Part shown: in pieces, positions 1 through 64,000 of the stretch
Layout: every line of letters starts with the position of its first letter
How positions within the stretch are numbered: position 1 is the first letter of the stretch
Assembly (NCBI GenBank): GCA_018806915.1
Contig: JAGKQI010000059.1
Span: 620,001-684,000, forward strand
Direction of reading: 5' to 3'
From: Phytophthora colocasiae
Lineage: Eukaryota; Oomycota; Peronosporomycetes; Peronosporales; Peronosporaceae
DNA length: 64,000 nt
Made by a program: the position numbers and the translations under genes
The notes under the pieces: generated by a model
Databases searched by the model: none
Told to the model about the DNA's origin: nothing
The model's input: the letters and a program-made list of their open reading frames with translations, nothing else

Positions 1-427
1 AGACAGCTAAGCTGCGCTCAGGAGGAGCTTACCTACCTCCTACTGCTATGCAGCATGCGGGGTCCAACGCATTGGCATCCCTGGCATCCACAGTGCCTTA
101 TGACATAGTCATACCCATTGAACGCTTCTAGCGTCAGGTGATCGAATAGAATCCGTTTCCATCACCACTTGTCGCTTAGACAGAACGTCATTAAGACGGT
201 TGTTCATCACGAACCATCTTCGCTTCATGATCGCGAAGCTCCAGGCCATAGGCCAGTGTTGTTAAAGGGTCATAGACCCTTGAAACACGCGCGCGAGGCG
301 CATGTAGCTCTACTGCACTTGCAGTTTGAGCATTCGATGCCATGTCGACGGCACCGACGTGCTCGCTGCAAGTATTGCAGCTACGGGTCAGAGTCTGAGC
401 TCAGCAACGACCCTGTGGACTCCCACC
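1..427 (-). other. Gypsy 3' untranslated region, no gene seen
   Basis: Sequence downstream of the pol stop codon. I see no convincing coding sequence, LTR or polypurine tract followed by TG. The open frame on the opposite strand from 169 is a shadow of pol. It is taken as 3' non-coding sequence of the Gypsy element because the element has no visible end here. Confidence 0.4.
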
Positions 428-3400
428 TTAGTGGGAGGTGCTTGGCACCCGGCGACTCCGTCGCACCCCCATCGGGCGGTCTGACACCGGGTGTGCCCGA
501 TCATACGCGTCAACGACGTCGGGGCAATCCTGCCGTAGTGGCACCTCAAACTCCCACGAGTTCTGTGAGTGAGGGTAACCTCGCCACTTCACCAGATACT
601 GGTTGTGACCTCGGCGACGACGCCGCGCCATCAGGCGATCCACGTGATAGTGAAGCTCACCTTGCTCATCGAGCAGAGCAGGAGGAGGACGAGCGGTCGA
701 TGGGTTCTCGCGCTGCGAGTGTAGACGCGCTGCATTGCTTGCAGACCCGCGTGGGCTCGGTAAAGGAGCACGACCACCACGTCGGTCATCCGACCCATCG
801 CTTAGCGACTGGTCTCGAGGAGACCTAGAGTCGCGGAGACCGGTCTGAGTCGCCTCTAGTGCTGCATCAGCGGGTCTATGACCTCGAGCATCACGTTGCT
901 CCGGATCGACAAGACCTGTTGGTTCGGATGCAACCACCTCCTGCTGCCGTGCAGCCTTCGTCCGACTCGGCGCCAGCGCCTCAGAACTCACAAGAGCAGG
1001 GTCCCGATATGACTTAAGCAAGCCCACGTAGAACACAGGATGTGTTCGCATACGCTTTGGCAAGTCAAGCGTGTATGCCAGGCCCTTCTTGGCCACGACC
1101 GTGAACGGTCCAATGAAGCGCGGCCGCAACTTCGTCTTGAAGACGGCTGACACTGCGTGTGTAGGCAGGTTCTTAGCGTTTAATAAAACGTGGTCACCGA
1201 CCTTGAACTCCCACATGTTGCTTCTGCCTTTGGCATCAGCTTGTTCCTTTTGAACATCTTGGCTTTCAGCCATTGCGTCACGCACACGGCGTAAGACGCT
1301 AAGCCTCATCGAGAGGAAGTCATCGACTTGCTTGCGAACAGCAAGGGGGCTGACATCAGCAAGCTCGGAGTGGAGCGACGGCACAGCCTCTCCCCCACCA
1401 AGCCCAAGGCTACCGCGTGGCGGAGTGAGCGGGACGCGCGGATGCGCAAGGCCGTTCACGTAGAACGGGGTGAAGCCTGTCGAGGCATGCACCGCGTTGT
1501 TCATTGAGAACTCAACGAGAGGGAGCATAGCGCTCCAACGCTTCGGCGTTTCAGCGCATACGCTGCGGAGGATGTCCTCCAGGACGCGGTTCACGCGTTC
1601 AGTCTGACCGTCGGTCTGCGGATGATCCGCCGTGGACATGTCCAGTCGAGTGCCAAGCACTTTGAAGACGGACGTCCAGAAGTGACCCGTGAAACGGGGG
1701 TCTCGATCCGAGACAATGGCCTCTGGCAGTCCATGCTGGCGGAAGACCCGATCGATAAAGATCGTCGCTGTACCAGCGCCATCGACGGTGTCCGGCACAG
1801 CCGCTAGGTGAGCCATCTTGCTCAGACGGTCAACAAAGACCACAACGCCCGTGTTGCCTGCCGTATCTTTCGGCAGGCCAAACACGAAGTCCATACTCAT
1901 GGACTGCCAACACCCAGAGGGTACAGGCAAGCTCGCCAAAGGCGCTGCCGCATGCGGCGAGGGTTTAACCCGCTGACACGTCTCGCACGTGTGCACATAT
2001 GTGCTGACCCACTTGTACATCTTCGGCCACCAGTACATGGAGCTCACCGAGCCGTAGGTCTTCTCGCGACCGAGGTGGCCGCTTGTGGGCGTGTCGTGGG
2101 CCTCATAGAGGATACGGTACTTCAGGTCCTCATCGTGAGGAACCACCACACGTGGTGGGTCATCCTGACCCGTGCTGTAGTACAGCAGACCGCCTCCCAG
2201 GCTATAGCGTTGGAGTCTCGCCTTTAGGCGTCGTGACAGAGTCACCTTTGAGTCCTTAAACTCATCGCTCCCTAGAGCTTGAAGCAGCGCGACACAAGAG
2301 TCGTCCTGAGCGTACGCCGCTCGAACCATGTCCGTCACGGACGACGTCACCGAGGTGACATGAGATAACTCATAGTCCGGGCGACGTGATAACGCGTCGG
2401 CGAGGACGTTCTGCCTTCCAGGCTTGTACTTCACCTCGAAGTTATACTCCGCAAAGAAGGAGAGCCATCGGGCCATCCTCGGCGAGAGGTGAGGCGACTG
2501 CGTCGCTGTGCGTAGTGACGCATGATCCGTGTAGATCACAAACGGCTTGGAGCCGAGCAGGTGAACCCTGAATTTGACGAGAGCGTACTTCATCGCAAGT
2601 AGCTCCTTGTCATGAACTGGATAGTTCTTCTCAGCAGCCTTGAGCCGCCGAGACTCAAACGCAATGACGCGTTCGCGCCCGTCGGCGTCCGCTTGTAGCA
2701 AAGCACTGCCGATGGCAAAGTCCGAGGCGTCACAGACGACGATGAACGGACGATCGGGGTCTGGCAACGCCAGTATCGGTGCCTGAAGCAGACTATCCTT
2801 GATACGAGTGAACGCACTCTCGTGCTCAGCACGCCATACCCATTCGGCATCCTTCTTAAGGAGATCCGACAGTGGCCGAGCCAACTCAGCGTAGTTCTCG
2901 CTGTACTTGTGCAAGTAATTGGCCAAGCCCAGCCACTTACGCAAGTCCTTCTGGTTCAAGGGAACCGGCCAGTCCACAATGGCCTTGACCTTTGCTGGAT
3001 CAGCACGAAGGCCATGCTTCCCAATGAAGCACCCTAGGAAAGGGATTTCTTCCGCGCCAAAGACGCACTTGTCCGCGTTGGCGTACAACTTGTTGGTGCG
3101 CATGCACTCGAGCACTGCTCTCACGTGTTCCACGTGTACCTCGACATCAGTCTTCCCGTGCTCAGCACGACTGTGGACGAACACATCGTCAAAGTACGTC
3201 TGTGCGAATGCCCGTAGGGGCCTGAACAACTGCGTCACTAGACGATTGAACGTTGCAGGCGCATTCGACAGCCCTTGGGGCATGACGAGCCACTCCCAGA
3301 GCATACCGCTCGGGGTGCTCACCGCTGTAAGTGGAATATCACTGGCTCGCATGAGCAGCTGATAGTAGCCATCGACTAAGTCGAGCGCACTGTACATGGT

Positions 3401-5068
3401 GCAACCCACCATGTTGTTCTGAAGAACATCCTTCCTAGGAATCGGCGTCTGCGCCGGAATCGTGGCAGCGTTGAGCTTGTTAAAAGCGTGAACGATACGC
3501 CACTTGCCATTCGGCTTTCTGACACAGAACGTTGGCGCGGAGTGCGGAGACTTGCTCTCGCGCACGAGACCCGCCGCGTGCTTAGCACGGAAGAAGGCGT
3601 CAATGACGTCGCATTGCTCTTTAGGAAGAGGCCACTGCCGGGTCACGCAGTATTTAGTTCCGGAAACTAAGTCGATCTCGTGACGAACGCCTCGGTCAGG
3701 AGGCAGGCCACTCGGTGGTTCCTTTGCGACAACGTCTCCATATTCCTTCAGCAAGGAGTAGAAGGGATCCGAGGGATTCTTGAGGATCTCCGATCCACTC
3801 CTGGCGCTCAGCGCCTTCTTGACCTTGGCCAAGACGGACTCGTCAACGAGGGACGATGAGTTTAACTCCTCTTCAGGTCGAACGATGACCACCTCGGCGA
3901 GTTCGCCAGCCTTCAAGGCATCGCCAAAGTCGGCGAACGACATCTCTTCTAGCTCAAGGAGCTTGTCAACACTCGGCAGTCCGTCCAGCAGGACGCTGCC
4001 TTCGGCACTGCCGTCCACTCCATCAACCAGAGTGTATAGCGGCCCACAGCCCTCCCGTGCGTTGACACTTGACGTCACGGACGACTCAGACGCAGAGCGT
4101 CTCGCCCATAGGGCCTTACGACGTCGTCGCCTAGCCGACGAACGTCCACTCGACAGAGTACGTGCCGCTGCACAGGTAATGGCCTTGCCCGGCCCAGTGT
4201 CAGTGACACTCAGTGACTGACTCGGTCTACCGCCGACGTCACTAGACGGAGTACGTGCCGCCGCACAGGTTTCGGCCCCTTCAGGCCCAGTGTCAGTGAC
4301 ACTCTGCGATCCACTCGGTCGACGACCGATGCCGCTCAGCGGAGTACGTGCCGCTGCACAATCAATGACCGTAACAGGTCCAGTGTCAGAGACACTCAGC
4401 GATCGACTTGGTCCACGACCAGTATCACTCGACGGAGTACGTGCCGCCCCACAGTTCACGGCCTGGTAAGGCCCGATGCCATCGGCATCCAGTGACGGTC
4501 CATGACCGGCGTCACTCGGCGGAGTACGTGCCGCCCCACAGGGGTTACGTGAGCTTTGCCCACACGTTGACTCACCGTCAACCAGCGCTACGCGCTCAAC
4601 AGGACTGCGGTCCTCGCACTCGGTGATGTCCACCAACTCGGACACACCGACTTCCAGCATCATAGCCGACTCGGCTCGATGCTCGCGCCAATAGCGCTTC
4701 TGCTTCCTAGCAGAGGTGGGTTCATGACTCGCCAAAGCTCCACTAGGAGAGAAGTGCGTAGCACCTAAGGTCTTCGACCTCCAATCAATCCATGGCTCGT
4801 GGCGCTCCAGCCACGCCATGCCAAGGATGAGGTCGTACCTCGAATCCAGGTCCAGGACCAAGCAGCGTTCCTCGCTATCGAAGTCCAAGAACTTCAGCCG
4901 CAGGTCCATGGGGACCTTGGCCACCGTGACACGGACGCCCGTCGCTAGACGGACTGTGACTGTGTCACCTCTTCGCGCTCGAAGCGCCTCAGCATATTGC
5001 TGACTACCTTCAACGGTGGAGCGTCTGACGTAGTTGCCAGACGCCCCCGAATCGATCAACATATCCAC
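428..5068 (-). CDS. Gypsy Pol polyprotein (protease-RT-RNase H-integrase-chromodomain)
   Basis: Long open frame of 1546 codons. Visible in order: retropepsin active site LIDSGASGNYV at residues 4-14 with the partner ILGMAWL near 81; a repetitive spacer (about 177-305); reverse transcriptase with the YFDDVFVHS catalytic box; RNase H with VCDASDFAIGSALLQ; integrase with an HHCC zinc finger (HLGREK..CETCQ) and the TDGQTERVNR core; and a terminal chromodomain (YLVKWRGYPHSQNSWE). The copy would replicate the element by reverse transcription and insert it, with the chromodomain probably steering it to marked chromatin. The first ATG lies at the protease, and a TGA sits just upstream in the same frame. 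The natural product is probably a Gag-Pol fusion, now broken by a small deletion near 5070. The body of pol itself is open throughout. Confidence 0.9.
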   Translation of the reverse strand: MDMLIDSGASGNYVRRSTVEGSQQYAEALRARRGDTVTVRLATGVRVTVAKVPMDLRLKFLDFDSEERCLVLDLDSRYDLILGMAWLERHEPWIDWRSKTLGATHFSPSGALASHEPTSARKQKRYWREHRAESAMMLEVGVSELVDITECEDRSPVERVALVDGESTCGQSSRNPCGAARTPPSDAGHGPSLDADGIGPYQAVNCGAARTPSSDTGRGPSRSLSVSDTGPVTVIDCAAARTPLSGIGRRPSGSQSVTDTGPEGAETCAAARTPSSDVGGRPSQSLSVTDTGPGKAITCAAARTLSSGRSSARRRRRKALWARRSASESSVTSSVNAREGCGPLYTLVDGVDGSAEGSVLLDGLPSVDKLLELEEMSFADFGDALKAGELAEVVIVRPEEELNSSSLVDESVLAKVKKALSARSGSEILKNPSDPFYSLLKEYGDVVAKEPPSGLPPDRGVRHEIDLVSGTKYCVTRQWPLPKEQCDVIDAFFRAKHAAGLVRESKSPHSAPTFCVRKPNGKWRIVHAFNKLNAATIPAQTPIPRKDVLQNNMVGCTMYSALDLVDGYYQLLMRASDIPLTAVSTPSGMLWEWLVMPQGLSNAPATFNRLVTQLFRPLRAFAQTYFDDVFVHSRAEHGKTDVEVHVEHVRAVLECMRTNKLYANADKCVFGAEEIPFLGCFIGKHGLRADPAKVKAIVDWPVPLNQKDLRKWLGLANYLHKYSENYAELARPLSDLLKKDAEWVWRAEHESAFTRIKDSLLQAPILALPDPDRPFIVVCDASDFAIGSALLQADADGRERVIAFESRRLKAAEKNYPVHDKELLAMKYALVKFRVHLLGSKPFVIYTDHASLRTATQSPHLSPRMARWLSFFAEYNFEVKYKPGRQNVLADALSRRPDYELSHVTSVTSSVTDMVRAAYAQDDSCVALLQALGSDEFKDSKVTLSRRLKARLQRYSLGGGLLYYSTGQDDPPRVVVPHDEDLKYRILYEAHDTPTSGHLGREKTYGSVSSMYWWPKMYKWVSTYVHTCETCQRVKPSPHAAAPLASLPVPSGCWQSMSMDFVFGLPKDTAGNTGVVVFVDRLSKMAHLAAVPDTVDGAGTATIFIDRVFRQHGLPEAIVSDRDPRFTGHFWTSVFKVLGTRLDMSTADHPQTDGQTERVNRVLEDILRSVCAETPKRWSAMLPLVEFSMNNAVHASTGFTPFYVNGLAHPRVPLTPPRGSLGLGGGEAVPSLHSELADVSPLAVRKQVDDFLSMRLSVLRRVRDAMAESQDVQKEQADAKGRSNMWEFKVGDHVLLNAKNLPTHAVSAVFKTKLRPRFIGPFTVVAKKGLAYTLDLPKRMRTHPVFYVGLLKSYRDPALVSSEALAPSRTKAARQQEVVASEPTGLVDPEQRDARGHRPADAALEATQTGLRDSRSPRDQSLSDGSDDRRGGRAPLPSPRGSASNAARLHSQRENPSTARPPPALLDEQGELHYHVDRLMARRRRRGHNQYLVKWRGYPHSQNSWEFEVPLRQDCPDVVDAYDRAHPVSDRPMGVRRSRRVPSTSH
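4154..4540 (-). repeat. Tandem repeat of about 93 bp inside pol
   Basis: Between protease and reverse transcriptase the protein contains about four units of about 31 residues, each built on [CG]AARTPSSD..GRPSxSLSVTDTGP, plus a partial fifth. At the DNA level the unit GGAGTACGTGCCGCYGCACAG recurs every 90-100 bp. Divergence between units shows the array is not a very recent expansion. Role unknown; a flexible spacer is my inference. Confidence 0.85.
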
Positions 5069-5211
5069 GGCTTCTCAAAGCCCTTCACGTCCACCTGGAC
5101 GACCAGCAAGCCCTACTTGCTCACACGTTCCGTGTTCAAGAGCACGGAGCTCTTCGGAGCTGAGACCCAGTGCCTCTCACGCACTGCAGAACTCAGTAGA
5201 TCGCCCCGCGT

Positions 5212-6175
5212 CTACTGGGAGCCGGCGTTTCCCTGGGCAGAGCCCAAAGCTGGACCTGCGACAGTGTTGCGGCCATTCTGGCCGGCGCGCTCTTTGCGCA
5301 GAGGGCAGTTGGGCCTCAGGTGTGAGGGACTGCCGCATGTATAGCACCGGCGGGTGCTCATACGCTGCACCGCAGATCGTAGCTCAGCTACCTCATCTTC
5401 AGCATAGCTGAGGTCCGTGGGCTCAGGTCCACCGGACCCTGTGCTGCTAGCACCGACCCTCGACAACTTAAAGTTGTGTTCGGCATTCAATGCCACGCTG
5501 ACAGCATCTTCGAAGCTGTGGGGGTTCTGACGGAATGTCTCCGTCCTGGCCACGCCAGCTCGTAAGCCTTCCATGAAGACGGTCCACCTCAGGTAGAGGG
5601 TCGGCAGCCATGCCAGCAATGAGCGTGCGCAGCTCTTGGACATAGTCCACCAGATCCTTCTTGCCCTGGCGACAAGCAAGGAATCGTGACCGCACGCGAT
5701 ACGCCTGGTTAGGCAGAGCAAACACTTGCGTGAGCTTGGCCTTTAGCTCGCCCCATGTGGGGAAGGCCGCTTCCACCGACGTCCCAGACGTCAAGGCCCA
5801 TTCTCGTGCTCGTCCTTCGAGCTTAGAGATGGCAAACGCCACGCGTTGCCCCTCCAACTGGAGCATGGCGGCCCCCATGGCCATTTCGACCTCTCGGGTC
5901 CACAAAAGGAGGTTCTCTCCCTCATTCCCGAGGAAGGTCTTCACGCTGAGCGTGACGGGCTTAGCTCTCGGAGCAGGGGCAACCCCTGTTACATTCCGCT
6001 GAATGTGCTCGACGAGAGCGTTTTCGTATGAGGCAAATGCCTCGAGGCGCGCGTTGACGGCCTCCGGCCCTTGGGACACAAGGTGCGCCGTACCTTCCGG
6101 GCCCAGCAAGGACGTAAGCTTGTTAAGCGTGTCCCGCTGACTCGGAGTCAAGTGAGCGTATGCTTCTGGCTCCAT
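5212..6175 (-). pseudogene. Gypsy Gag, frameshifted
   Basis: Gag starts at ATG 6175 (MEPEAYAHL). The capsid-like region runs in one frame to about 5585, then continues in another frame ([13 protein letters not shown]..) to a stop at 5212. The second part ends with a CCHC zinc knuckle, CYTCGSPSHLRPNC, followed by a basic tail. A one-base indel near 5585 and another between 5212 and 5068 separate capsid, knuckle and protease, which otherwise read as one polyprotein. The positions come from frame continuity with typical Gypsy Gag order. A programmed frameshift is less likely because two shifts are needed and the first falls inside capsid. Confidence 0.8.
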
Positions 6176-6229
6176 TCTCACAGAGAAACAGTCTTCAACT
6201 CAGGAGTTGGATTGACTACAAGTGCTACC

Positions 6230-6606
6230 AGAAGCAGCGGGGCTGCGTAGGTGTGCACGGCACAGAGGAAGTTTAGTTGACTCGTAGAGTCCTGCTTGCA
6301 AGGCACTAGCCTTCGGTTCTATACAAGAACCAAGTAGTCCACTAAATACGGGACTCACAGAGTCAGTGTCCCTATAACAAAGGACTAACACTAACTATGT
6401 AAAATGCAAACTGATTTTTATTGACTTTATTGCCCTAATCCTAAATGTAACGGATTTAGTATTAAATCCTAATCAAAATGCAACGTGAGGCTCTGAGGCC
6501 ATCTACGTATCTACTCGTGTGTGTCACACACTATTATGTACCCACATAAATGTATCCACGTGTGTCACACACCAACGAGAAACATTCGTGTAGCATCCCC
6601 GTTACA
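6230..6606 (-). repeat. Candidate 5' LTR of the Gypsy element
   Basis: Non-coding stretch between gag and the interrupted transposase. On the minus strand it begins TGTAACGGGGATGC at 6606, exactly where transposase coding starts on the other side, and it carries two copies of GTGTGTGACACAC. The downstream end is approximate. TGGTAGCA near 6222-6229 resembles a primer-binding site for an initiator-type tRNA 3' end. No second LTR is available for comparison, so the limits are inferred. Confidence 0.5.
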
Positions 6607-7230
6607 CGGGGAATTATCAGATGTATGGCTTGAACGTTCAGGCCATTTGCGACTCACTGTGCCGGTTTATAGGGTATTGTTTTGATTCACCTGAAAAAGT
6701 TGGCGATTCTATCGCATTTAAAAAGTGGACGTTGAGTGACGAGATCATGCAGTTGCCTTCTGGATACTACTTTGTTGGGGACAACACATATCCTCTATCG
6801 GACCACCTACTAGCGCCCTACAATAAGCTGGAAATGAAGACGAAGAAGGACTCAGACTTTAATTTTTACCTCAGCCAGCTACGCATTCGCATCGAGATGT
6901 CGTTTGGTCTGCTCTTTAACAAGTGGCAGATTTTTAAGTGGCCTCTGGTGGTTGATTTCAAGAACGTCAGTAAGTGATTAATACGTGCATGAAGCTTCAT
7001 AACTTCTGCATTAGCGAAAACCGCATTGCTGCTGATCACAGCGTGCTACACGATCGAGTTTCAGGCGCGTACAACCGACTACCAGAATGATCGTACTAGC
7101 CCGCGGACAATAGCGTGGAAGGCATAGACGGCACGGACATCGACCTTGGCGACGCTGCACGGGGCCGAATCCTTCGCAAAGTCCTCACCGATCACATCCA
7201 AGACTTCAACCTTCGCCGACCAAGTTAAAT
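6607..7230 (+). pseudogene. Harbinger (PIF) DDE transposase, 3' half, interrupted and frameshifted
   Basis: The reading begins in mid-domain directly at the Gypsy LTR edge (NYQMYGLNVQAICDS..), runs open to 6977, then needs a one-base shift to continue (CMKLHNFCISEN.., then VLTDHIQDFNLRRPS to about 7227). GYYFVGDNTYPLSDHLLAPY and FNFYLSQLRIRIEMSFG match the DDE_Tnp_4 family of PIF/Harbinger transposases. The N-terminal half should lie left of the Gypsy element, outside the window. With an insertion, a frameshift and a further stop it cannot make active transposase. Confidence 0.85.
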
Positions 7231-7413
7231 TAACTGCTGCTCCTGGACGTTCGCAATCACCTCATATTCAAGCTCCTGGATTTGGTCCCTCACCTTGCGG
7301 CGCTTGATATATTACTCGTCCAATAGTTCTTTCGCGTTGCACTCATCTTCTTCACTGTCGTCTTCATGCTCTCGGATATACTTCTTCATCTCGAAGATGG
7401 TATCATTGGTGCG

Positions 7414-8420
7414 CTACAGTATCGTGGCTAGCATGTCCAGGCGCTGAGAGAGCCTTTTGTCGTGCAAGAGAAGTGCTTGTTCCTTCCACGTGGTTTCTTG
7501 GGCTTGACTATTCTCATTAGCCGCTGCAATCTGCCCGACACTTTCCGCCAGTGATACCAGCAAGTTTGCCTGTGAGCTGTTCCTGCGTTTGCGATTGATT
7601 TTCTTACCTCGACTTGCACCCTCCTTCTGCGAGTCGTCTTCGTCGTCCGAGTACATGTTAGCGGAGCAAAACTCGCGACCAGCTCCGCGATGCTCACACC
7701 ACATGTGCACATAGAAGACGTCTGCTCTACCACCACAAAGCCCCAGAAATCTTGCCCATTCTCCCCAGACTTCTTTGATCCTGCCTCTGCATGCGCGAAA
7801 TTGCTACTCACTTCTTGCCACATCCTGTGGAGTTTTGCTGCCGAATGCGCTACTGTCTGGGATGGGTCAATGTCTTCGAAGGTCGAGTCGGGCGACACCA
7901 GCGTGTCAAACTCGATATCGGACTCGCAGAATGCGGTTGCAACGTCTGTCCAAAACGTTGATCCACCCTGATCGATCTCCCTCCGGATGAGCTGATTTCC
8001 TGTGGCAGGGAAGTCGCGAAAAAAACGCTCCGAAAAGAGCAAATTCAGCAAGCGAAACATGCAGTTCTTCGTTCGTTTTTCTTCCTCTTGCCGGCCACGC
8101 CTAGCTTTGCTTCGCTGCTTCTTCACAGTCATCTCAACACTCGCGTTGAGGTCGTACGCGGTGAGTAACGCGACACGTTCCTCCTTGTTTGTGTTCTTAG
8201 CGACATTCAGCTTGCGCGACGTACACTCGAGCTTGAGCTGCTCCAACATCCACTCGCTGTATGCCTCCGTTGTAGGGGCTGGTACCAGTTTCTTGCGCCG
8301 ACTCAAGAGCTCAGCGCTCACTGTCCATGTTTTGGGTGCTTGCGACGCCATCGTTGTAGCTCCTGCGCACGGCAGATCGGCAACTTGGTCAAAAGCAATC
8401 ACCAAAGGAAATGTAGCCAT
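7414..8420 (-). pseudogene. Accessory ORF convergent with the Harbinger transposase, frameshifted
   Basis: Minus-strand coding region facing the transposase, as expected for the second (DNA-binding) gene of a PIF/Harbinger element. The protein has a basic, glutamate-rich helical middle (KKQRSKARRGRQEEEKR), a FWTDVATAF block and a C-terminal coiled part ending LSQRLDMLATIL. A one-base shift near 7735 moves the C-terminal section (CEHRGAGREF..) into another frame. Start could be 8420 or 8351. I do not recognise a specific domain with certainty; assignment to the transposon rests on position and on being broken alongside it. It could instead be an unrelated decayed gene. Confidence 0.55.
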
Positions 8421-8509
8421 CACGACGGATCGCGCGACCTCGGTTCGGAACGGCCGAATACGCCCCACCGGAGCGTCACCTCCCCACCCTATTCCACAAC
8501 GCCCGAACG

Positions 8510-8540
8510 CCGATCCGATCCCGGTTCGGAACGGGCCTTA
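8510..8540. repeat. Possible right terminus of the Harbinger element
   Basis: The sequence ends GGTTCGGAACGGGCC at 8537, followed by TTA at 8538-8540. PIF/Harbinger elements usually have GC-rich terminal repeats and a 3-bp TWA target duplication, so this fits the outer edge. The same GGTTCGGAACGG motif recurs about 80 bp inside, near 8440. The opposite terminus is not in the window, so this is inference. Confidence 0.4.
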
Positions 8541-8544
8541 GAGA

Positions 8545-8690
8545 AGAGCTTGTGAGTGATGGGAAGTGAACAGAGAAGGGCAGCGGTGAGAGAGGAGAGC
8601 AGAAGTCGAAAAGGGCGACGAAGGCGGGGCTCGAACCCTCGGTCAGTTCGTGGATCAGCTGATGCTAACCCACTGGGCCACCGGCGAGCC
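8545..8690 (-). repeat. tRNA-derived SINE-like element
   Basis: Reading the minus strand from 8690, an A box (TGGCCCAGTGGGTTAGC, 8664-8680) and a B box (GAGGGTTCGAGCCCC, 8626-8640) are spaced as in a tRNA gene and give an internal RNA polymerase III promoter. The acceptor stem does not pair, and an unrelated CT-rich tail follows to about 8545. This is a tRNA-derived SINE head rather than a working tRNA. No other copy is in the window. Confidence 0.6.
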
Positions 8691-8967
8691 CTGAACCACC
8701 CAATGATGTGGTTCGCCCATGTAGCCATGATGTGTACATCACACCAAGGTCCGAGGCCCATTTCCAACCTCTAACAGTTATCACAATTGTTAGAGTTACA
8801 AGTGGTGTAGCCACTTGTACGTGTAAAACCCGCGCCGGAGGGAGAAATTGCGGAATGAAAAATTCTGGTTGCGATAACACACCTTCCACCGATCCACAAA
8901 TGTTATCCTGCAATCCGTAGAACCGTGTGAGTGACTCCCAGCGAGTACTACTACTACCACGTGAAGA

Positions 8968-9045
8968 AGGGCCTCCTGGTGAGCCACTGGTCTACGGACC
9001 ACAAAGCTACGCACTTGGCAGGCGTTCGAGTCCCTCCGGGGACTT
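8968..9045 (+). repeat. Second tRNA-like (SINE-like) segment
   Basis: An A-box-like TGGTGAGCCACTGG (8977-8990) is followed by a good B box GCGTTCGAGTCC (9022-9033) at tRNA-like spacing. It lies inside the left side of the large inverted repeat and has no counterpart on the right side, so it may be an insertion into that arm. Cloverleaf pairing is poor. Weaker case than the element at 8545-8690. Confidence 0.4.
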
Positions 9046-9074
9046 ACTTTCCAGAAGAAATGATTAGCATTCGA

Positions 9075-9188
9075 AAATTCAATATCCCATTCAAACAATT
9101 CACTATCACAATCAAACCTTCAGAATTCAATAGCCAAGCCAAGTAGTAGCAACCAGGAATAACCAGTTAATCAACTTCAATTTCCTAC
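9075..9188 (+). repeat. Direct repeat shared with 16770-16888
   Basis: The block AATCAAAC..TTCAATAGCCAA followed by GTAGCAACCAGGAATAACC and its continuation to TTTCCTAC occurs here and again at about 16770-16888, upstream of NLP copy 2. The last 43 bases are essentially identical. It marks the upstream flank as part of the segment duplicated with the NLP genes. Confidence 0.75.
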
Positions 9189-9620
9189 CACGTGAAGAAA
9201 AGGTTATCGCAGAAAATGTTATCGATGGTGAGGCTTGAACTGCCAGCACGGCGAGTGGAAGACAGTTAGAGCCAAAGGCAAGCTGTACTCACGTTGTCGA
9301 GGCTGTCGAATGATTTGATTCGAGAATATCGATGATACTATACACACAACTGAGCATTGTACAAAGGATACCTCGCTCATCGATATTCTCGAATCAAATC
9401 ATTCGACAGCCTCGACAACGTGAGTACAGCTTGCCTTTGACTCTAACTATCTTCCACTCGCCGTGCTGGCAGTTCAAGCCTCACCATCGATAACATTTTC
9501 TGCGATAACCTTTTCTTCACGTGGTAGTAGTACTCGCTGGGAGTCACTCACACGGTTCTACGGATTGCAGGATAACATTTGAGGATCGGTGGGAGGTGTG
9601 TTATCGCAACCAGAATTGTT

Positions 9621-9633
9621 CATTCCGCAATTT
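9621..9633 (+). promoter_or_regulatory. Oomycete initiator of NLP copy 1
   Basis: CATTCCGCAATTT, 28 bp before the ATG at 9662, matches the oomycete initiator consensus CATTYYNCAWTTT and is followed by a pyrimidine-rich stretch (CTCCCTCC). An inverted copy of the same promoter lies at about 8845-8860. Confidence 0.7.
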
Positions 9634-9661
9634 CTCCCTCCGGCGCAAGCTCCATTTCACA

Positions 9662-10627
9662 ATGAAGCTCTTTGCTTTTCTATGGGCTACTGTAACGCTT
9701 GCGTCTACAATCCAGGCCCTAGATTCTTCGCAGGCCCAAGCTGCTTCCCACATCCAAGACGACAGCACTACTCCAACGCCGACTCCAACTCGAAAGTACT
9801 TGAACATCGCAGATGCTCTTCGTACGAACACCCCAATGGCGACTCCGAACAGGACGATAATGCCGACTAGACAAGACCCGAGAGCAACCGAGCCACCGAC
9901 CCCGGAGCCAACATATTTGCCTACACCATCACCAACTCCAGCTCCAACACCAGATCCGGGTCCGTGGGTGGCAAAGTGGATAGACCACGACCAAGTCCAA
10001 CCCTTCAAGCAACCTGAACCCGTCACAATCTCCGAAAAGGCTGCAGTAAAGTTCAAACCGCAGATTCACATCACGAACGGCTGCCACCCGTACCCGGCGG
10101 TAACTTGGTGGGGTGAGACGAGCGGTGGTTTGAAGACCAAGGGAGCTCCTAGTGCTGGATGCAAGGGATCCGGATGGGGATCGCAGGTCTACGGTCGGTC
10201 AACCTGGGTAAAGGGCGTGTGGGCTATCATGTATTCGTGGTATTTCCCTAAGGATTCACCGTCCTCGGGTCTCGGCCACCGTCATGATTGGGAACATGTT
10301 ATCGTGTGGATCGACAACCCAGATATTGAGAACCCCAAAATTCTGGCAGTCACCCCGTCGGCTCACAGCGGCTACTCCAAGCAGGTCCCCCCCAGTGCTG
10401 ACTGCGTGGACGGCACGAGCGTGAAGGTAAAATATGAGAGCAAGTGGCCGATTAATCACGCTCTGGAGTCTACTACGGAAGGTGGCGAAACTCAAGATCT
10501 TATCATGTGGGATCAACTATCGGAAAACGCCCTTCGTGCCATGAATGGCGTTGGCTGAAGCAAAGCGAACTGCCCATTCTGTGATGGCAACTTTAAAGCG
10601 AAATTAGACAAGGCTTGGCCGTTCTAG
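9662..10627 (+). pseudogene. NLP (NPP1 domain) copy 1, prematurely terminated
   Basis: Member of the necrosis- and ethylene-inducing-like family, secreted cytolytic proteins of plant-associated microbes. ATG 9662 opens a signal peptide ([15 protein letters not shown]), then a Thr/Pro-rich linker, then the NPP1 domain with two cysteines in type 1 arrangement ([14 protein letters not shown]) and the GHRHDWE heptapeptide that includes the metal-binding residues. The frame stops at TGA 10556-10558 where copy 2 has a tryptophan codon. Homology continues in frame for 22 further codons to a TAG at 10625-10627. The copy therefore lacks its conserved C-terminus, and activity is doubtful. A longer open frame begins at 9521, but ATG 9662 fits the signal peptide and the initiator 28 bp upstream. 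Confidence 0.85.
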
Positions 10628-10837
10628 GCTCATGCACATGTACATGCAGTACTGTATTGAACCACTTAAAGCATTGACTGTCTAACACAGCAATCGCCTC
10701 ACCTCTTCGTCTTTCTTGGCCTTAAACCCGGATAACTAATTGTCACCACTACCGGTACTAGTATCCTGCATTTTACAATATGTTTATTAAAGAAATGTGA
10801 AATCCATAGCTACTTGTCAACCTGCGCAGTTCAGTAT

Positions 10838-11062
10838 TGTTGAATTGTGCATCGAGACCTGGCGCAGTTTGAAGAAAGATTGAGCAGCAGGGAACCAGGT
10901 CGCTGTATGAGAGAGGGCAAAGGCCCATGAGTGTTGGTCAATGCTCAGGTAGGAGCAACTAACACCAAGTAATTCAGTCTTCATATTTCTCCCTATTCAT
11001 CAGGAGCTTGTCGGATCTACTGCAGAGTGTTTAAGCTACCGCAGCTTGTTTAAACTCCAACA
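10838..11062 (+). repeat. Copia 5' LTR
   Basis: 225 bp, TGTTGAATTG to ACTCCAACA, indistinguishable by eye from the 3' LTR. Confidence 0.97.
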
Positions 11063-11078
11063 GGGTTATGAGCCCAAG
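11063..11078 (+). other. Copia primer-binding site, half-tRNA type
   Basis: GGGTTATGAGCCCAAG directly follows the LTR. It matches, with about one mismatch, the complement of the anticodon stem-loop of initiator tRNA-Met rather than the tRNA 3' end. This is the known priming mode of Drosophila copia (internal half-tRNA). The ATG in this site (11068) is also the start of gag. Confidence 0.7.
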
Positions 11079-14000
11079 TGGTGGTGGTAACACAGGCATG
11101 AGTAAGCCGATGAAGTACACGAACGAGGGAGTGCCGAAGAACTGGCAGGGTAAGGATTGGCCAACGTACAAATGGGCAATGACTAATGTTTTCAAGGAGA
11201 ACGACCTGAAGACGATTGCTGATGGAACCTTAACTAAGGCAATGCTATCCACGGCAAGCGCAGAGGATCAGGAGAACTTCGAGAAATAGCAAATTAAGAT
11301 CATGCGCATGATTGGGACGTCTGTGCCGCCCGAAGTTCTTCAGCAGATACGCGACAAGGAGACCGGATCGGAGATGTGGGCAGAGCTTTGCAACCTTTTT
11401 GAAGGGAAGCAGAATGAAGCGATCAAGGCCTACACGATTCGTCGCTTGGAGAATGAGCTCTGGGACAAGAAGCTCGCTCCTGGAGGAGATGCAAATCTCC
11501 ATCTTTGCAAGATGTTCAGCATTAAATCAGAATTGGTAGGCTTGCAGCACACTATTGAAGACAGTACGATGGTGGACATGCTGTTGGAAAGTTTGCCGGA
11601 GTTGACTGAGTTTGAATGCCTGAAATCTTCCATTCGCTATGGTGCGGACCCAAGTGTGTATACACCGGTGCGAGTTCGTGAGTTAATTCTTGCAGCTGCT
11701 GCTCGTCAGAAAGAATTCAGAACTAAGCGCCAGGGAAAGCAAGGGGGCCATAAAGGCGGAGGTGGCAAAGTAAATGACCCGGATAAAGGTGGAAATGGCA
11801 GTCAGCAGAACAAGTCCAATGAACAGCGGAAGACCCGACTGTGCTTTGTCTGCGGTAGTGACAGTCACATTAAAGCAAATTGTCCGGAGCGTGAAGAGAA
11901 GAAAAGCGGTGCTGGGGATGGTGAATCCAAGCGGAAACCGCAAGGGAACTTGACGCTCAGTCAAGAAAAGAAAAGCGGTGCTGGGGATAGTGAATCCAAG
12001 CGGAAACCGCAAGGAAATTTGACACTCAGTCAAGTGGACAATGTACCGTCACAGATACTGCAGGTAGATGCAGATCAAGGGATAGTGGCGGGATTGATGA
12101 CTGCTGAGGAACATTTGGAGCACGAAATAATGTACGAGGTGAGTGATCATGGGGCAGGAGTTGATGAAAGGCTTCTGGAGATCAGTGATCAAGAGCCAGC
12201 CGAGAACAACTTTAGCGGTTGGTGGTATTTTGACACTGCATCGAATTCTCACGTGGTCGGAGATCGCTCGTATTTCGTGAGCTTCACTGAGGACACGTCA
12301 CAACTTCGTAGTATTCGAGGGATTACACCGACAATTGCAGCACGTATTGCTGGTGTCGGGACTGTTGAAATGACCACTGAAGTAAATGGCGAACAGAAGG
12401 TGATGTATCTGGAGGATGTTTTTTACATTCCGGGAGCTGAATTTGGACTCTTTTCACCCGGATTGGCACATGAACAAGGGTTTGACTTCACGTTTGATCA
12501 TGACACTCAGGACTTCGCTATACTTTGGGAAGGAAGAGCCGTGGCTCTAGCGAAGCCACAAGAAGCAACTTGGGGTTTCTTAGGAGTGCATCCAGGACAG
12601 TCAAGAGTGGAGCGGCCGGTTGATCGTCGTCCACTGGCAAATGTTACAGTAGCCGATGGAGTTGGTACTTTGGCATTATGGCACGAGCGCATGTGTCATA
12701 TTTGCCCTCAATATCTGAAAACTATGGTGGATAAGGGGCTAGTGAAGGGCATGATGCTGACCCAGCGTCACCGGGATATCTGCGATGCTTGTCACTTAGG
12801 AAAGCAGAAGAAAAAAAATCACCGCAAGAAACTTGACAGAGCAACAAAATGGCCGAATCAAGTGGTGTATGCGGACCTGTTAATCCCCAGTAAGGACAAT
12901 CGGACTCGGTATGAAGCCGTACTAGTTGTAATGGACGGATATTCTAGATTCGTGAAAGTGTACTTGTTGACGAGCAAGGAGAGTCCCATTGTGAACAAGC
13001 ACTTGCAGGAGTACATACTTTGGGCTGAGCGCCAAGCCGGACGGGATGGTGACGGTGCTGATTACAAAGTGAAGCAAGTACTGACGGACAAAGGTGGTGA
13101 ATTCATTAACAGAGGGATGGAAAACTGGTACGCAAGGAGAGGAATTGAGCACATCCGTGTGGGTCCAAAGAGTTCACAGTTGAACTTGTGTGAACGAACT
13201 CATCAATCTTTGGTGGATATGATGAAAACCACGATGTTGCATGCAGGATTGCCTCGGAGCTTGTGGCCAGAAGCCCTACGGAATGCGGTATACGTGAAGA
13301 ATCAGTATACAATCGCGGGACTCAGGGAGTACCGTATGAGATGATGTTCGGGATGAAACCTGACGTGCATCACATTCGAAAGTTTGGATCGTTGGCGTAT
13401 GTACACGTGCCAGTGACATCGGGAAGACGCAAACATGACAACAATGCGAAGATTGGTTTTGTGCTAGGATATGAGGAGGATGTTGTAGGCTGTAAAGTTT
13501 ACTTCCCAGAGGAGCACACCGCCAAGTTCGTGTCGGACCTACGTGTGGCTGAAGATGTAGTGTACAAAGACCGTCATGATAATGCTGTAGACGAAGATGA
13601 TCTGGAGTCGTTGCACTTCACACGGCGTGAAGATCAGGACGTCGAACAGGAAACCATCTCGGAGCTGGAGATGGCTACATCCTGGACACAGTCCATGTTT
13701 AGCGAGCAAAACACCGAACGGTCTGTTGAGCTTGTGGGAGGCGAAATGGATGTAGTGGCTGACAGAGAGCTCGAGAAGGGCGTCAAGCATGTAGACACGA
13801 TCTCGCAAGAACTGGAGACTCGGCAGGACGACGTTGGAAGCACAAGAGAACTTAGTAGAGAGGTTCTTGAACCCGAAATCGAGAGTGATGGTCACGGTGA
13901 TGAAGCTTCACGTGGTGAGTCAGTTGTTGTTCGCAGTCTTAGTGCTTGCGTTCCGGAAAGTGATGTGGCAAGTGGTTCTGGAGATCAGAGAGCTGATGAC

Positions 14001-16090
14001 AGTCAGGAGATCAGAATGAAGACGTTGAATCTGGGGCGGGAACGCGTTGTTCATCGGTATCTGACAACGTGGAGGAGGATGAGGAAGAAGGATCGCTTGT
14101 TGATGACAACATTACTGTGGCAAGTGTGGTTTCGTTTGATGAGAAGATAATCTCAGTGGAAAATGACAACATGTCAAGTGCGATTGGACTTGAAGAGGAC
14201 TTGGAAACAAGCAATTGGTTGGAGGATGAATTGAATGAGCATTACCATGTAGTTGTGGAGAAGGATAACGCACAAACCGTGGATGCTAGTGCTCAAATTA
14301 CCCCAACTGCTGCCCGAGAAACTGGAAAACGTGCACATCGCGATGAAACTCAGTCAGAGGAGGATCGTGTTGAGCATGAGGCAGATAAACCAGAGGTGAA
14401 GAGGACTCGAACTGGACTTCGAGAGACGCATGAAAGACGTCGGCCTCAACGGTTTAATGACTTTGTTATGTGTGCTACGTCCTCACGGATCCTGGACGGA
14501 ATCGGAAAGCCTATTCGCGCATGTGAGGTGAAAGTCCCCAGGAACAGACGTGAAGCACTACGGTCAAAGTGGGCAAACTATTGGCTGGAAGCAGAAACAG
14601 AAGAGATCGCTGCACTGAAAGCGAAGGGAGTTATCCAAGAGATTCCAAATGAGGAAATTCCTGAAGATGCTAAACCGGTGAGCACGATGTGGGTCTATGC
14701 ATTGAAGTCGGATCACCAAGGATACGTGATCAGATTCAAGGCTCGAATTGTGGCGTTGGGGAATCACCAACGACCAGGCATTGACTTCAAGGAGACCTTC
14801 GCGCCTGTAGCCAGAATGGCATCGTTCCGACTGTTGTTGGGATTGGCTGCACTACTGGAGTTAGAGGTTTATGGTGGAGACGTGAACACTGCCTACCTCA
14901 ACGCCTGGCTAGGGATACACTCCATCAGTGGATATCCGTGCAGAGTGAATGGACATTCCTACGTTGTACTCAAGGCTCTATATGGACTAAGACAATCGGG
15001 TCGAGAATGGAACTCGGAACTAAATGATTGGTTCATCCAGCGTGGATACCAGAGGTCGTTGACGGAGCCATGTCTGTACTACCTGTTCGAGGATGACACG
15101 ATTGTATACGTATTAGTATACGTCGACGACATTTTAGTGGCAACAAACAGCAAGCAGTTCAAGGATCAGTTGTTCATGGACTTGGACAACACGTACGGTC
15201 TTAAGGATCAAGGGCTGTTGACACAGTACTTGGGTGTGGAAGTGACACACACTCCGGAGTACATCATGATCAACCAAGGCAAGTATGCAAGAGAGATTCT
15301 GGGAAAGTTGGGTTTTGAGAATGCTCACGCAGTGGGGAATCCAATGGAAGTAAACTCCCGGCTTATACCTCTTGGAGAGAAGGAGAGTGCTGACAGCAGC
15401 TTTCCGTACCGTGAGGCTGTTGGCATGCTCATGTACCTGGCTACTAGTACCAGGCCGGACCTGGCTTTCGTCTTTTTTTTTTTGGGCCAGCTGAGTCGCT
15501 TCGTGGCGAATCCTTCGTCGAAGCATATTGGGACTCTAAAGAGAGTGTTGCGCTACTTGGCAGGGACTCTAGACTATGGTATTAAGTACGAGAAGAAGAA
15601 CAACTCAAAGGAGTTGGTGTTGCAGGGCTACTGCGACAGTGATTGGGCTAACGACCCAGATCAAAGGAAGAGCACCACTGGATTCGTGTTTACGCTTGCT
15701 AGTGGAGCTGTAGCGTGGATGTCACGACGGCAATCTGTCATTGCTTTGTCGACCGCAGAGGCGGAGTACATTGCAGCGTGCGAGGCCACGATGGAGGCGG
15801 TTGCTGAGAAAAATGTTTTACAGGAGCTTTTACCGCAGCATAAGGTGAAACTGCGTGTGGGAATTGACAATCAATCGGCTCACGTGATGGCAACTAATCC
15901 TACCTACAGCAGACGCACTCGCCACATTGAATTGCGGTGGCATTACGTTCGGGAACAAGTGCAAAAGGGCACTGTGGAGTTGCACAAGGTGAAGGGTGAA
16001 ACGAACCCGGCTGACACGTTCACCAAGCCTCTCGACAAGAAGCGACTGAAAATGTTGTTGCAAATTGCAGGGATTGGAAAAGCAAAGTAG
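11068..16090 (+). pseudogene. Copia Gag-Pol polyprotein, one stop and two frameshifts
   Basis: Order: gag with CCHC knuckle CFVCGSDSHIKANC (about 11842-11883); protease FDTASNSHVVGD (about 12230); GAG-pre-integrase and integrase zinc finger (LWHERMCHI..CDACHLGKQ) and core (VVYADLLIP); reverse transcriptase with YVDDILVA (about 15120); RNase H (CDSDWAND.., STAEAEYIAACEA) ending 16090. Breaks: TAG at 11287-11289; a frameshift near 13300-13325 inside integrase; a frameshift near 14010-14030 in the variable region before RT. An 11-base T run at about 15473-15483 in RNase H may reflect slippage or an assembly error. Confidence 0.92.
11896..12033 (+). repeat. 69-bp in-frame tandem duplication after the Gag zinc knuckle
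   Basis: Two adjacent 69-bp units (11896-11964, 11965-12033) encode EKKSGAGDGESKRKPQG-NLTLSQ twice with one residue difference. The change is in frame and adds 23 residues of basic linker between knuckle and protease. Confidence 0.9.
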
Positions 16091-16136
16091 TCGAAGTCCA
16101 GTGTTCGGCCTCGAAAACCGATCTTCGAGAAGGGCG

Positions 16137-16361
16137 TGTTGAATTGTGCATCGAGACCTGGCGCAGTTTGAAGAAAGATTGAGCAGCAGGGAACCAGGTC
16201 GCTGTATGAGAGAGGGCAAAGGCCCATGAGTGTTGGTCAATGCTCAGGTAGGAGCAACTAACACCAAGTAATTCAGTCTTCATATTTCTCCCTATTCATC
16301 AGGAGCTTGTCGGATCTACTGCAGAGTGTTTAAGCTACCGCAGCTTGTTTAAACTCCAACA
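16137..16361 (+). repeat. Copia 3' LTR
   Basis: 225 bp, same sequence as the 5' LTR. A short purine-rich tract (GAGAAGGGCG) precedes it and would serve as the plus-strand primer. Confidence 0.97.
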
Positions 16362-16366
16362 AGTAT

Positions 16367-18045
16367 GTCGAGTCATCTTGTGTTACCAATTCTTAAAGAG
16401 AATTGAGCATTGCTTCAACAACACAGGAATAGGTACTGCAGATAATATGGACTCAACATTTGCAGCCTAATTTTCTGGATCTCGACCAGAGAACGACATC
16501 ATCGATTAGATTCTGTGCTAATAGGTTCAGCTTAATTCGTCTTACCTGTGACATGTGAACACCAGTATACACGTCGGAATTGACACCGGTTATACGGTAC
16601 AGTGGATTTGTAGGGGAGAAGATTCAATTACAACGACTTAAAATGCAGTTCGCGCTGTCGTAACTTACCGGTACATGCATGTTACTGGCACGTACTAGTA
16701 CATGTAGTACTATTAATACATAATGTAGTAGTCTACTACACAAGGTACATCCAGAAGATAATAAATGATTAGTATATTCACAATTCACAATCACAATCAA
16801 ACTTCAATAGCCAAAGCTACCTAACAGTAAGTACTAGTACCATAGTAGCAACCAGGAATAACCAGTTAATCAACTTCAATTTCCTACTAACTACGAAGGC
16901 CATAGGGTATATGAACTGTACTAGTAATAATACCAGGGCATGCCCATGTACGGTATGTGGTGGACCGACATGGTACACAGATTGACAGAAGGCTACGGCC
17001 GCTTTCCCGCAGGTGCAAAGTCTGTCCTGCGTGTGTAGACTGGTTATGTGAGAACGAATTAATAACGATTTTGGTAAAAGATAGAGAGTAGCTGTATTTG
17101 CACTAAACTAGTGCCGTCGGAGCAACCGCTGTAAAAACTTATAAGCAGTTTACTCGTCCTTCTTTCCCTCTGCGTAGCTGTCCAGCAACCCCCGGTGCTC
17201 CTCGCGATCATCAAAGTGACCGTCAGTGACTGGGACTCACGGCGTGCATAAGTTCACCCCGAAAGAGGATAATTTCGGGGCAACCTGGCGCTTGTGACAG
17301 CGTCTTCTCGCTGCCTTTAAACGAAAAGATCATCCTTTGGCTCTATCGCTAAAAGGACACGTAGTTTTGTGTAGTGCATGCGGCGTCGTTTGGCTGGCGC
17401 ATACACCTCGTCAAGGAGGCCTGTGATGGCAACCTCCTCTGCCTCCTGCAATACTGTCGCGGGTGGTGGGGGCTGCGAGGACAACTCGTCTGCTGCCTCC
17501 ATTTTATCGAGTGGCTGGTGGAGACCTCCGTTTTATCGAGTGGCTTGGATACCTCCGTTTTATCGAGTGGCTGGTGGAGTTTTATTTTAGCGATTGAACG
17601 CTGCGACGGGCGATTTGATTGGTTGATAACAATTTGTATACACAATTCTATATCACATGCACCCTTTTTATGTGGCTGTAGCATTCTGTCAATCTGTGTA
17701 CTGTACATGTACGTTCAAAACGACGCAGCGTTGTTGTTTGTAAGCAGCTGCAACGCACGAACGTTCAGCCGATGTTGTGAGACGGGTCCAAATGAGAGGG
17801 TGTTCTCATTTATATGTTTGCAAAATATTGATGACATCCGACCTATCTTAGAGCTGGTTCAAAATTAAATACAGTATGTCAATCATTAACCAACAATTAC
17901 TAAAAAAAAACTGTTTTATCATTCCAAAGTAAGCTACTTTCCATTGCGCGTGGAGAATTGTTCTCAATCCAACAGAGCTCGCTGGCAGGAGTCCACTTTG
18001 GCACAGTTATAATCTCTATCCTCGTCAGTGATCGTCACTCGAACG
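16367..18045. other. Intergenic region upstream of NLP copy 2
   Basis: No convincing gene. It holds the direct repeat of the NLP upstream flank (16770-16888), a small hairpin CCCCGAAA..TTTCGGGG at 17257-17280, and a short repeat cluster at 17500-17580. Open frames on both strands around 17320-17870 are short and match nothing I recognise. Confidence 0.5.
17500..17580. repeat. Three copies of a 21-bp motif
   Basis: CCTCCRTTTTATCGAGTGGCT recurs three times at 25- to 35-bp intervals. Confidence 0.8.
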
Positions 18046-18405
18046 TACAAATAACGACGGAAAAACCCGCCGGGAAATGTTAGTGCTTTCAATAGTTAAG
18101 AACGGGCAGCTTACACGACGGAAAAACACGACGTCTGGCATTACTGTTTTCTATTGGCTCAAAATTGAAATCTATGTCCCAAAGTCCAATTTTTGTTCAT
18201 TACAAAATTCTGTTTTATCCAATAGAATCGGCAAAGCAAAGTTTACAGCTATTATAAATAATATTCAACTAATCGAAAAGTGATTTGCGGAAAATGGTTC
18301 ACTTTTTTTGTAATCTTAGTGAGTTTTTCACCAGATGGTCGGATGAACATTGCTAGACTAACGACGTCTTTTTGAGTCCGTCGTCTTTTTCTGTCGTTAT
18401 TTGTA
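18046..18405. mobile_element. MITE copy 1 of a tandem pair
   Basis: 360 bp with about 20-bp terminal inverted repeats, CAAATAACGACGGAAAAA at left and its complement with one mismatch at right, flanked by TA. No transposase is encoded; the small open frames inside are not credible. TA flanks fit a Tc1/mariner-type non-autonomous element. Confidence 0.8.
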
Positions 18406-18406
18406 C

Positions 18407-18767
18407 TACAAATAACGACGGAAAAACCCGCCGGGAAATGTTAGTGCTTTCAATAGTTAAGAACGGGCAGCTTACACGACGGAAAAACACGACGTCTGGC
18501 ATTACTGTTTTCTATTGGCTCAAAATTGAAATCTATGTCCCAAAGTCCAATTTTTGTTCATTACAAAATTCTGTTTTATCCAATAGAATCGGCAAAGCAA
18601 AGTTTACAGCTATTATAAATAATATTCAACTAATCGAAGAAGTGATTTGCGGAAAATGGTTCACTTTTTTTGTAATCTTAGTGAGTTTTTCACCAGATGG
18701 TCGGATGAACATTGCTAGACTAACGACGTCTTTTTGAGTCCGTCGTCTTTTTCCGTCGTTATTTGTA
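18407..18767. mobile_element. MITE copy 2 of a tandem pair
   Basis: 361 bp, almost identical to copy 1 (a one-base insertion near 18638 and a T-to-C change in the right inverted repeat) and in the same orientation. One base separates the two, so the junction reads TACTA. Both ends carry full inverted repeats. Confidence 0.8.
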
Positions 18768-18919
18768 GTAGGCGCTTGAGCAGCAGATGGAGCGGGATAC
18801 CAGTTTGTGATCTGTAAGCACAGTCTCTACTACTAGTACAGTAGTAAGTAGTACTTAGTAAGTACATCACATTGAAGGGATAGTGCCGGTTACTAATTTG
18901 GAATCGATGTGACCCGGCC

Positions 18920-18932
18920 CATTCCGCAATTC
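18920..18932 (+). promoter_or_regulatory. Oomycete initiator of NLP copy 2
   Basis: CATTCCGCAATTC lies about 40 bp before the ATG at 18971 and is followed by the pyrimidine-rich TTTCTCCACTCCCT. It corresponds in position and sequence to the initiator of copy 1. Confidence 0.65.
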
Positions 18933-18970
18933 ATTTCTCCACTCCCTACAAGCGAGGCAAATACCCGACG

Positions 18971-19996
18971 ATGAAGGCCGGTTTCTTCCTCTTCGCGGCA
19001 TGTGCTGCGCTTGCTTCAGTCCAAGCCCTTGAAACGACTAACTCTACGGTGAAGTACATCGACTATTCAAGCCTCAAGAAGTTTACGCGGGCACCAAAAA
19101 CAAAGGCGCCAACTGCCTAGCAGTCTAGTTTGTCGGGTTCTCAAGAGCAGCAGCAAGAGCAGATCGAAATTCCAGCTCCGACGCCTGAGCCGGCTCCTAC
19201 TCGCCCCGACCCTCGAGCGACTGAAGCTCCAACACCTGCACCGACGCCTGCGCCGACCCCTGCACTGACCCCTGCACCGACCCCTGCACCGACTCCAGCT
19301 CCTACGCCGGCCCCGACACCGGATCCGGGCCCGTGGGTGGCAAAGTGGATTGACCATGACCAAGTGAAGCCGTTCGCTCAGCCTGAACCCGTCACGATCT
19401 CCGAAAAGGCTGCTGTAAAGTACAAGCCCCAGATTCATATAACGAACGGATGCCACCCGTACCCAGCCGTGAACGAAGCCGGCGAAACTAGTGGCGGTTT
19501 GAAGACCAAGGGAGCTCCTAGTGCTGGATGCAAGGGCTCTGGCTGGGGATCACAAGTCTACGGTCGCTCTACATGGGTCCGGGGAGTCTGGGCTATCATG
19601 TACTCGTGGTACTTCCCCAAGGATTCGCCATCCTCGGGTCTCGGTCACCGTCACGACTGGGAACATGTTATCGTGTGGATCGACAACCCCGACATTGAAA
19701 ACCCCAAAATTCTGGCAGTCACCCCGTCGGCTCACAGCGGCTACTCCAAGCAAGTCCCTCCTAAAGCCGACTGCGTGGACGGCACAAGCGTTAAGGTCAA
19801 GTACGAGAGCAAATGGCCAGTCAACCACGCTCTAGACTCTACGTCTGAAGGTGGCGACTTCCAGGACCTGATCATGTGGGATCAACTGTCCGAGAACGCC
19901 CGTCGCGCCATGAATGGCGTAGGCTGGGGTAAGGCGAATACCCCGTTTAATGACGGTAACTTCCTCCCCAAGTTGGACAAGGCGTGGCCCTTTTAG
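18971..19996 (+). pseudogene. NLP (NPP1 domain) copy 2, stop after the signal peptide
   Basis: Second family member, clearly paralogous to copy 1 across linker, domain and promoter. ATG 18971 opens a signal peptide ([15 protein letters not shown]). An in-frame TAG at 19118-19120 follows about 30 residues after it, and the frame then continues open through a Pro/Ala/Thr-rich linker with repeated PAPT units (about 19220-19320) and an NPP1 domain with GHRHDWE and both cysteines, to a normal TAG at 19994-19996. As read, the mature domain is separated from its signal peptide. Whether the stop is bypassed at RNA level cannot be decided here. The C-terminus that copy 1 lacks is present. Confidence 0.85.
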
Positions 19997-20202
19997 AGAT
20001 AGCGAAGCAGCTAATATCCATAGTATTCCGACGCTTTAGAACTTGTGAAAAGTTTCCTGGATATGTTTATCAAAGCACACTTTCATTCGTTTTGGCAGAA
20101 ACTCTACGTCAATATCCGACGTCCGTTGCTGTTGCTGATGGTGGTTTCGCCATCTCAAGTCAACTGCCACACAGCACATTGGAATCGCTCGAGCACTGGA
20201 TA

Positions 20203-22434
20203 ATGGGTTGCTGTTCTAGCTCCGAACAAGTCGGGATTAAGAATGGAGCTCCGTCGGAAGGTGTCGCTCCAGCCACCTCTCGTAAATGTCGAGACGTGTT
20301 GTGTGTAATATTTTTCGCGGTTTTCTGGGTTGGCATGCTCGCTATCGCTGTCGTCGGCTTCATGCATGGTGAACCTAAGAGACTTCTCTACGGATCGGAC
20401 TACAACGGCACTACTTGTGGTACTGGGAAACACGGAGAGCAACCATTAACATTCTACCCACGTATCACACAAGACTTGCTGGAACAGGCTTCAAACCCGT
20501 CGTTATCCCCCCAAGATTTCTCGTTCTACGGTGTTTGTGTGGCAACCTGTCCAGATCCTGGAACCTACCTCTGCAACTACGAAGTAGAGGCTGAAATTCA
20601 AAGCGATACGTCACTAACTACTGACGAACAGCGCGAAGCCGAACGGAAATCCAGGGCGACAGACTTCCTTGTTCTACCCAGTGCGAAAAAGTGTTGGCTG
20701 GTTCCTTTACCGAGTGAGCAGGTTTTTTATCGTTGCCTTCAGATAACGGAGTCGAACTCAACTTCAGTGGAGAAGTGTGTGGTTCCAGGTGATGAACCTG
20801 ACTACTACGACGACGTTAATGGCGTCCAAGTGCCGAACGACAAGTGCGAGATCAAACGAGTGGTAACCACTTCGGAGTCAGTAGAACCGGCACAGGATAA
20901 CCCACTTTATTCTACACTTCAAACCGCTGGTGCTACCGTTGGACGCGTCATTGGAGACTTGCAGGAGACGTGGCCTGTATTTCTCATCTGTGGTGGTGTA
21001 TTGGCGCTCATATTGGGGTTTGCATTCGTGATTCTACTGCGGTTTTGTGCCGGTTGTATTGTGTGGGTTACGCTGTGGAGTTTCGTACTGCTCTTGCTTC
21101 TGTTTGCACTGATGCTGAGCACTAAGGGAGGCCTTATCGGTAGTTCAGATCTCAGTGCATTAACATCCGAGATCGCTTCGGCAGCAGCTACAGCAGGAGT
21201 TGATTCCTCAGGGTTGAACACAACCGAGGTCGTACTACCCCAGACACTACAAGCCAGTCAAGACAAACAAAAGGCGTACGCTGTGGCAGCTTATGTAGCG
21301 TATGCACTGGCCGGTATCGCTCTGTTGCTGGTTTGCTTCTTCCAGAAGAAGATCCGTATTGCAGTTGGCATCGTGAAGGAGGCGTCCAGAGCATTACAGA
21401 ACCTCCCATTGCTCGTTTTGTTCCCTATTATCCCGTTCGTCATGTTGCTGATACTCTTCGCTTATGCTGCAATTGTCGGTGCGTACATCTACAGCTCAGG
21501 CGAAATGCAGTTGTCTTCACTTGCAGGTGAATTAGCCGAAGGAACCGGCCAAACAGTTTCAACTGATGCGACTACGACGTTGAACAAGGTGAGCCCAGAC
21601 CAGACCATGAAGATCCTCGTAGCGTACCATTTCTTCGGCTTTTTGTGGACAGCCCAACTGATTAATGCTATCAGTATGTGTACGATTGCTGGTGCTGTGA
21701 GTCGGTACTACTGGAGTCGCAACAAAACGAGCGAGGAAATGGGGCGGTTCCCCGTATTGGCCTCATTCAAGAACTGTTTCCGCTACCATTTCGGATCGCT
21801 GGCATTTGGGGCTTTCATTATCGCAGTGGTTCAGTTTATCCGCGCTGCACTGCTGTACCTCGACCATCAGACTCAAGACCTACAGAAGTCTAACATCGTA
21901 TTGAAAGTGGTCATGAAAGTGGTGCAATGTTGCTTATGGTGTCTAGAGAAGTGCCTGCGGTTCCTATCCAAGAACGCGTACATCCTCATCGCCATGAAGG
22001 GCCACAGCTTCTGTTCGTCGGCCAAAGATGCATTCAAGATCCTACTGAGTAATATTGCCCAAGTGGGGGCTGTATCCACCGTCACCTTTCTGCTCTTAGG
22101 AGCTGGTAAAGTGGCTGTGGCGCTCAGTTGTGCCATTGTGACATTCGTCTATTTGGAGAAGAACAGCCAGGACTATGGTGTTGGTGGCGTTCACGAACTG
22201 TCGTCGCCTATGGCCCCTATCATACTTTCTCTGGTTTTAGGCTGGTTTGTGGCTTCGACACTGCTTGGAGTCTACGAAATGGCAATCGACACAATCCTAT
22301 TATGTTTCTGCGAGGACAAAGAGGTTAACAAAGCCTCGGGGCAGTATTTCATGAGCGATTCTTTAAAAAAGTTTGTAGCTAGTGTCCCAGTGGACCACAA
22401 GCCAGAGGCACCAGTCACCGACGCACAAGACTGA
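20203..22434 (+). CDS. Choline transporter-like protein (SLC44/CTL family)
   Basis: 743-residue multi-pass membrane protein encoded without introns. The chosen ATG at 20203 gives MGCCSS, an N-myristoylation and palmitoylation-type start also found in other CTL proteins, while the open frame upstream runs back into the NLP gene. Features: first membrane helix about residues 28-50; a large cysteine-rich extracellular loop (VCVATCPDPGTYLC region); then about nine helices in the second half; and the family signature near the C-terminus (LLCFCEDKEVN..GQYFMSDSLK). CTLs carry choline or related amines across plasma or organelle membranes. It begins 207 bp after NLP copy 2 on the same strand; no functional link is implied. 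Confidence 0.88.
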   Translation: MGCCSSSEQVGIKNGAPSEGVAPATSRKCRDVLCVIFFAVFWVGMLAIAVVGFMHGEPKRLLYGSDYNGTTCGTGKHGEQPLTFYPRITQDLLEQASNPSLSPQDFSFYGVCVATCPDPGTYLCNYEVEAEIQSDTSLTTDEQREAERKSRATDFLVLPSAKKCWLVPLPSEQVFYRCLQITESNSTSVEKCVVPGDEPDYYDDVNGVQVPNDKCEIKRVVTTSESVEPAQDNPLYSTLQTAGATVGRVIGDLQETWPVFLICGGVLALILGFAFVILLRFCAGCIVWVTLWSFVLLLLLFALMLSTKGGLIGSSDLSALTSEIASAAATAGVDSSGLNTTEVVLPQTLQASQDKQKAYAVAAYVAYALAGIALLLVCFFQKKIRIAVGIVKEASRALQNLPLLVLFPIIPFVMLLILFAYAAIVGAYIYSSGEMQLSSLAGELAEGTGQTVSTDATTTLNKVSPDQTMKILVAYHFFGFLWTAQLINAISMCTIAGAVSRYYWSRNKTSEEMGRFPVLASFKNCFRYHFGSLAFGAFIIAVVQFIRAALLYLDHQTQDLQKSNIVLKVVMKVVQCCLWCLEKCLRFLSKNAYILIAMKGHSFCSSAKDAFKILLSNIAQVGAVSTVTFLLLGAGKVAVALSCAIVTFVYLEKNSQDYGVGGVHELSSPMAPIILSLVLGWFVASTLLGVYEMAIDTILLCFCEDKEVNKASGQYFMSDSLKKFVASVPVDHKPEAPVTDAQD

Positions 22435-22549
22435 CAAGTTCTAGTTGATTCCTCATATACGTGTGCTGATTAAAAAAAACGACTTTTGACTGAATAAGTA
22501 TGAAAGAATATGATTCGTTAAAAAATAATAAGGTGTCAAGGTGTCAAGG

Positions 22550-24482
22550 ATGGCGTTCCTAATGCGCGGACGTCGCGTTGAGCTGCTTGTGGTGGCGACT
22601 ATGACTACGTATCTGTTCATTTGTCCCTTTGCCAAGGTGGAGGAGAGCTTCAACCTGCAGGCAATGCATGATCTGCTGGTGTTCGGGGCGAAGAACGTGG
22701 CGAAATTCGACCATTTGGAGTTCCCCGGGGTAGTACCCCGCACGTTTTTGGGCTCTTTGGCTGTGGCAGGGATCAGTCACCCCTTCGCGTGGGCTATACA
22801 AACGTTTGGATTGCAAAAATTCTGGCTGCAACTGGTGACGCGGTGGGTTTTGGGACTCCTGACACTTAGGGGTCTCGTATTTTTCAGCGATGGCGTTGGG
22901 ATGCGCTTCGGACGGGACGTTAGCAGGTTTCTGCTGTTGATCTGTAGCTGCCAATTTCATTTACTCTTCTATATGACACGCACGTTGCCCAATGTGTATG
23001 CACTGGTGAGTACGTGGAGGTTTTGACGAAAACTGTAGTTTTCTAACGTTGTAGTTCTTGTAGGCGTTGGTGCTGTTTGCATTGGGTTTCTGGCTTCGGG
23101 TATGAACTTGAATGTAGTTTTTTACCACCAGCTAATACTGACTTTCAACTGTAGGGCAAGTGGCAGCGCTGTGTGTACCTGTTCACTTTCGCGACGGTAG
23201 TGTTCAGAGGAGATACCGTCGTGCTTTTTGCTCCATTGATACTTCAAATGTTGCTATCACGAAGAGTTTCCTTCTTCACGATGGTTTGGTGGGGACTCTC
23301 AGCGGGTGTTGTATCCTTGGCCACGACAATTATTGTAGACTCCTACTTTTGGCAACGCTGGCTCTGGCCTGAGGGTGAAGTGCTGTGGTTCAACACAGTG
23401 CAGAACAAGAGCAGTGAATGGGGAGTGAGTCCGCCATTGTGGTATTTTACTTCTGCTCTGCCGCGTGCTTTGCAATTGACAGCGTTGCTCATCCCATTGG
23501 GTCTCAGGTTCGTGCCCAGCATCTTGAACGTTTTTGTTAAAGTGTGGACTACCAACTCAATACTCAAATTTCAATGTTTTGTATTTCAGCACACTGCTTC
23601 CGACGCTCTTGAAAAGTCGTTCACTACACGATATCGCGTGGGCTTTCAAAACTGCGCCGATTCTAGACTGGAGCGTGCTGTCACTGGCGTGGCCTGTGTT
23701 CGTCTACCTGGGACTTTACTCGTTTTTGCCGCACAAGGAGCTACGATTTATCTTCAACGCAATCCCTGTCTTGAATATGGTGTCCGCAGTGGGATTGGCA
23801 AAATTGTATCGGAGCAGAAGCAAGGTACAGCAATTACTTAAAAAAAGTGTATTGATCTCGACACTTATCCTAACAGTTGTGTAATCTTTCTTTTTTGTAG
23901 GCGTTTCTATTCTTCGTTGGGGGCGTAGCTTGTCTATTTGTCTCGATTCTAGGCACCATTTTCCTGCTTACAGCTGCCAACGCCAACTACCCGGGTAAGT
24001 TATCCTATATTTTATTTTATTTGCTGAGAATGTTCTGAAATTTTACTATGTGCCTAGGTGGTGAGGCCTTTGAGCGCTTGCATCAAATTGCCGCAAATGA
24101 TCGTGATTTGCCTCGTAGTGTGCACATTGACGTTCCGGCAGCCATGACTGGTGTATCTCGTTTCGGAGAAGAGTTTTCGGCGTGGAGGTTCGAGCAACTT
24201 CCTTGAAATATTGCCATTGCTTAAAGCTTGCTTACATTTATTTGACTTTTGTTGTCAAGCAGATATTCTAAAGACGAGTCGGTGACTACGGTCGAGCAAC
24301 TGGTACAGTTCGACTATTTGCTGACGGCCAAGGACCCGACACTGCTGGAAGACGATTTCCAGTACATTGCAGGCTTTAAAGCCTTTGCAGGTGTCGGAAT
24401 TGTTGACCACCGGATCACTCTCAAAACGAAGAAGACTGTTTTCCTGATGCGTAACCGCAACATCACACCTGGCCAGGAGTAG
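22550..24482 (+). CDS. ALG12: ALG12, dolichyl-P-mannose:Man7GlcNAc2-PP-dolichol alpha-1,6-mannosyltransferase
   Basis: GT22 family enzyme of the ER membrane that adds the eighth mannose to the lipid-linked N-glycan precursor. The family signatures PFAKVEESFNLQAMHDLL and FDHLEFPGVVPRTFLG lie near the N-terminus, with SFLPHKELRFI and HIDVPAAMTGVSRFGE further on. Seven exons join in frame with GT..AG introns: 22550-23005, 23064-23099, 23155-23507, 23590-23824, 23901-23994, 24058-24187, 24263-24482, giving 507 residues, normal for the family. Exon 2 is only 36 nt. The start is ATG 22550; GTG 22541 is in frame but not used. Gene intact. Confidence 0.92.
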
Positions 24483-25520
24483 ATTAGCTCCTTTGGTGAC
24501 AAAGATACACCGGTACTTCAAGTAATTGCGATGATGATCGCCAGAAGTTTTGGTGAATTCAACAGAAGTTTTGATGAATTCAAATACGCTCTGACAACGT
24601 CATGTAATCAACGTCACATCTACATGGCAGACTATGGTAGATGTAGATTTCGGAGAGGTACATGTACTACACCGTACAAACACGAATTAGTCGTGCTAAG
24701 TAAGATCCGACTGATGAAAACTGTTTACTGCTATGACAAGCCCTCAAGTTTAAAAGAAACATTCACAACCAAACTACTTGAAGTATAAAGCAACACTCTT
24801 GGGTACTGTTACACTGAGTGCTCGTAGAAACTAAAAAAATGAATTACCCTACCACGGCGCAAGTGGAACGTTTTGAAGCACATGGTGGAATATACCATAC
24901 GAATCAAATCACCGCCTCGATCACTTGAATGTGCTCGTCTGCTTAACTTTCAAGCCTGTAAGACAACATGTGATGCAGTATGTATGGGGTGCACAGTGCC
25001 GTTGCTTGGATCGCAGATCAAAGCAAGCGACATATTTAGGCTGTACCGCCAATTGACTCAAGTGTTGTTGCCTCGCTCAGAGGTTAGAACTTCGACACGG
25101 CATGTGGAGTACAAACAGACAAAGGCATTATTTTCTTCCCAAATCTTCGGCACTGCCGAATCGGCAGAATGACTGGAATGTACTACTACAACCGAGTAGT
25201 TTCTCACCCTGGTTACACTCGGATGCCCTCCCAATATCTATTACTGCGAAGATGTCTGGTTTCAGTGGTGCATGATGTCCTATTACGATTGTTCTTTGGA
25301 GACCTTATTGTCACGGCTGTAATTCCTGAAAAGACTAAACCCAACGATTTCACCCACTTTTGGTTTTCCATCCGTGAGACCCGACGATGGTGGGGAAGTA
25401 GTTACATGTAGCTTTGAATACAGAAAAGAACGTCGAATTGCTATTCGAATCGTTAAACTAAGTTTCTCCAAAAACCTTCACTTGATTCAAATGTCCACAC
25501 GTATGTTTTTTTTACGACAA
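24483..25520. other. Intergenic region, no gene seen
   Basis: Between the convergent ALG12 and cupin-like genes. The open frames at 24531-24788 and 24873-25172 have no recognisable domain, intron signals or composition bias, and I see no repeats. Confidence 0.5.
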
Positions 25521-28091
25521 CTAAGCAAACTTAGCGAGCGTCACGTACCCCACAAAACACAGGAATCGGAGTACATCCCTCGCAGTCTCTTCAGTACGTC
25601 CAGAAACCGTGCCTTGCATTAAATCATCCCTACGAGTGAGTTCTTCCAGTCCAAAAGACTTCCCCCCACGACTGCGAAGCCACTCCACGAACTTTGACTG
25701 CTCCAGCGAGCAATGACAACGAACGTGAAGGTGCAACTTGAAGTCCTGGCTGCCAGATGCCACGTCAATACTGTACGTTTGTTTTCTGGAGCTCGTTGTC
25801 GCTAATGTCTGATGGCGCTTTGGTGATGGTTTCGGTGTCTTTTTCAATGCTTGATGCGTACTTGGATACTCTTCACCTCGATTTCCCTCTTTTACACCTC
25901 GGTGTGGGATTTTATCCGCTCTCAGCAGCAGAGCAACGGGGTTTACACGATATTTGGCGTCTTTAAAAATCTTCTCACGTTTCAGCTTAAATTTTGGATT
26001 CGTCAGGTCCACTTCGATACTCCGAGTGGCCGGTAACTTGCTCACATCACGAATGAGGCCATGAGAAATCAAATCCTGCAGGTCGTCTGTGCAGAGATAC
26101 TCCGGTACTAGATCTCTTCCCTCCAACTTTGTCATCTCATTACTGAGAGACAGCATACAGTTTTGTAAGTGGCAGCGCATTGCCTTGATTTGATCTCGAT
26201 TACCCGCTTGGATCTGGATTCTCTTTCGAGCTTGTTTGTCGTCAGAGGCCAATTGCTTCAATGCTAATAACATCAACTCCTCACACGTCATGGAAGACAA
26301 CTCCACCTCCATCCACAAGGAGTTTTCACCTTTCGTTGTCGCTTGAAACCACACACTTGCGGGTACATATGCTACTGATCCAGGCTTTAGTGTGTGCTCA
26401 AACACTCCATCGTTCCCACTTCTTTCTTCATCGAAAACTCTTAAGTCATCACGTGGTGGCAATAAAAAACCTTCCCTTCCTGTCCGCCCAGCAGTCAAAC
26501 CATAGACCTTAGCCGCCAATTGATCCATTTCCTCCTGGATCCACGTCTCCGGTTCGAAATTCGCAAGCGGATAGTCAACTTCCCCTTTTATCAGCTTCCA
26601 CGTCATCTCCCCTCTCAACAGGAATACCACCGTCTCCGTTTGTCGGAACCGCCAATCCAGTCCAATACCAACTCTAGGACAGCTCACTAAGTTGGCTGTG
26701 TGCTGGTTCATCGCGTACTCAAGCCCTAGTTCTTTCGCTAAGGGAGAGATGAACTGTTCTGCAACAGTACGAGGAGCTGGAAAACGAAGGCAATTTCCCT
26801 CCAACGCCCGAGCCTTCGCTTTTGACAACGGAGCTAGTTGATCGTGTCCTGTACAGTATTCAACACCTGGAGTTGCAGTTTGTAGCTGTAGCACTGGCCC
26901 ATCCAACGGGTCCACAGCGTCCAACAAATCCACCACCACCAAATGCCGCAGACCAGTGACGTCGTTCTTAACAATGGGGTCAAGTCGACTGATAGGAGCG
27001 TCACCTGCAAATGGAGTAGACGCAAAAGCGCCTTGGACCTTCGCAGCTAAATCTTCAGTCCCCATCAACTGCACCAAAGTCATCCCAGAGCTCGTATTTA
27101 CGCGATTCAAAACAGGAACCGGCAACTTGACATCTTTCTGGACAACTTCCTCCTTTTGAGCATCAGTTAGCTGCTGAGTTCGTAGCACGGGGCAGGACTT
27201 TAAATGTCTCGTTGCATTGCCAGGTGAATCTTTTATCTCCTTGCCACAGTGATTGCACGAAATAATGGATGGAAGATTGATAAAGTGAGTCAAAATCTCA
27301 GTCCCATCGGCTAGCTGTGGCACCGCACAGGTAGCACTCGGAGCTTCGTGCTGGATTTGAGAAGATCGACGTGATTTCGAAGACCGATTGCCGCCTGACT
27401 TGTTGCGTTTGGGAGGTGTCTTCCTCTTCTTGGAAGCCGAGCGCTTTGGTTTCTTCGGGGTGACCGGTGTATTCACTTGAGTAGGCTTCGGACTGGTATC
27501 AGGTGTAGCTACTGCAGGCATAAGAGCGCTAGGAGTTGGACCCTGCGACTTGCTCTTGGCTGCAGGAACTTGCGTAGCTTCTTCAAGGTATTTGGTCGCT
27601 TCTTCGGCTCTCTCATTGTGTGTTTCTCCACTTGGAGGGGTTTCACTCACGATTTCTTCTCCAACAGAAGGGATCTCCATTTCACAAACAGGATCATCAC
27701 GTGGAGTTGCCGTACTTGAGTTTAAACGAGCAGGTACCGTATCCTTCGTCTTTTCAGCAGCAGGAGATCCAGGTATCTGCTTTTCTTCCTCACCCAGAGA
27801 CACTTCTTTCTCTTCTTCCACTTCACCACTGATATCTTGTCCAAGGACCAGTGTCACAGAGGTTTGCTGCTGGATCACAGTGGTGGTATTTGTGACTGCA
27901 GCCATGAGCTTGTTCGTCTGCAGCATTTCCAAATCCTCTTCTTCAGGTGTGTAGTCGAGGCAGTTGTCCACTTCATACTCTTCGCCTCCTTCTTCCTCGT
28001 CGGTCCTGCAGTAGCCAGCACCAGTGGGAAATGGGAACGTCATGGAAGAAGACGAATCCACTCCAAGTCCACTCGCTGTCATGTTGCTCAT
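25521..28091 (-). CDS. C2HC zinc-finger protein with degenerate JmjC/cupin-like domain
   Basis: 856-residue protein. N-terminus: short helix, then acidic low-complexity sequence; a basic SKKRKTPPKRNKSGG stretch that should act as nuclear signal (about 215-250); a C2HC finger CNHCGKE..H..C near residue 280; then a cupin-like fold around 420-620 (CPRVGIGLDWRFRQTETVVF, LLRGEMTWKL, GSVAYVPASVWFQATT). JmjC-like enzymes bind iron through HxD..H; here the positions read LDW and VWFQ, so the metal ligands seem lost and a binding rather than catalytic role is likely. A C-terminal block of about 60 residues may be a winged-helix-like fold. Start ATG 28091 is the first in frame; an upstream exon spliced at TAG 28136 cannot be excluded. 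A truncated paralog lies at 32341-33129. Confidence 0.7.
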   Translation of the reverse strand: MSNMTASGLGVDSSSSMTFPFPTGAGYCRTDEEEGGEEYEVDNCLDYTPEEEDLEMLQTNKLMAAVTNTTTVIQQQTSVTLVLGQDISGEVEEEKEVSLGEEEKQIPGSPAAEKTKDTVPARLNSSTATPRDDPVCEMEIPSVGEEIVSETPPSGETHNERAEEATKYLEEATQVPAAKSKSQGPTPSALMPAVATPDTSPKPTQVNTPVTPKKPKRSASKKRKTPPKRNKSGGNRSSKSRRSSQIQHEAPSATCAVPQLADGTEILTHFINLPSIISCNHCGKEIKDSPGNATRHLKSCPVLRTQQLTDAQKEEVVQKDVKLPVPVLNRVNTSSGMTLVQLMGTEDLAAKVQGAFASTPFAGDAPISRLDPIVKNDVTGLRHLVVVDLLDAVDPLDGPVLQLQTATPGVEYCTGHDQLAPLSKAKARALEGNCLRFPAPRTVAEQFISPLAKELGLEYAMNQHTANLVSCPRVGIGLDWRFRQTETVVFLLRGEMTWKLIKGEVDYPLANFEPETWIQEEMDQLAAKVYGLTAGRTGREGFLLPPRDDLRVFDEERSGNDGVFEHTLKPGSVAYVPASVWFQATTKGENSLWMEVELSSMTCEELMLLALKQLASDDKQARKRIQIQAGNRDQIKAMRCHLQNCMLSLSNEMTKLEGRDLVPEYLCTDDLQDLISHGLIRDVSKLPATRSIEVDLTNPKFKLKREKIFKDAKYRVNPVALLLRADKIPHRGVKEGNRGEEYPSTHQALKKTPKPSPKRHQTLATTSSRKQTYSIDVASGSQDFKLHLHVRCHCSLEQSKFVEWLRSRGGKSFGLEELTRRDDLMQGTVSGRTEETARDVLRFLCFVGYVTLAKFA

Positions 28092-28267
28092 GGTCCCCTG
28101 TATAGTGTCGATTAGATCTCGCACTGTTCCAAAAGCCTACTGACCCAACACAAACAGCAAACACTTGTGGATTAAGGGACGAGACGCAGAAATGACCACG
28201 AGAGAATCGACAAATCACTCAAACCTTCAACTTTCACGGTTAAATATTGCACCACACCAAAGTCTCG

Positions 28268-30301
28268 TTACTCTTCACTGAATTCCGTCCACTCCATGTC
28301 AAGAACGGCGTAAAGTGCTGACTCCATCTCGGCTTTCGACTCATACAGAGGCAGTTCCACGCGGTTGAAGCACGTGTGAACTTTAGGGAAGCCGCGTGTT
28401 TGGTTCGGCAACGGTCTCAAAGAGAAAGGGCAAATGCGACCATCGTAGCTGGTTAAACCCTTGAAACCCTGCACTGGCACTCGCGATGATCCCGTTGAAA
28501 ACTGGAGGAAACGGGCTCGTTCGTCCTCTGTAAAACCTTGGATCACTTCCCAGAACCAGTCAACGACCATCGGAGTGTCGCTGAAGGATGGAGCAACCAC
28601 TGTGTTGCGCTTCCAGTCGGTCATGTCGATCTCCGGTAAACCGCAGAGCACCAGCTCCAGTTCCTGGTAGTCGAAGACCAGTAGCGCTTCTTGAGGGATG
28701 ATCTCAAACAATCCAAGCGACAGAGCTTGCAACTGAGGAGCGTAGCGGTCTAGCATGAGGTACCTGAGCTTGAGATGGAGAAACTCCAGTTTGTTGGAGT
28801 CCGTCACTGGTTTGTCCCTTCCGTCGGGAACTAAATCGATTGTGATCACTTCGTCGTCAGCACGCAGCTCCGTGACGCAGAACGTGAGCTCCAGAGCGTC
28901 TACGCCGTCGTTATCACGGATCCAAAGCATACTGGTGTACACTTCCGGGTCCACATACTGTAGATCTGAAAATGTTATGGGTGTGCCGAGGAAATGCTTG
29001 AGAATAGGCAGACACAGTCTTGCCTGCATCGTTTGACCTTCCAGCAGTGCGCGACCAAGCAATCTGCCGATACCTCGGAAGTACAACAAGTGATCGGCAG
29101 TGCAGTCCTCAGAATGAGGATTAATAGCCACGGCCTGTGTGTGTCTGTTGCACGTCATAAAGAGCCCAAGTTCATCATCCAACAGTCTACCGAACAAGAT
29201 GGAGAACCATTCACGCTGTAAACCGCCAGCATCAATTCCTGCTTCACCGACGAACTCAATCCGAAGAGGGAAGTGAATGTGCTCGGGTTGGATACCCAGT
29301 AATTGCTCCATACTTTCCACTAGAATGTGTTCACGCTGGACTCGCAACTTGATTCGTCCTTCTTCCCACGGCCTCAACAGCGCTCCCATTCTCTCCAAGA
29401 ACCACGAGTATTTCTTCGGGAACGGCAGTCGAGATACTCTGTCCAGCAGTTCTAGTTCACGAGCAGTAAGTTTATAGCCGCTGATCGTCTCTGCTGCATC
29501 TAGTTGAGAAGCCTCAGCGAACGTAAGACGCCCGACGTCTCCCATAGTGGACGAGCGACGCACCATGTGCGTCACAAAACCCACAGACACCCGTCCGTGT
29601 CCTCCGTTGTTCGCGGCGCCATTCACGACGGTCAGTCTTCTGGCAGCGGCCGCAACGTCCGCTCTGGTCCAGAATGCAGACTCTCCGTCTTCTCCTAGGC
29701 ACCGAACCCACTCCTTGCGTCGTCGAGCGTACTTCTGTCTCGGGTTAAGTGTCGAGAGTCTCAGAGGCCTGAGCGACTGTCTACTGCCCACACTGAGCAC
29801 AGAAGACCGCTGCGTAGATAATGACGGCCTTGTGAGCATCGTTATGGAGCTGGTAGAGCTCAAGCGTTCGTCCCTGCCTGCGATCGAGTGCTTAAGACGT
29901 GGCAGCTCCTCTCGGTCCGAGCCACGACGGTGGTGTTTGCTGTTCTTAGTGCCGCACAACATGCACGTCGGACGGTCCATGGCGTTGCTAAACTCGCACA
30001 CGGAGCACTTCCAGCGCTCTGCCTGGGCCTCTCCTCGCTCTAGATCAAGACGTGTAATTGTCTCCTGTTCCTGTAGTAACATTCTAAGCAGTATGAAGTG
30101 TCAACGCAGGTTAAGAGACTTGTAACTTTGCTTCTAGATGGAGTTAAAGCCTCGCAATAGGACGTACCTGGCCAGAAAGGACTGGGATGCGCCCCGGAGT
30201 TGGTTTCGTGTGCGTAGGAACCATAGTCCACCCGCAAACACGAGCAGAAGCATCAAAGACACCATCGGAAGTAAAACAGACATTGAATCATCAGACTCCA
30301 T
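28268..30301 (-). CDS. Membrane-anchored RanBP2-zinc-finger HECT E3 ubiquitin ligase
   Basis: Two exons, 30301-30168 and 30083-28268, with an 84-bp GTACGT..TAG intron, give 649 residues. Exon 1 encodes a single hydrophobic helix (VLLPMVSLMLLLVFAGGLWF) followed by Arg-rich sequence, so the protein is probably tail-out in a membrane with the rest in the cytosol. Exon 2 starts with a RanBP2-type zinc finger (WKCSVCEFSNAMDRPTCMLC, about 68-88), a feature that often binds ubiquitin, and then a HECT domain from about residue 290 with the catalytic cysteine in HTCFNRVELP, 37 residues from the end. The HECT fold is complete (EFVGEAGIDAGGLQREW, LPNQTRGFPKVHTC). The substrate is unknown. Confidence 0.85.
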
Positions 30302-30430
30302 GAGCTCAACGGTGAATACTGGTCCTTAGACGCAGTACGAAGCCCGCACTGGCGGGAGGAAGGCTCTTTAAGGTGGCCTTGTCGGCTGAACGTTGACTGA
30401 CGGGGCCCAATTACACTATGAGGCCAGCAG

Positions 30431-30886
30431 TTACATGTACTGTTGCACACGCGCGTGTTGTGAGACCGGACTCGGCTCTTTTTCCTCCGCCAGCTGACGG
30501 CAGGCCACCGTGACGTTCTTTTTCGACTCGCGAAGTTGTGGCGATGGTTCTTGGTGGCGGTGTGCTGCGGCTCCATCTGGGCTCAACACGGAGCTGGGGA
30601 CATCCACCGACAAGATTTGGTTGCGAGACGATGGAGGTGACAAGTCTTTGTTGAAAGAGGCTTCGTGATGAAATACTTTAGGAAAGTTGCCTTCCGAATA
30701 CATGCGCTGACTCCCTAACACTTGGAAAATGTATGCTATAGTGTAGCCATCTCCTGGAAGCGTTGACACTGGAAACCCACCTGCTGCTATCTGTATGGTA
30801 CTGTAGCTCTTGGCGATGGCAGGCAGGTGGAAGGGTGCGAGTGCATAAGAAAATGGACGTGCTCGAGGCTTGAGTTGCAGCGCCAT
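30431..30886 (-). CDS. Hypothetical protein
   Basis: Open frame of 151 codons with ATG 30886, upstream of and on the same strand as the HECT ligase gene. It begins MALQLKPRARPFSYALAPF and has no domain I recognise. Internal GT..AG pairs (for example after IQIAAG) would allow alternative exon structures. It may be a small real gene or chance. Confidence 0.3.
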   Translation of the reverse strand: MALQLKPRARPFSYALAPFHLPAIAKSYSTIQIAAGGFPVSTLPGDGYTIAYIFQVLGSQRMYSEGNFPKVFHHEASFNKDLSPPSSRNQILSVDVPSSVLSPDGAAAHRHQEPSPQLRESKKNVTVACRQLAEEKEPSPVSQHARVQQYM

Positions 30887-31118
30887 GACGCTTTATTGCT
30901 TAGTAACGACCAAGACGACTTGAGTCGCCTCATGGATGCAACATTCCGTGAACTTTACTGCAGGTAGTGTTGGCGGCGGATAAAGCAAGACTTCTTTCCA
31001 CAAAATGCTGCGTTACGAGCTTTCTCCAGTTGATTCATTCAGTCAGGTGGGACCTTGCCCAAGCTTTAATCAGAAACGACTTTAAAAACAGTTTGGAAAC
31101 CAACTACGAGTGATCGTA

Positions 31119-31197
31119 AATTGTGTTTTTTCCTTGAGATGCAAGTCGTGAAGAAGTTCTTCTTCACGACTTGCATCTCAAGGAAAAAAACACAATT
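31119..31197. repeat. Near-perfect hairpin, 38-39 bp arms
   Basis: AATTGTGTTTTTTCCTTGAG and the following bases up to GAAG are repeated as the reverse complement with a two-base centre and a single-base bulge in the A/T run. It lies about 190 bp past the stop of the RxLR-like gene on the minus strand. There is no obvious target duplication. Confidence 0.9.
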
Positions 31198-31389
31198 CAG
31201 AAGAACCATCAATCAGCCCCATTCAGCATCAACAATGTTACGGTACATGAACTCCTATACTTCAAGAACAAATCGTGTTGCCATGCTATCACTTGACATT
31301 TATTTTCAAGAAACTCTCTCTCCAAATAGTTATGCTTTACTGAAACCGTAGCTCAAGTAAAGTAAGCTTAGCTGCATTCAAGACTAGGC

Positions 31390-31887
31390 TTAGTTTGCTC
31401 GGGGGCTGCCTCCCATTCCATAGGGACGCCACCCAAGGAACAGAGTGCCGTAGACAAACCAAACTGCAAGTCCGATGCCCAGAACGTTGGTGATAAAATA
31501 CGCCATTGCCCACCAGTTGTCCGAGTTGCTCTTAGCGTACGTCTCCAATGCCTTCATCTTTGCTGGGGTAAGCTCGGTCGACGTTTTCCCTGGGCCAATG
31601 ATCTTGTTCACGTTTCTGATAGCATCATTCGCTCCTTCGATGTTGTTCTGAGCGTCTTTCACTTTCGTCGGATTCCTACGCAAGAGGTTCTTCAACCTGC
31701 TCGCAATATTCGCAACTCCTCGTTCTTCTTCACCAAGAGGGATCGAACGCTTTTCATCAGTCTTGAGGACGCGGGGGGATTCAGGGTTATCCTTCTTTTC
31801 TACGGCATTCTCAGCGCTTGTGACGACGGCGTAGCTCGCCACGACGACGACGACAACCAGAAGAGGAAGGAAGACTCTGCGCATCAT
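31390..31887 (-). CDS. Secreted RxLR-like effector candidate
   Basis: 165-residue protein starting at tandem ATGs 31887/31884. It has a strong signal peptide (RVFLPLLVVVVVVASYAVV), then after about 20 residues a degenerate host-translocation motif RVLK followed by the acidic EEER, in the order and spacing of RxLR-dEER effectors. A basic helical part follows, and a hydrophobic segment near the C-terminus (WAMAYFITNVLGIGLAVWF) could anchor it in a membrane. Oomycete effectors of this class act in host cells. The motif has Lys instead of the final Arg, so membership is probable rather than certain. Single exon, intact. Confidence 0.72.
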   Translation of the reverse strand: MMRRVFLPLLVVVVVVASYAVVTSAENAVEKKDNPESPRVLKTDEKRSIPLGEEERGVANIASRLKNLLRRNPTKVKDAQNNIEGANDAIRNVNKIIGPGKTSTELTPAKMKALETYAKSNSDNWWAMAYFITNVLGIGLAVWFVYGTLFLGWRPYGMGGSPRAN

Positions 31888-32340
31888 GACTTCACTTGAA
31901 CCAAACTAGCTTAGCGAACAACTCTTGGACGTTCGGTTGCCGGTTATGAAGTGAAGAGCGCTGACGGCTTCAGTGTTTGCGGGAGATCCAATCGTGCCTT
32001 GAATCACGGATACAGTACTGGGATACCTCTTGTGATCGTGAAGCGGCGCATTATTGGCTAGCTGACACATACGGTCGACGGCAGGAGCGTGTGCAAATCT
32101 CTTCTGCGGCACCAAACTCATTTTCAGTGCCTGGTTCGATGTCTTAGAGTTTCGTTCCTGCATCCGATAGCGATGCTCTTCTTATAGCGTGAGATTTGGA
32201 GGATGTCGGTTGCTAGTCAGTTTGCATCTTCTTTTTTTTCCCAATTCAAGAGAAGTTGATGGGTCTCGTCCCAAGCCTTAACGTTTTTTTCTTTTTGTCG
32301 GTTGGCAAAAGACAACAAGCTGCTATCCATACAGTACACA

Positions 32341-33129
32341 ATGAGCCGTGCCGCGATTAAGAAGAACCAGGAATCAGCTCGAGATTTGGCTGACATGATG
32401 AGGAAGTTCATGAGCGACATGGCTACGAGTGGAATCGGAGCTGATTCTCCGTCCGACTCTCCCATGACTTTTCCCTACGCGACGAGTAACGATGAATACA
32501 AAGGAGACGATGAGGGCGACGCCGAAGATGAAGATGACTATGAACTGGATAAGAATTTTGAGTACATTCCTGTGAACGAGGTCGAGGGCGAAGAGAAAGA
32601 AGAATCGAATGATCCTGTGAACAAGAAGGATGAAAAAAAGAAGGGAAGAGGTCTTGAAGACAAGAAGAAGAAGGATGTTGCAGATAAAAAGGGAGAGAAG
32701 GAGAAGAAAGATACTGCAGAAGTAGATCAGCAGGATGCAGCAGCAGCCAAGCCAGAAGCCACAAACTTCTCCAGTCCAGCGCCTTCAGGGGAAAAAAACA
32801 TGGCTCCAACCCACACCCCAAAGAAAAGGAAAATTCCAGCTGCAATGCTTGGAAACAAGGACTCTAAGGTAACTTCACTACGACGGTCATCGCGGACGAA
32901 ACACAAGACACCAAGATACACCTTTCCTGCCAAGGAGGAACCAGGCAAAACGGAACGTCCGGTAGTTCACGTATTAGATGATCACGCGATGACTCATTTC
33001 ACCCGTCTAGTGCTAAAAATGGTCTGCAAGCATTGCGACGAAGAAGTTATGGCATCGCGTGGCGTTGCGCAGAAGCACTTGGATTCGTGCTCGGTGTTTT
33101 CAAGCATGAAGTTTTCAAGCAAAAACTAA
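32341..33129 (+). CDS. Truncated paralog of the zinc-finger/cupin protein (finger only)
   Basis: 262-residue protein homologous to the N-terminal third of the protein at 25521-28091. They share the start-proximal block (MRKFMSDMATSGIGADS.., then SPMTFPYATS), an acidic region with YELDKNFEYIPV, a Lys/Glu-rich low-complexity middle, and a terminal C2HC finger (CKHCDEEVMASRGVAQKHLDSC). It stops 14 residues after the finger, exactly where the paralog begins its linker to the cupin domain, so the cupin and C-terminal blocks are absent. ATG 32341 aligns with the paralog start region. Opposite strand, about 4.2 kb from its partner. Open throughout, so probably expressed; function unknown. Confidence 0.68.
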   Translation: MSRAAIKKNQESARDLADMMRKFMSDMATSGIGADSPSDSPMTFPYATSNDEYKGDDEGDAEDEDDYELDKNFEYIPVNEVEGEEKEESNDPVNKKDEKKKGRGLEDKKKKDVADKKGEKEKKDTAEVDQQDAAAAKPEATNFSSPAPSGEKNMAPTHTPKKRKIPAAMLGNKDSKVTSLRRSSRTKHKTPRYTFPAKEEPGKTERPVVHVLDDHAMTHFTRLVLKMVCKHCDEEVMASRGVAQKHLDSCSVFSSMKFSSKN

Positions 33130-33185
33130 TTTCCAGTGTTTGTCTCGTAATATATGTCCCTCATTGGATTTCTAACGAGAAGGCT

Positions 33186-36100
33186 TTAGTTACTTTCCTT
33201 GTCCGAATCTGCCCAGCACGGCTGGATGTCCGATAGCACGTAAAGTAGATCATTGCCAGTGAGAACTTCATGTGGCTGGGGGTTCACGTACACGTAGCCA
33301 AATGGCACGCTTCGATCGGTCTCCGGGACTTCAATACGAGCCCTTGGAGCTGTCCGTATCCACTGACCTTCAGTGAGCGAATGCACAGAAGAGGGCTGCA
33401 GCATGGCGTCTGGACGACAGCGATAGAGGCCGATAACCAAGATCCCGTCCGACGACAACAAGTAGTGGAAGACAAACTCGAACGTTCGCCCAACAAAGTC
33501 CAACGGCACTTCCACTGCAAACAGAGAACTCCGCTGCACGTCCAGAGTTGACGACGTTGATACTGTGGGGGAAGCCACTGCTGTGCCGTCTGCGGCCGGA
33601 GTGCTGGGTAAAGTGCCGACTCCACCTTCGGTCCAGGAGGCGAAGATGAACTCGCGCAGGATGTTCTTGATACGAGCGTTGAAGAACTGGTTGATGAGCA
33701 GACTATCGCACAGTGAAGTGCTGTAGGTGAGTCCAGCTGCAAAAGCTGGTGATACAGCGAAGTTCCGTGCCAGTTCCAACGAAGATGTTGATGACGCTGC
33801 TGAATCACACTCCGAGAGCGGGAACCAGCCGCTTACGCTGAGGTTTTGAGCCACAAAGTGTACGTTGGCTCGGTTCACAAGCTCCGTGATGATGCGTGGG
33901 GCTTGTGTCGGTCCGATAAGAGTTGTGATGGTCTTGTGGAGTGCAATGCAGGGCTACAAATGGGAATGTCAGAGAATCAAGAGCATCACAAGTGACACTA
34001 TAACAGACTTACCGCGTCTTGGAGGAGCTCCGACGTACCAGCGTCTGATACTTCGCCCTCGGCCCCCATAAGGACGATACGGAACGCCTTGTGGACGCCA
34101 GCTCGTCTCAGCGTGCTGTATCGGAACGGATCCCCCACTATGAAGTGAACGCCGAGGAAGCGCTGAAAGTGCTCGTAGTCGTCTTCTTCGGGCAACGTTG
34201 CAGTCACAATAACTACCGGTCGATGCTGACGAAGTGCACGCACTCGCAAAGGACCGATGAGGTACTCGAGATGGTGGGGAAACGATGAAGCAGACAGCAC
34301 ACAAACGACTATGTGTCTGACTTCGAAGTGTAACGAGGCCACGTCCTGTATCACTGCTGCCTCGGCGGTGTGTGAATCGGTAGGAGAAAGCCCACTGGTC
34401 TTCACAGTGAGAGGATAGTCATCGTCGTCTACGTCTGGTTTCCAGACGTCTTGGGTCTCTTGGGTAAAAGTTGACGCGGGGCTTGTCGCCTCAGTCTGCC
34501 AATTGACAAAGCGAGATCGTCGACGATGAGATGAAGAGACATCGCTGCTGGGCGTGTCATTTCCTGTACTGCTTCCAGTCGTTGACGCTAGTTTGGCTCT
34601 GCCGCTGGCTCCGCGCGAAAGATGGCGGGACTTGGAGCCTCGTCTTTGAGAAGTCCACGCATCCGGCATACTAGAGCTTGGCTGCATATCCGTCACTGCG
34701 CTGGCTTCACGACGGTCTCGAGCAATGACGAAGACGGTCTCGTCTCCTACACACGAGTACGAGTCTCCAGGGTTTAGAAGCAGCTTTCCGGCGTTCCCTT
34801 TAGAGGATTGGGCCGTGGTGATAGCGAACACAATTACACCGCAGCACTGAGCGTATACCAGCGAAGCCACTTCGGAGAAGGTTTTATCATGCACCACCGA
34901 AGCTGGAGGGAGCTGTACCGAGTACACTTCATGGCTTGAGCCGTGTAAATATCGATCTTCCCATGACGCATCAGCTTCCGGAGGTTCATCGTAGTCGCCA
35001 CTAGTATCGTAGCTTGAGGTTGATGTGAGACTGTACATGAAGGTCGAGAAGCCTGGACACACGCAGTTTTGGCCAAGAAGCGAGTGCATAACCTCAGAGA
35101 AGCAGAGCACGTTGGACACCCCCAGATCGGCAACAAGGCCTCGATTGGCTGACAAGTGGAGCTGGGCGAACACACGAGCATTTGGGGCCTCCCGTCGAGC
35201 AGCTAAAACCCTCATCAATGCGCGATGGTCACTGCTAGCTGGAGATTCGCCTGCTACACGTCGAGCTAGGATGAAAATGGCATCAGCTGAGGCGCAAGCT
35301 GCACGTTGGGAATCATCGACATCCAGCAGTGATCCTTGTATAAAGCTCGCACGTTTCTCGAAGAATGGGTCCATGAGTAGCGAGATGAGAGAAGTCGCGG
35401 GCTCCTCTTCACTCAGCACCACAACGTTGATGTCAACCAAATCGTGATCATCGTGAAAAACTTCTCGGAAGAAGTGGTCGATACGCGATGGGGTTAAATC
35501 GCCGCATAGTATAATATGCTTGCTGGTCGAACACGGCGAGTGACTCGCCAGCTCGTACGGCGAGAAGGAGCTGCCTAACGCCAGGATCTGGGACACTTGG
35601 TACGGCACTACCAGGATGAGAACCAACACGAGAGCCCCCACACAGACTTTAGCCAACGGGTTGTCAGCAGGGGGTGACTGGATCGTCACGAACGCGAGCA
35701 CCGAGTTGAAGAACGCGTTGAAAAACGTCCAGTCACCGAGATTCCCGTTCGCATACTGAGCGTCTGCCGTTTCTGCAATCTGAATGACACCCGCAGCGAC
35801 AGCAATAATGATCGTTAGCTGGAGGTAGCACAGCATCGCGAACTGCTGGACTGGAGACACGAGTCCGTGGCAACGACTCAGCACAGCTTTGGCTTCAATG
35901 TAGCACATGATGAACCGGATCGGGTAGAGGAAACGCCAGTCGGAGATGTCGTACCAGAGTGTGCTGTGGACAATAAGTAAGTGGGTTAGCAGATAGCACC
36001 TTTTGCTGGGAATAAACATTTGTGACTCACTGGTATTGAAGGAAGAACGACGTTGGCAGCACTGGCAGCACTACAGTGAGGGTTACAAGCCCCGGTAACG

Positions 36101-36706
36101 AGAGCATGTAATCTCGGCGGCGACTGGAGAGATAAATGCCTCGAAACAGGAAGTCAACCGCTAAGAGACCTGCACAGACAATGTCTGTGATCCAGAGGCT
36201 GTTCGGCATCTACGCATTACCATATCCCGTGAGTAAAGTATCATTTTAAAGTAAAACCGTACTGCTTTACATCGTTGGAAGGGATGTAGGTGTTCGCAAT
36301 GTAAGAGCTCACGAAGACGATGGAGACAAGAACTAGAAAGATATCCAGCCCAACACCGAATGAACTGTGATCCAGGTATCTGTGACGGTAAAAAAAAAAC
36401 TTAACCACCAGGTACTCAATCTACAAGAGAAAGAGTTCCATACCGACTGAGACGATCGCGACTACGAGAGCCATGACTGTCACTGAGAATTTTAGTAGTT
36501 GAAGACAAATCCCCACTCTCTGGTTCTACAAATACGCCATTGGTTAGAGAAATTCCACTAGGAATCGTTTTTCCATTCGTACCGAAGTTCATCGTGTGGT
36601 GACTGATGTGCTGTGGGCTCTGCAGTTGCTGCAATGCGCGCTTCACCGGAGAGATCGCCCCATAATTGGCACTCTGTTGACGATGAAGACGCTGGTACTC
36701 TGCCAT
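33186..36706 (-). CDS. BK (Slo1)-type channel-like protein with RCK domains, non-canonical filter
   Basis: Five exons, 36706-36444, 36379-36271, 36209-36031, 35963-34013, 33953-33186, all GT..AG and in frame, make 1089 residues. Soluble N-terminus of about 85 residues, then membrane helices from DHSSFGVGLDIFLVLVSIV (S1) to S6 (GALVLVLILVVPYQV), followed by two RCK-type Rossmann domains (HIILCGDLTP.. near residue 330; HIVVCVLSAS.. near 750) typical of Ca2+-gated BK channels. The pore loop reads AFVTIQSPPADNPLAKV where BK channels have VTMSTVGYGDVYAKT, so the K+ signature is missing (about residues 276-286). It may conduct differently or act as a subunit. The linker between RCK1 and RCK2 is Ser/Arg-rich and probably phosphorylated. 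Confidence 0.8.
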
Positions 36707-36976
36707 TAAAGCTCAAGGCGGAATTTCTTGCACTGAAGCGGTGGATCTGACTGTTAGTGCTAAGCGTCGCCGAATCTTTAGCGTCCATCCATTCAAGTAC
36801 ACCAGGACTCACGCTGTGGGCAGGATGTGTTCTCTATTTCCTGATGCACAAAATATGAATCCGCTCTAGGTAGCTGTACACAATTCTCCCTCGACCACCT
36901 TTCACGAGGCACTCTGCTGACTGGAAAATTCATTCTGGTAGTGTTCAAATATGGCAGTGGTCAAATCAACCCCCAC

Positions 36977-38521
36977 TCAAGCTCCAGTGGCATCGTCACG
37001 TACGGGTGTTGGAGTATTCTGTGAAGCTCCATGCGAGGATCCCTGAGTTGAGGAAGTAGGTGAAATCTGCAGGCCCTGTTCAGCCTCCTGGCATACTCTA
37101 GCAGCCTCTGCAGCGACAATCGTTGCCAGTTCCTGTAGTTCTCTTTTCGACTCTTCAATGCTCAGTTGGAGAGCTCGCAAGTCTACTCGTTTCACAACGC
37201 CATTAGTTGGCAGAGATCCAGTTGTTGGTTCATTGGTACTGATGACATTCCTCGCTCGTTGGTATCGACGAACAGCAGCGACAAAAAGGAGGAGGTATCT
37301 CTCGATGTCACGTACCAACACCAAACTTCCTGGCCCTGTCGATACGAAGCCGGGGATCCCTATGCGGCCTATGGGGTCGATCCGGTCAGGAATACTCAAC
37401 CGCTCCCCCTGCACGATAATTAACTCGATCATGGACGACAGATCGTTTTGTGATGCTCGAATACTGTGTGTAAGGCTGTCCAGTTCTTGGAGAATCTCAG
37501 CTGCATCTTGCACATGAGGTCCAACACCTTCCGTTGGTCGTCCACTTTTCTTCTGTCCCTCGTTCGACGCCTCCCGAGCTCGTTGTCGTCGGTCTATCGC
37601 TGCCACCGACCGCAGCATATGCACATCTACATCCTTCAGTAGTTGCGCTCGCCAACCTCGGGCTGTCAATGACGATTCATACTCGCTAAACTCTGACTGC
37701 TGACCGATTCCTCCATACGTCGCCTGCTCCAACTTCACCTTAGGAGTCACTCGAATCCGATCCTGGTCGTCTTGTTTAGTAGCAGGAGCAGTCTTCGCTG
37801 CTTTCCGCCGTCTTTTGGTTGGTGGTATCTTGGGTTTCTCCATTTCGTCTGCTGCTTTGTTCCTCGCTGTTGAGAGTTTCTTCCGTCTCTTCCATTTGCG
37901 CTGCTCCGCACTTGGTGTAGTTTCTGCGGTAGAATCTGACGAATAGCTGCTAGACTTTTCGTCACTGTCATCCTCCACCGAAGCGCTTGCTGCTGACGCT
38001 GCGTCGTCCTGCGTCGGTCTAGAAGGCTGCGTCATCTCCACGTCGGACTCGTCCGATTCAGTCGACAGGTCTTCTTCCGGCAGTAAATACCGCAGTCCAC
38101 CTAGTAACATCATATATGAAGTAATGCAAGTGTTAGTGTCATTCTACCCTCGGTCTAATAAGAATTGTTCTACCACACCTTGTTTCAAAATGAAAGCGTA
38201 GAGTTCTCCTTCCCCAACGAAAAAGTCTTCGTTCTGCTTGGCGTTTTCTCTCTCCTTAGCTCCTGGGAGATAGTACAGTTTCTGTTGCTGTAAGCCATGG
38301 GGTTCCTCGATGTCCCAGTCCCTCTGCTTGATGATACTGACCACCTCTTTGCCGTTAATACCGATACGAGCCAACAGTTCACGCGGTAATCGCGTCTCCA
38401 GAGACATAGCGATGCCTCCTGCTTTGCTATTGCGTCGAGTCGTTAGTATCGGCCGCTTGGGCGCTTCATCTTGGGGAGACGCAGACGCCATCGGGTCACT
38501 GGACGACTGCAACTCTACCAT
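36977..38521 (-). CDS. Unknown charged, probably nuclear protein
   Basis: Two exons, 38521-38179 and 38100-36977, joined by a 78-bp intron (phase 1) give about 488 residues; the donor GTGTGG is weak, so the join is tentative. The N-terminal exon has a compact conserved-looking part (RLPRELLARIGINGKEVVSI.., FFVGEGELYAFILKQG). The second exon is acidic/serine-rich, then strongly basic (KWKRRKKLSTARNK, PPTKRRRKAAK: nuclear signals), then long helical coiled-coil-like segments. I recognise no family. It is divergent from RecA with 107 bp between start codons. Confidence 0.55.
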
Positions 38522-38628
38522 GTCAACAGGGTGGTCAAAATTAGTGACCTCTAAGTACGATGTCACTGAAGTGGATCAAGTGGACTTAGTGATCAACCCA
38601 TGTCATTTTGCTTTGTTAGCTCGTCGAC
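38522..38628. promoter_or_regulatory. Short shared intergenic promoter between unknown gene and RecA
   Basis: Only 107 bp separate the divergent start codons. GTCATTTTGCTTTG near 38602-38615 is one base from the oomycete initiator and lies about 20 bp before the RecA ATG. Confidence 0.45.
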
Positions 38629-40239
38629 ATGCTGCGCTTTAACTCACAACTTCCGGCGCTCAGAGCACGTCTGGCACCTGCAACTTCGGCCATATGCTCT
38701 CCATATCTTAACGTCGTGCGGTTCAAGCGTTCGGCTGCAAAATCTGGTCGTGTGAGCGCTGCTAGCGGCTCCGGTAGGGCGTTCACCAGATTATGATACA
38801 TTCACGAAACTGCAACTTTTGACTTGATGCTGGTGATGGACAGACCGGAGCGCGGCGTTGACCATGGCTATCCGTCAGATTGAGAGTAGCTTCGGCAAAG
38901 GCGCTGTGATGCAATTGGGCTCTACGTGAGTGATTTCTAACTGTTATTATATGCCGGTAGCAAAATCTAACAAACGATGTTGGTGCAGTAAAATTTCGGA
39001 GCGTGTGGAGGTAATTTCGTCCGGATCGCTGTCACTTGACTTGGCTTTAGGCGTTGGTGGCATTCCAAGAGGGTGTGTAAATGGATGGAGCAAAAAAATT
39101 GAGTATTAACTGACGTTTTGCTGCATCGATAGACGAGTGGTGGAGATTTATGGCCCTGAGAGCTCCGGCAAGACGACACTAGCCCTGAGCTGCATCGCTG
39201 AAGCGCAAAAGACTGAAGGCGGAGTGTGTGCCTTTATCGACGCAGAACACGCCATTGATGCGCACTATGCCAAGGCTCTGGGTGTTGATATCGACTCCCT
39301 GTATGTCTCTCAGCCGGACTCCGGCGAAGAAGCTCTAGAAATTGCGGACACGCTCATCAGATCGGGAGCTGTGGACCTCGTGGTGCTGGACAGTGTGGCT
39401 GCTCTTGTGCCGCGTGCCGAACTGGAGGGGGAGATGGGAGATCAGCAAATTGCACTGCAAGCGCGACTCATGAGTCAGGCATTGCGAAAGTTGACTGGGT
39501 CGTTGTCCAAATCCAACTGCACCATTATATTCCTGAACCAGATTCGGCAGAAGGTCGGCATCATTTTCGGTTCACCTGAGGTAACATCGGGTGGCACCGC
39601 ATTGCGTTATTACGCGTCCGTCCGGCTGGATATCCGCCGTAAGACGGCCATTAAAGAGGGCGACCAGGTTGTTGGCAATGAGACGGTGGTTAAGGTGGCG
39701 AAGAACAAGCTCGCTTCGCCCTTCAAGGTGGCAAGTTTTGACATGATGTTCGGTCATGGCATCGATCGTCAATCCGAGCTGGTCAGTATAGTTGAGATGG
39801 AATTCAATTGTGGTTGCTCATTCTGCTGAGGGTATGTATGTAGCTGGACTTAGGTGTGCAGCACGGTCTTTTGAAGCGGTCGGGGGCGTGGTACAGTCTG
39901 GCTGGAGGTGATGGTACGTTTTCGGGAGGTTGAAGCTTAAACAAAAGCTCTTTTGACGTGTACATGTTTGCAGAACCTATTGCTCAGGGCAAGGCTAAAG
40001 CCAAGATCTTTCTGCAGGAGAATCCTGAAATTGCCAAGGACCTCGAAGCGAAGCTACGTCAAATGCTTTTCGAGCCGACGGAGCCTGAACATGAAGCTGA
40101 GGTAGTTGAAGAGGTCAATCCGGGCGCCACCGATGATGCTAGTGGTGCCGACAGTGAAAGCGAGGAACCAAACGTTTCGACGTCAATCGAAGACGTTGAG
40201 AGTGAAGCTACCAGTGAAGATGAGAAGGTCACAGGGTGA
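38629..40239 (+). CDS. recA: Bacterial-type RecA, probably mitochondrial
   Basis: Six exons, 38629-38773, 38844-38925, 38989-39072, 39133-39781, 39844-39913, 39974-40239, give 431 residues. Exon 1 encodes an Arg/Ser/Ala-rich leader ([20 protein letters not shown]) with the character of a mitochondrial targeting peptide. The rest matches RecA closely: [15 protein letters not shown], Walker [68 protein letters not shown], and [12 protein letters not shown], so recombinase residues are intact. It ends in an acidic tail, like bacterial RecA. Role: strand exchange in organellar recombination and repair. The first splice is the least certain (GTAGGG donor at 38774). Confidence 0.9.
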
Positions 40240-40504
40240 ATGAAGCAACCCGCTTTGGCGAATAACTTTTTCTTGGCAATTTCTTTGCGTCATGTTTTCC
40301 TTATTTCTTGAAACTCGCTTGTTTGGACCAGAGTGACCGTGAAGTACTCGCTTGTATTCTGCCTTTGTTACGTTTGTTTCCTCGTTGTCTGAAGGATTGC
40401 GAGCACGTTGCCGCTCTCTGGACACGGCACCAGTAGCGTAAGTCGTTTCACTCACCAAGAGACCGAGCTCTAAATATGTAGCCCACAAATACAGACTAGA
40501 CCAA

Positions 40505-43500
40505 CTAAAATGCCATACTGAACGATGTCGGTGGGAGCACAGTCGCCACCTGGCACCTCTCAGCCTTCGAGTAGCGCTTCTTGATCACCGCCAAGTTGTT
40601 CGACGGTGAGTTAGAGTACAGCGTTTGAAGCTCTCCCATGCATTCCTTCAGGTCCGACCAGTTGTACTGGCACGCATCCACCAATTCCTTGGTCTAAAAG
40701 AACAAGAACATGGGAGACGTTATCACATGAAAAAGACAACAGTAGGATATGAAAAACTTACCATCGGGAACCCGTCAATCGTGAACATCGCCATCGATAA
40801 ACAGCACGCAGCCACAACTGAGGGCAAGTATTTCAGGAACTGGTACTCTTGAAGCGCCAGCTCAAGCAAATAGTGCGCCAACATCGATGTCTTCTTCTGA
40901 ATGGGCGGGATCATGCGCTCATAGATGTTCAAGAAATCCAGCGCTGCAAGAATCAAAAGAACAGGAGGTTAAGGCGAAATTGTCGTCGTTGATACTAGCA
41001 CTTGAACGACGTACCAGTGGGCACTGAGAGCGTAAAGTTGAGAGTGTTCAACAGTTTTTCTTCCATCTCCAATACTTCCACGGAAGTGTATACGTTGTCA
41101 GCGCACATCGCAAGGTCTTCCACGCCGATGTAGGACACGTCTTCGCATTTGGAGGCCACGTGCAAACACGTGGCTCCGAGCAATTGAAACTGGGTTTTCT
41201 TCACCATGACGATGTCCAGGTAGCGGTCTGTGTAATTTACGGCCAGGAATGCCGTTCTAAGGCACATTTCGAACACGTCCACAACTGCCAGAGACAAGCA
41301 TCATATTAGTCTAATACGTAGGTTCATGCAATCCTTGAGAATGTTTACCGTACCTTCAATGAGCCAATCCACAAGCATTGATCGGTGGGCAGGTCGAAGT
41401 GTCTTCTGGCGGCTGCAACAGCATAATTGAAAAAATGATGACTCAACAGCTTCAAGCCAAAGATTGAGGACAATTGAGTTTTGCCAACGTACCTCAGATA
41501 CTTGATTTCTTTCCAAGATTCCAGCTCTGTCTGGCGCAGATATGCATGAAACAGCTCGACGTGCTCCGGGGTAGGGCCGATTCGTGCACGGCTCATCGTG
41601 TAGCACATTTGGTCCATTGGAATCTTTGGTGTAAGTGGCAAGAACGCTGGAACTTCACTTGAAAAATATGGATGGCGAAGCGCATCTTCAGCCGTAATTC
41701 GCTGGTCGGGATTGTACACGAGCAGCTTTGTCAGCAGGTCGATACCAAGATCCGAGATTCCTGGAAACAGACGATTCAAAGGTCGGCGCTTCCAGTGTGG
41801 GAATTCGAAGTGGTAGTTCGGCAAAGACGAGAAGCCTGGCCACGTCTCTGAAGTGGGCGTCGACAGTTTGCTGAAGATCTGAAATAGCTGGTCGATCTCA
41901 GAAATACCGGTGAAAAGCGGCTTGCCTTGGGCCATTTCTGCAAAGATGCACCCGACAGACCAGATGTCCACCGCAGAGGAGTAGCCTCGCACTCCCATCA
42001 GAATTTCCGGAGGGCGGTACCACAGCGTGACCACCTCCATCGTGTAAGTTCGGCGAGGGATTCCAGTTGCTCGAACAAGCGCGAAGTCAGAAATCTGAAG
42101 TGTAGCGTCACCTAGACGAGGGGGGAATATTTCGGTTAGCGCGGATTTTCAATCGAGAATAACAAGATGGCAACTTACTGAGGTTGTCTGTATCAGACGC
42201 CTTGATAAGCAAGTGCTTTGGTTTAAGATTACGGTGCAAGACACCGCGTCGATGGCAATATGCGATTGCATCCAGAAGCTGGTGAAGAAGTCTGCGAATC
42301 TAAGGGGATGATCAATACCTGTTAAAAATTCGCAATAGTTTGTGAGAACAAGATGAACTTACCACAGTCTCTGGCAGTACACGGCCGCCATTTGGGTCAC
42401 CACTAGGGTTTATAATTTCATGTAGAGTTTTGTCCACATAGGGAAAGAACACGTGAAGTTCATCCTTTGCTAGACTGATGAGTTCAAGAGATGCAATGTG
42501 ATCATGCTTGATTCCCTTCAGCACTGCTAACTCTCTCAGCATGTAGTAAGGCACACCTTCTCCCTGTAAGACAGCATTCACAACAAACCATCGTTAGCAC
42601 AATACAATCCGTTATCAATCTAGTACAAGCCCACCTTAGGGAAAACACGGGCTTTCTTCATGGCGAGGATTTTGCCTGTGGAGCGCTGACAACACTTTAT
42701 ACAGGTGCCCTCGGTCCCCTTGTTCTTGATGCCCAAGTTTTTAAAGTTGATCCAGTTCACCGATCCTTCTGGCGTCACACTCGGGAGAGATCGGTATAAG
42801 GATCGTCGACTAGTGAGTTCTTTCCACTTCTTTGACACATGTGCCATGTTATGGAGATCCTTGGTCGTGACGAGGAACGAGAACACGTGCAAGATAATGT
42901 CGATGGGCTGCAGATCGAAGTGCTCCGTTGGCGACAACACCGCCTCCACCTCCTCCATTTTGACTTCGGGGGGAGCGTTCCCGTCCCAGTCTTCGTCGTC
43001 ATTGGCTGCAGGGGACGCGATCAAGATCTCTCGACGCACCACTTTGCTGGCTCGATGTTCCACGGCTCGCTCAGAGGGATCAATAGAGAATCCCTCTTCT
43101 CCTGCCTCTTGGCTGTGGATGTGTTCTCTGGCATACGCCACAAAGTCCGTCGTCTTGGCCGTCTTGGTCTCACTACTATCGTCTTCTCGTTTCCTCTTCT
43201 TGTTCTCTTGCGCTTCACTATGGATCTTCTCCTGTTTCACTTCATGTATCTCGTGTTTAACGTCTTCGACGTGTAGTTTCTCGTCTTTCTCCATTCTAAC
43301 TGTTACTTTGTCCTCCTTAAGCGCCATCTTCTCCTCGTTCGTAGAGCTGATCTGGGACAGATCTAGAGGCTCTGGTTCAGGGAATCCGTTGGGTATTGCT
43401 GCCTGAGACCTCGGAGTGCCTCCTAGCGCTGCCAAAATGGGGTTATCCACCCCAGGCGTGCACAGAAGCAGCGGGAGACCGCCTCGCTTCCTCTCGGTTT

Positions 43501-43597
43501 CGGTCTTGATCGGCACAGCGACCCCTTGGCCCGAGGTGGAGGTGGCTCTGCGCTTCTTGGAGGGCGTCGAGTCCGAGAAAGACACGGAGGCGTCCAT
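40505..43597 (-). CDS. F-box / CDK-like kinase / cyclin fusion protein, copy A
   Basis: Eight exons, 43597-42635, 42563-42363, 42299-42179, 42111-41493, 41412-41354, 41284-41015, 40943-40762, 40693-40505, all GT..AG with consistent phase, give 867 residues. Order: charged low-complexity N-terminus; F-box (about 234-275, [20 protein letters not shown]); CDK-like kinase (about 282-600) with helix PYYMLRE in place of PSTAIRE, Lys in AMKK, and T-loop [17 protein letters not shown]; then cyclin N and C boxes ([27 protein letters not shown].., [11 protein letters not shown]). Catalytic positions are altered: HRN for HRD, KPKH for KPxN, DFA for DFG. A longer N-terminus from ATG 43759 is possible. 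It may be an SCF-linked regulator carrying its own cyclin. Copy B lies upstream on the same strand. Confidence 0.85.
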
Positions 43598-43964
43598 GCA
43601 GGGAGAGACTGGAGAGATCTCTCTCTCACTTCCCTCTCTTGACTTTTGTATGGGAATGCAGTGCCCGCGCTTCTTCAGGGCGAGCGGACAGTAGCGGCGA
43701 CAAACACTCTGGCAGTTTCGCCTAACCACTACTAGTATTCCATCTAATGTGGTCCACACACCGTGGTTTTAGAAATAAAAAGTGGAAGCAATAGGTGCTT
43801 TTCTCGGTGAAGCACTATGTATTTCATCGACGTAACTTGTTTTTCTTCTCTTTAGCATCGATGACGTTTTGTACGCTTTCAAGCAAATATTTTTATTATG
43901 CAGCAGTGGTTTTAAAAGAATCGATATCATATTCAAGTTATCAGAATCAAAAGGACCACTTCAA

Positions 43965-46499
43965 CTAAAAGGCCATTTTGAATAGCAACGGCGAAGGAAT
44001 GTTCGCCACTTCGCATTGCCCTGGCTTCGTAACCACCACACGGGAAATGTATGTTGATGGCGCACTCGAGAACAGTGTCTGGAGTTCCTCCATGCAGTCT
44101 TTCAAGTCTGACCAGTTGTACTGACTAGCGTTAGCCAGCTCTGTAGTCTGCAATCAACGTTAGAATACTGGAAAATAATACGAGCAAATAGCAATTGGCT
44201 TACCATTGATACTCCATCGATCGTGTAAATTGCCATGGACAGACAGCATGTGCTCAAAACTGAGGGTAAATACTGCGTAAACTGGTACTCTTGAAGTGCC
44301 AGTTCGAGCAGGTAGTGCGCCAGCATGGATGTCTTCTTTTGAATAGGAGGCAGCAAGCACTCATAGATGTTCAAGAAATCCAGCGCTGGACAGACGAAAT
44401 AGAATGCTGCACGTTAGTGACTCAGATATTTCCATCCTAGATGAAGATTACGTACCTGTTGGTATGAAGAGCTCGAAGCTAAGAGTGGTCAGCACTTTTT
44501 CTTCCATGTCTAGCACTTCACTTGACGTGTACATATTGGCGGAGCACAGTACAAGGTCATTTGCACCGATGTAGGACACATCTTCGCACTTGGAGGCGAT
44601 GTGTAAACAGGTCGCCCCAACGAGTTGTAGCTGCGACTTGTCCACCGCGATAGCGTTTAGATAGCGATCGGTATAGTTGACAGCCAGGAAAACTGTTCTG
44701 GGGCTCATCTCGAAAGCATCAATCACTACAATAAATGCAGTAAGCCAAGGAAACCATAAGTAAGATCTATCCGCAACGAAATCAGTACTACAAGGCCACT
44801 TACCTTCTATCATCCAGTCGACGAGCATGCCTCGATGCGAGGGGTTCCACATTTTTTCAATGCCAGAACAACTACACACAAACACTTAGTTAGGAAAAAA
44901 AACGAACGAATTACATCCACGCAAAACGCTCCTGTACGTACCACGACAAGTCGGTCTCTTTCCGACTCTTTAACTGCATTTGACGCATATTCGAGTGGAA
45001 TAGTTCGGCATGCTCCGGAGTAGGACTCGTCCACAATTGACTCACTGTTTGCCACATTTGATCGAGGCAACTTTGAAGAGTGATTGGCAAAAGTGATGGT
45101 GTAGACAAAAAATACGGGTGGTGAAGAGCTTGCTCCGCCGTAATTCTTTCATCCGGATTGTAAGTGAGCAGCTTCTTCAGTAGGTCCATACCGATACTCG
45201 AGAGTTGTGGGATCCTGCTGGCTAAAACGTTGTGCTCCCAGTGCGGAAACTCAACGTCGTGATTTGGCAACGAGGCAAAGGCTGGCCACATTTCGGGTGT
45301 GGGTGTCGACAGCTTGCTGAATATCTGAAATAACTGGTCGATTTCTGAATCACCCGTGAACAGCGCTTCACCTTGGGCCATTTCAGCGAAGATACATCCA
45401 ACAGACCACATGTCCACAGCCGAAGAGTATTTATCCACTCCCATTAGGATCTCCGGGGCACGGTACCAGAGCGTTATCACCTCTGCGGTGTAAGCTTGGC
45501 TTGTAATTCCTGTCGCTCGAACCAGCGCAAAGTCAGAGATTTGTAGCGCGGCATCACCTGTGACGGGCAAATAGCATGATTTAACGGGTTAGTGATTGAT
45601 CTTTGTACTGGTAAGCATAATACCCACTGAGATTTTCTAGGTCCGATGTTGTAACGAGCAAGTGCTTCGGCTTGAGGTTGCGATGTAAAACTCCAAGACG
45701 ATGGCTGTACGCAACAGCATCGAGTAGTTGATACAGAAGCTTGCGAATCTACACAGCGACCCAAAACATACTACGCTTGAGTCGTTTTCAATACAAAGTA
45801 CGTAGAAATACTTCGAAATAATACATACCGCTGTCTCCGGAAGAGCTCGACCGTCATCCGTAGGATATATCATCGTGGCAAGGGTTTCGTCGACGTAAGG
45901 AAAGAACAAGTGAAGCTTGTTGTTGCTTAGACTGACCAACTCCAGTGGTGTAATGTGGTCGTGCTTCATTCCCTTGAGCACCGCTATTTCGCGAATCATA
46001 TAGTACGGCACTCCTTCCCCCTAGAAGACAACAACAGCACAAATCAGTCCTAGTGTTGCCATTCATCAAAACGTAACACTCTTACATCGGGGTACACTTG
46101 AGCTCTCTTCATCGCCAGAATCTTGCCGGTAGATCGCTCAATACACTTGAAACATTCGCCTTCAGTCCCTTTGCACTTGAACCCCAAATTTTTGAAATTG
46201 ACCCAGTTCACAGATCCGTCGGGGTTCAAACTCTGCAGTGACTGGTATAGCGACGGTGAATCGATCAGCTCGTGCCATTTCTTCGATACTGCCGCCATTT
46301 CACTCAGGTCCTCGATCGTGACGAGGAAGGAGAAAATCTCCAAAAGGATCGCATCGGCCTCCTCGTCACAGTCGTCCAGAACAAGTACAAGATCCTCGTC
46401 TCCGCTATCCGCTGCATGGTTGCCAGCAGCAGCCGAGGAGCGTCGTAGCGCTTCGAGCACGCGGTTCGCACCCAGTGGAGTCTGAAGACTAGATAACAT
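43965..46499 (-). CDS. F-box / CDK-like kinase / cyclin fusion protein, copy B
   Basis: Tandem paralog of copy A, 681 residues from eight exons: 46499-46086, 46020-45829, 45748-45628, 45557-44942, 44871-44804, 44725-44456, 44385-44204, 44147-43965. All intron positions and phases match copy A. The N-terminal low-complexity part is shorter. F-box about 51-92 (EIFSFLVTIEDLSEMAAVSK); kinase about 100-400 with PYYMIRE, AMKR, T-loop AYTAEVITLWYRAPEIL; cyclin boxes about 450-681 (GMLVDWMIEG, YLNAIAVDKSQLQLVGATC). It has the same HRN, KPKH and DFA substitutions. Intact. The two genes end and begin about 370 bp apart, consistent with an old local duplication. Confidence 0.85.
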
Positions 46500-46885
46500 C
46501 TTGTTGATCTTCCGCGCTAAAAGTGTTGTGAGGCTTCGCGAATTGTACCCAGCCACTTCAACCCAACAAGGTATACTAATATATTAAATGCATCAAAGTG
46601 GCTGAAGCATGCACATATTAAATTGCATGACTACTGTATATAACTCTACGAATAGGGTGAATGAAGCAGGTAAAATCAAGCACTCAAAGCTTCTCGTTCA
46701 AAGCACCAGAACAAGAAGATCATTTAAAATATGTTTTTTTTTATCTGATCCATCGTATGCTCGCATTTACGTAATCCACACCAAAAATCTCTTGGAAAGA
46801 TACGTGTCACCATCAAGGCACAGCTCACAATTCAAGTAGCTGTTCAAGGCTCAAGTCTCTCTTCTTGTCCCCGTTATAATACACT

Positions 46886-49669
46886 ATGGCATCTGGCCAC
46901 GCCACCGTCAAGGCCGTCCTGTCGGGCGACACGCTGGTGCTCATTGGTGCAGCCACCAATGGGCCCCCTCCAGAGCTCATGCTCACACTTTCGTCCCTCC
47001 AAGCGCCTCGATTGGCTCGTTCCCCTGAACAGAGCAACGAACCCTACGCTTGGGCCAGTCGTGAGCACCTCCGCAAGCTCTGTATTGGCAAGCAGGTGCG
47101 CTTTAAAGTGGAGTACCGAGTACCTGCAATTAACCGGGACTTCGGCTCCGTTTGGCTGCCTGCCAACAGCAGAGGCGTCGAGGAGAACTTGTGTGTCATC
47201 CAGGCTCGCACAGGGTACGCAAGGGTCAAGACATTGGATCAGTCCAGAGACGGCGTGTGTGTGGACCACGAGAAGATGCTGCAACAGGAACAAGTAGCCA
47301 TCAACGAGAAGAAGGGAATGTACGCAGACGCCGATGCAGAATCCAACGCGACGGTGCAGTGGCATGGAGCTGATGCAGAAGCTTTGGTGCGGGAATTCAA
47401 GGGAAAATTGGTGCCGGCCATTGTGGAGTCGGTGCGAGACGGAGCTTCTCTTCGTGTCATCCTTAAACCGTCACTGCAACTTGTCAACTTCGGGTTGGCT
47501 GGCGTGCAGTGTCCTAGAATCAACCCGCCTGTTAACGCAGCAGCAACCGAGGAGAAAGAAGGAGAAGCAACGCCCCCACCCGCTCCAGTGGGTCCTGCAC
47601 CTCACGCACGGGAGGCAAAGCACTTTACGGAAGTGCGTCTTCTTCACCGTGACGTGGAGCTGAAGCTGGAAGGTGTGGATAAGTATGGCAACCTGTACGG
47701 TAGTGTCGTTCACCCGTCCGGACGCAACATCAGTGTTGAGCTGCTGAAGAGCGGACTTGGGCGTATGGCTGACTGGAGTTCGGCTTTTACCAGTGCTTCG
47801 GCACGTGCCACTATGCGCACAGCTGAAAAGGAGGCCAAGCAACAGAAGTTGCGAGTGTGGAGAGAGTACGAGGCGCCCGTGCTGCAATCTGCTAAGCACC
47901 TGACTGGCACCGTCGTGGAGGTTATTAGTGGCGACTGCCTGGTTGTCTACGTGCCCGATGCTGCTACTCCGGAAGAGCAGGAGAAGCGGATCTACTTGAG
48001 TTCTCTACGTGCCCCGCGTCTGGGTAACGCTCGTCGCAACGAGCCCAACGCCCCGTACGCTGGTGAAGCCAAGGAGTTCCTGCGCAACCGTGCTATTGCC
48101 AAGACTGTCCACATTGAGGTCGAGTACGAGAAGCCTAGTCCGTCGGGCCAGGGCGATGTCATGACCTTTGCATCCGTGTTCCTGGAGCCGTCGGCCAACG
48201 CACTGAAGAAGAACCCACAGGCCAAGGGCGCTAACCTTGCTGTCGACGTTGTGGCTGCTGGTTTGGCTGAAGTGGTGCGACACCGTCCCGACGAGGAGAA
48301 GAGTGAGCACTATGATGACCTCGTGACGGCTGAGACGAAGGCCCAGACACAGAAGAAGAACTTGCATTCGAACAAGGAGGCCCCTTCCACGGAGCGTCGT
48401 GTGACCGACCTGTGCTTCGATGCCACCAAGGCCAAGCAATTCCTGCCCTTCTTGACGCGTGAGCGCTCGACCCGCGCTGTGGTGGAACACGTGTACTCGG
48501 CTACTCGCGTAAAACTTTTCGTCCCCAAGGAGAACTGTCTGATTAACTTCGTGGTTGCCGGCGTCAAGTGCCCGCAGCCTGCTCGCCACGGTGCTCAGGG
48601 TGTGATCATCCAACCTGCCGAACCCCTTGGCGAGGAGGCCAAGCTGTTCACCAAGCGCAGTGTTATGCAGCGCGAGGTGATGGTGGAGATCGAGGATATG
48701 GACCGTGGAGGTAACGCCTTCGGCCCCCTGTTTGTTGTGCCCAACGGCGGTGGAAAGCCCCTGCGCGATGACCAGCACAACTTCGGTGTGCGTCTCCTGG
48801 AGGAAGGCCTGGCTTGGGTCGACTCGTTCAGCGTAGAGCGTACTGCTCTTGGCAACGTCCTTCAGCGCGCTGAAGAGCGTGCAAAGGCGCAAAAGAAGAA
48901 GTATTGGGCTACGCATGACGCACAGGCCGCGGCCAAGGCCGTCCAGGCGAAGCAGGTCAAGACGAAGGACGATGTGATCCCTCGTGTCAAGCTCTCCGAG
49001 ATTGTCAACGGCGCGCACTTCTACATTCAAAACGTGGGTGACCGCAACTGTGCCGCTGTGGAGGAGAAGATGAAGGCGTTCACCCGCACTCATGGTCTTG
49101 CTGGCAAAACCTTCGAGGTGCGTCGGAATGCCGTGTGTGCTGCACTGTTCGACGACGGCAATGGCTCTGCTTGGAACCGTGCTAAGGTCGAGTACGTTCA
49201 CCCGGATGGCTCTGCTCGTGTCCGCTTCCTCGACTACGGTAACGAGGCCACGGTGAAGGCCAACCACCTACGTCCTCTTGACGCGGACGTCCTGCAATTC
49301 CCGCCTCAGGCCAAGGAGGCCGCCTTTGCTTGGATTAAGCCGCTGGCGGCTACGGAAGAGTTCGGTTCTGATGCTGCCATGCGCCTCGGCGAAGTCGCGT
49401 GGGGCAAGACTCTATCGTGTCGCATTCATAACACCGACGATCACGGTCGCATGCAGGTTTCCCTCTACCTGCCGGATGGAAAGAGCGTCGCTGAGAACCT
49501 CGTGGAGGCTGGTCTGCTACGCACGGACCGCAAGGCTCTACGATCTTTCTTGCCTTACCAGAAGCCTGTTGTTGACGGCCTTCTCAACGCACAGGAGACG
49601 GCCAAGAAGCAGCGCCGCAGCCTGTGGCAGTACGGAGACATTGAGTCTGACGACGAGCATGGCCTGTAA
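46886..49669 (+). CDS. SND1: Tudor-SN (staphylococcal nuclease and tudor domain protein, SND1)
   Basis: Single exon of 927 codons; animal SND1 is about 910. Four staphylococcal-nuclease-like repeats (about 5-140, 165-315, 325-485, 515-665), each with the VLSGDTLVL-type opening and LLKSGLG/GLA-type closing, then a Tudor domain (about 700-800, VRFLDYGNEATVKANHLRPL) embedded in a fifth partial SN fold. The family binds structured and hyperedited RNA, takes part in RNA silencing and stress granules, and can cut inosine-containing RNA. ATG 46886 gives MASGHATVKAVLSGD, the usual start of the first SN fold. Codon use is GC-rich and regular, as in a highly expressed gene. Confidence 0.95.
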   Translation: MASGHATVKAVLSGDTLVLIGAATNGPPPELMLTLSSLQAPRLARSPEQSNEPYAWASREHLRKLCIGKQVRFKVEYRVPAINRDFGSVWLPANSRGVEENLCVIQARTGYARVKTLDQSRDGVCVDHEKMLQQEQVAINEKKGMYADADAESNATVQWHGADAEALVREFKGKLVPAIVESVRDGASLRVILKPSLQLVNFGLAGVQCPRINPPVNAAATEEKEGEATPPPAPVGPAPHAREAKHFTEVRLLHRDVELKLEGVDKYGNLYGSVVHPSGRNISVELLKSGLGRMADWSSAFTSASARATMRTAEKEAKQQKLRVWREYEAPVLQSAKHLTGTVVEVISGDCLVVYVPDAATPEEQEKRIYLSSLRAPRLGNARRNEPNAPYAGEAKEFLRNRAIAKTVHIEVEYEKPSPSGQGDVMTFASVFLEPSANALKKNPQAKGANLAVDVVAAGLAEVVRHRPDEEKSEHYDDLVTAETKAQTQKKNLHSNKEAPSTERRVTDLCFDATKAKQFLPFLTRERSTRAVVEHVYSATRVKLFVPKENCLINFVVAGVKCPQPARHGAQGVIIQPAEPLGEEAKLFTKRSVMQREVMVEIEDMDRGGNAFGPLFVVPNGGGKPLRDDQHNFGVRLLEEGLAWVDSFSVERTALGNVLQRAEERAKAQKKKYWATHDAQAAAKAVQAKQVKTKDDVIPRVKLSEIVNGAHFYIQNVGDRNCAAVEEKMKAFTRTHGLAGKTFEVRRNAVCAALFDDGNGSAWNRAKVEYVHPDGSARVRFLDYGNEATVKANHLRPLDADVLQFPPQAKEAAFAWIKPLAATEEFGSDAAMRLGEVAWGKTLSCRIHNTDDHGRMQVSLYLPDGKSVAENLVEAGLLRTDRKALRSFLPYQKPVVDGLLNAQETAKKQRRSLWQYGDIESDDEHGL

Positions 49670-49809
49670 ATTGCAACCTCAACAGACAAACCATAGGAAC
49701 TCAATAGCACTTTCAACTCAACTCAACGTAAAAATGTAAAGAAACCTAAGAAAGTGAAAACGTCCTTCGATGTAGTAGATCGATTGTGGCTGACCTGGTC
49801 TGTTGCACT

Positions 49810-51678
49810 TTACTCGAGTGCAGGCATATCGTCGAATTCCTCAGCCTCCGCTTTGAGTTTCTCCTGCTTCTCCAGTTCCTTGTTCTTGGCTTGCAGGCGA
49901 TCGAATATCTTCTCCTTGTAGAGCTTCTTCTCATCCTCTTTGTATTTGGCCGCGTACTTGTTCAGCAACGCCTATCACAAAAGCAATTAACAAATGTAAG
50001 ATACATACATCCACAACATAAGCTATAGAAAATTTTGAGCAATACGTACGTGGCTTCGTTTGAGATCGGCCTGTGCATGTAGCATCTTGCGGTCATTGGC
50101 ATCCCCAATAAGTTCCATAGCCTTCTCTAAACTTTTTTCGGCCTCAGTTACATACTCGTAGCCTTTGTCGACAATCCAGAACTCTCCTTTCTTCTCCTTC
50201 TCCAGTTCAGCCTTGAGTTTCTCGGTAAATACGAGACCTCGGCGGAAATGCCCTTTGCCATTCGTCGAGTCAAGAAGAATAGCCTGCGGAAGCCAACAAA
50301 GTCAGAAGAAAATTATGTGAAGGAGCACATTTTCATGGAATAAAGAGCTACCTGGTCGCAATCCCAAAGCGCGTCCTCAATCTTCATGAGCTTAATCTTA
50401 CACAGCGCTCGGTTGAGGTAGAGCACAAGTTTTACTTTGTTAACCTTGTCCTTGTCCTCTTCTGGCACGAAATTTTCCCACTCTTCCTTCGCGTAGAAGA
50501 TGTGCACGAAACCCTAAAGCAAAAAAAAACAAAAGACTGACATGAGCACAAGTAACTATTCGGTACAAAGGTAACGTCGTCGTAACCGTACGGAGTCATA
50601 ACACTTTTGCGCCTGATCATAATCCTTCTTGGCGATCAGCGCATTGCCTTTCTCCTTCTGCTCCAAAGCACTTGCAATGCGTTCATCTGCAATAACTATC
50701 AACCCACTATCCATAACGTTTCAGAAATTTGAGCATACATACCAACAGTTGGTGGTGGGTTTTCTTCCATCATCTTCTTGTCCTCCTCATGCTGTTTCTT
50801 GCGGGATTCCGCGAGCTCAGCTTGCGTCGGGAAGCGGGGCAGTGGATCCTACTCAAAAATCATATTATTGTCAGCCTTTGGAATCCTTAACACATCCACC
50901 AGTAGCGGAAATCTACCTTGAAACTCATCAGCTCGATTTCAAAGTCGAGTGTTTCATCCGGTTCCACCTTGGGTGCAAAACCTTCGTGGCCGTATCCATA
51001 TTCGGGTGCAATGACGAAGCGAGCGATCTCGCCCACGTTCATCGTAGCCACGCCAATATCCCAGCCTTTGATTACCTTCTCTACAATTAACAAAACACAT
51101 TTAGTAATTAACAGCATTTCTAAGCGACTTCGACCGTACCTCTCCCCAACTGGAACTCGAACGGATCATCAGTGCCGCCCACGTGTTTGCCATCGATAAT
51201 GTCACGTCTACAAACATAAAGAATTATCAACACTTCGTATAAAATAATACAATAGAAATAAAGCTATCTCACGTCGTATCGAAAATGGATCCATCCATGA
51301 GTCTCCCCACATACTGCACGAACGTGGGGCAACCCTCCTCCAGCCTTTGCTTCCCGTTCAGTTCGCCTTCTTTAAGAATCTGCCAAGCAATAGTAAATAA
51401 TAAATTATTTTATTTCCTAACTATAGATATATTTGACTTACTTTCTTGAGTACGCCACCATCAGCCGTAGGCGAAATATCCACGAAACCTTGGTCTCTAC
51501 AGAACTCGTTGGCGTCCGGGTCGAAAAAGGCCTTAGTCACGCGCGCGCAGTGCGTACAAAGCTTCTGCGGATTGGCCACTAGCCCCACACCGCGACCACC
51601 ACATTCAACGCAACGCGGTAGGTCGGTAGCGCTGACGCTAGAGCGTTGTAGCTGCTCCTCAGGTTCCGAATCCGACAT
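49810..51678 (-). CDS. FKBP-TPR peptidyl-prolyl isomerase with N-terminal zinc ribbon
   Basis: Nine exons, 51678-51442, 51379-51273, 51207-51140, 51080-50917, 50848-50743, 50686-50592, 50513-50352, 50283-50050, 49971-49810, give 444 residues. N-terminus: CxxC..CxxC module (C23, C26, C41, C44). FKBP domain about 85-190 with VQYVGRLMDGSIFDTT, VIKGWDIGVATMNVGE, FVIAPEYGYG and FEIELMSF, i.e. the rotamase pocket is conserved. Three TPR motifs (about 230-400) of the Hsp90-binding type (KGNALIAKKDYDQA; LNRALCKIKLM), then a charged coiled tail ending MPALE. Immunophilins of this type are Hsp90 co-chaperones in the cytosol. All splice sites are GT..AG and every join keeps the frame. Confidence 0.92.
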
Positions 51679-52137
51679 TTGGGAAGAGAATGAATGAATT
51701 TGGTCCAACTTGTATCATGGATACACCATAATCTATTGTTATTTTTTAGCGTCCGACCGAAGTCTAGAGCACGCTGAGATGCGAATCTAAAGCTGAAACT
51801 CGGTACACATGTAGAAGACCTTCAGGTGTGTCTGGTAGATGTAAGAAGAAGACGAGGCCGCGCATACAGCGCGACCAGGACACGCGAATACACAAAATGA
51901 AGGGACCAAATCACATTTCGCGTCGGATTCCGATGCGAATTCGCGATTAAATCCCTCCACATTCGCAGGGCCAATCAAATTCCTTACATTGTTTATGGTA
52001 GTACCACAAATAGACCCGCCACAAATAAAATATGCTCTGATTCAGAGCAAGGATTTCGTCCATCTCTTTCTCAAAAGCATTATGCAAATGGTATAAAAAT
52101 TAGTACCTTAACGAGTAGTTACTGTAAAAAAGCAATA
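51679..52137. other. Intergenic, no gene seen
   Basis: Upstream of the FKBP gene. The frame at 51787-51978 is short and unconvincing. Confidence 0.5.
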
Positions 52138-52667
52138 CCGTAATATCGGTGTCAAGTGTCACCCCCTGGTGCCAACAAATCCAATGATAGGGATAAACTC
52201 AAGGTGCAGTGTAGAGATAAGAGAAACCCGCCGCAGCTGTTTGCAAGTCGTACAACGATGCAACTTCCAACTCCAGCATTGTATTGTACTCTGCAGAAGT
52301 GAAGACACCGGTAGTTTATTACTAGGAATATTAAAGCTACCAGAGATAGAAAATAGGACATGGTAATAACGACGCGCATGGCAGGTTTCATACATGCAAA
52401 GCGCAGCAGCCTTGAATGCAAAAGTCTCAGACTTTAGCCTTGGTTTCCAACCGTCTCCTCACCACCATTTCACCCTGTTCAGTGAACAGTGTTCACTTCT
52501 CTGCTCTTCGGTTGTTCGGACTATGCGACTGGCTTCAAAAATACTGAGGGGTGACACTTGACAAAGCGGAGCAAATCCTACTTGGCTGTTGCGCTATCAG
52601 GTCTGTGATTGGCTAGAATAGGGGGGTGACAGTTAACAAAAGCGGGCACTTGACACCGATATTACGG
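52138..52667. mobile_element. 530-bp MITE
   Basis: Terminal inverted repeats CCGTAATATCGGTGTCAAGTG (left, first bases) and their exact complement at the right end, flanked by TA on both sides (52136-52137 and 52668-52669). Near 52548-52568 the internal GGGGTGACACTTGACAAAG repeats the subterminal sequence in inverse orientation. No transposase. TA flanks suggest a mariner-type or related non-autonomous element. Confidence 0.75.
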
Positions 52668-52944
52668 TAGTTTACGCGTACATCAAATTTATGAAAGTTG
52701 GAATTTCTGAAACATGACACCCCTCCTCCCCCTTTTCTTCCATCCCAAGCGTTCATTTCGAAATCTCGATCAGAATCCGGCAAGTTGACAGGTATGCGTA
52801 TACTGTACGACGCTGCTGCGTACTAATGAGCGTGCCATGACATGACAGGTTTGGTGTGGTGTTATTAAGGCCGAATTGCAGTGAGTGACAGCGAGCCTGA
52901 GCGCCAGGTTCAATCCAGCAGCTCGTGGGTTGATCTCCTGAGAT

Positions 52945-53238
52945 GTGCACAACATGGTGGCCAAGTTGAGGGAGAAACGTCGAGGAAAAAAGACAACCGA
53001 AGAGCGCCTCGAAGATGTTCTACCAGAGGTGTGCGAGAGTCGTGGTAATCGAGCGACCTTGCTTGTGGATGACAGCAAAACGGCGCAGACGACCACGCTT
53101 CAAACAAGACAGATGCGGCGCTGGTCCAAGGCGTTCCCTGAAGTTCTGCTCATTGCCGCCACGCACAATACGAACGAGTCGCGCTACAAGCTGTCTTCGT
53201 TTATGGTAAACGATGTATACGGCCATGTAAGTGAATGA
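52945..53238 (+). pseudogene. MULE/FAR1-like transposase fragment
   Basis: 97 codons. A basic N-terminal part leads into LLIAATHNTNESRYKLSSFMVNDVYGH, which fits the start of the MULE transposase core as found in FAR1/ZSWIM-type proteins (DATHGTN..KLFSF). The catalytic Asp of the DATH motif is Ala here, and the rest of the DDE domain is missing. Relic. Confidence 0.6.
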
Positions 53239-55283
53239 ACATTGCGCAACTCATATCACACATTTGTTACGTTGAGTAGACCTCGAGTGTCTGCAGTTAC
53301 ATCACTGTAACTGGAGGTACCGAGTGTGTCGCGATGTTCTTCATCAAAGGCACCAAAATGCCGGCGAAACCTAGTCGTTGATGCGCTTCATAAGGCTGCG
53401 GTACATGCGAAAATGTCTACAGTAGCTACATTTCTTCCTGATCTTGTCGTAGTCCTGCTTTCATTGGGACTACTAATCATTGCCCTGTAAGAATCATTAT
53501 CTACTTGCCTAGATACCGGTACACATATCCTGCTCCTGAAAGATCCAGAGGTGTATCACAGCAGATACTGCAACGAACGAACTGCGACGCATGCAGACTT
53601 TGCGTACCGACAGCGTTAAAATCGACAAGTCTTTTGTACATTCGAACAACACTCACTTTGGTGTACATCATATGCTACACTCTATAATGTGTAAACCACA
53701 CCATGACCTACATTCGAACAACAAGTTACAGCGGGTCGCTGTCAGCCACTCAATGGAATCTCAACGAACGCTGAAATATATGAAAACGCTCTAGATATAA
53801 TACCAAATAAAACCCCTCTTTTTGTCACAAGTGGCTACAGTACGCGCAAAGTGCCTCTTGTACCTTGAGGCACTTCAGACAGAGTAACGCTAACGCGCGC
53901 TTAAGTACGACCACTCGGTACCTCTAACATCGACCTAAACGGTATGACCGAGTGCCAACAAAATGACCAGAACATTTCCAAAATATCACCCCGGTCAGAT
54001 ATGAAATGACCGGTCATTTCTGTCTGACAATCACTCTGGAAAAGTAAACTTTTGAGCACTACCATGCCTCGCGTCTCCCACCGACGACGGACCTCATCGG
54101 TGGCATGGCTGCCGCGGCCCTCGACGAAGAGGACTATGAAGACTTTTTGTAGCTAGATTTAGTCAGGACGGTGAACTCTCGTTGGACTCTATTATCGATA
54201 CGGAAGGAGATCTGTGGATGGATACCCCAATAGAAGAAGAATGATCTTGCTGAAGTCTTGACGAGCCTAACAGATACCTTTCTCCACGCAAGCTTTACGC
54301 TAAAAGCCGGGATTTCGTGACGAACTACTTTTTGAATTTACCCGACAGTCCTTGTGTCTTGGACGTCGTGTGTAGATGCTCCGCCAGTTGTAGTTTTCGC
54401 CCCCACGGTCGTCTTCTTCTTACAGCCGCGAAGAGGGCGGGATTTTCCATCCAGCAGACAAGAAGTAGGTAGTCATCGCATGTTAGGTGGATCTTGGTCT
54501 ACTCTGTTTCTTCGGCAGCGCCACGCATCGTTCTCTACACAATTCAGTAGAGAGGTTACATAAATGTAGAAGGGGCGTGCTGCATCAAAGTCCGTACCTG
54601 TTGGAAGATGGCAAAAGCTGGACCGCCGCGGACGTCATTGTAGACCGAGTGCGCGCTACAGCGGAAGATTCAAGAGTGAAAGGCAGGGATGTCGAAAATG
54701 CATTGACGGGAAATAAAATAGTCTGATAAAATTATTTATTTCTCATGCTAACCACTTTCCGTAAATAAAAATTTACTTGGAGTAGTGACATTATGATTTT
54801 TCGAGTGGATATGGACGTTACGCTGTGATGTGATTGGATATACACTGGATTGTGGGAGAAAGGGAGATGTGGGACGAGGTTATGTCCCGTGCGACAATAT
54901 GATGGATCTGTGGAAGAAAACTGCTGTATAATATTAACCTTCACCTGAACTGCAAAGGGGCCCAAGAAATCAGAAGTGTTCCTCGGAAAAGTGCACAAAC
55001 TCCGAGAGACAACAACACTCAGTCTGATCGCCGGACTTTCCCCGACGATGAGTGCCTAAAGGTTGGCAGAAAGTCTATCAGAAGAATGCATCTCTGAGAG
55101 ACCTCATCCCGTTGCCGTCCTGTGTGACGATGATGGTTCAAGGAATACAATTATACCCACAAGATACCAAGTATCGCGCACCGGACGTAGCGCACCCCGC
55201 GCATATCCCAACTGGACTTCGTGCGTTGTAGCATATGTGCTCCGCACCCTGAAAAGACTCATGGAAACTCTGATATCACACCA
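53239..55283. other. Repeat-poor relic region
   Basis: No intact gene. Around 54260-54350 the plus strand reads RYLSPRKLYAKSRDFVTNY in a frame soon interrupted, which resembles the N-terminus of a Harbinger-type transposase, so a decayed transposon is likely. The open frames at 53505-53794 and 54354-54726 are not convincing. Confidence 0.35.
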
Positions 55284-55590
55284 TGAAGTCTGACGTACAT
55301 GAGTCCGACGTACATGAAGTCCGACGTACATAAGTCCGACGTACATGAGTCCGACGAACATGATTCTGGTGAACACGTCTGATGTGTCCGGCTTATACAA
55401 ACAATATTCCAGACATCACCAGTTTCCGATGAACAGACTCCGACGTACAAGACTCCGATGATCAGACCCAAGTGTCACGACTCTGGTATTACGACTCTGA
55501 TGTACATGATTCCGGAGTACATGGTTCCGATGAACATGTCTCCGACGCACATGATTCCAGACCCTGATGAACAGGATACCAGACTCTGAC
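55284..55590. repeat. 15- to 16-bp minisatellite with degenerate tail
   Basis: About five copies of GTCCGACGTACATGA at 55284-55366, then diverged units (GATTCCGGAGTACATG, TCTCCGACGCACATG) to about 55590. Translated on the minus strand this gives only repetitive Val/Gly/His/Arg peptides. Confidence 0.85.
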
Positions 55591-56569
55591 ACTCTGAAGT
55601 CCACACCATACTGAAACCAAGTGTACCCAACACGACCTCACGCAATCAAGTGAAACGCAACCCACTCATCCCTGTAATGACATCATTAAGTGTCGACTCG
55701 ACAAGATCCGCTGTACCGACTACCATAGTGAGCCCAAGTGAAGATTCCTGAGTTATACTGAGACCAAGTGTATATGAGAATATGGAAGGCAGAAGACAGA
55801 GAGATACGAGATAGATAACCAGAGTTCAATTTGCGTTATAACCCCAAGGTCGATTCTTCGGTTCTTTGGAAAGTGTAAGGCCACGACAAAGCTTTGAGTC
55901 GTGTGATCTCTCACCTATCAAGCCCCGTTAGGTGGAGATCAGCGTAACGTAGAGACCTGAGAGGACCCACCTATTCCATTTACTAGTTGGGTCGTTTGTC
56001 TTGTCTCTAGCGGTAGCCCATTTCATATTGTACGTTTGGACAGGTATTGGGAGCTAGACAGTCGCTCTCAGGACGCTCGGTAGACTGTTGTATATAACCG
56101 ATAGTGTATTGGTTATTTTCCCTCTATATATTAGAGGGTGGTGCGCGAAAGTTACGGGAATACCAGACAGACCAGGTGTCTGGTGAACATTTCCCTAGTT
56201 GACCTGGAGAACTAGCCCACTGCTCGAGGGCCAGGAAAGAATAAGAGCAGAAACATATTTGTATATCGGAACTCTATATTGCGGTTATCTCGGAAGTCTA
56301 GTGACAGGACTTCCCATTGTATTAATTTCTCTTTCGCCTTCAGAAATCTCCGGCGTACACAAGTGTTCACCGAAAAACGTTCGACTCTCAAGCGCTCCTG
56401 TGAGGCCCAGAAGGACATCCGACGGTCTACGCAAGGAACCCTCACTCTCACACACACTCTCACGACCCCGGCGAGGGTCTCATTACCAAGACAACGAACC
56501 TACGAGGACAGCACAAGGTAACACACGCCCACCTTGCTGTGCGACTCTGGTATTACATCAGTAGTCGCA
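55591..56569. other. Non-coding, possible Copia LTR remnant
   Basis: TGTTGTATATAACC at 56088 and CGACTCTGGTATTACA at 56540-56555 could bound an LTR, and the second motif also occurs at 55478-55492. No target duplication or partner LTR confirms it. No gene seen. Confidence 0.25.
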
Positions 56570-58470
56570 CTTCCAGGTTCACTGTACGCCCCTGCACCGC
56601 GGTAAAAGTTGCACCGACTTCGCGACACCATGCAAATTCCGATATGACATTCTTCTCGTCTTCATTTCCGCACATGTGGAGCAAAAGAAGTTTACTTGAC
56701 TCAGGTTGCTTCACCCCGCATACAGAACACCTTTGACAAACTGCTTACTCATTATGTCTATCAGCTTTTCTTTATTTACATGCCCAAGTCTCACATGACA
56801 TTCCTTCATTAGACTCTCAAGTTTAGTCTGGTTAGGTATAGCGAGTGCTTTGTTTTGATGGCATTGCACATCACTTGCATTTCCTTTAGTGAACACGTTT
56901 GAATATAAAATGCTCCATTGAATGTCTTTGCTACAAACACTAATTTGTGCTTCCAGAGTACAAACTTAAACAATCCTGTATAGCTCTCTATAATCGGATA
57001 GTCTGCCTTCTTAAGCCAATACTCACTTAGTATATTTGATGATGTTGCGTTATGGCTCTTGGTCACAAAGACCGACGCTCGCCCAATCAGTCCATACCCG
57101 CATCCTGTATCCAAAACTCAAGAATTTTCTGTTAACTCACGCAGGGGCTCCAACAGAAAGGGATACAACCGACTTACCGTATCTTCCAGCCTCTTTGCTT
57201 TTTCTTCGATCTCTGCGGCTGCAGATGTGACCGCCGCATTGGATCCCACCGTTACCGTCAGACTCATCCATATCCTCGTCACTGTCCGCAGTGCTGGACA
57301 CAACAGGCGAGTTGGGTGTACCAAATCCACAGGGTGCCATCGGCACATCTGCCGAAGAAGTCGCAGGAGGCGTACTTGGCCCACTCTCTGCAGTGCTGAG
57401 CCTTTCGAGGCACGCAGCATCAACAGGGATCTCAACGCGCTAAGCAGACTGGGCAGGTTGCACCTTCCGCACTAGAACATGACCGGTCTTCCGAATCCGC
57501 AGGCGCTTTGGCTCACAGTAGACGTTCTTGCGGCCCGCACCATTCGCAATGTCCCTTTTTCTAACAGGGCAGTCTTGTTTGAAGTGGGGACCGATTCCAT
57601 CCATGTCATTGTGAACTCCATTGCAATAGAAGCAGGCGTTCACACGCTCATCGTCCATCGGTAAGGGCGTGGCCTTCCGCTTCCCCAATATCTTGGACTG
57701 GACTGGACCTTCTTGCCACCAGCTGTAGCCGAGGCAGCATAGTTGACCGGAACAGGCGTGGCAGTTTTCCCCATTGCCTGGATCTCCGCCTTGCTTTTGT
57801 TCCCGAAGCTACTCCTCATCTTCTTCTCCACCTTTTCCAACGTGAACTCGTCGGGCGTAAACGTGACACTTGGTCCCTAAATGTGGCTCGGGATGAGCGA
57901 CAGTACCTTCCTAATCATCAGTTAACTAGGGAGAAGGTGCACTCTCAATGTATCTTGCTACTGCCTGGTCAGCCGATTGCGCACCGCACGAAACTGTAAA
58001 AGCTCACCAATCGAGCCGAAATCCATAGCCATGGTCAAACTCCTGGATCATCTCCACCATCCCCATTGCATTGTTCTGCCAAAAATCAGCCTCAAGTTCC
58101 TGCCAGAACTGCGGGACCGGCTGACGTGAGAGGTGTGCTCAATTGCGTCATATAGCCGTGAGGGAGCGTCTGATTTAACAGATCCCGCAGGTACGATTCC
58201 TGCTCTTGCAAAAAAAGCCGTCTCAAGCGCATGTCCCTTGCGCTGGTCCTCAGTTGCTTGCTCACTCAAAGCTGGTGCAACCGCCAGATTCGTGAGCAAA
58301 TCCTGGTAACCGAGAGTCGGTGCAGACCGACCGGCTTGAATCTCGGTGACACGACGACGGTTGGTCATCTGCGTCTGATGCGCCAACACCGCATCCTTCC
58401 ATCGCTGAAAGTCGCTTGTTTTGCCGTTGAACTTCAGCCCCGAAAAGTCCGTCTTATTCTCCTTGGCCAT
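56570..58470 (-). pseudogene. Decayed Copia element, gag to integrase zinc finger
   Basis: Minus-strand relic. Gag starts MAKENKTDFSGLKFNG at 58470; a zinc knuckle (CFYCNGVHN..HFKQDC) appears at about 57560-57640; protease-like and GAG-pre-integrase parts follow (CHVRLGHVNKEKLIDI near 56790), then FFCSTCAEMKTRRMSYRN near 56650. At least four frame changes and stops. Integrase core, RT and RNase H are absent. Confidence 0.75.
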
Positions 58471-58581
58471 CTTCAGTACTAAATACTTGAAATGTTGAAC
58501 CCCAGAACTTAGTTGTTGTTTAAGCTCAATTAATTATTCTCTACTTGATTGCCCTCTAATGGACCGATGTGCACAGTCGTT

Positions 58582-58610
58582 GGCAAAAGGAGAAGTGAGC
58601 TCCTTTTGCC
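58582..58610. repeat. Hairpin with 11-bp arms
   Basis: GGCAAAAGGAG, a 7-base loop, then CTCCTTTTGCC. It lies just upstream of the decayed Copia gag, probably within its leader or LTR. Confidence 0.85.
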
Positions 58611-59224
58611 GGTTTGACCATCATCGCACGAGTGAATTGCCGTCAGCGTTGATTGGCAGTTACAGACACCTTTCCACACTAGGACAGTGTTCACTTAACT
58701 TGAATATACTTATATAATCTTTTGTATACTTCGTCACAAGCCTCTGCCTCCACTGGCTTGCGGCTCATTCTAACAACCTTGCCACTATGGTATACGAAGA
58801 TAGCATGTCGACATTCAAAGGGAGGGGGAAATGGCCCCCTTCATAAAGTACGGTCAGTGTTTTGGGGAGGGCAAGTACTGTTTGCTGGATCCATAATTAT
58901 TGAGCAATTATTAATAATATGAAATAATTGCTTCATCGAGCAAAATTGACAGCGAGTTGGGCAAGTACGATCAGCATGTTCACGTAAAGCATAAAATTTG
59001 AGACACACAGTGTCCAAACCACGTTAAATTACGAACTCCGCTACCTACCCGACAGGGGCGAGATTGTCGACAACACACAGCAGGTACCTTGAGCCTTTTT
59101 TGCCTTTATAGCGTCGTGTCGATGTCAGTCCGAAATAAGGGACCACCCACACGTTTAGGGTCCCTGTCAGCCAGCATGATAGGGCAGGTAGCCTTGAAGT
59201 GCCCTGAAGGCAGTAAAAGCAACT

Positions 59225-59679
59225 TCAACTCTTATTACCGCCCGTTTTTCTTTTCGCTCCAGGTTTAACCCTCACGTTATTAACATGAATCGCCTGGGAC
59301 TTATCCATAAGTCCCACCTCCTTGGACTCATCACCAAAGATCCCGCGCAGGTCGCCCTCAACTTGGCCCACCGTAAAGTTCTCTTTCTTCATGGAAATGG
59401 AGGAAGGCCAAAACTCACTAGGGAGCTGAGACAGTACTTCAACACAAGCCATGGCTCGGTCACCACGTGTTGACCCATACGTTTCCGGGTCTTCCGGTTA
59501 ATCTCATTGTTCACCTTCTTGAGTTGCACGAAGAGAGTCCTCGGGCTGCGAGTTAACTTCGACCAAGCTCTAGTTAACTCGGTGAGACCTGCCGCGTCAC
59601 CTTGACCATAGTCGTTTTCGAGGCTCTGCAACCTGATGAAGGCCACATCTTCACGTATGGCAACGGTACTATCTCGCAT
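59225..59679 (-). pseudogene. Copia Gag fragment
   Basis: Two overlapping minus-strand frames read through a Copia Gag (SLENDYGQGDAAGLTEL.., LKKVNNEINRKTRKR, then LPSEFWPSSISMKKEN.., LTVGQVEGDLRGIFGDE-like) with a frame change near 59420. Same strand as the relic at 56570-58470, but the sequences differ, so it is a second element. Confidence 0.65.
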
Positions 59680-59799
59680 AGTGCACTGAAGGGTGAAATA
59701 TATCTTAACGTTTTGAACCCTAGAAGAAGTTGAAGTTGCCTAGCGTTAAAGAATATCTTCTTCGACCGCAAATGTGACAGTAACTTACTGAGTGCATAC

Positions 59800-61694
59800 T
59801 ACCTAGCCCAACAAGGATTCAGACACTTTCAGTCAAAGTCCGGAGATTCCCTGTTTTTCTGGGAAATGACTTCAAACTCGAATGAACTAGTCCTGAAAAA
59901 TGGAACTATTGCAGCAGTAGCAATATATGACGATTACTATTTACTAAGTGAAAAATACGATCAAACACGTGTGTTTAACACAAAGAGTCAGAAAATTGAC
60001 AATATACTGAAGCGATGACATCTAAGGTTGGGACATGTTGGCAAGAAACGCCTAAGTAGAACTCTAAGAAATCAGACAATTGAGGAGTTTCCACCCTCAG
60101 AACTCAAGAACGTGTCCTTTTTTTGTAAGACGTGTGCTCGAATGAAAGGCCTTATCGGAATCTGGCGGGAAAGAATTCCACTGAGCCACTTAATACCATA
60201 CATATGGACACAACAGGGAGAATAAGAGTAAATGGATAGTATGGATCATTTGGCTATCACTATGCACTAGCCGTGGTAGATGATGCTACTGCTACAAGTG
60301 GTATCCTTGTTAAGTCCCTCAAGAAAGTACCTGGGAAAATCAGCGATCTACTAAAACAGATGTCTGTACAATTTCCGTTTAAAGTTAAAAGGGTTAGAAC
60401 GGATGGTGGTGATGAATTTATAAATACTGAAGTGTCCAAGTTGTGCTCTAACTTAGGGGTAATGCTTGAAAGTGAAAGCCCAGAAGAAAATGGCAGTGCT
60501 AAAAGGGCCCCTCCGACCATGATGACTGGTGTTCGATGCGCCATTAGGGGTGCTAATACGACGGCAAAATGGTGGCCGGAGGCATTATTTTACCTTGTAG
60601 ATGTAACCAATCGTCTACCTATGACCAGATTAGAGATGAAAAAACTCCCTATGAGTTACTCCACCGCCAGAAACCAAGTGGGTTGGTAGAATTTGGGGCT
60701 CAAAGTGCTATGCGCACATTCCGCAGTCCGAGAGAAAAGACCCCAAATTGGGTAATCAAGCGGTAGAATGCAGATTATTGGTTTTTTCAACCAAGGATAC
60801 CGCCTTCTTGATGTAAAGGCAAATGCGTATCTTATTGCTCAAGATGTAAAATTTAGTTTGACCAATATGGAAGCCTTAATTTCTCCATCTTTCCTTATTG
60901 AGGACAGTGGTGTAAACCTTGAGGAAGAAAAGCTCTAGGCAAGCCATCTAAAAGTAATCATGAAGTTGATGCAACTACTAGTAGAGAGTCCATCTGTCTG
61001 AAGTGTGTCAGACAATCACCGACTTCTCAATCAATGGGAGCACAAAGAGTTGTTAATATTGAAGTTCGTCGGTCAAACGCCAACGAACGCCAAATGTTCG
61101 ACTCAGAGACTATGCTACCCAAATGAACACTGTGGTGACAAAACAAACACAGATACCTATTCCTACGTCAATCAAAAAGGCACGGAATAGACCATATGCC
61201 AAACAGTGGGAGTTAGCCATTAAGACTGAGTTTGACACCCTTTTAGCCAATGAGACGTGGGAATTGGTGCCATTCCTGATGGAAGAAGGCCTTTCGGTGT
61301 AAAGTATAAAGCTGACGGATCAGTCGACCGATTTAAAGTCCGCCTTGTAGTCCAAGGTAATACGCAAATACATGGTATTGACTATAAGGAAGTGTTTGCC
61401 CCTGTTAAACGCTATGAATGCGCCTACTTCTAGCCCTTGCAACAATTTTAGGCTTAAATTTACACCAAATCGATGTTTCCACGGCATTCTTGAATGGTGT
61501 GCTCAGTGAAAGTATCTATATGAGGCAGCCACAAGGGCTTCGCTAAAGACAGAAATATATCAATGCTATTCTAGAAAAGTTTCAAATGCAAGACTGCATT
61601 CCAGCGCCTACACCTCAAGCCAGGATGGTTCTTGAAAAGGAATTCTCGCTAACACCAGAACAGATCATTCGATTATAGAGGTTTAGTCGGGTCA
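59800..61694 (+). pseudogene. Decayed Copia pol, interrupted by piggyBac
   Basis: Plus-strand relic: GAG-pre-integrase (HLRLGHVGKKRLSRTL, about 60020); integrase core at 60273-60689 (RTDGGDEFINTEVS, ENGSAKRA, KWWPEALFYLVD); then RT beginning AKQWELAIKTEFDTLL (about 61195) and [21 protein letters not shown]. The central RT, including the YVDD box, is missing: the text passes from MRQPQGL straight to AILEKFQMQDC. Several stops and shifts. It ends at FDYRGLVGSL, cut by the piggyBac terminus at 61695. Confidence 0.8.
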
Positions 61695-62093
61695 TTAACC
61701 CTTTGAAACCGGGGTAGTACCGTATCCCATGTGAGCCTAAGCCCTAGATGCTCTAACTTGTATGTTCGGGGAAGCGTTCTCATATAAAGCTCTATATGAA
61801 AGCGTAACATGTATAGTGGATAGCCGCGGGATAAACCTAGTCTTCGAGACTGGTGTCTCTTGATATCGTGTATGGTGCATCATTCGGCAGTAAATAATAC
61901 ATGTTTGCGAACCTAACATGTATGTCATACAGCAAAACCAGTACAAGCGTGAAGTAGAGGCAATGCGCCGACGAACACAGCCGTGAAAATGAAGCGCATA
62001 ACTGCATCACCACAAACATGTGCAGCCGATCAGAATTGTGTGATATTTTGCTATACTGAAACTCAATAGAAATGGAAGGACGCTATCAGCTGT

Positions 62094-64000
62094 TCAATCA
62101 GTTGCTGTCGTGTCGAGTGCACGCCGGGGCCGCTTTGACTGGCGCGTGTCACCTGCCGTGGACTCATCAGTTGCTTGTTGATCACTTTCAACTATCCCTT
62201 CACTATTGACTTTATCTTGGCGACGCGCCGAAGCCTTCACAGGAGCCCGCGCTCGAATCGTCCGCTTTTCACCTTGCTGTGGTGCAGGTGCCAGCGTTCC
62301 ATTACTCCAGCACTTGTGCCAGATGTCGAAACAGGACAGCAGCTCGCCCTTGATCGTGTGGCGCTTCTTCTCACAGAGGAACACTCGCCATGCCATGGGC
62401 TTCTTTGAGGGGGTTCGCAGCTTGCACTTGCTGCAGTAGGTGGACGAGTCGCCCCCACGGACGTTGCTGGTGCCTTTGAGAAGCGAGCACACTTTGCAGG
62501 CTCTTGTTCGCCGTTTGCGGCTTTGGTTGTTGTTACCTGGGCGCCATTCATCGTTGAGTACTGGCGCGTGGCTAGCCCGCTTGCTTCTGGTAGTAGCTGA
62601 CTCCTCGACGGGGTCGCCTGGATGCTCTCGTTGCTGCGCAGGGCCTCCCAGTCTTCATCGCTCAGCTGGCAGAGTTCAAGATGGAGCTGCTTTAGGAACT
62701 TGACGTGGCTCATATTTGGTAGTCCAGCCGCAGCTCGAGCGGCGTTGTAGACGATGTAGGAGTTGATAATTGCAAGGTCTACGAGACCAAGAAAGAGACC
62801 CTTGTAGTACTTTTTGTACTTGATGCAGAGCTGCAGTGAGTACCTATAACGTGTACATACATGATTAGTTAGGCGGATAAAATGTATATACAACATATCA
62901 GCACTTACCGTTGTAGGCGTAATTGATCGTGCACGTCGACACCGCCCATATAAGTCTGGTAGTCTTTCACGATGCGCGGGCACATCACTTCCTGCTGCTC
63001 GCCTGTCAGCTTGTAGCGACGAACAATACGGTCTGGCTTGACACTCCCACCAGTGCTGAGCATGTGGACCGACCGGGTATCCCACCACCGCAGCACTCGC
63101 ATAGCAGGAATATGTAGCGCTTCTGCAACGACGAAGGTTCCCCGTTCAATGTTCGCTGGGCGATTTTTGGGGATCTTGGGTGGCTTCTTCTTGTCTCCTT
63201 TCTTTTTCTTGGGTATCAACTTCGTGCTCAGTCCTTGGCGATCGGTTCGGACTGTACCGATTGAGTAGACACCCATTGTCAGAAGCTGTAGGGATAGCGG
63301 GATCGACGAGTAGAACCGATCAGTGACGACCAGCCGCATATCACCGTTCGATGGAGCCGTAGGGCCGAATACTTGCTGTAAGTTGCGAACTACAGCTGGT
63401 CCTGACTTGTGGTCTGTCGAGCTGAAATTTCCTGCTCTCTCCTTTTTACCACAGTAAACTTCAAAGCTGTACCATACACGATAACCATTTGTTAGTCTGT
63501 ATCATACATGATTACATGATAAAAGAACTTAAGTGTAAAAAAAAGCGGGTGTGTCCGCAGACACACCCGCTGCTTACCGAATACAGTATGCGGTCGCCGA
63601 ACAGCAAAGCATGAACAGCTTCGTGCCCCACTTGTGGGGCTTATCCTTGATGTATACGCGCATTCGGTTGAATGTAGACCGTGACGGGAGCATTGCTTCG
63701 TCAAACGCCATGATAGCAGGAGGCACGTAGCCGGTAGCGAACCGATGCTGTACAGCATCTATAACTGGGCTCAACTTCCATGCTCGATCCGTAGCAGCTT
63801 TAGGATCCTTGTTTGAGCTGAAGTGTACGTTCCGAGACAGGTGCATGAACCGGTCGCGCGGCATGAATCGTCCAAAGCATCCCCGGGGAACAGCACCTTC
63901 TTCAGTCTTTCGCCAATGGTTCGCCAGTTTTTCCTTGTTCGGAGCGATTGATCGAGCTATCAACAGGCCCATGAAGACACACATCTCTCTCGTTTCAATG
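62094..64000 (-). pseudogene. piggyBac transposase (PGBD-like), partial, one frameshift
   Basis: Cut-and-paste transposase of the DDE_Tnp_1_7 family; the N-terminus lies beyond 64000. Exons: beyond 64000 to 63578, 63466-62909, 62843-62094, with GT..AG introns of 111 and 65 bp. The three catalytic Asp are visible: PAIMAFDEAML, LVVTDRFYSS, MGGVDVHDQL. The C-terminus has the cysteine-rich domain (CKVCSLLKG, YCSKCK, VFLC, CFDIWHKC). In the last exon the frame must change near 62640, between DEDWEALRS and the Cys-rich part, so the copy is probably inactive unless this is a sequencing error. Confidence 0.82.
63545..63570. repeat. Perfect hairpin in the transposase intron
   Basis: GCGGGTGTGTC, a CGCA loop, then GACACACCCGC. 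It sits six bases inside the splice donor of the first visible intron. Confidence 0.9.

Follow-up and report, generated by a model that had tools for sequence, protein, structure and literature searches.

Known assemblies of F-box proteins, CDKs and cyclins

According to passages of PMC10318019, animals form an assembly of SKP1-SKP2-CKS1 and CDK2-cyclin A, and SCF-SKP2 has as its substrate p27 in its CDK-cyclin-bound form. Cyclin F (FBXO1) is an SCF substrate receptor that works via the cyclin hydrophobic patch, and CDKs are neither bound nor activated by it, as set out in part of PMC8670743. Oomycete CDK-cyclin fusions, which an initial sequence-only reading of the locus studied here had mentioned, were reported by Judelson and Ah-Fong in 2010 (PMC3019232, portions of which are drawn on below). 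P. infestans has four such fusion genes, with the join confirmed by RT-PCR and an Asp-to-Asn change in the catalytic loop. Related genes were found in other oomycetes, ciliates and Theileria, these portions report no relative from two diatoms, and inactive kinases were thought to serve as scaffolds or regulators. Both the CDK-cyclin fusion and the Asp-to-Asn change have thus been published since 2010 (PMC3019232). The term F-box is absent from the main text of that article, and the His, DFA and T-loop pattern described below is not given in the portions of it drawn on here. No title or abstract opening found in our literature search described an F-box/CDK/cyclin triple fusion.

The two proteins considered here, A and B, resemble the P. 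infestans fusions (portions of PMC3019232) in that Cyclin_N and Cyclin_C come after a CDK domain, and in the same Asp-to-Asn change. They also recall the assembly of SKP1-SKP2-CKS1 with CDK2-cyclin A (passages of PMC10318019) in bringing an F-box, a CDK and an A-like cyclin together, and the best PDB sequence matches of the three parts of the chain are Skp2, CDK3/CDK2 and cyclin A2. However, in the animal assembly, as those passages describe it, the chains are separate, the CDK is active and p27 is reached via CKS1, whereas A and B are single chains with an apparently dead CDK, in which Pfam matched no leucine-rich repeat.

Two tandem genes with a shared exon structure

Within the window (the whole stretch of Phytophthora colocasiae DNA that was analysed, 64,000 nucleotides), positions 40505..46499 of the minus strand hold two tandem genes of eight exons apiece: gene A (43597..40505, 867 aa) and, upstream of it, gene B (46499..43965, 681 aa). 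The edges of the span fit these models exactly, with position 40505 in the stop codon of gene A and position 46499 in the start codon of gene B. The features are as follows.

42635..43597, minus strand: gene A exon 1, start codon, extension of ~225 aa, F-box, kinase Gly-loop and Lys; phase 0 (splice model, Pfam)
42785..42907, minus strand: gene A F-box, residues 231-271 (PF12937, 1.3e-10; genome rank 2 of 15)
42363..42563, minus strand: gene A exon 2, PYYMLRE helix at the PSTAIRE position (splice model)
42179..42299, minus strand: gene A exon 3, catalytic loop of 10 residues (splice model)
42228..42230, minus strand: gene A Asn codon, residue 412, at the catalytic Asp position (sequence, splice model)
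41493..42111, minus strand: gene A exon 4, DFA motif, T-loop, kinase C-lobe and linker (splice model)
41354..41412, minus strand: gene A exon 5, start of the cyclin box, with an 11-residue segment (splice model)
41015..41284, minus strand: gene A exon 6, Cyclin_N (splice model, Pfam)
40762..40943, minus strand: gene A exon 7, Cyclin_C (splice model, Pfam)
40505..40693, minus strand: gene A exon 8, end of Cyclin_C and stop codon (splice model)
46086..46499, minus strand: gene B exon 1, start codon, F-box, kinase Gly-loop and Lys (splice model, Pfam)
46236..46349, minus strand: gene B F-box, residues 51-88 (PF12937, 9.8e-10; genome rank 6 of 15; Skp2 F-box fold match)
45829..46020, minus strand: gene B exon 2, PYYMIRE helix (splice model)
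45628..45748, minus strand: gene B exon 3, catalytic loop of 10 residues (splice model)
45677..45679, minus strand: gene B Asn codon, residue 226, at the catalytic Asp position (sequence, splice model)
44942..45557, minus strand: gene B exon 4, DFA motif, T-loop, kinase C-lobe and linker (splice model)
44804..44871, minus strand: gene B exon 5, start of the cyclin box (splice model)
44456..44725, minus strand: gene B exon 6, Cyclin_N (splice model, Pfam)
44204..44385, minus strand: gene B exon 7, Cyclin_C (splice model, Pfam)
43965..44147, minus strand: gene B exon 8, end of the cyclin and stop codon (splice model)

The spliced proteins scored above the curated Pfam cut-offs for all four domains sought: F-box-like (PF12937; A 1.3e-10, B 9.8e-10), Pkinase (1.8e-51 and 1.5e-52), Cyclin_N (3.3e-34 and 1.9e-32) and Cyclin_C (3.3e-25 and 1e-18). 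The sequence-only reading, which placed an F-box, a CDK-type kinase and a cyclin in one chain twice in tandem, was therefore right in both its coordinates and its list of domains. The A and B proteins share 66% identity over 637 alignment columns, and gene A has in addition a charged N-terminal extension of ~225 residues with two basic clusters. Over 678 aligned codons, the two genes differ at 27, 18 and 56% of first, second and third codon positions, respectively. This pattern, together with the identical domains listed for relatives in many species, indicates that the fusions are not due to chance.

Both gene models were inferred from splice signals and homology, and the splicing being read from sequence leaves room for the suspicion that adjacent kinase and cyclin genes have been merged into artificial models. 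Such an artefact is, however, extremely unlikely: the introns, of 56-80 bases, are all GT-AG and their phases are equal in the two paralogues, relatives from many species among the matches listed show the same domains in one chain, and the kinase-cyclin join was confirmed by RT-PCR in P. infestans (portions of PMC3019232).

A kinase domain with fixed catalytic substitutions

The best PDB sequence matches of the kinase domain were CDK3 and CDK2. Where an active CDK has HRDLKPQNLL, the 10-residue loop of both genes lacks the catalytic Asp of HRD, replaced by Asn (HRN), and the metal-binding Asn, replaced by His; DFG has become DFA, and PSTAIRE is replaced by PYYMLRE in A and PYYMIRE in B. The Lys-Glu pair, the DFG Asp and the T-loop Thr are retained in both. 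All six other kinase loci read from the same genome have HRD. On its residues, the kinase of genes A and B is a pseudokinase, predicted to be catalytically dead, and the cyclin is unlikely to turn on a working kinase, since the catalytic Asp is missing. The initial description of an F-box/CDK-like/cyclin chain stands as regards the fusion; the CDK, however, had been accepted without noticing that this Asp is absent from both genes.

To assess conservation, we aligned 62 near-full-length members, hand-picked among the matches listed (120 of 255), and labelled the columns with CDK2 residue names and roles. Asn occupied the catalytic Asp position in all 62 members, and His at the metal-binding Asn position and the Ala of DFA were each present in 61. 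Within the Gly-loop, Glu was found at the position of Tyr15 (the Wee1 tyrosine) in 61/62 members and Cys at that of Val18 in 55/62. The positions of Lys33 (59/62), Glu51 (61/62) and Asp145, the DFG Asp (61/62), were retained, as were the T-loop Thr (61/61) and each of its three Arg partners (62/62). As far as the alignment tells, the catalytic residues are altered in a fixed manner, and the features of the phospho-switch and the peptide side are retained.

The retention of the residues that hold ATP (Lys, Glu and the DFG Asp), together with the near-invariant Asp-to-Asn and Asn-to-His changes, suggests that the pocket may use ATP otherwise, as an enzyme of altered chemistry. We consider this very unlikely, because the Gly-loop is itself changed at the Tyr15 and Val18 positions and we know of no precedent for such a set of residues. 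The invariant T-loop Thr and its Arg partners could instead be a retained docking surface for CDK-activating kinase (CAK), as expected if the proteins were scaffolds or allosteric partners of a real CDK or of CAK, with no role in ubiquitylation and an F-box that does nothing beyond holding SKP1. The view of inactive kinases as scaffolds or regulators (portions of PMC3019232) fits this explanation; it is nevertheless rather improbable, given that almost every one of the 60 tested members retains the F-box, as described below.

The F-box and its distance from the kinase

In the genome, the F-box-like model gave 15 matches at E<=0.001, and two loci matched the SKP1 family above the cut-off. Seven of the nine PDB sequence matches of the F-box (E up to 10) were Skp2 entries, the best with an E-value of 0.0087. 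The fold predicted for the F-box is Skp2-like, in agreement with the F-box fold that the sequence-only reading had proposed to look for by structure prediction. In the predicted chain, the F-box-kinase junction was modelled confidently and the kinase was most like cyclin-bound CDK2.

The Pfam F-box-like model matched 40 of 60 family members (E<=0.01). A family F-box model built from 27 training members was evaluated after trimming the 22 residues that precede the GTEG loop; 1650 shuffles were made, of which 982 were scored. Among the 33 members outside the training set, 31 outscored all 982 scored shuffles, P0073 only barely, and P0088 and P0071 failed. The set tested included Hondaea, Choristocarpus and Discosporangium, with Tribonema, Chrysoparadoxa and Phaeothamnion outside it. 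By this sequence criterion, nearly all 60 members have an F-box, which looks like an ancestral feature of the family and not the unusual addition it had been taken for.

Two P. infestans models among the relatives start inside the F-box: their first residues, MTLVSKNWREL, belong to its second half. The F-box has probably been cut from these two models, and this may be why none appears in the main text of that article.

The F-box Trp and the GTEG loop were 36 residues apart in 38/62 aligned members and 35-38 apart in 46/62, and the linker between kinase and cyclin varies in length. A near-constant spacing on one side and a variable linker on the other fit a substrate that is placed in position.

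The cyclin part

The cyclin part of gene B matched cyclin A2 best among PDB sequences (1.6e-33), ahead of cyclin B1 (1.6e-23) and D3, with cyclin F at 1.4e-18, and appears from these scores to be of an A-like rather than an F type. The A and B proteins resemble cyclin F in having an F-box and a cyclin on one chain. Cyclin F is not known to have a kinase domain, however, whereas A and B carry a Pkinase domain (~1e-51) and a cyclin nearer to A2 than to F. The CDK-gripping Lys of the cyclin is present in 62/62 aligned members, and the Glu295 position corresponds to two adjacent Glu columns (56/62 in one, 57/62 in the other). The substrate patch is mostly retained (Trp 53/62, Glu 54/62, Gln 46/62), with the first Met replaced by His in 42/62 members and the Trp by Arg in 6/62.

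Relatives and history of the two genes

At E<=1e-60, 255 relatives were found. Among the matches listed (120 of 255), the catalytic loop read HRN in 100 and HRD in nine, and was missing from the model in 11; the nine HRD relatives had domain lists without a cyclin. Oomycete relatives among the matches listed came from Phytophthora, Peronospora, Bremia, Plasmopara, Pythium, Lagenidium, Albugo, Aphanomyces, Saprolegnia and Achlya. The same matches included the labyrinthulid Hondaea and, among the brown algae and their kin, Choristocarpus, Discosporangium, Tribonema, Chrysoparadoxa and Phaeothamnion. A search of the genome with exon 4 of gene B returned the two copies described here, and the next match had 52% identity and HRD.

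A tree of 40 chosen sequences agreed with the oomycete groups. The branch of gene A was very short (0.0099), with 98% identity to P. megakarya over 577 columns, and that of gene B was longer (0.11), in a clade whose other five sequences were all from Phytophthora. From these branch lengths and clade membership, gene A looks like the conserved, slowly evolving original and gene B like a faster duplicate of the Phytophthora lineage. The tandem pair seen at the outset is real, but its members are not of equal standing. Two more distant triple fusions, P0160 (HRN but KPDN) and P0147 (whose loop, by eye, has LRD and whose DFG is GFA), grouped weakly with the family, and the architecture may therefore predate the invariant set of motifs. 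Some relatives are named "cyclin-dependent kinase with F-box domain" in GenBank and many are named "Cyclin-F" in UniProt, so the domains were already visible in databases.

A putative substrate receptor

The best explanation, with about an even chance of being right, is that the A and B proteins are SCF substrate receptors in which the dead CDK-cyclin module captures targets, and the chain looks like a one-chain analogue of the SKP2-CDK2-cyclin A assembly. The domains, their order, the substitutions and their conservation are taken from sequence, and the cyclin-bound-like kinase shape and the Skp2-like F-box fold from prediction; SKP1 binding, docking in cis, loss of activity, substrate capture and gating are what we infer. 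The F-box would bind SKP1, and the cyclin A-like C-terminal part would dock in cis on the dead CDK and keep it in its cyclin-bound shape. The pseudo-CDK-cyclin would then bind proteins by their CDK-type signals, with the peptide groove taking an S/T-P site and the cyclin patch a docking motif. The captured proteins, neither phosphorylated nor released, would be presented for ubiquitylation. Phosphorylation of the T-loop Thr by CDK-activating kinase may gate this binding.

A dead CDK that retains its substrate-side and cyclin contacts could also serve as a decoy, competing with CDK1-cyclin for substrates or regulators, with an F-box used mainly for self-ubiquitylation and thus for timing its own level, an idea near to that of the sequence-only reading. 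F-box proteins can indeed be autoubiquitylated. The near-constant distance of the F-box from the kinase N-lobe (46/62 members) points to the positioning of a substrate more than to a simple degron, however, and neither protein has a KEN box; the sole long D-box-like match of each lies within the kinase domain. We therefore regard the decoy as unlikely and rank substrate capture for SCF above it: the F-box is likelier to act on targets than to destroy its own unit. More tentatively, and with rather more doubt than belief, the stramenopiles may possess a CDK mimic that is both ancient and hard-wired: a substrate trap, gated by its T-loop, that reads the signals of a true CDK-cyclin and sends bound proteins to SCF without phosphorylating them.

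Implications

One chain unites three parts that in animals are separate proteins. Its catalytic step has apparently been removed, and in the members examined this removal is fixed. An F-box is probably part of the published oomycete CDK-cyclin fusions too and missing from some of their gene models, and a CDK-cyclin-like combination with an F-box may select cell-cycle proteins for destruction rather than phosphorylation. Should the receptor model hold, a group to which pathogens of crops and fish belong would have, as an arm of its cell cycle, a route for degrading CDK-type targets, and its dead CDK would be a natural test of the non-catalytic roles of CDKs. If the CDK-mimic reading is true, the fate of a cell-cycle protein would depend on how the real kinase is balanced against its dead twin.

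Genes surrounding the tandem fusions

Several further coding regions and elements were recognized in the window:

431-5074 (-), element flanking the NPP1 gene
9509-10555 (+), NPP1 (necrosis-inducing protein) family gene (2.4e-68)
11290-16087 (+), element flanking the NPP1 gene
19960-22431 (+), choline-transporter-like gene
28271-30100 (-), HECT ubiquitin ligase gene
34001-36070 (-), part of a BK-type potassium channel
39110-40239 (+), RecA-like open frames with a GPESSGKTT motif, from reading of the sequence
46880-49666 (+), gene of the Tudor-SN type, with a Tudor domain and four matches to SNase

The Tudor-SN type gene and gene B are divergently transcribed. The RecA-like frames, which resemble a RecA of bacterial type, are apparently interrupted by an intron, and the gene is possibly organellar. 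The NPP1 family gene is flanked by a copia-like element and, at its opposite end, by a retroelement that has a reverse transcriptase and a chromodomain. Two open frames on the minus strand, 7431-8537 (369 aa) and 25524-28136 (871 aa), had no Pfam matches at 1e-5.

Relatives within and outside the HRN family

P0104, a member of the HRN family (catalytic Asp replaced by Asn), is entered in the database under Batrachochytrium salamandrivorans BASA81 and shares 85% identity with the protein P0108; it is perhaps a foreign contig within that assembly. P0129 is a CDK-like and cyclin fusion with EF-hands, in which a pattern search found no normal catalytic loop. The CDK-cyclin fusions P0126 and P0124, with no F-box among their listed domains, grouped separately from the HRN family and, since they retain the catalytic Asp (HRD), may possibly be active single-chain CDK-cyclins.
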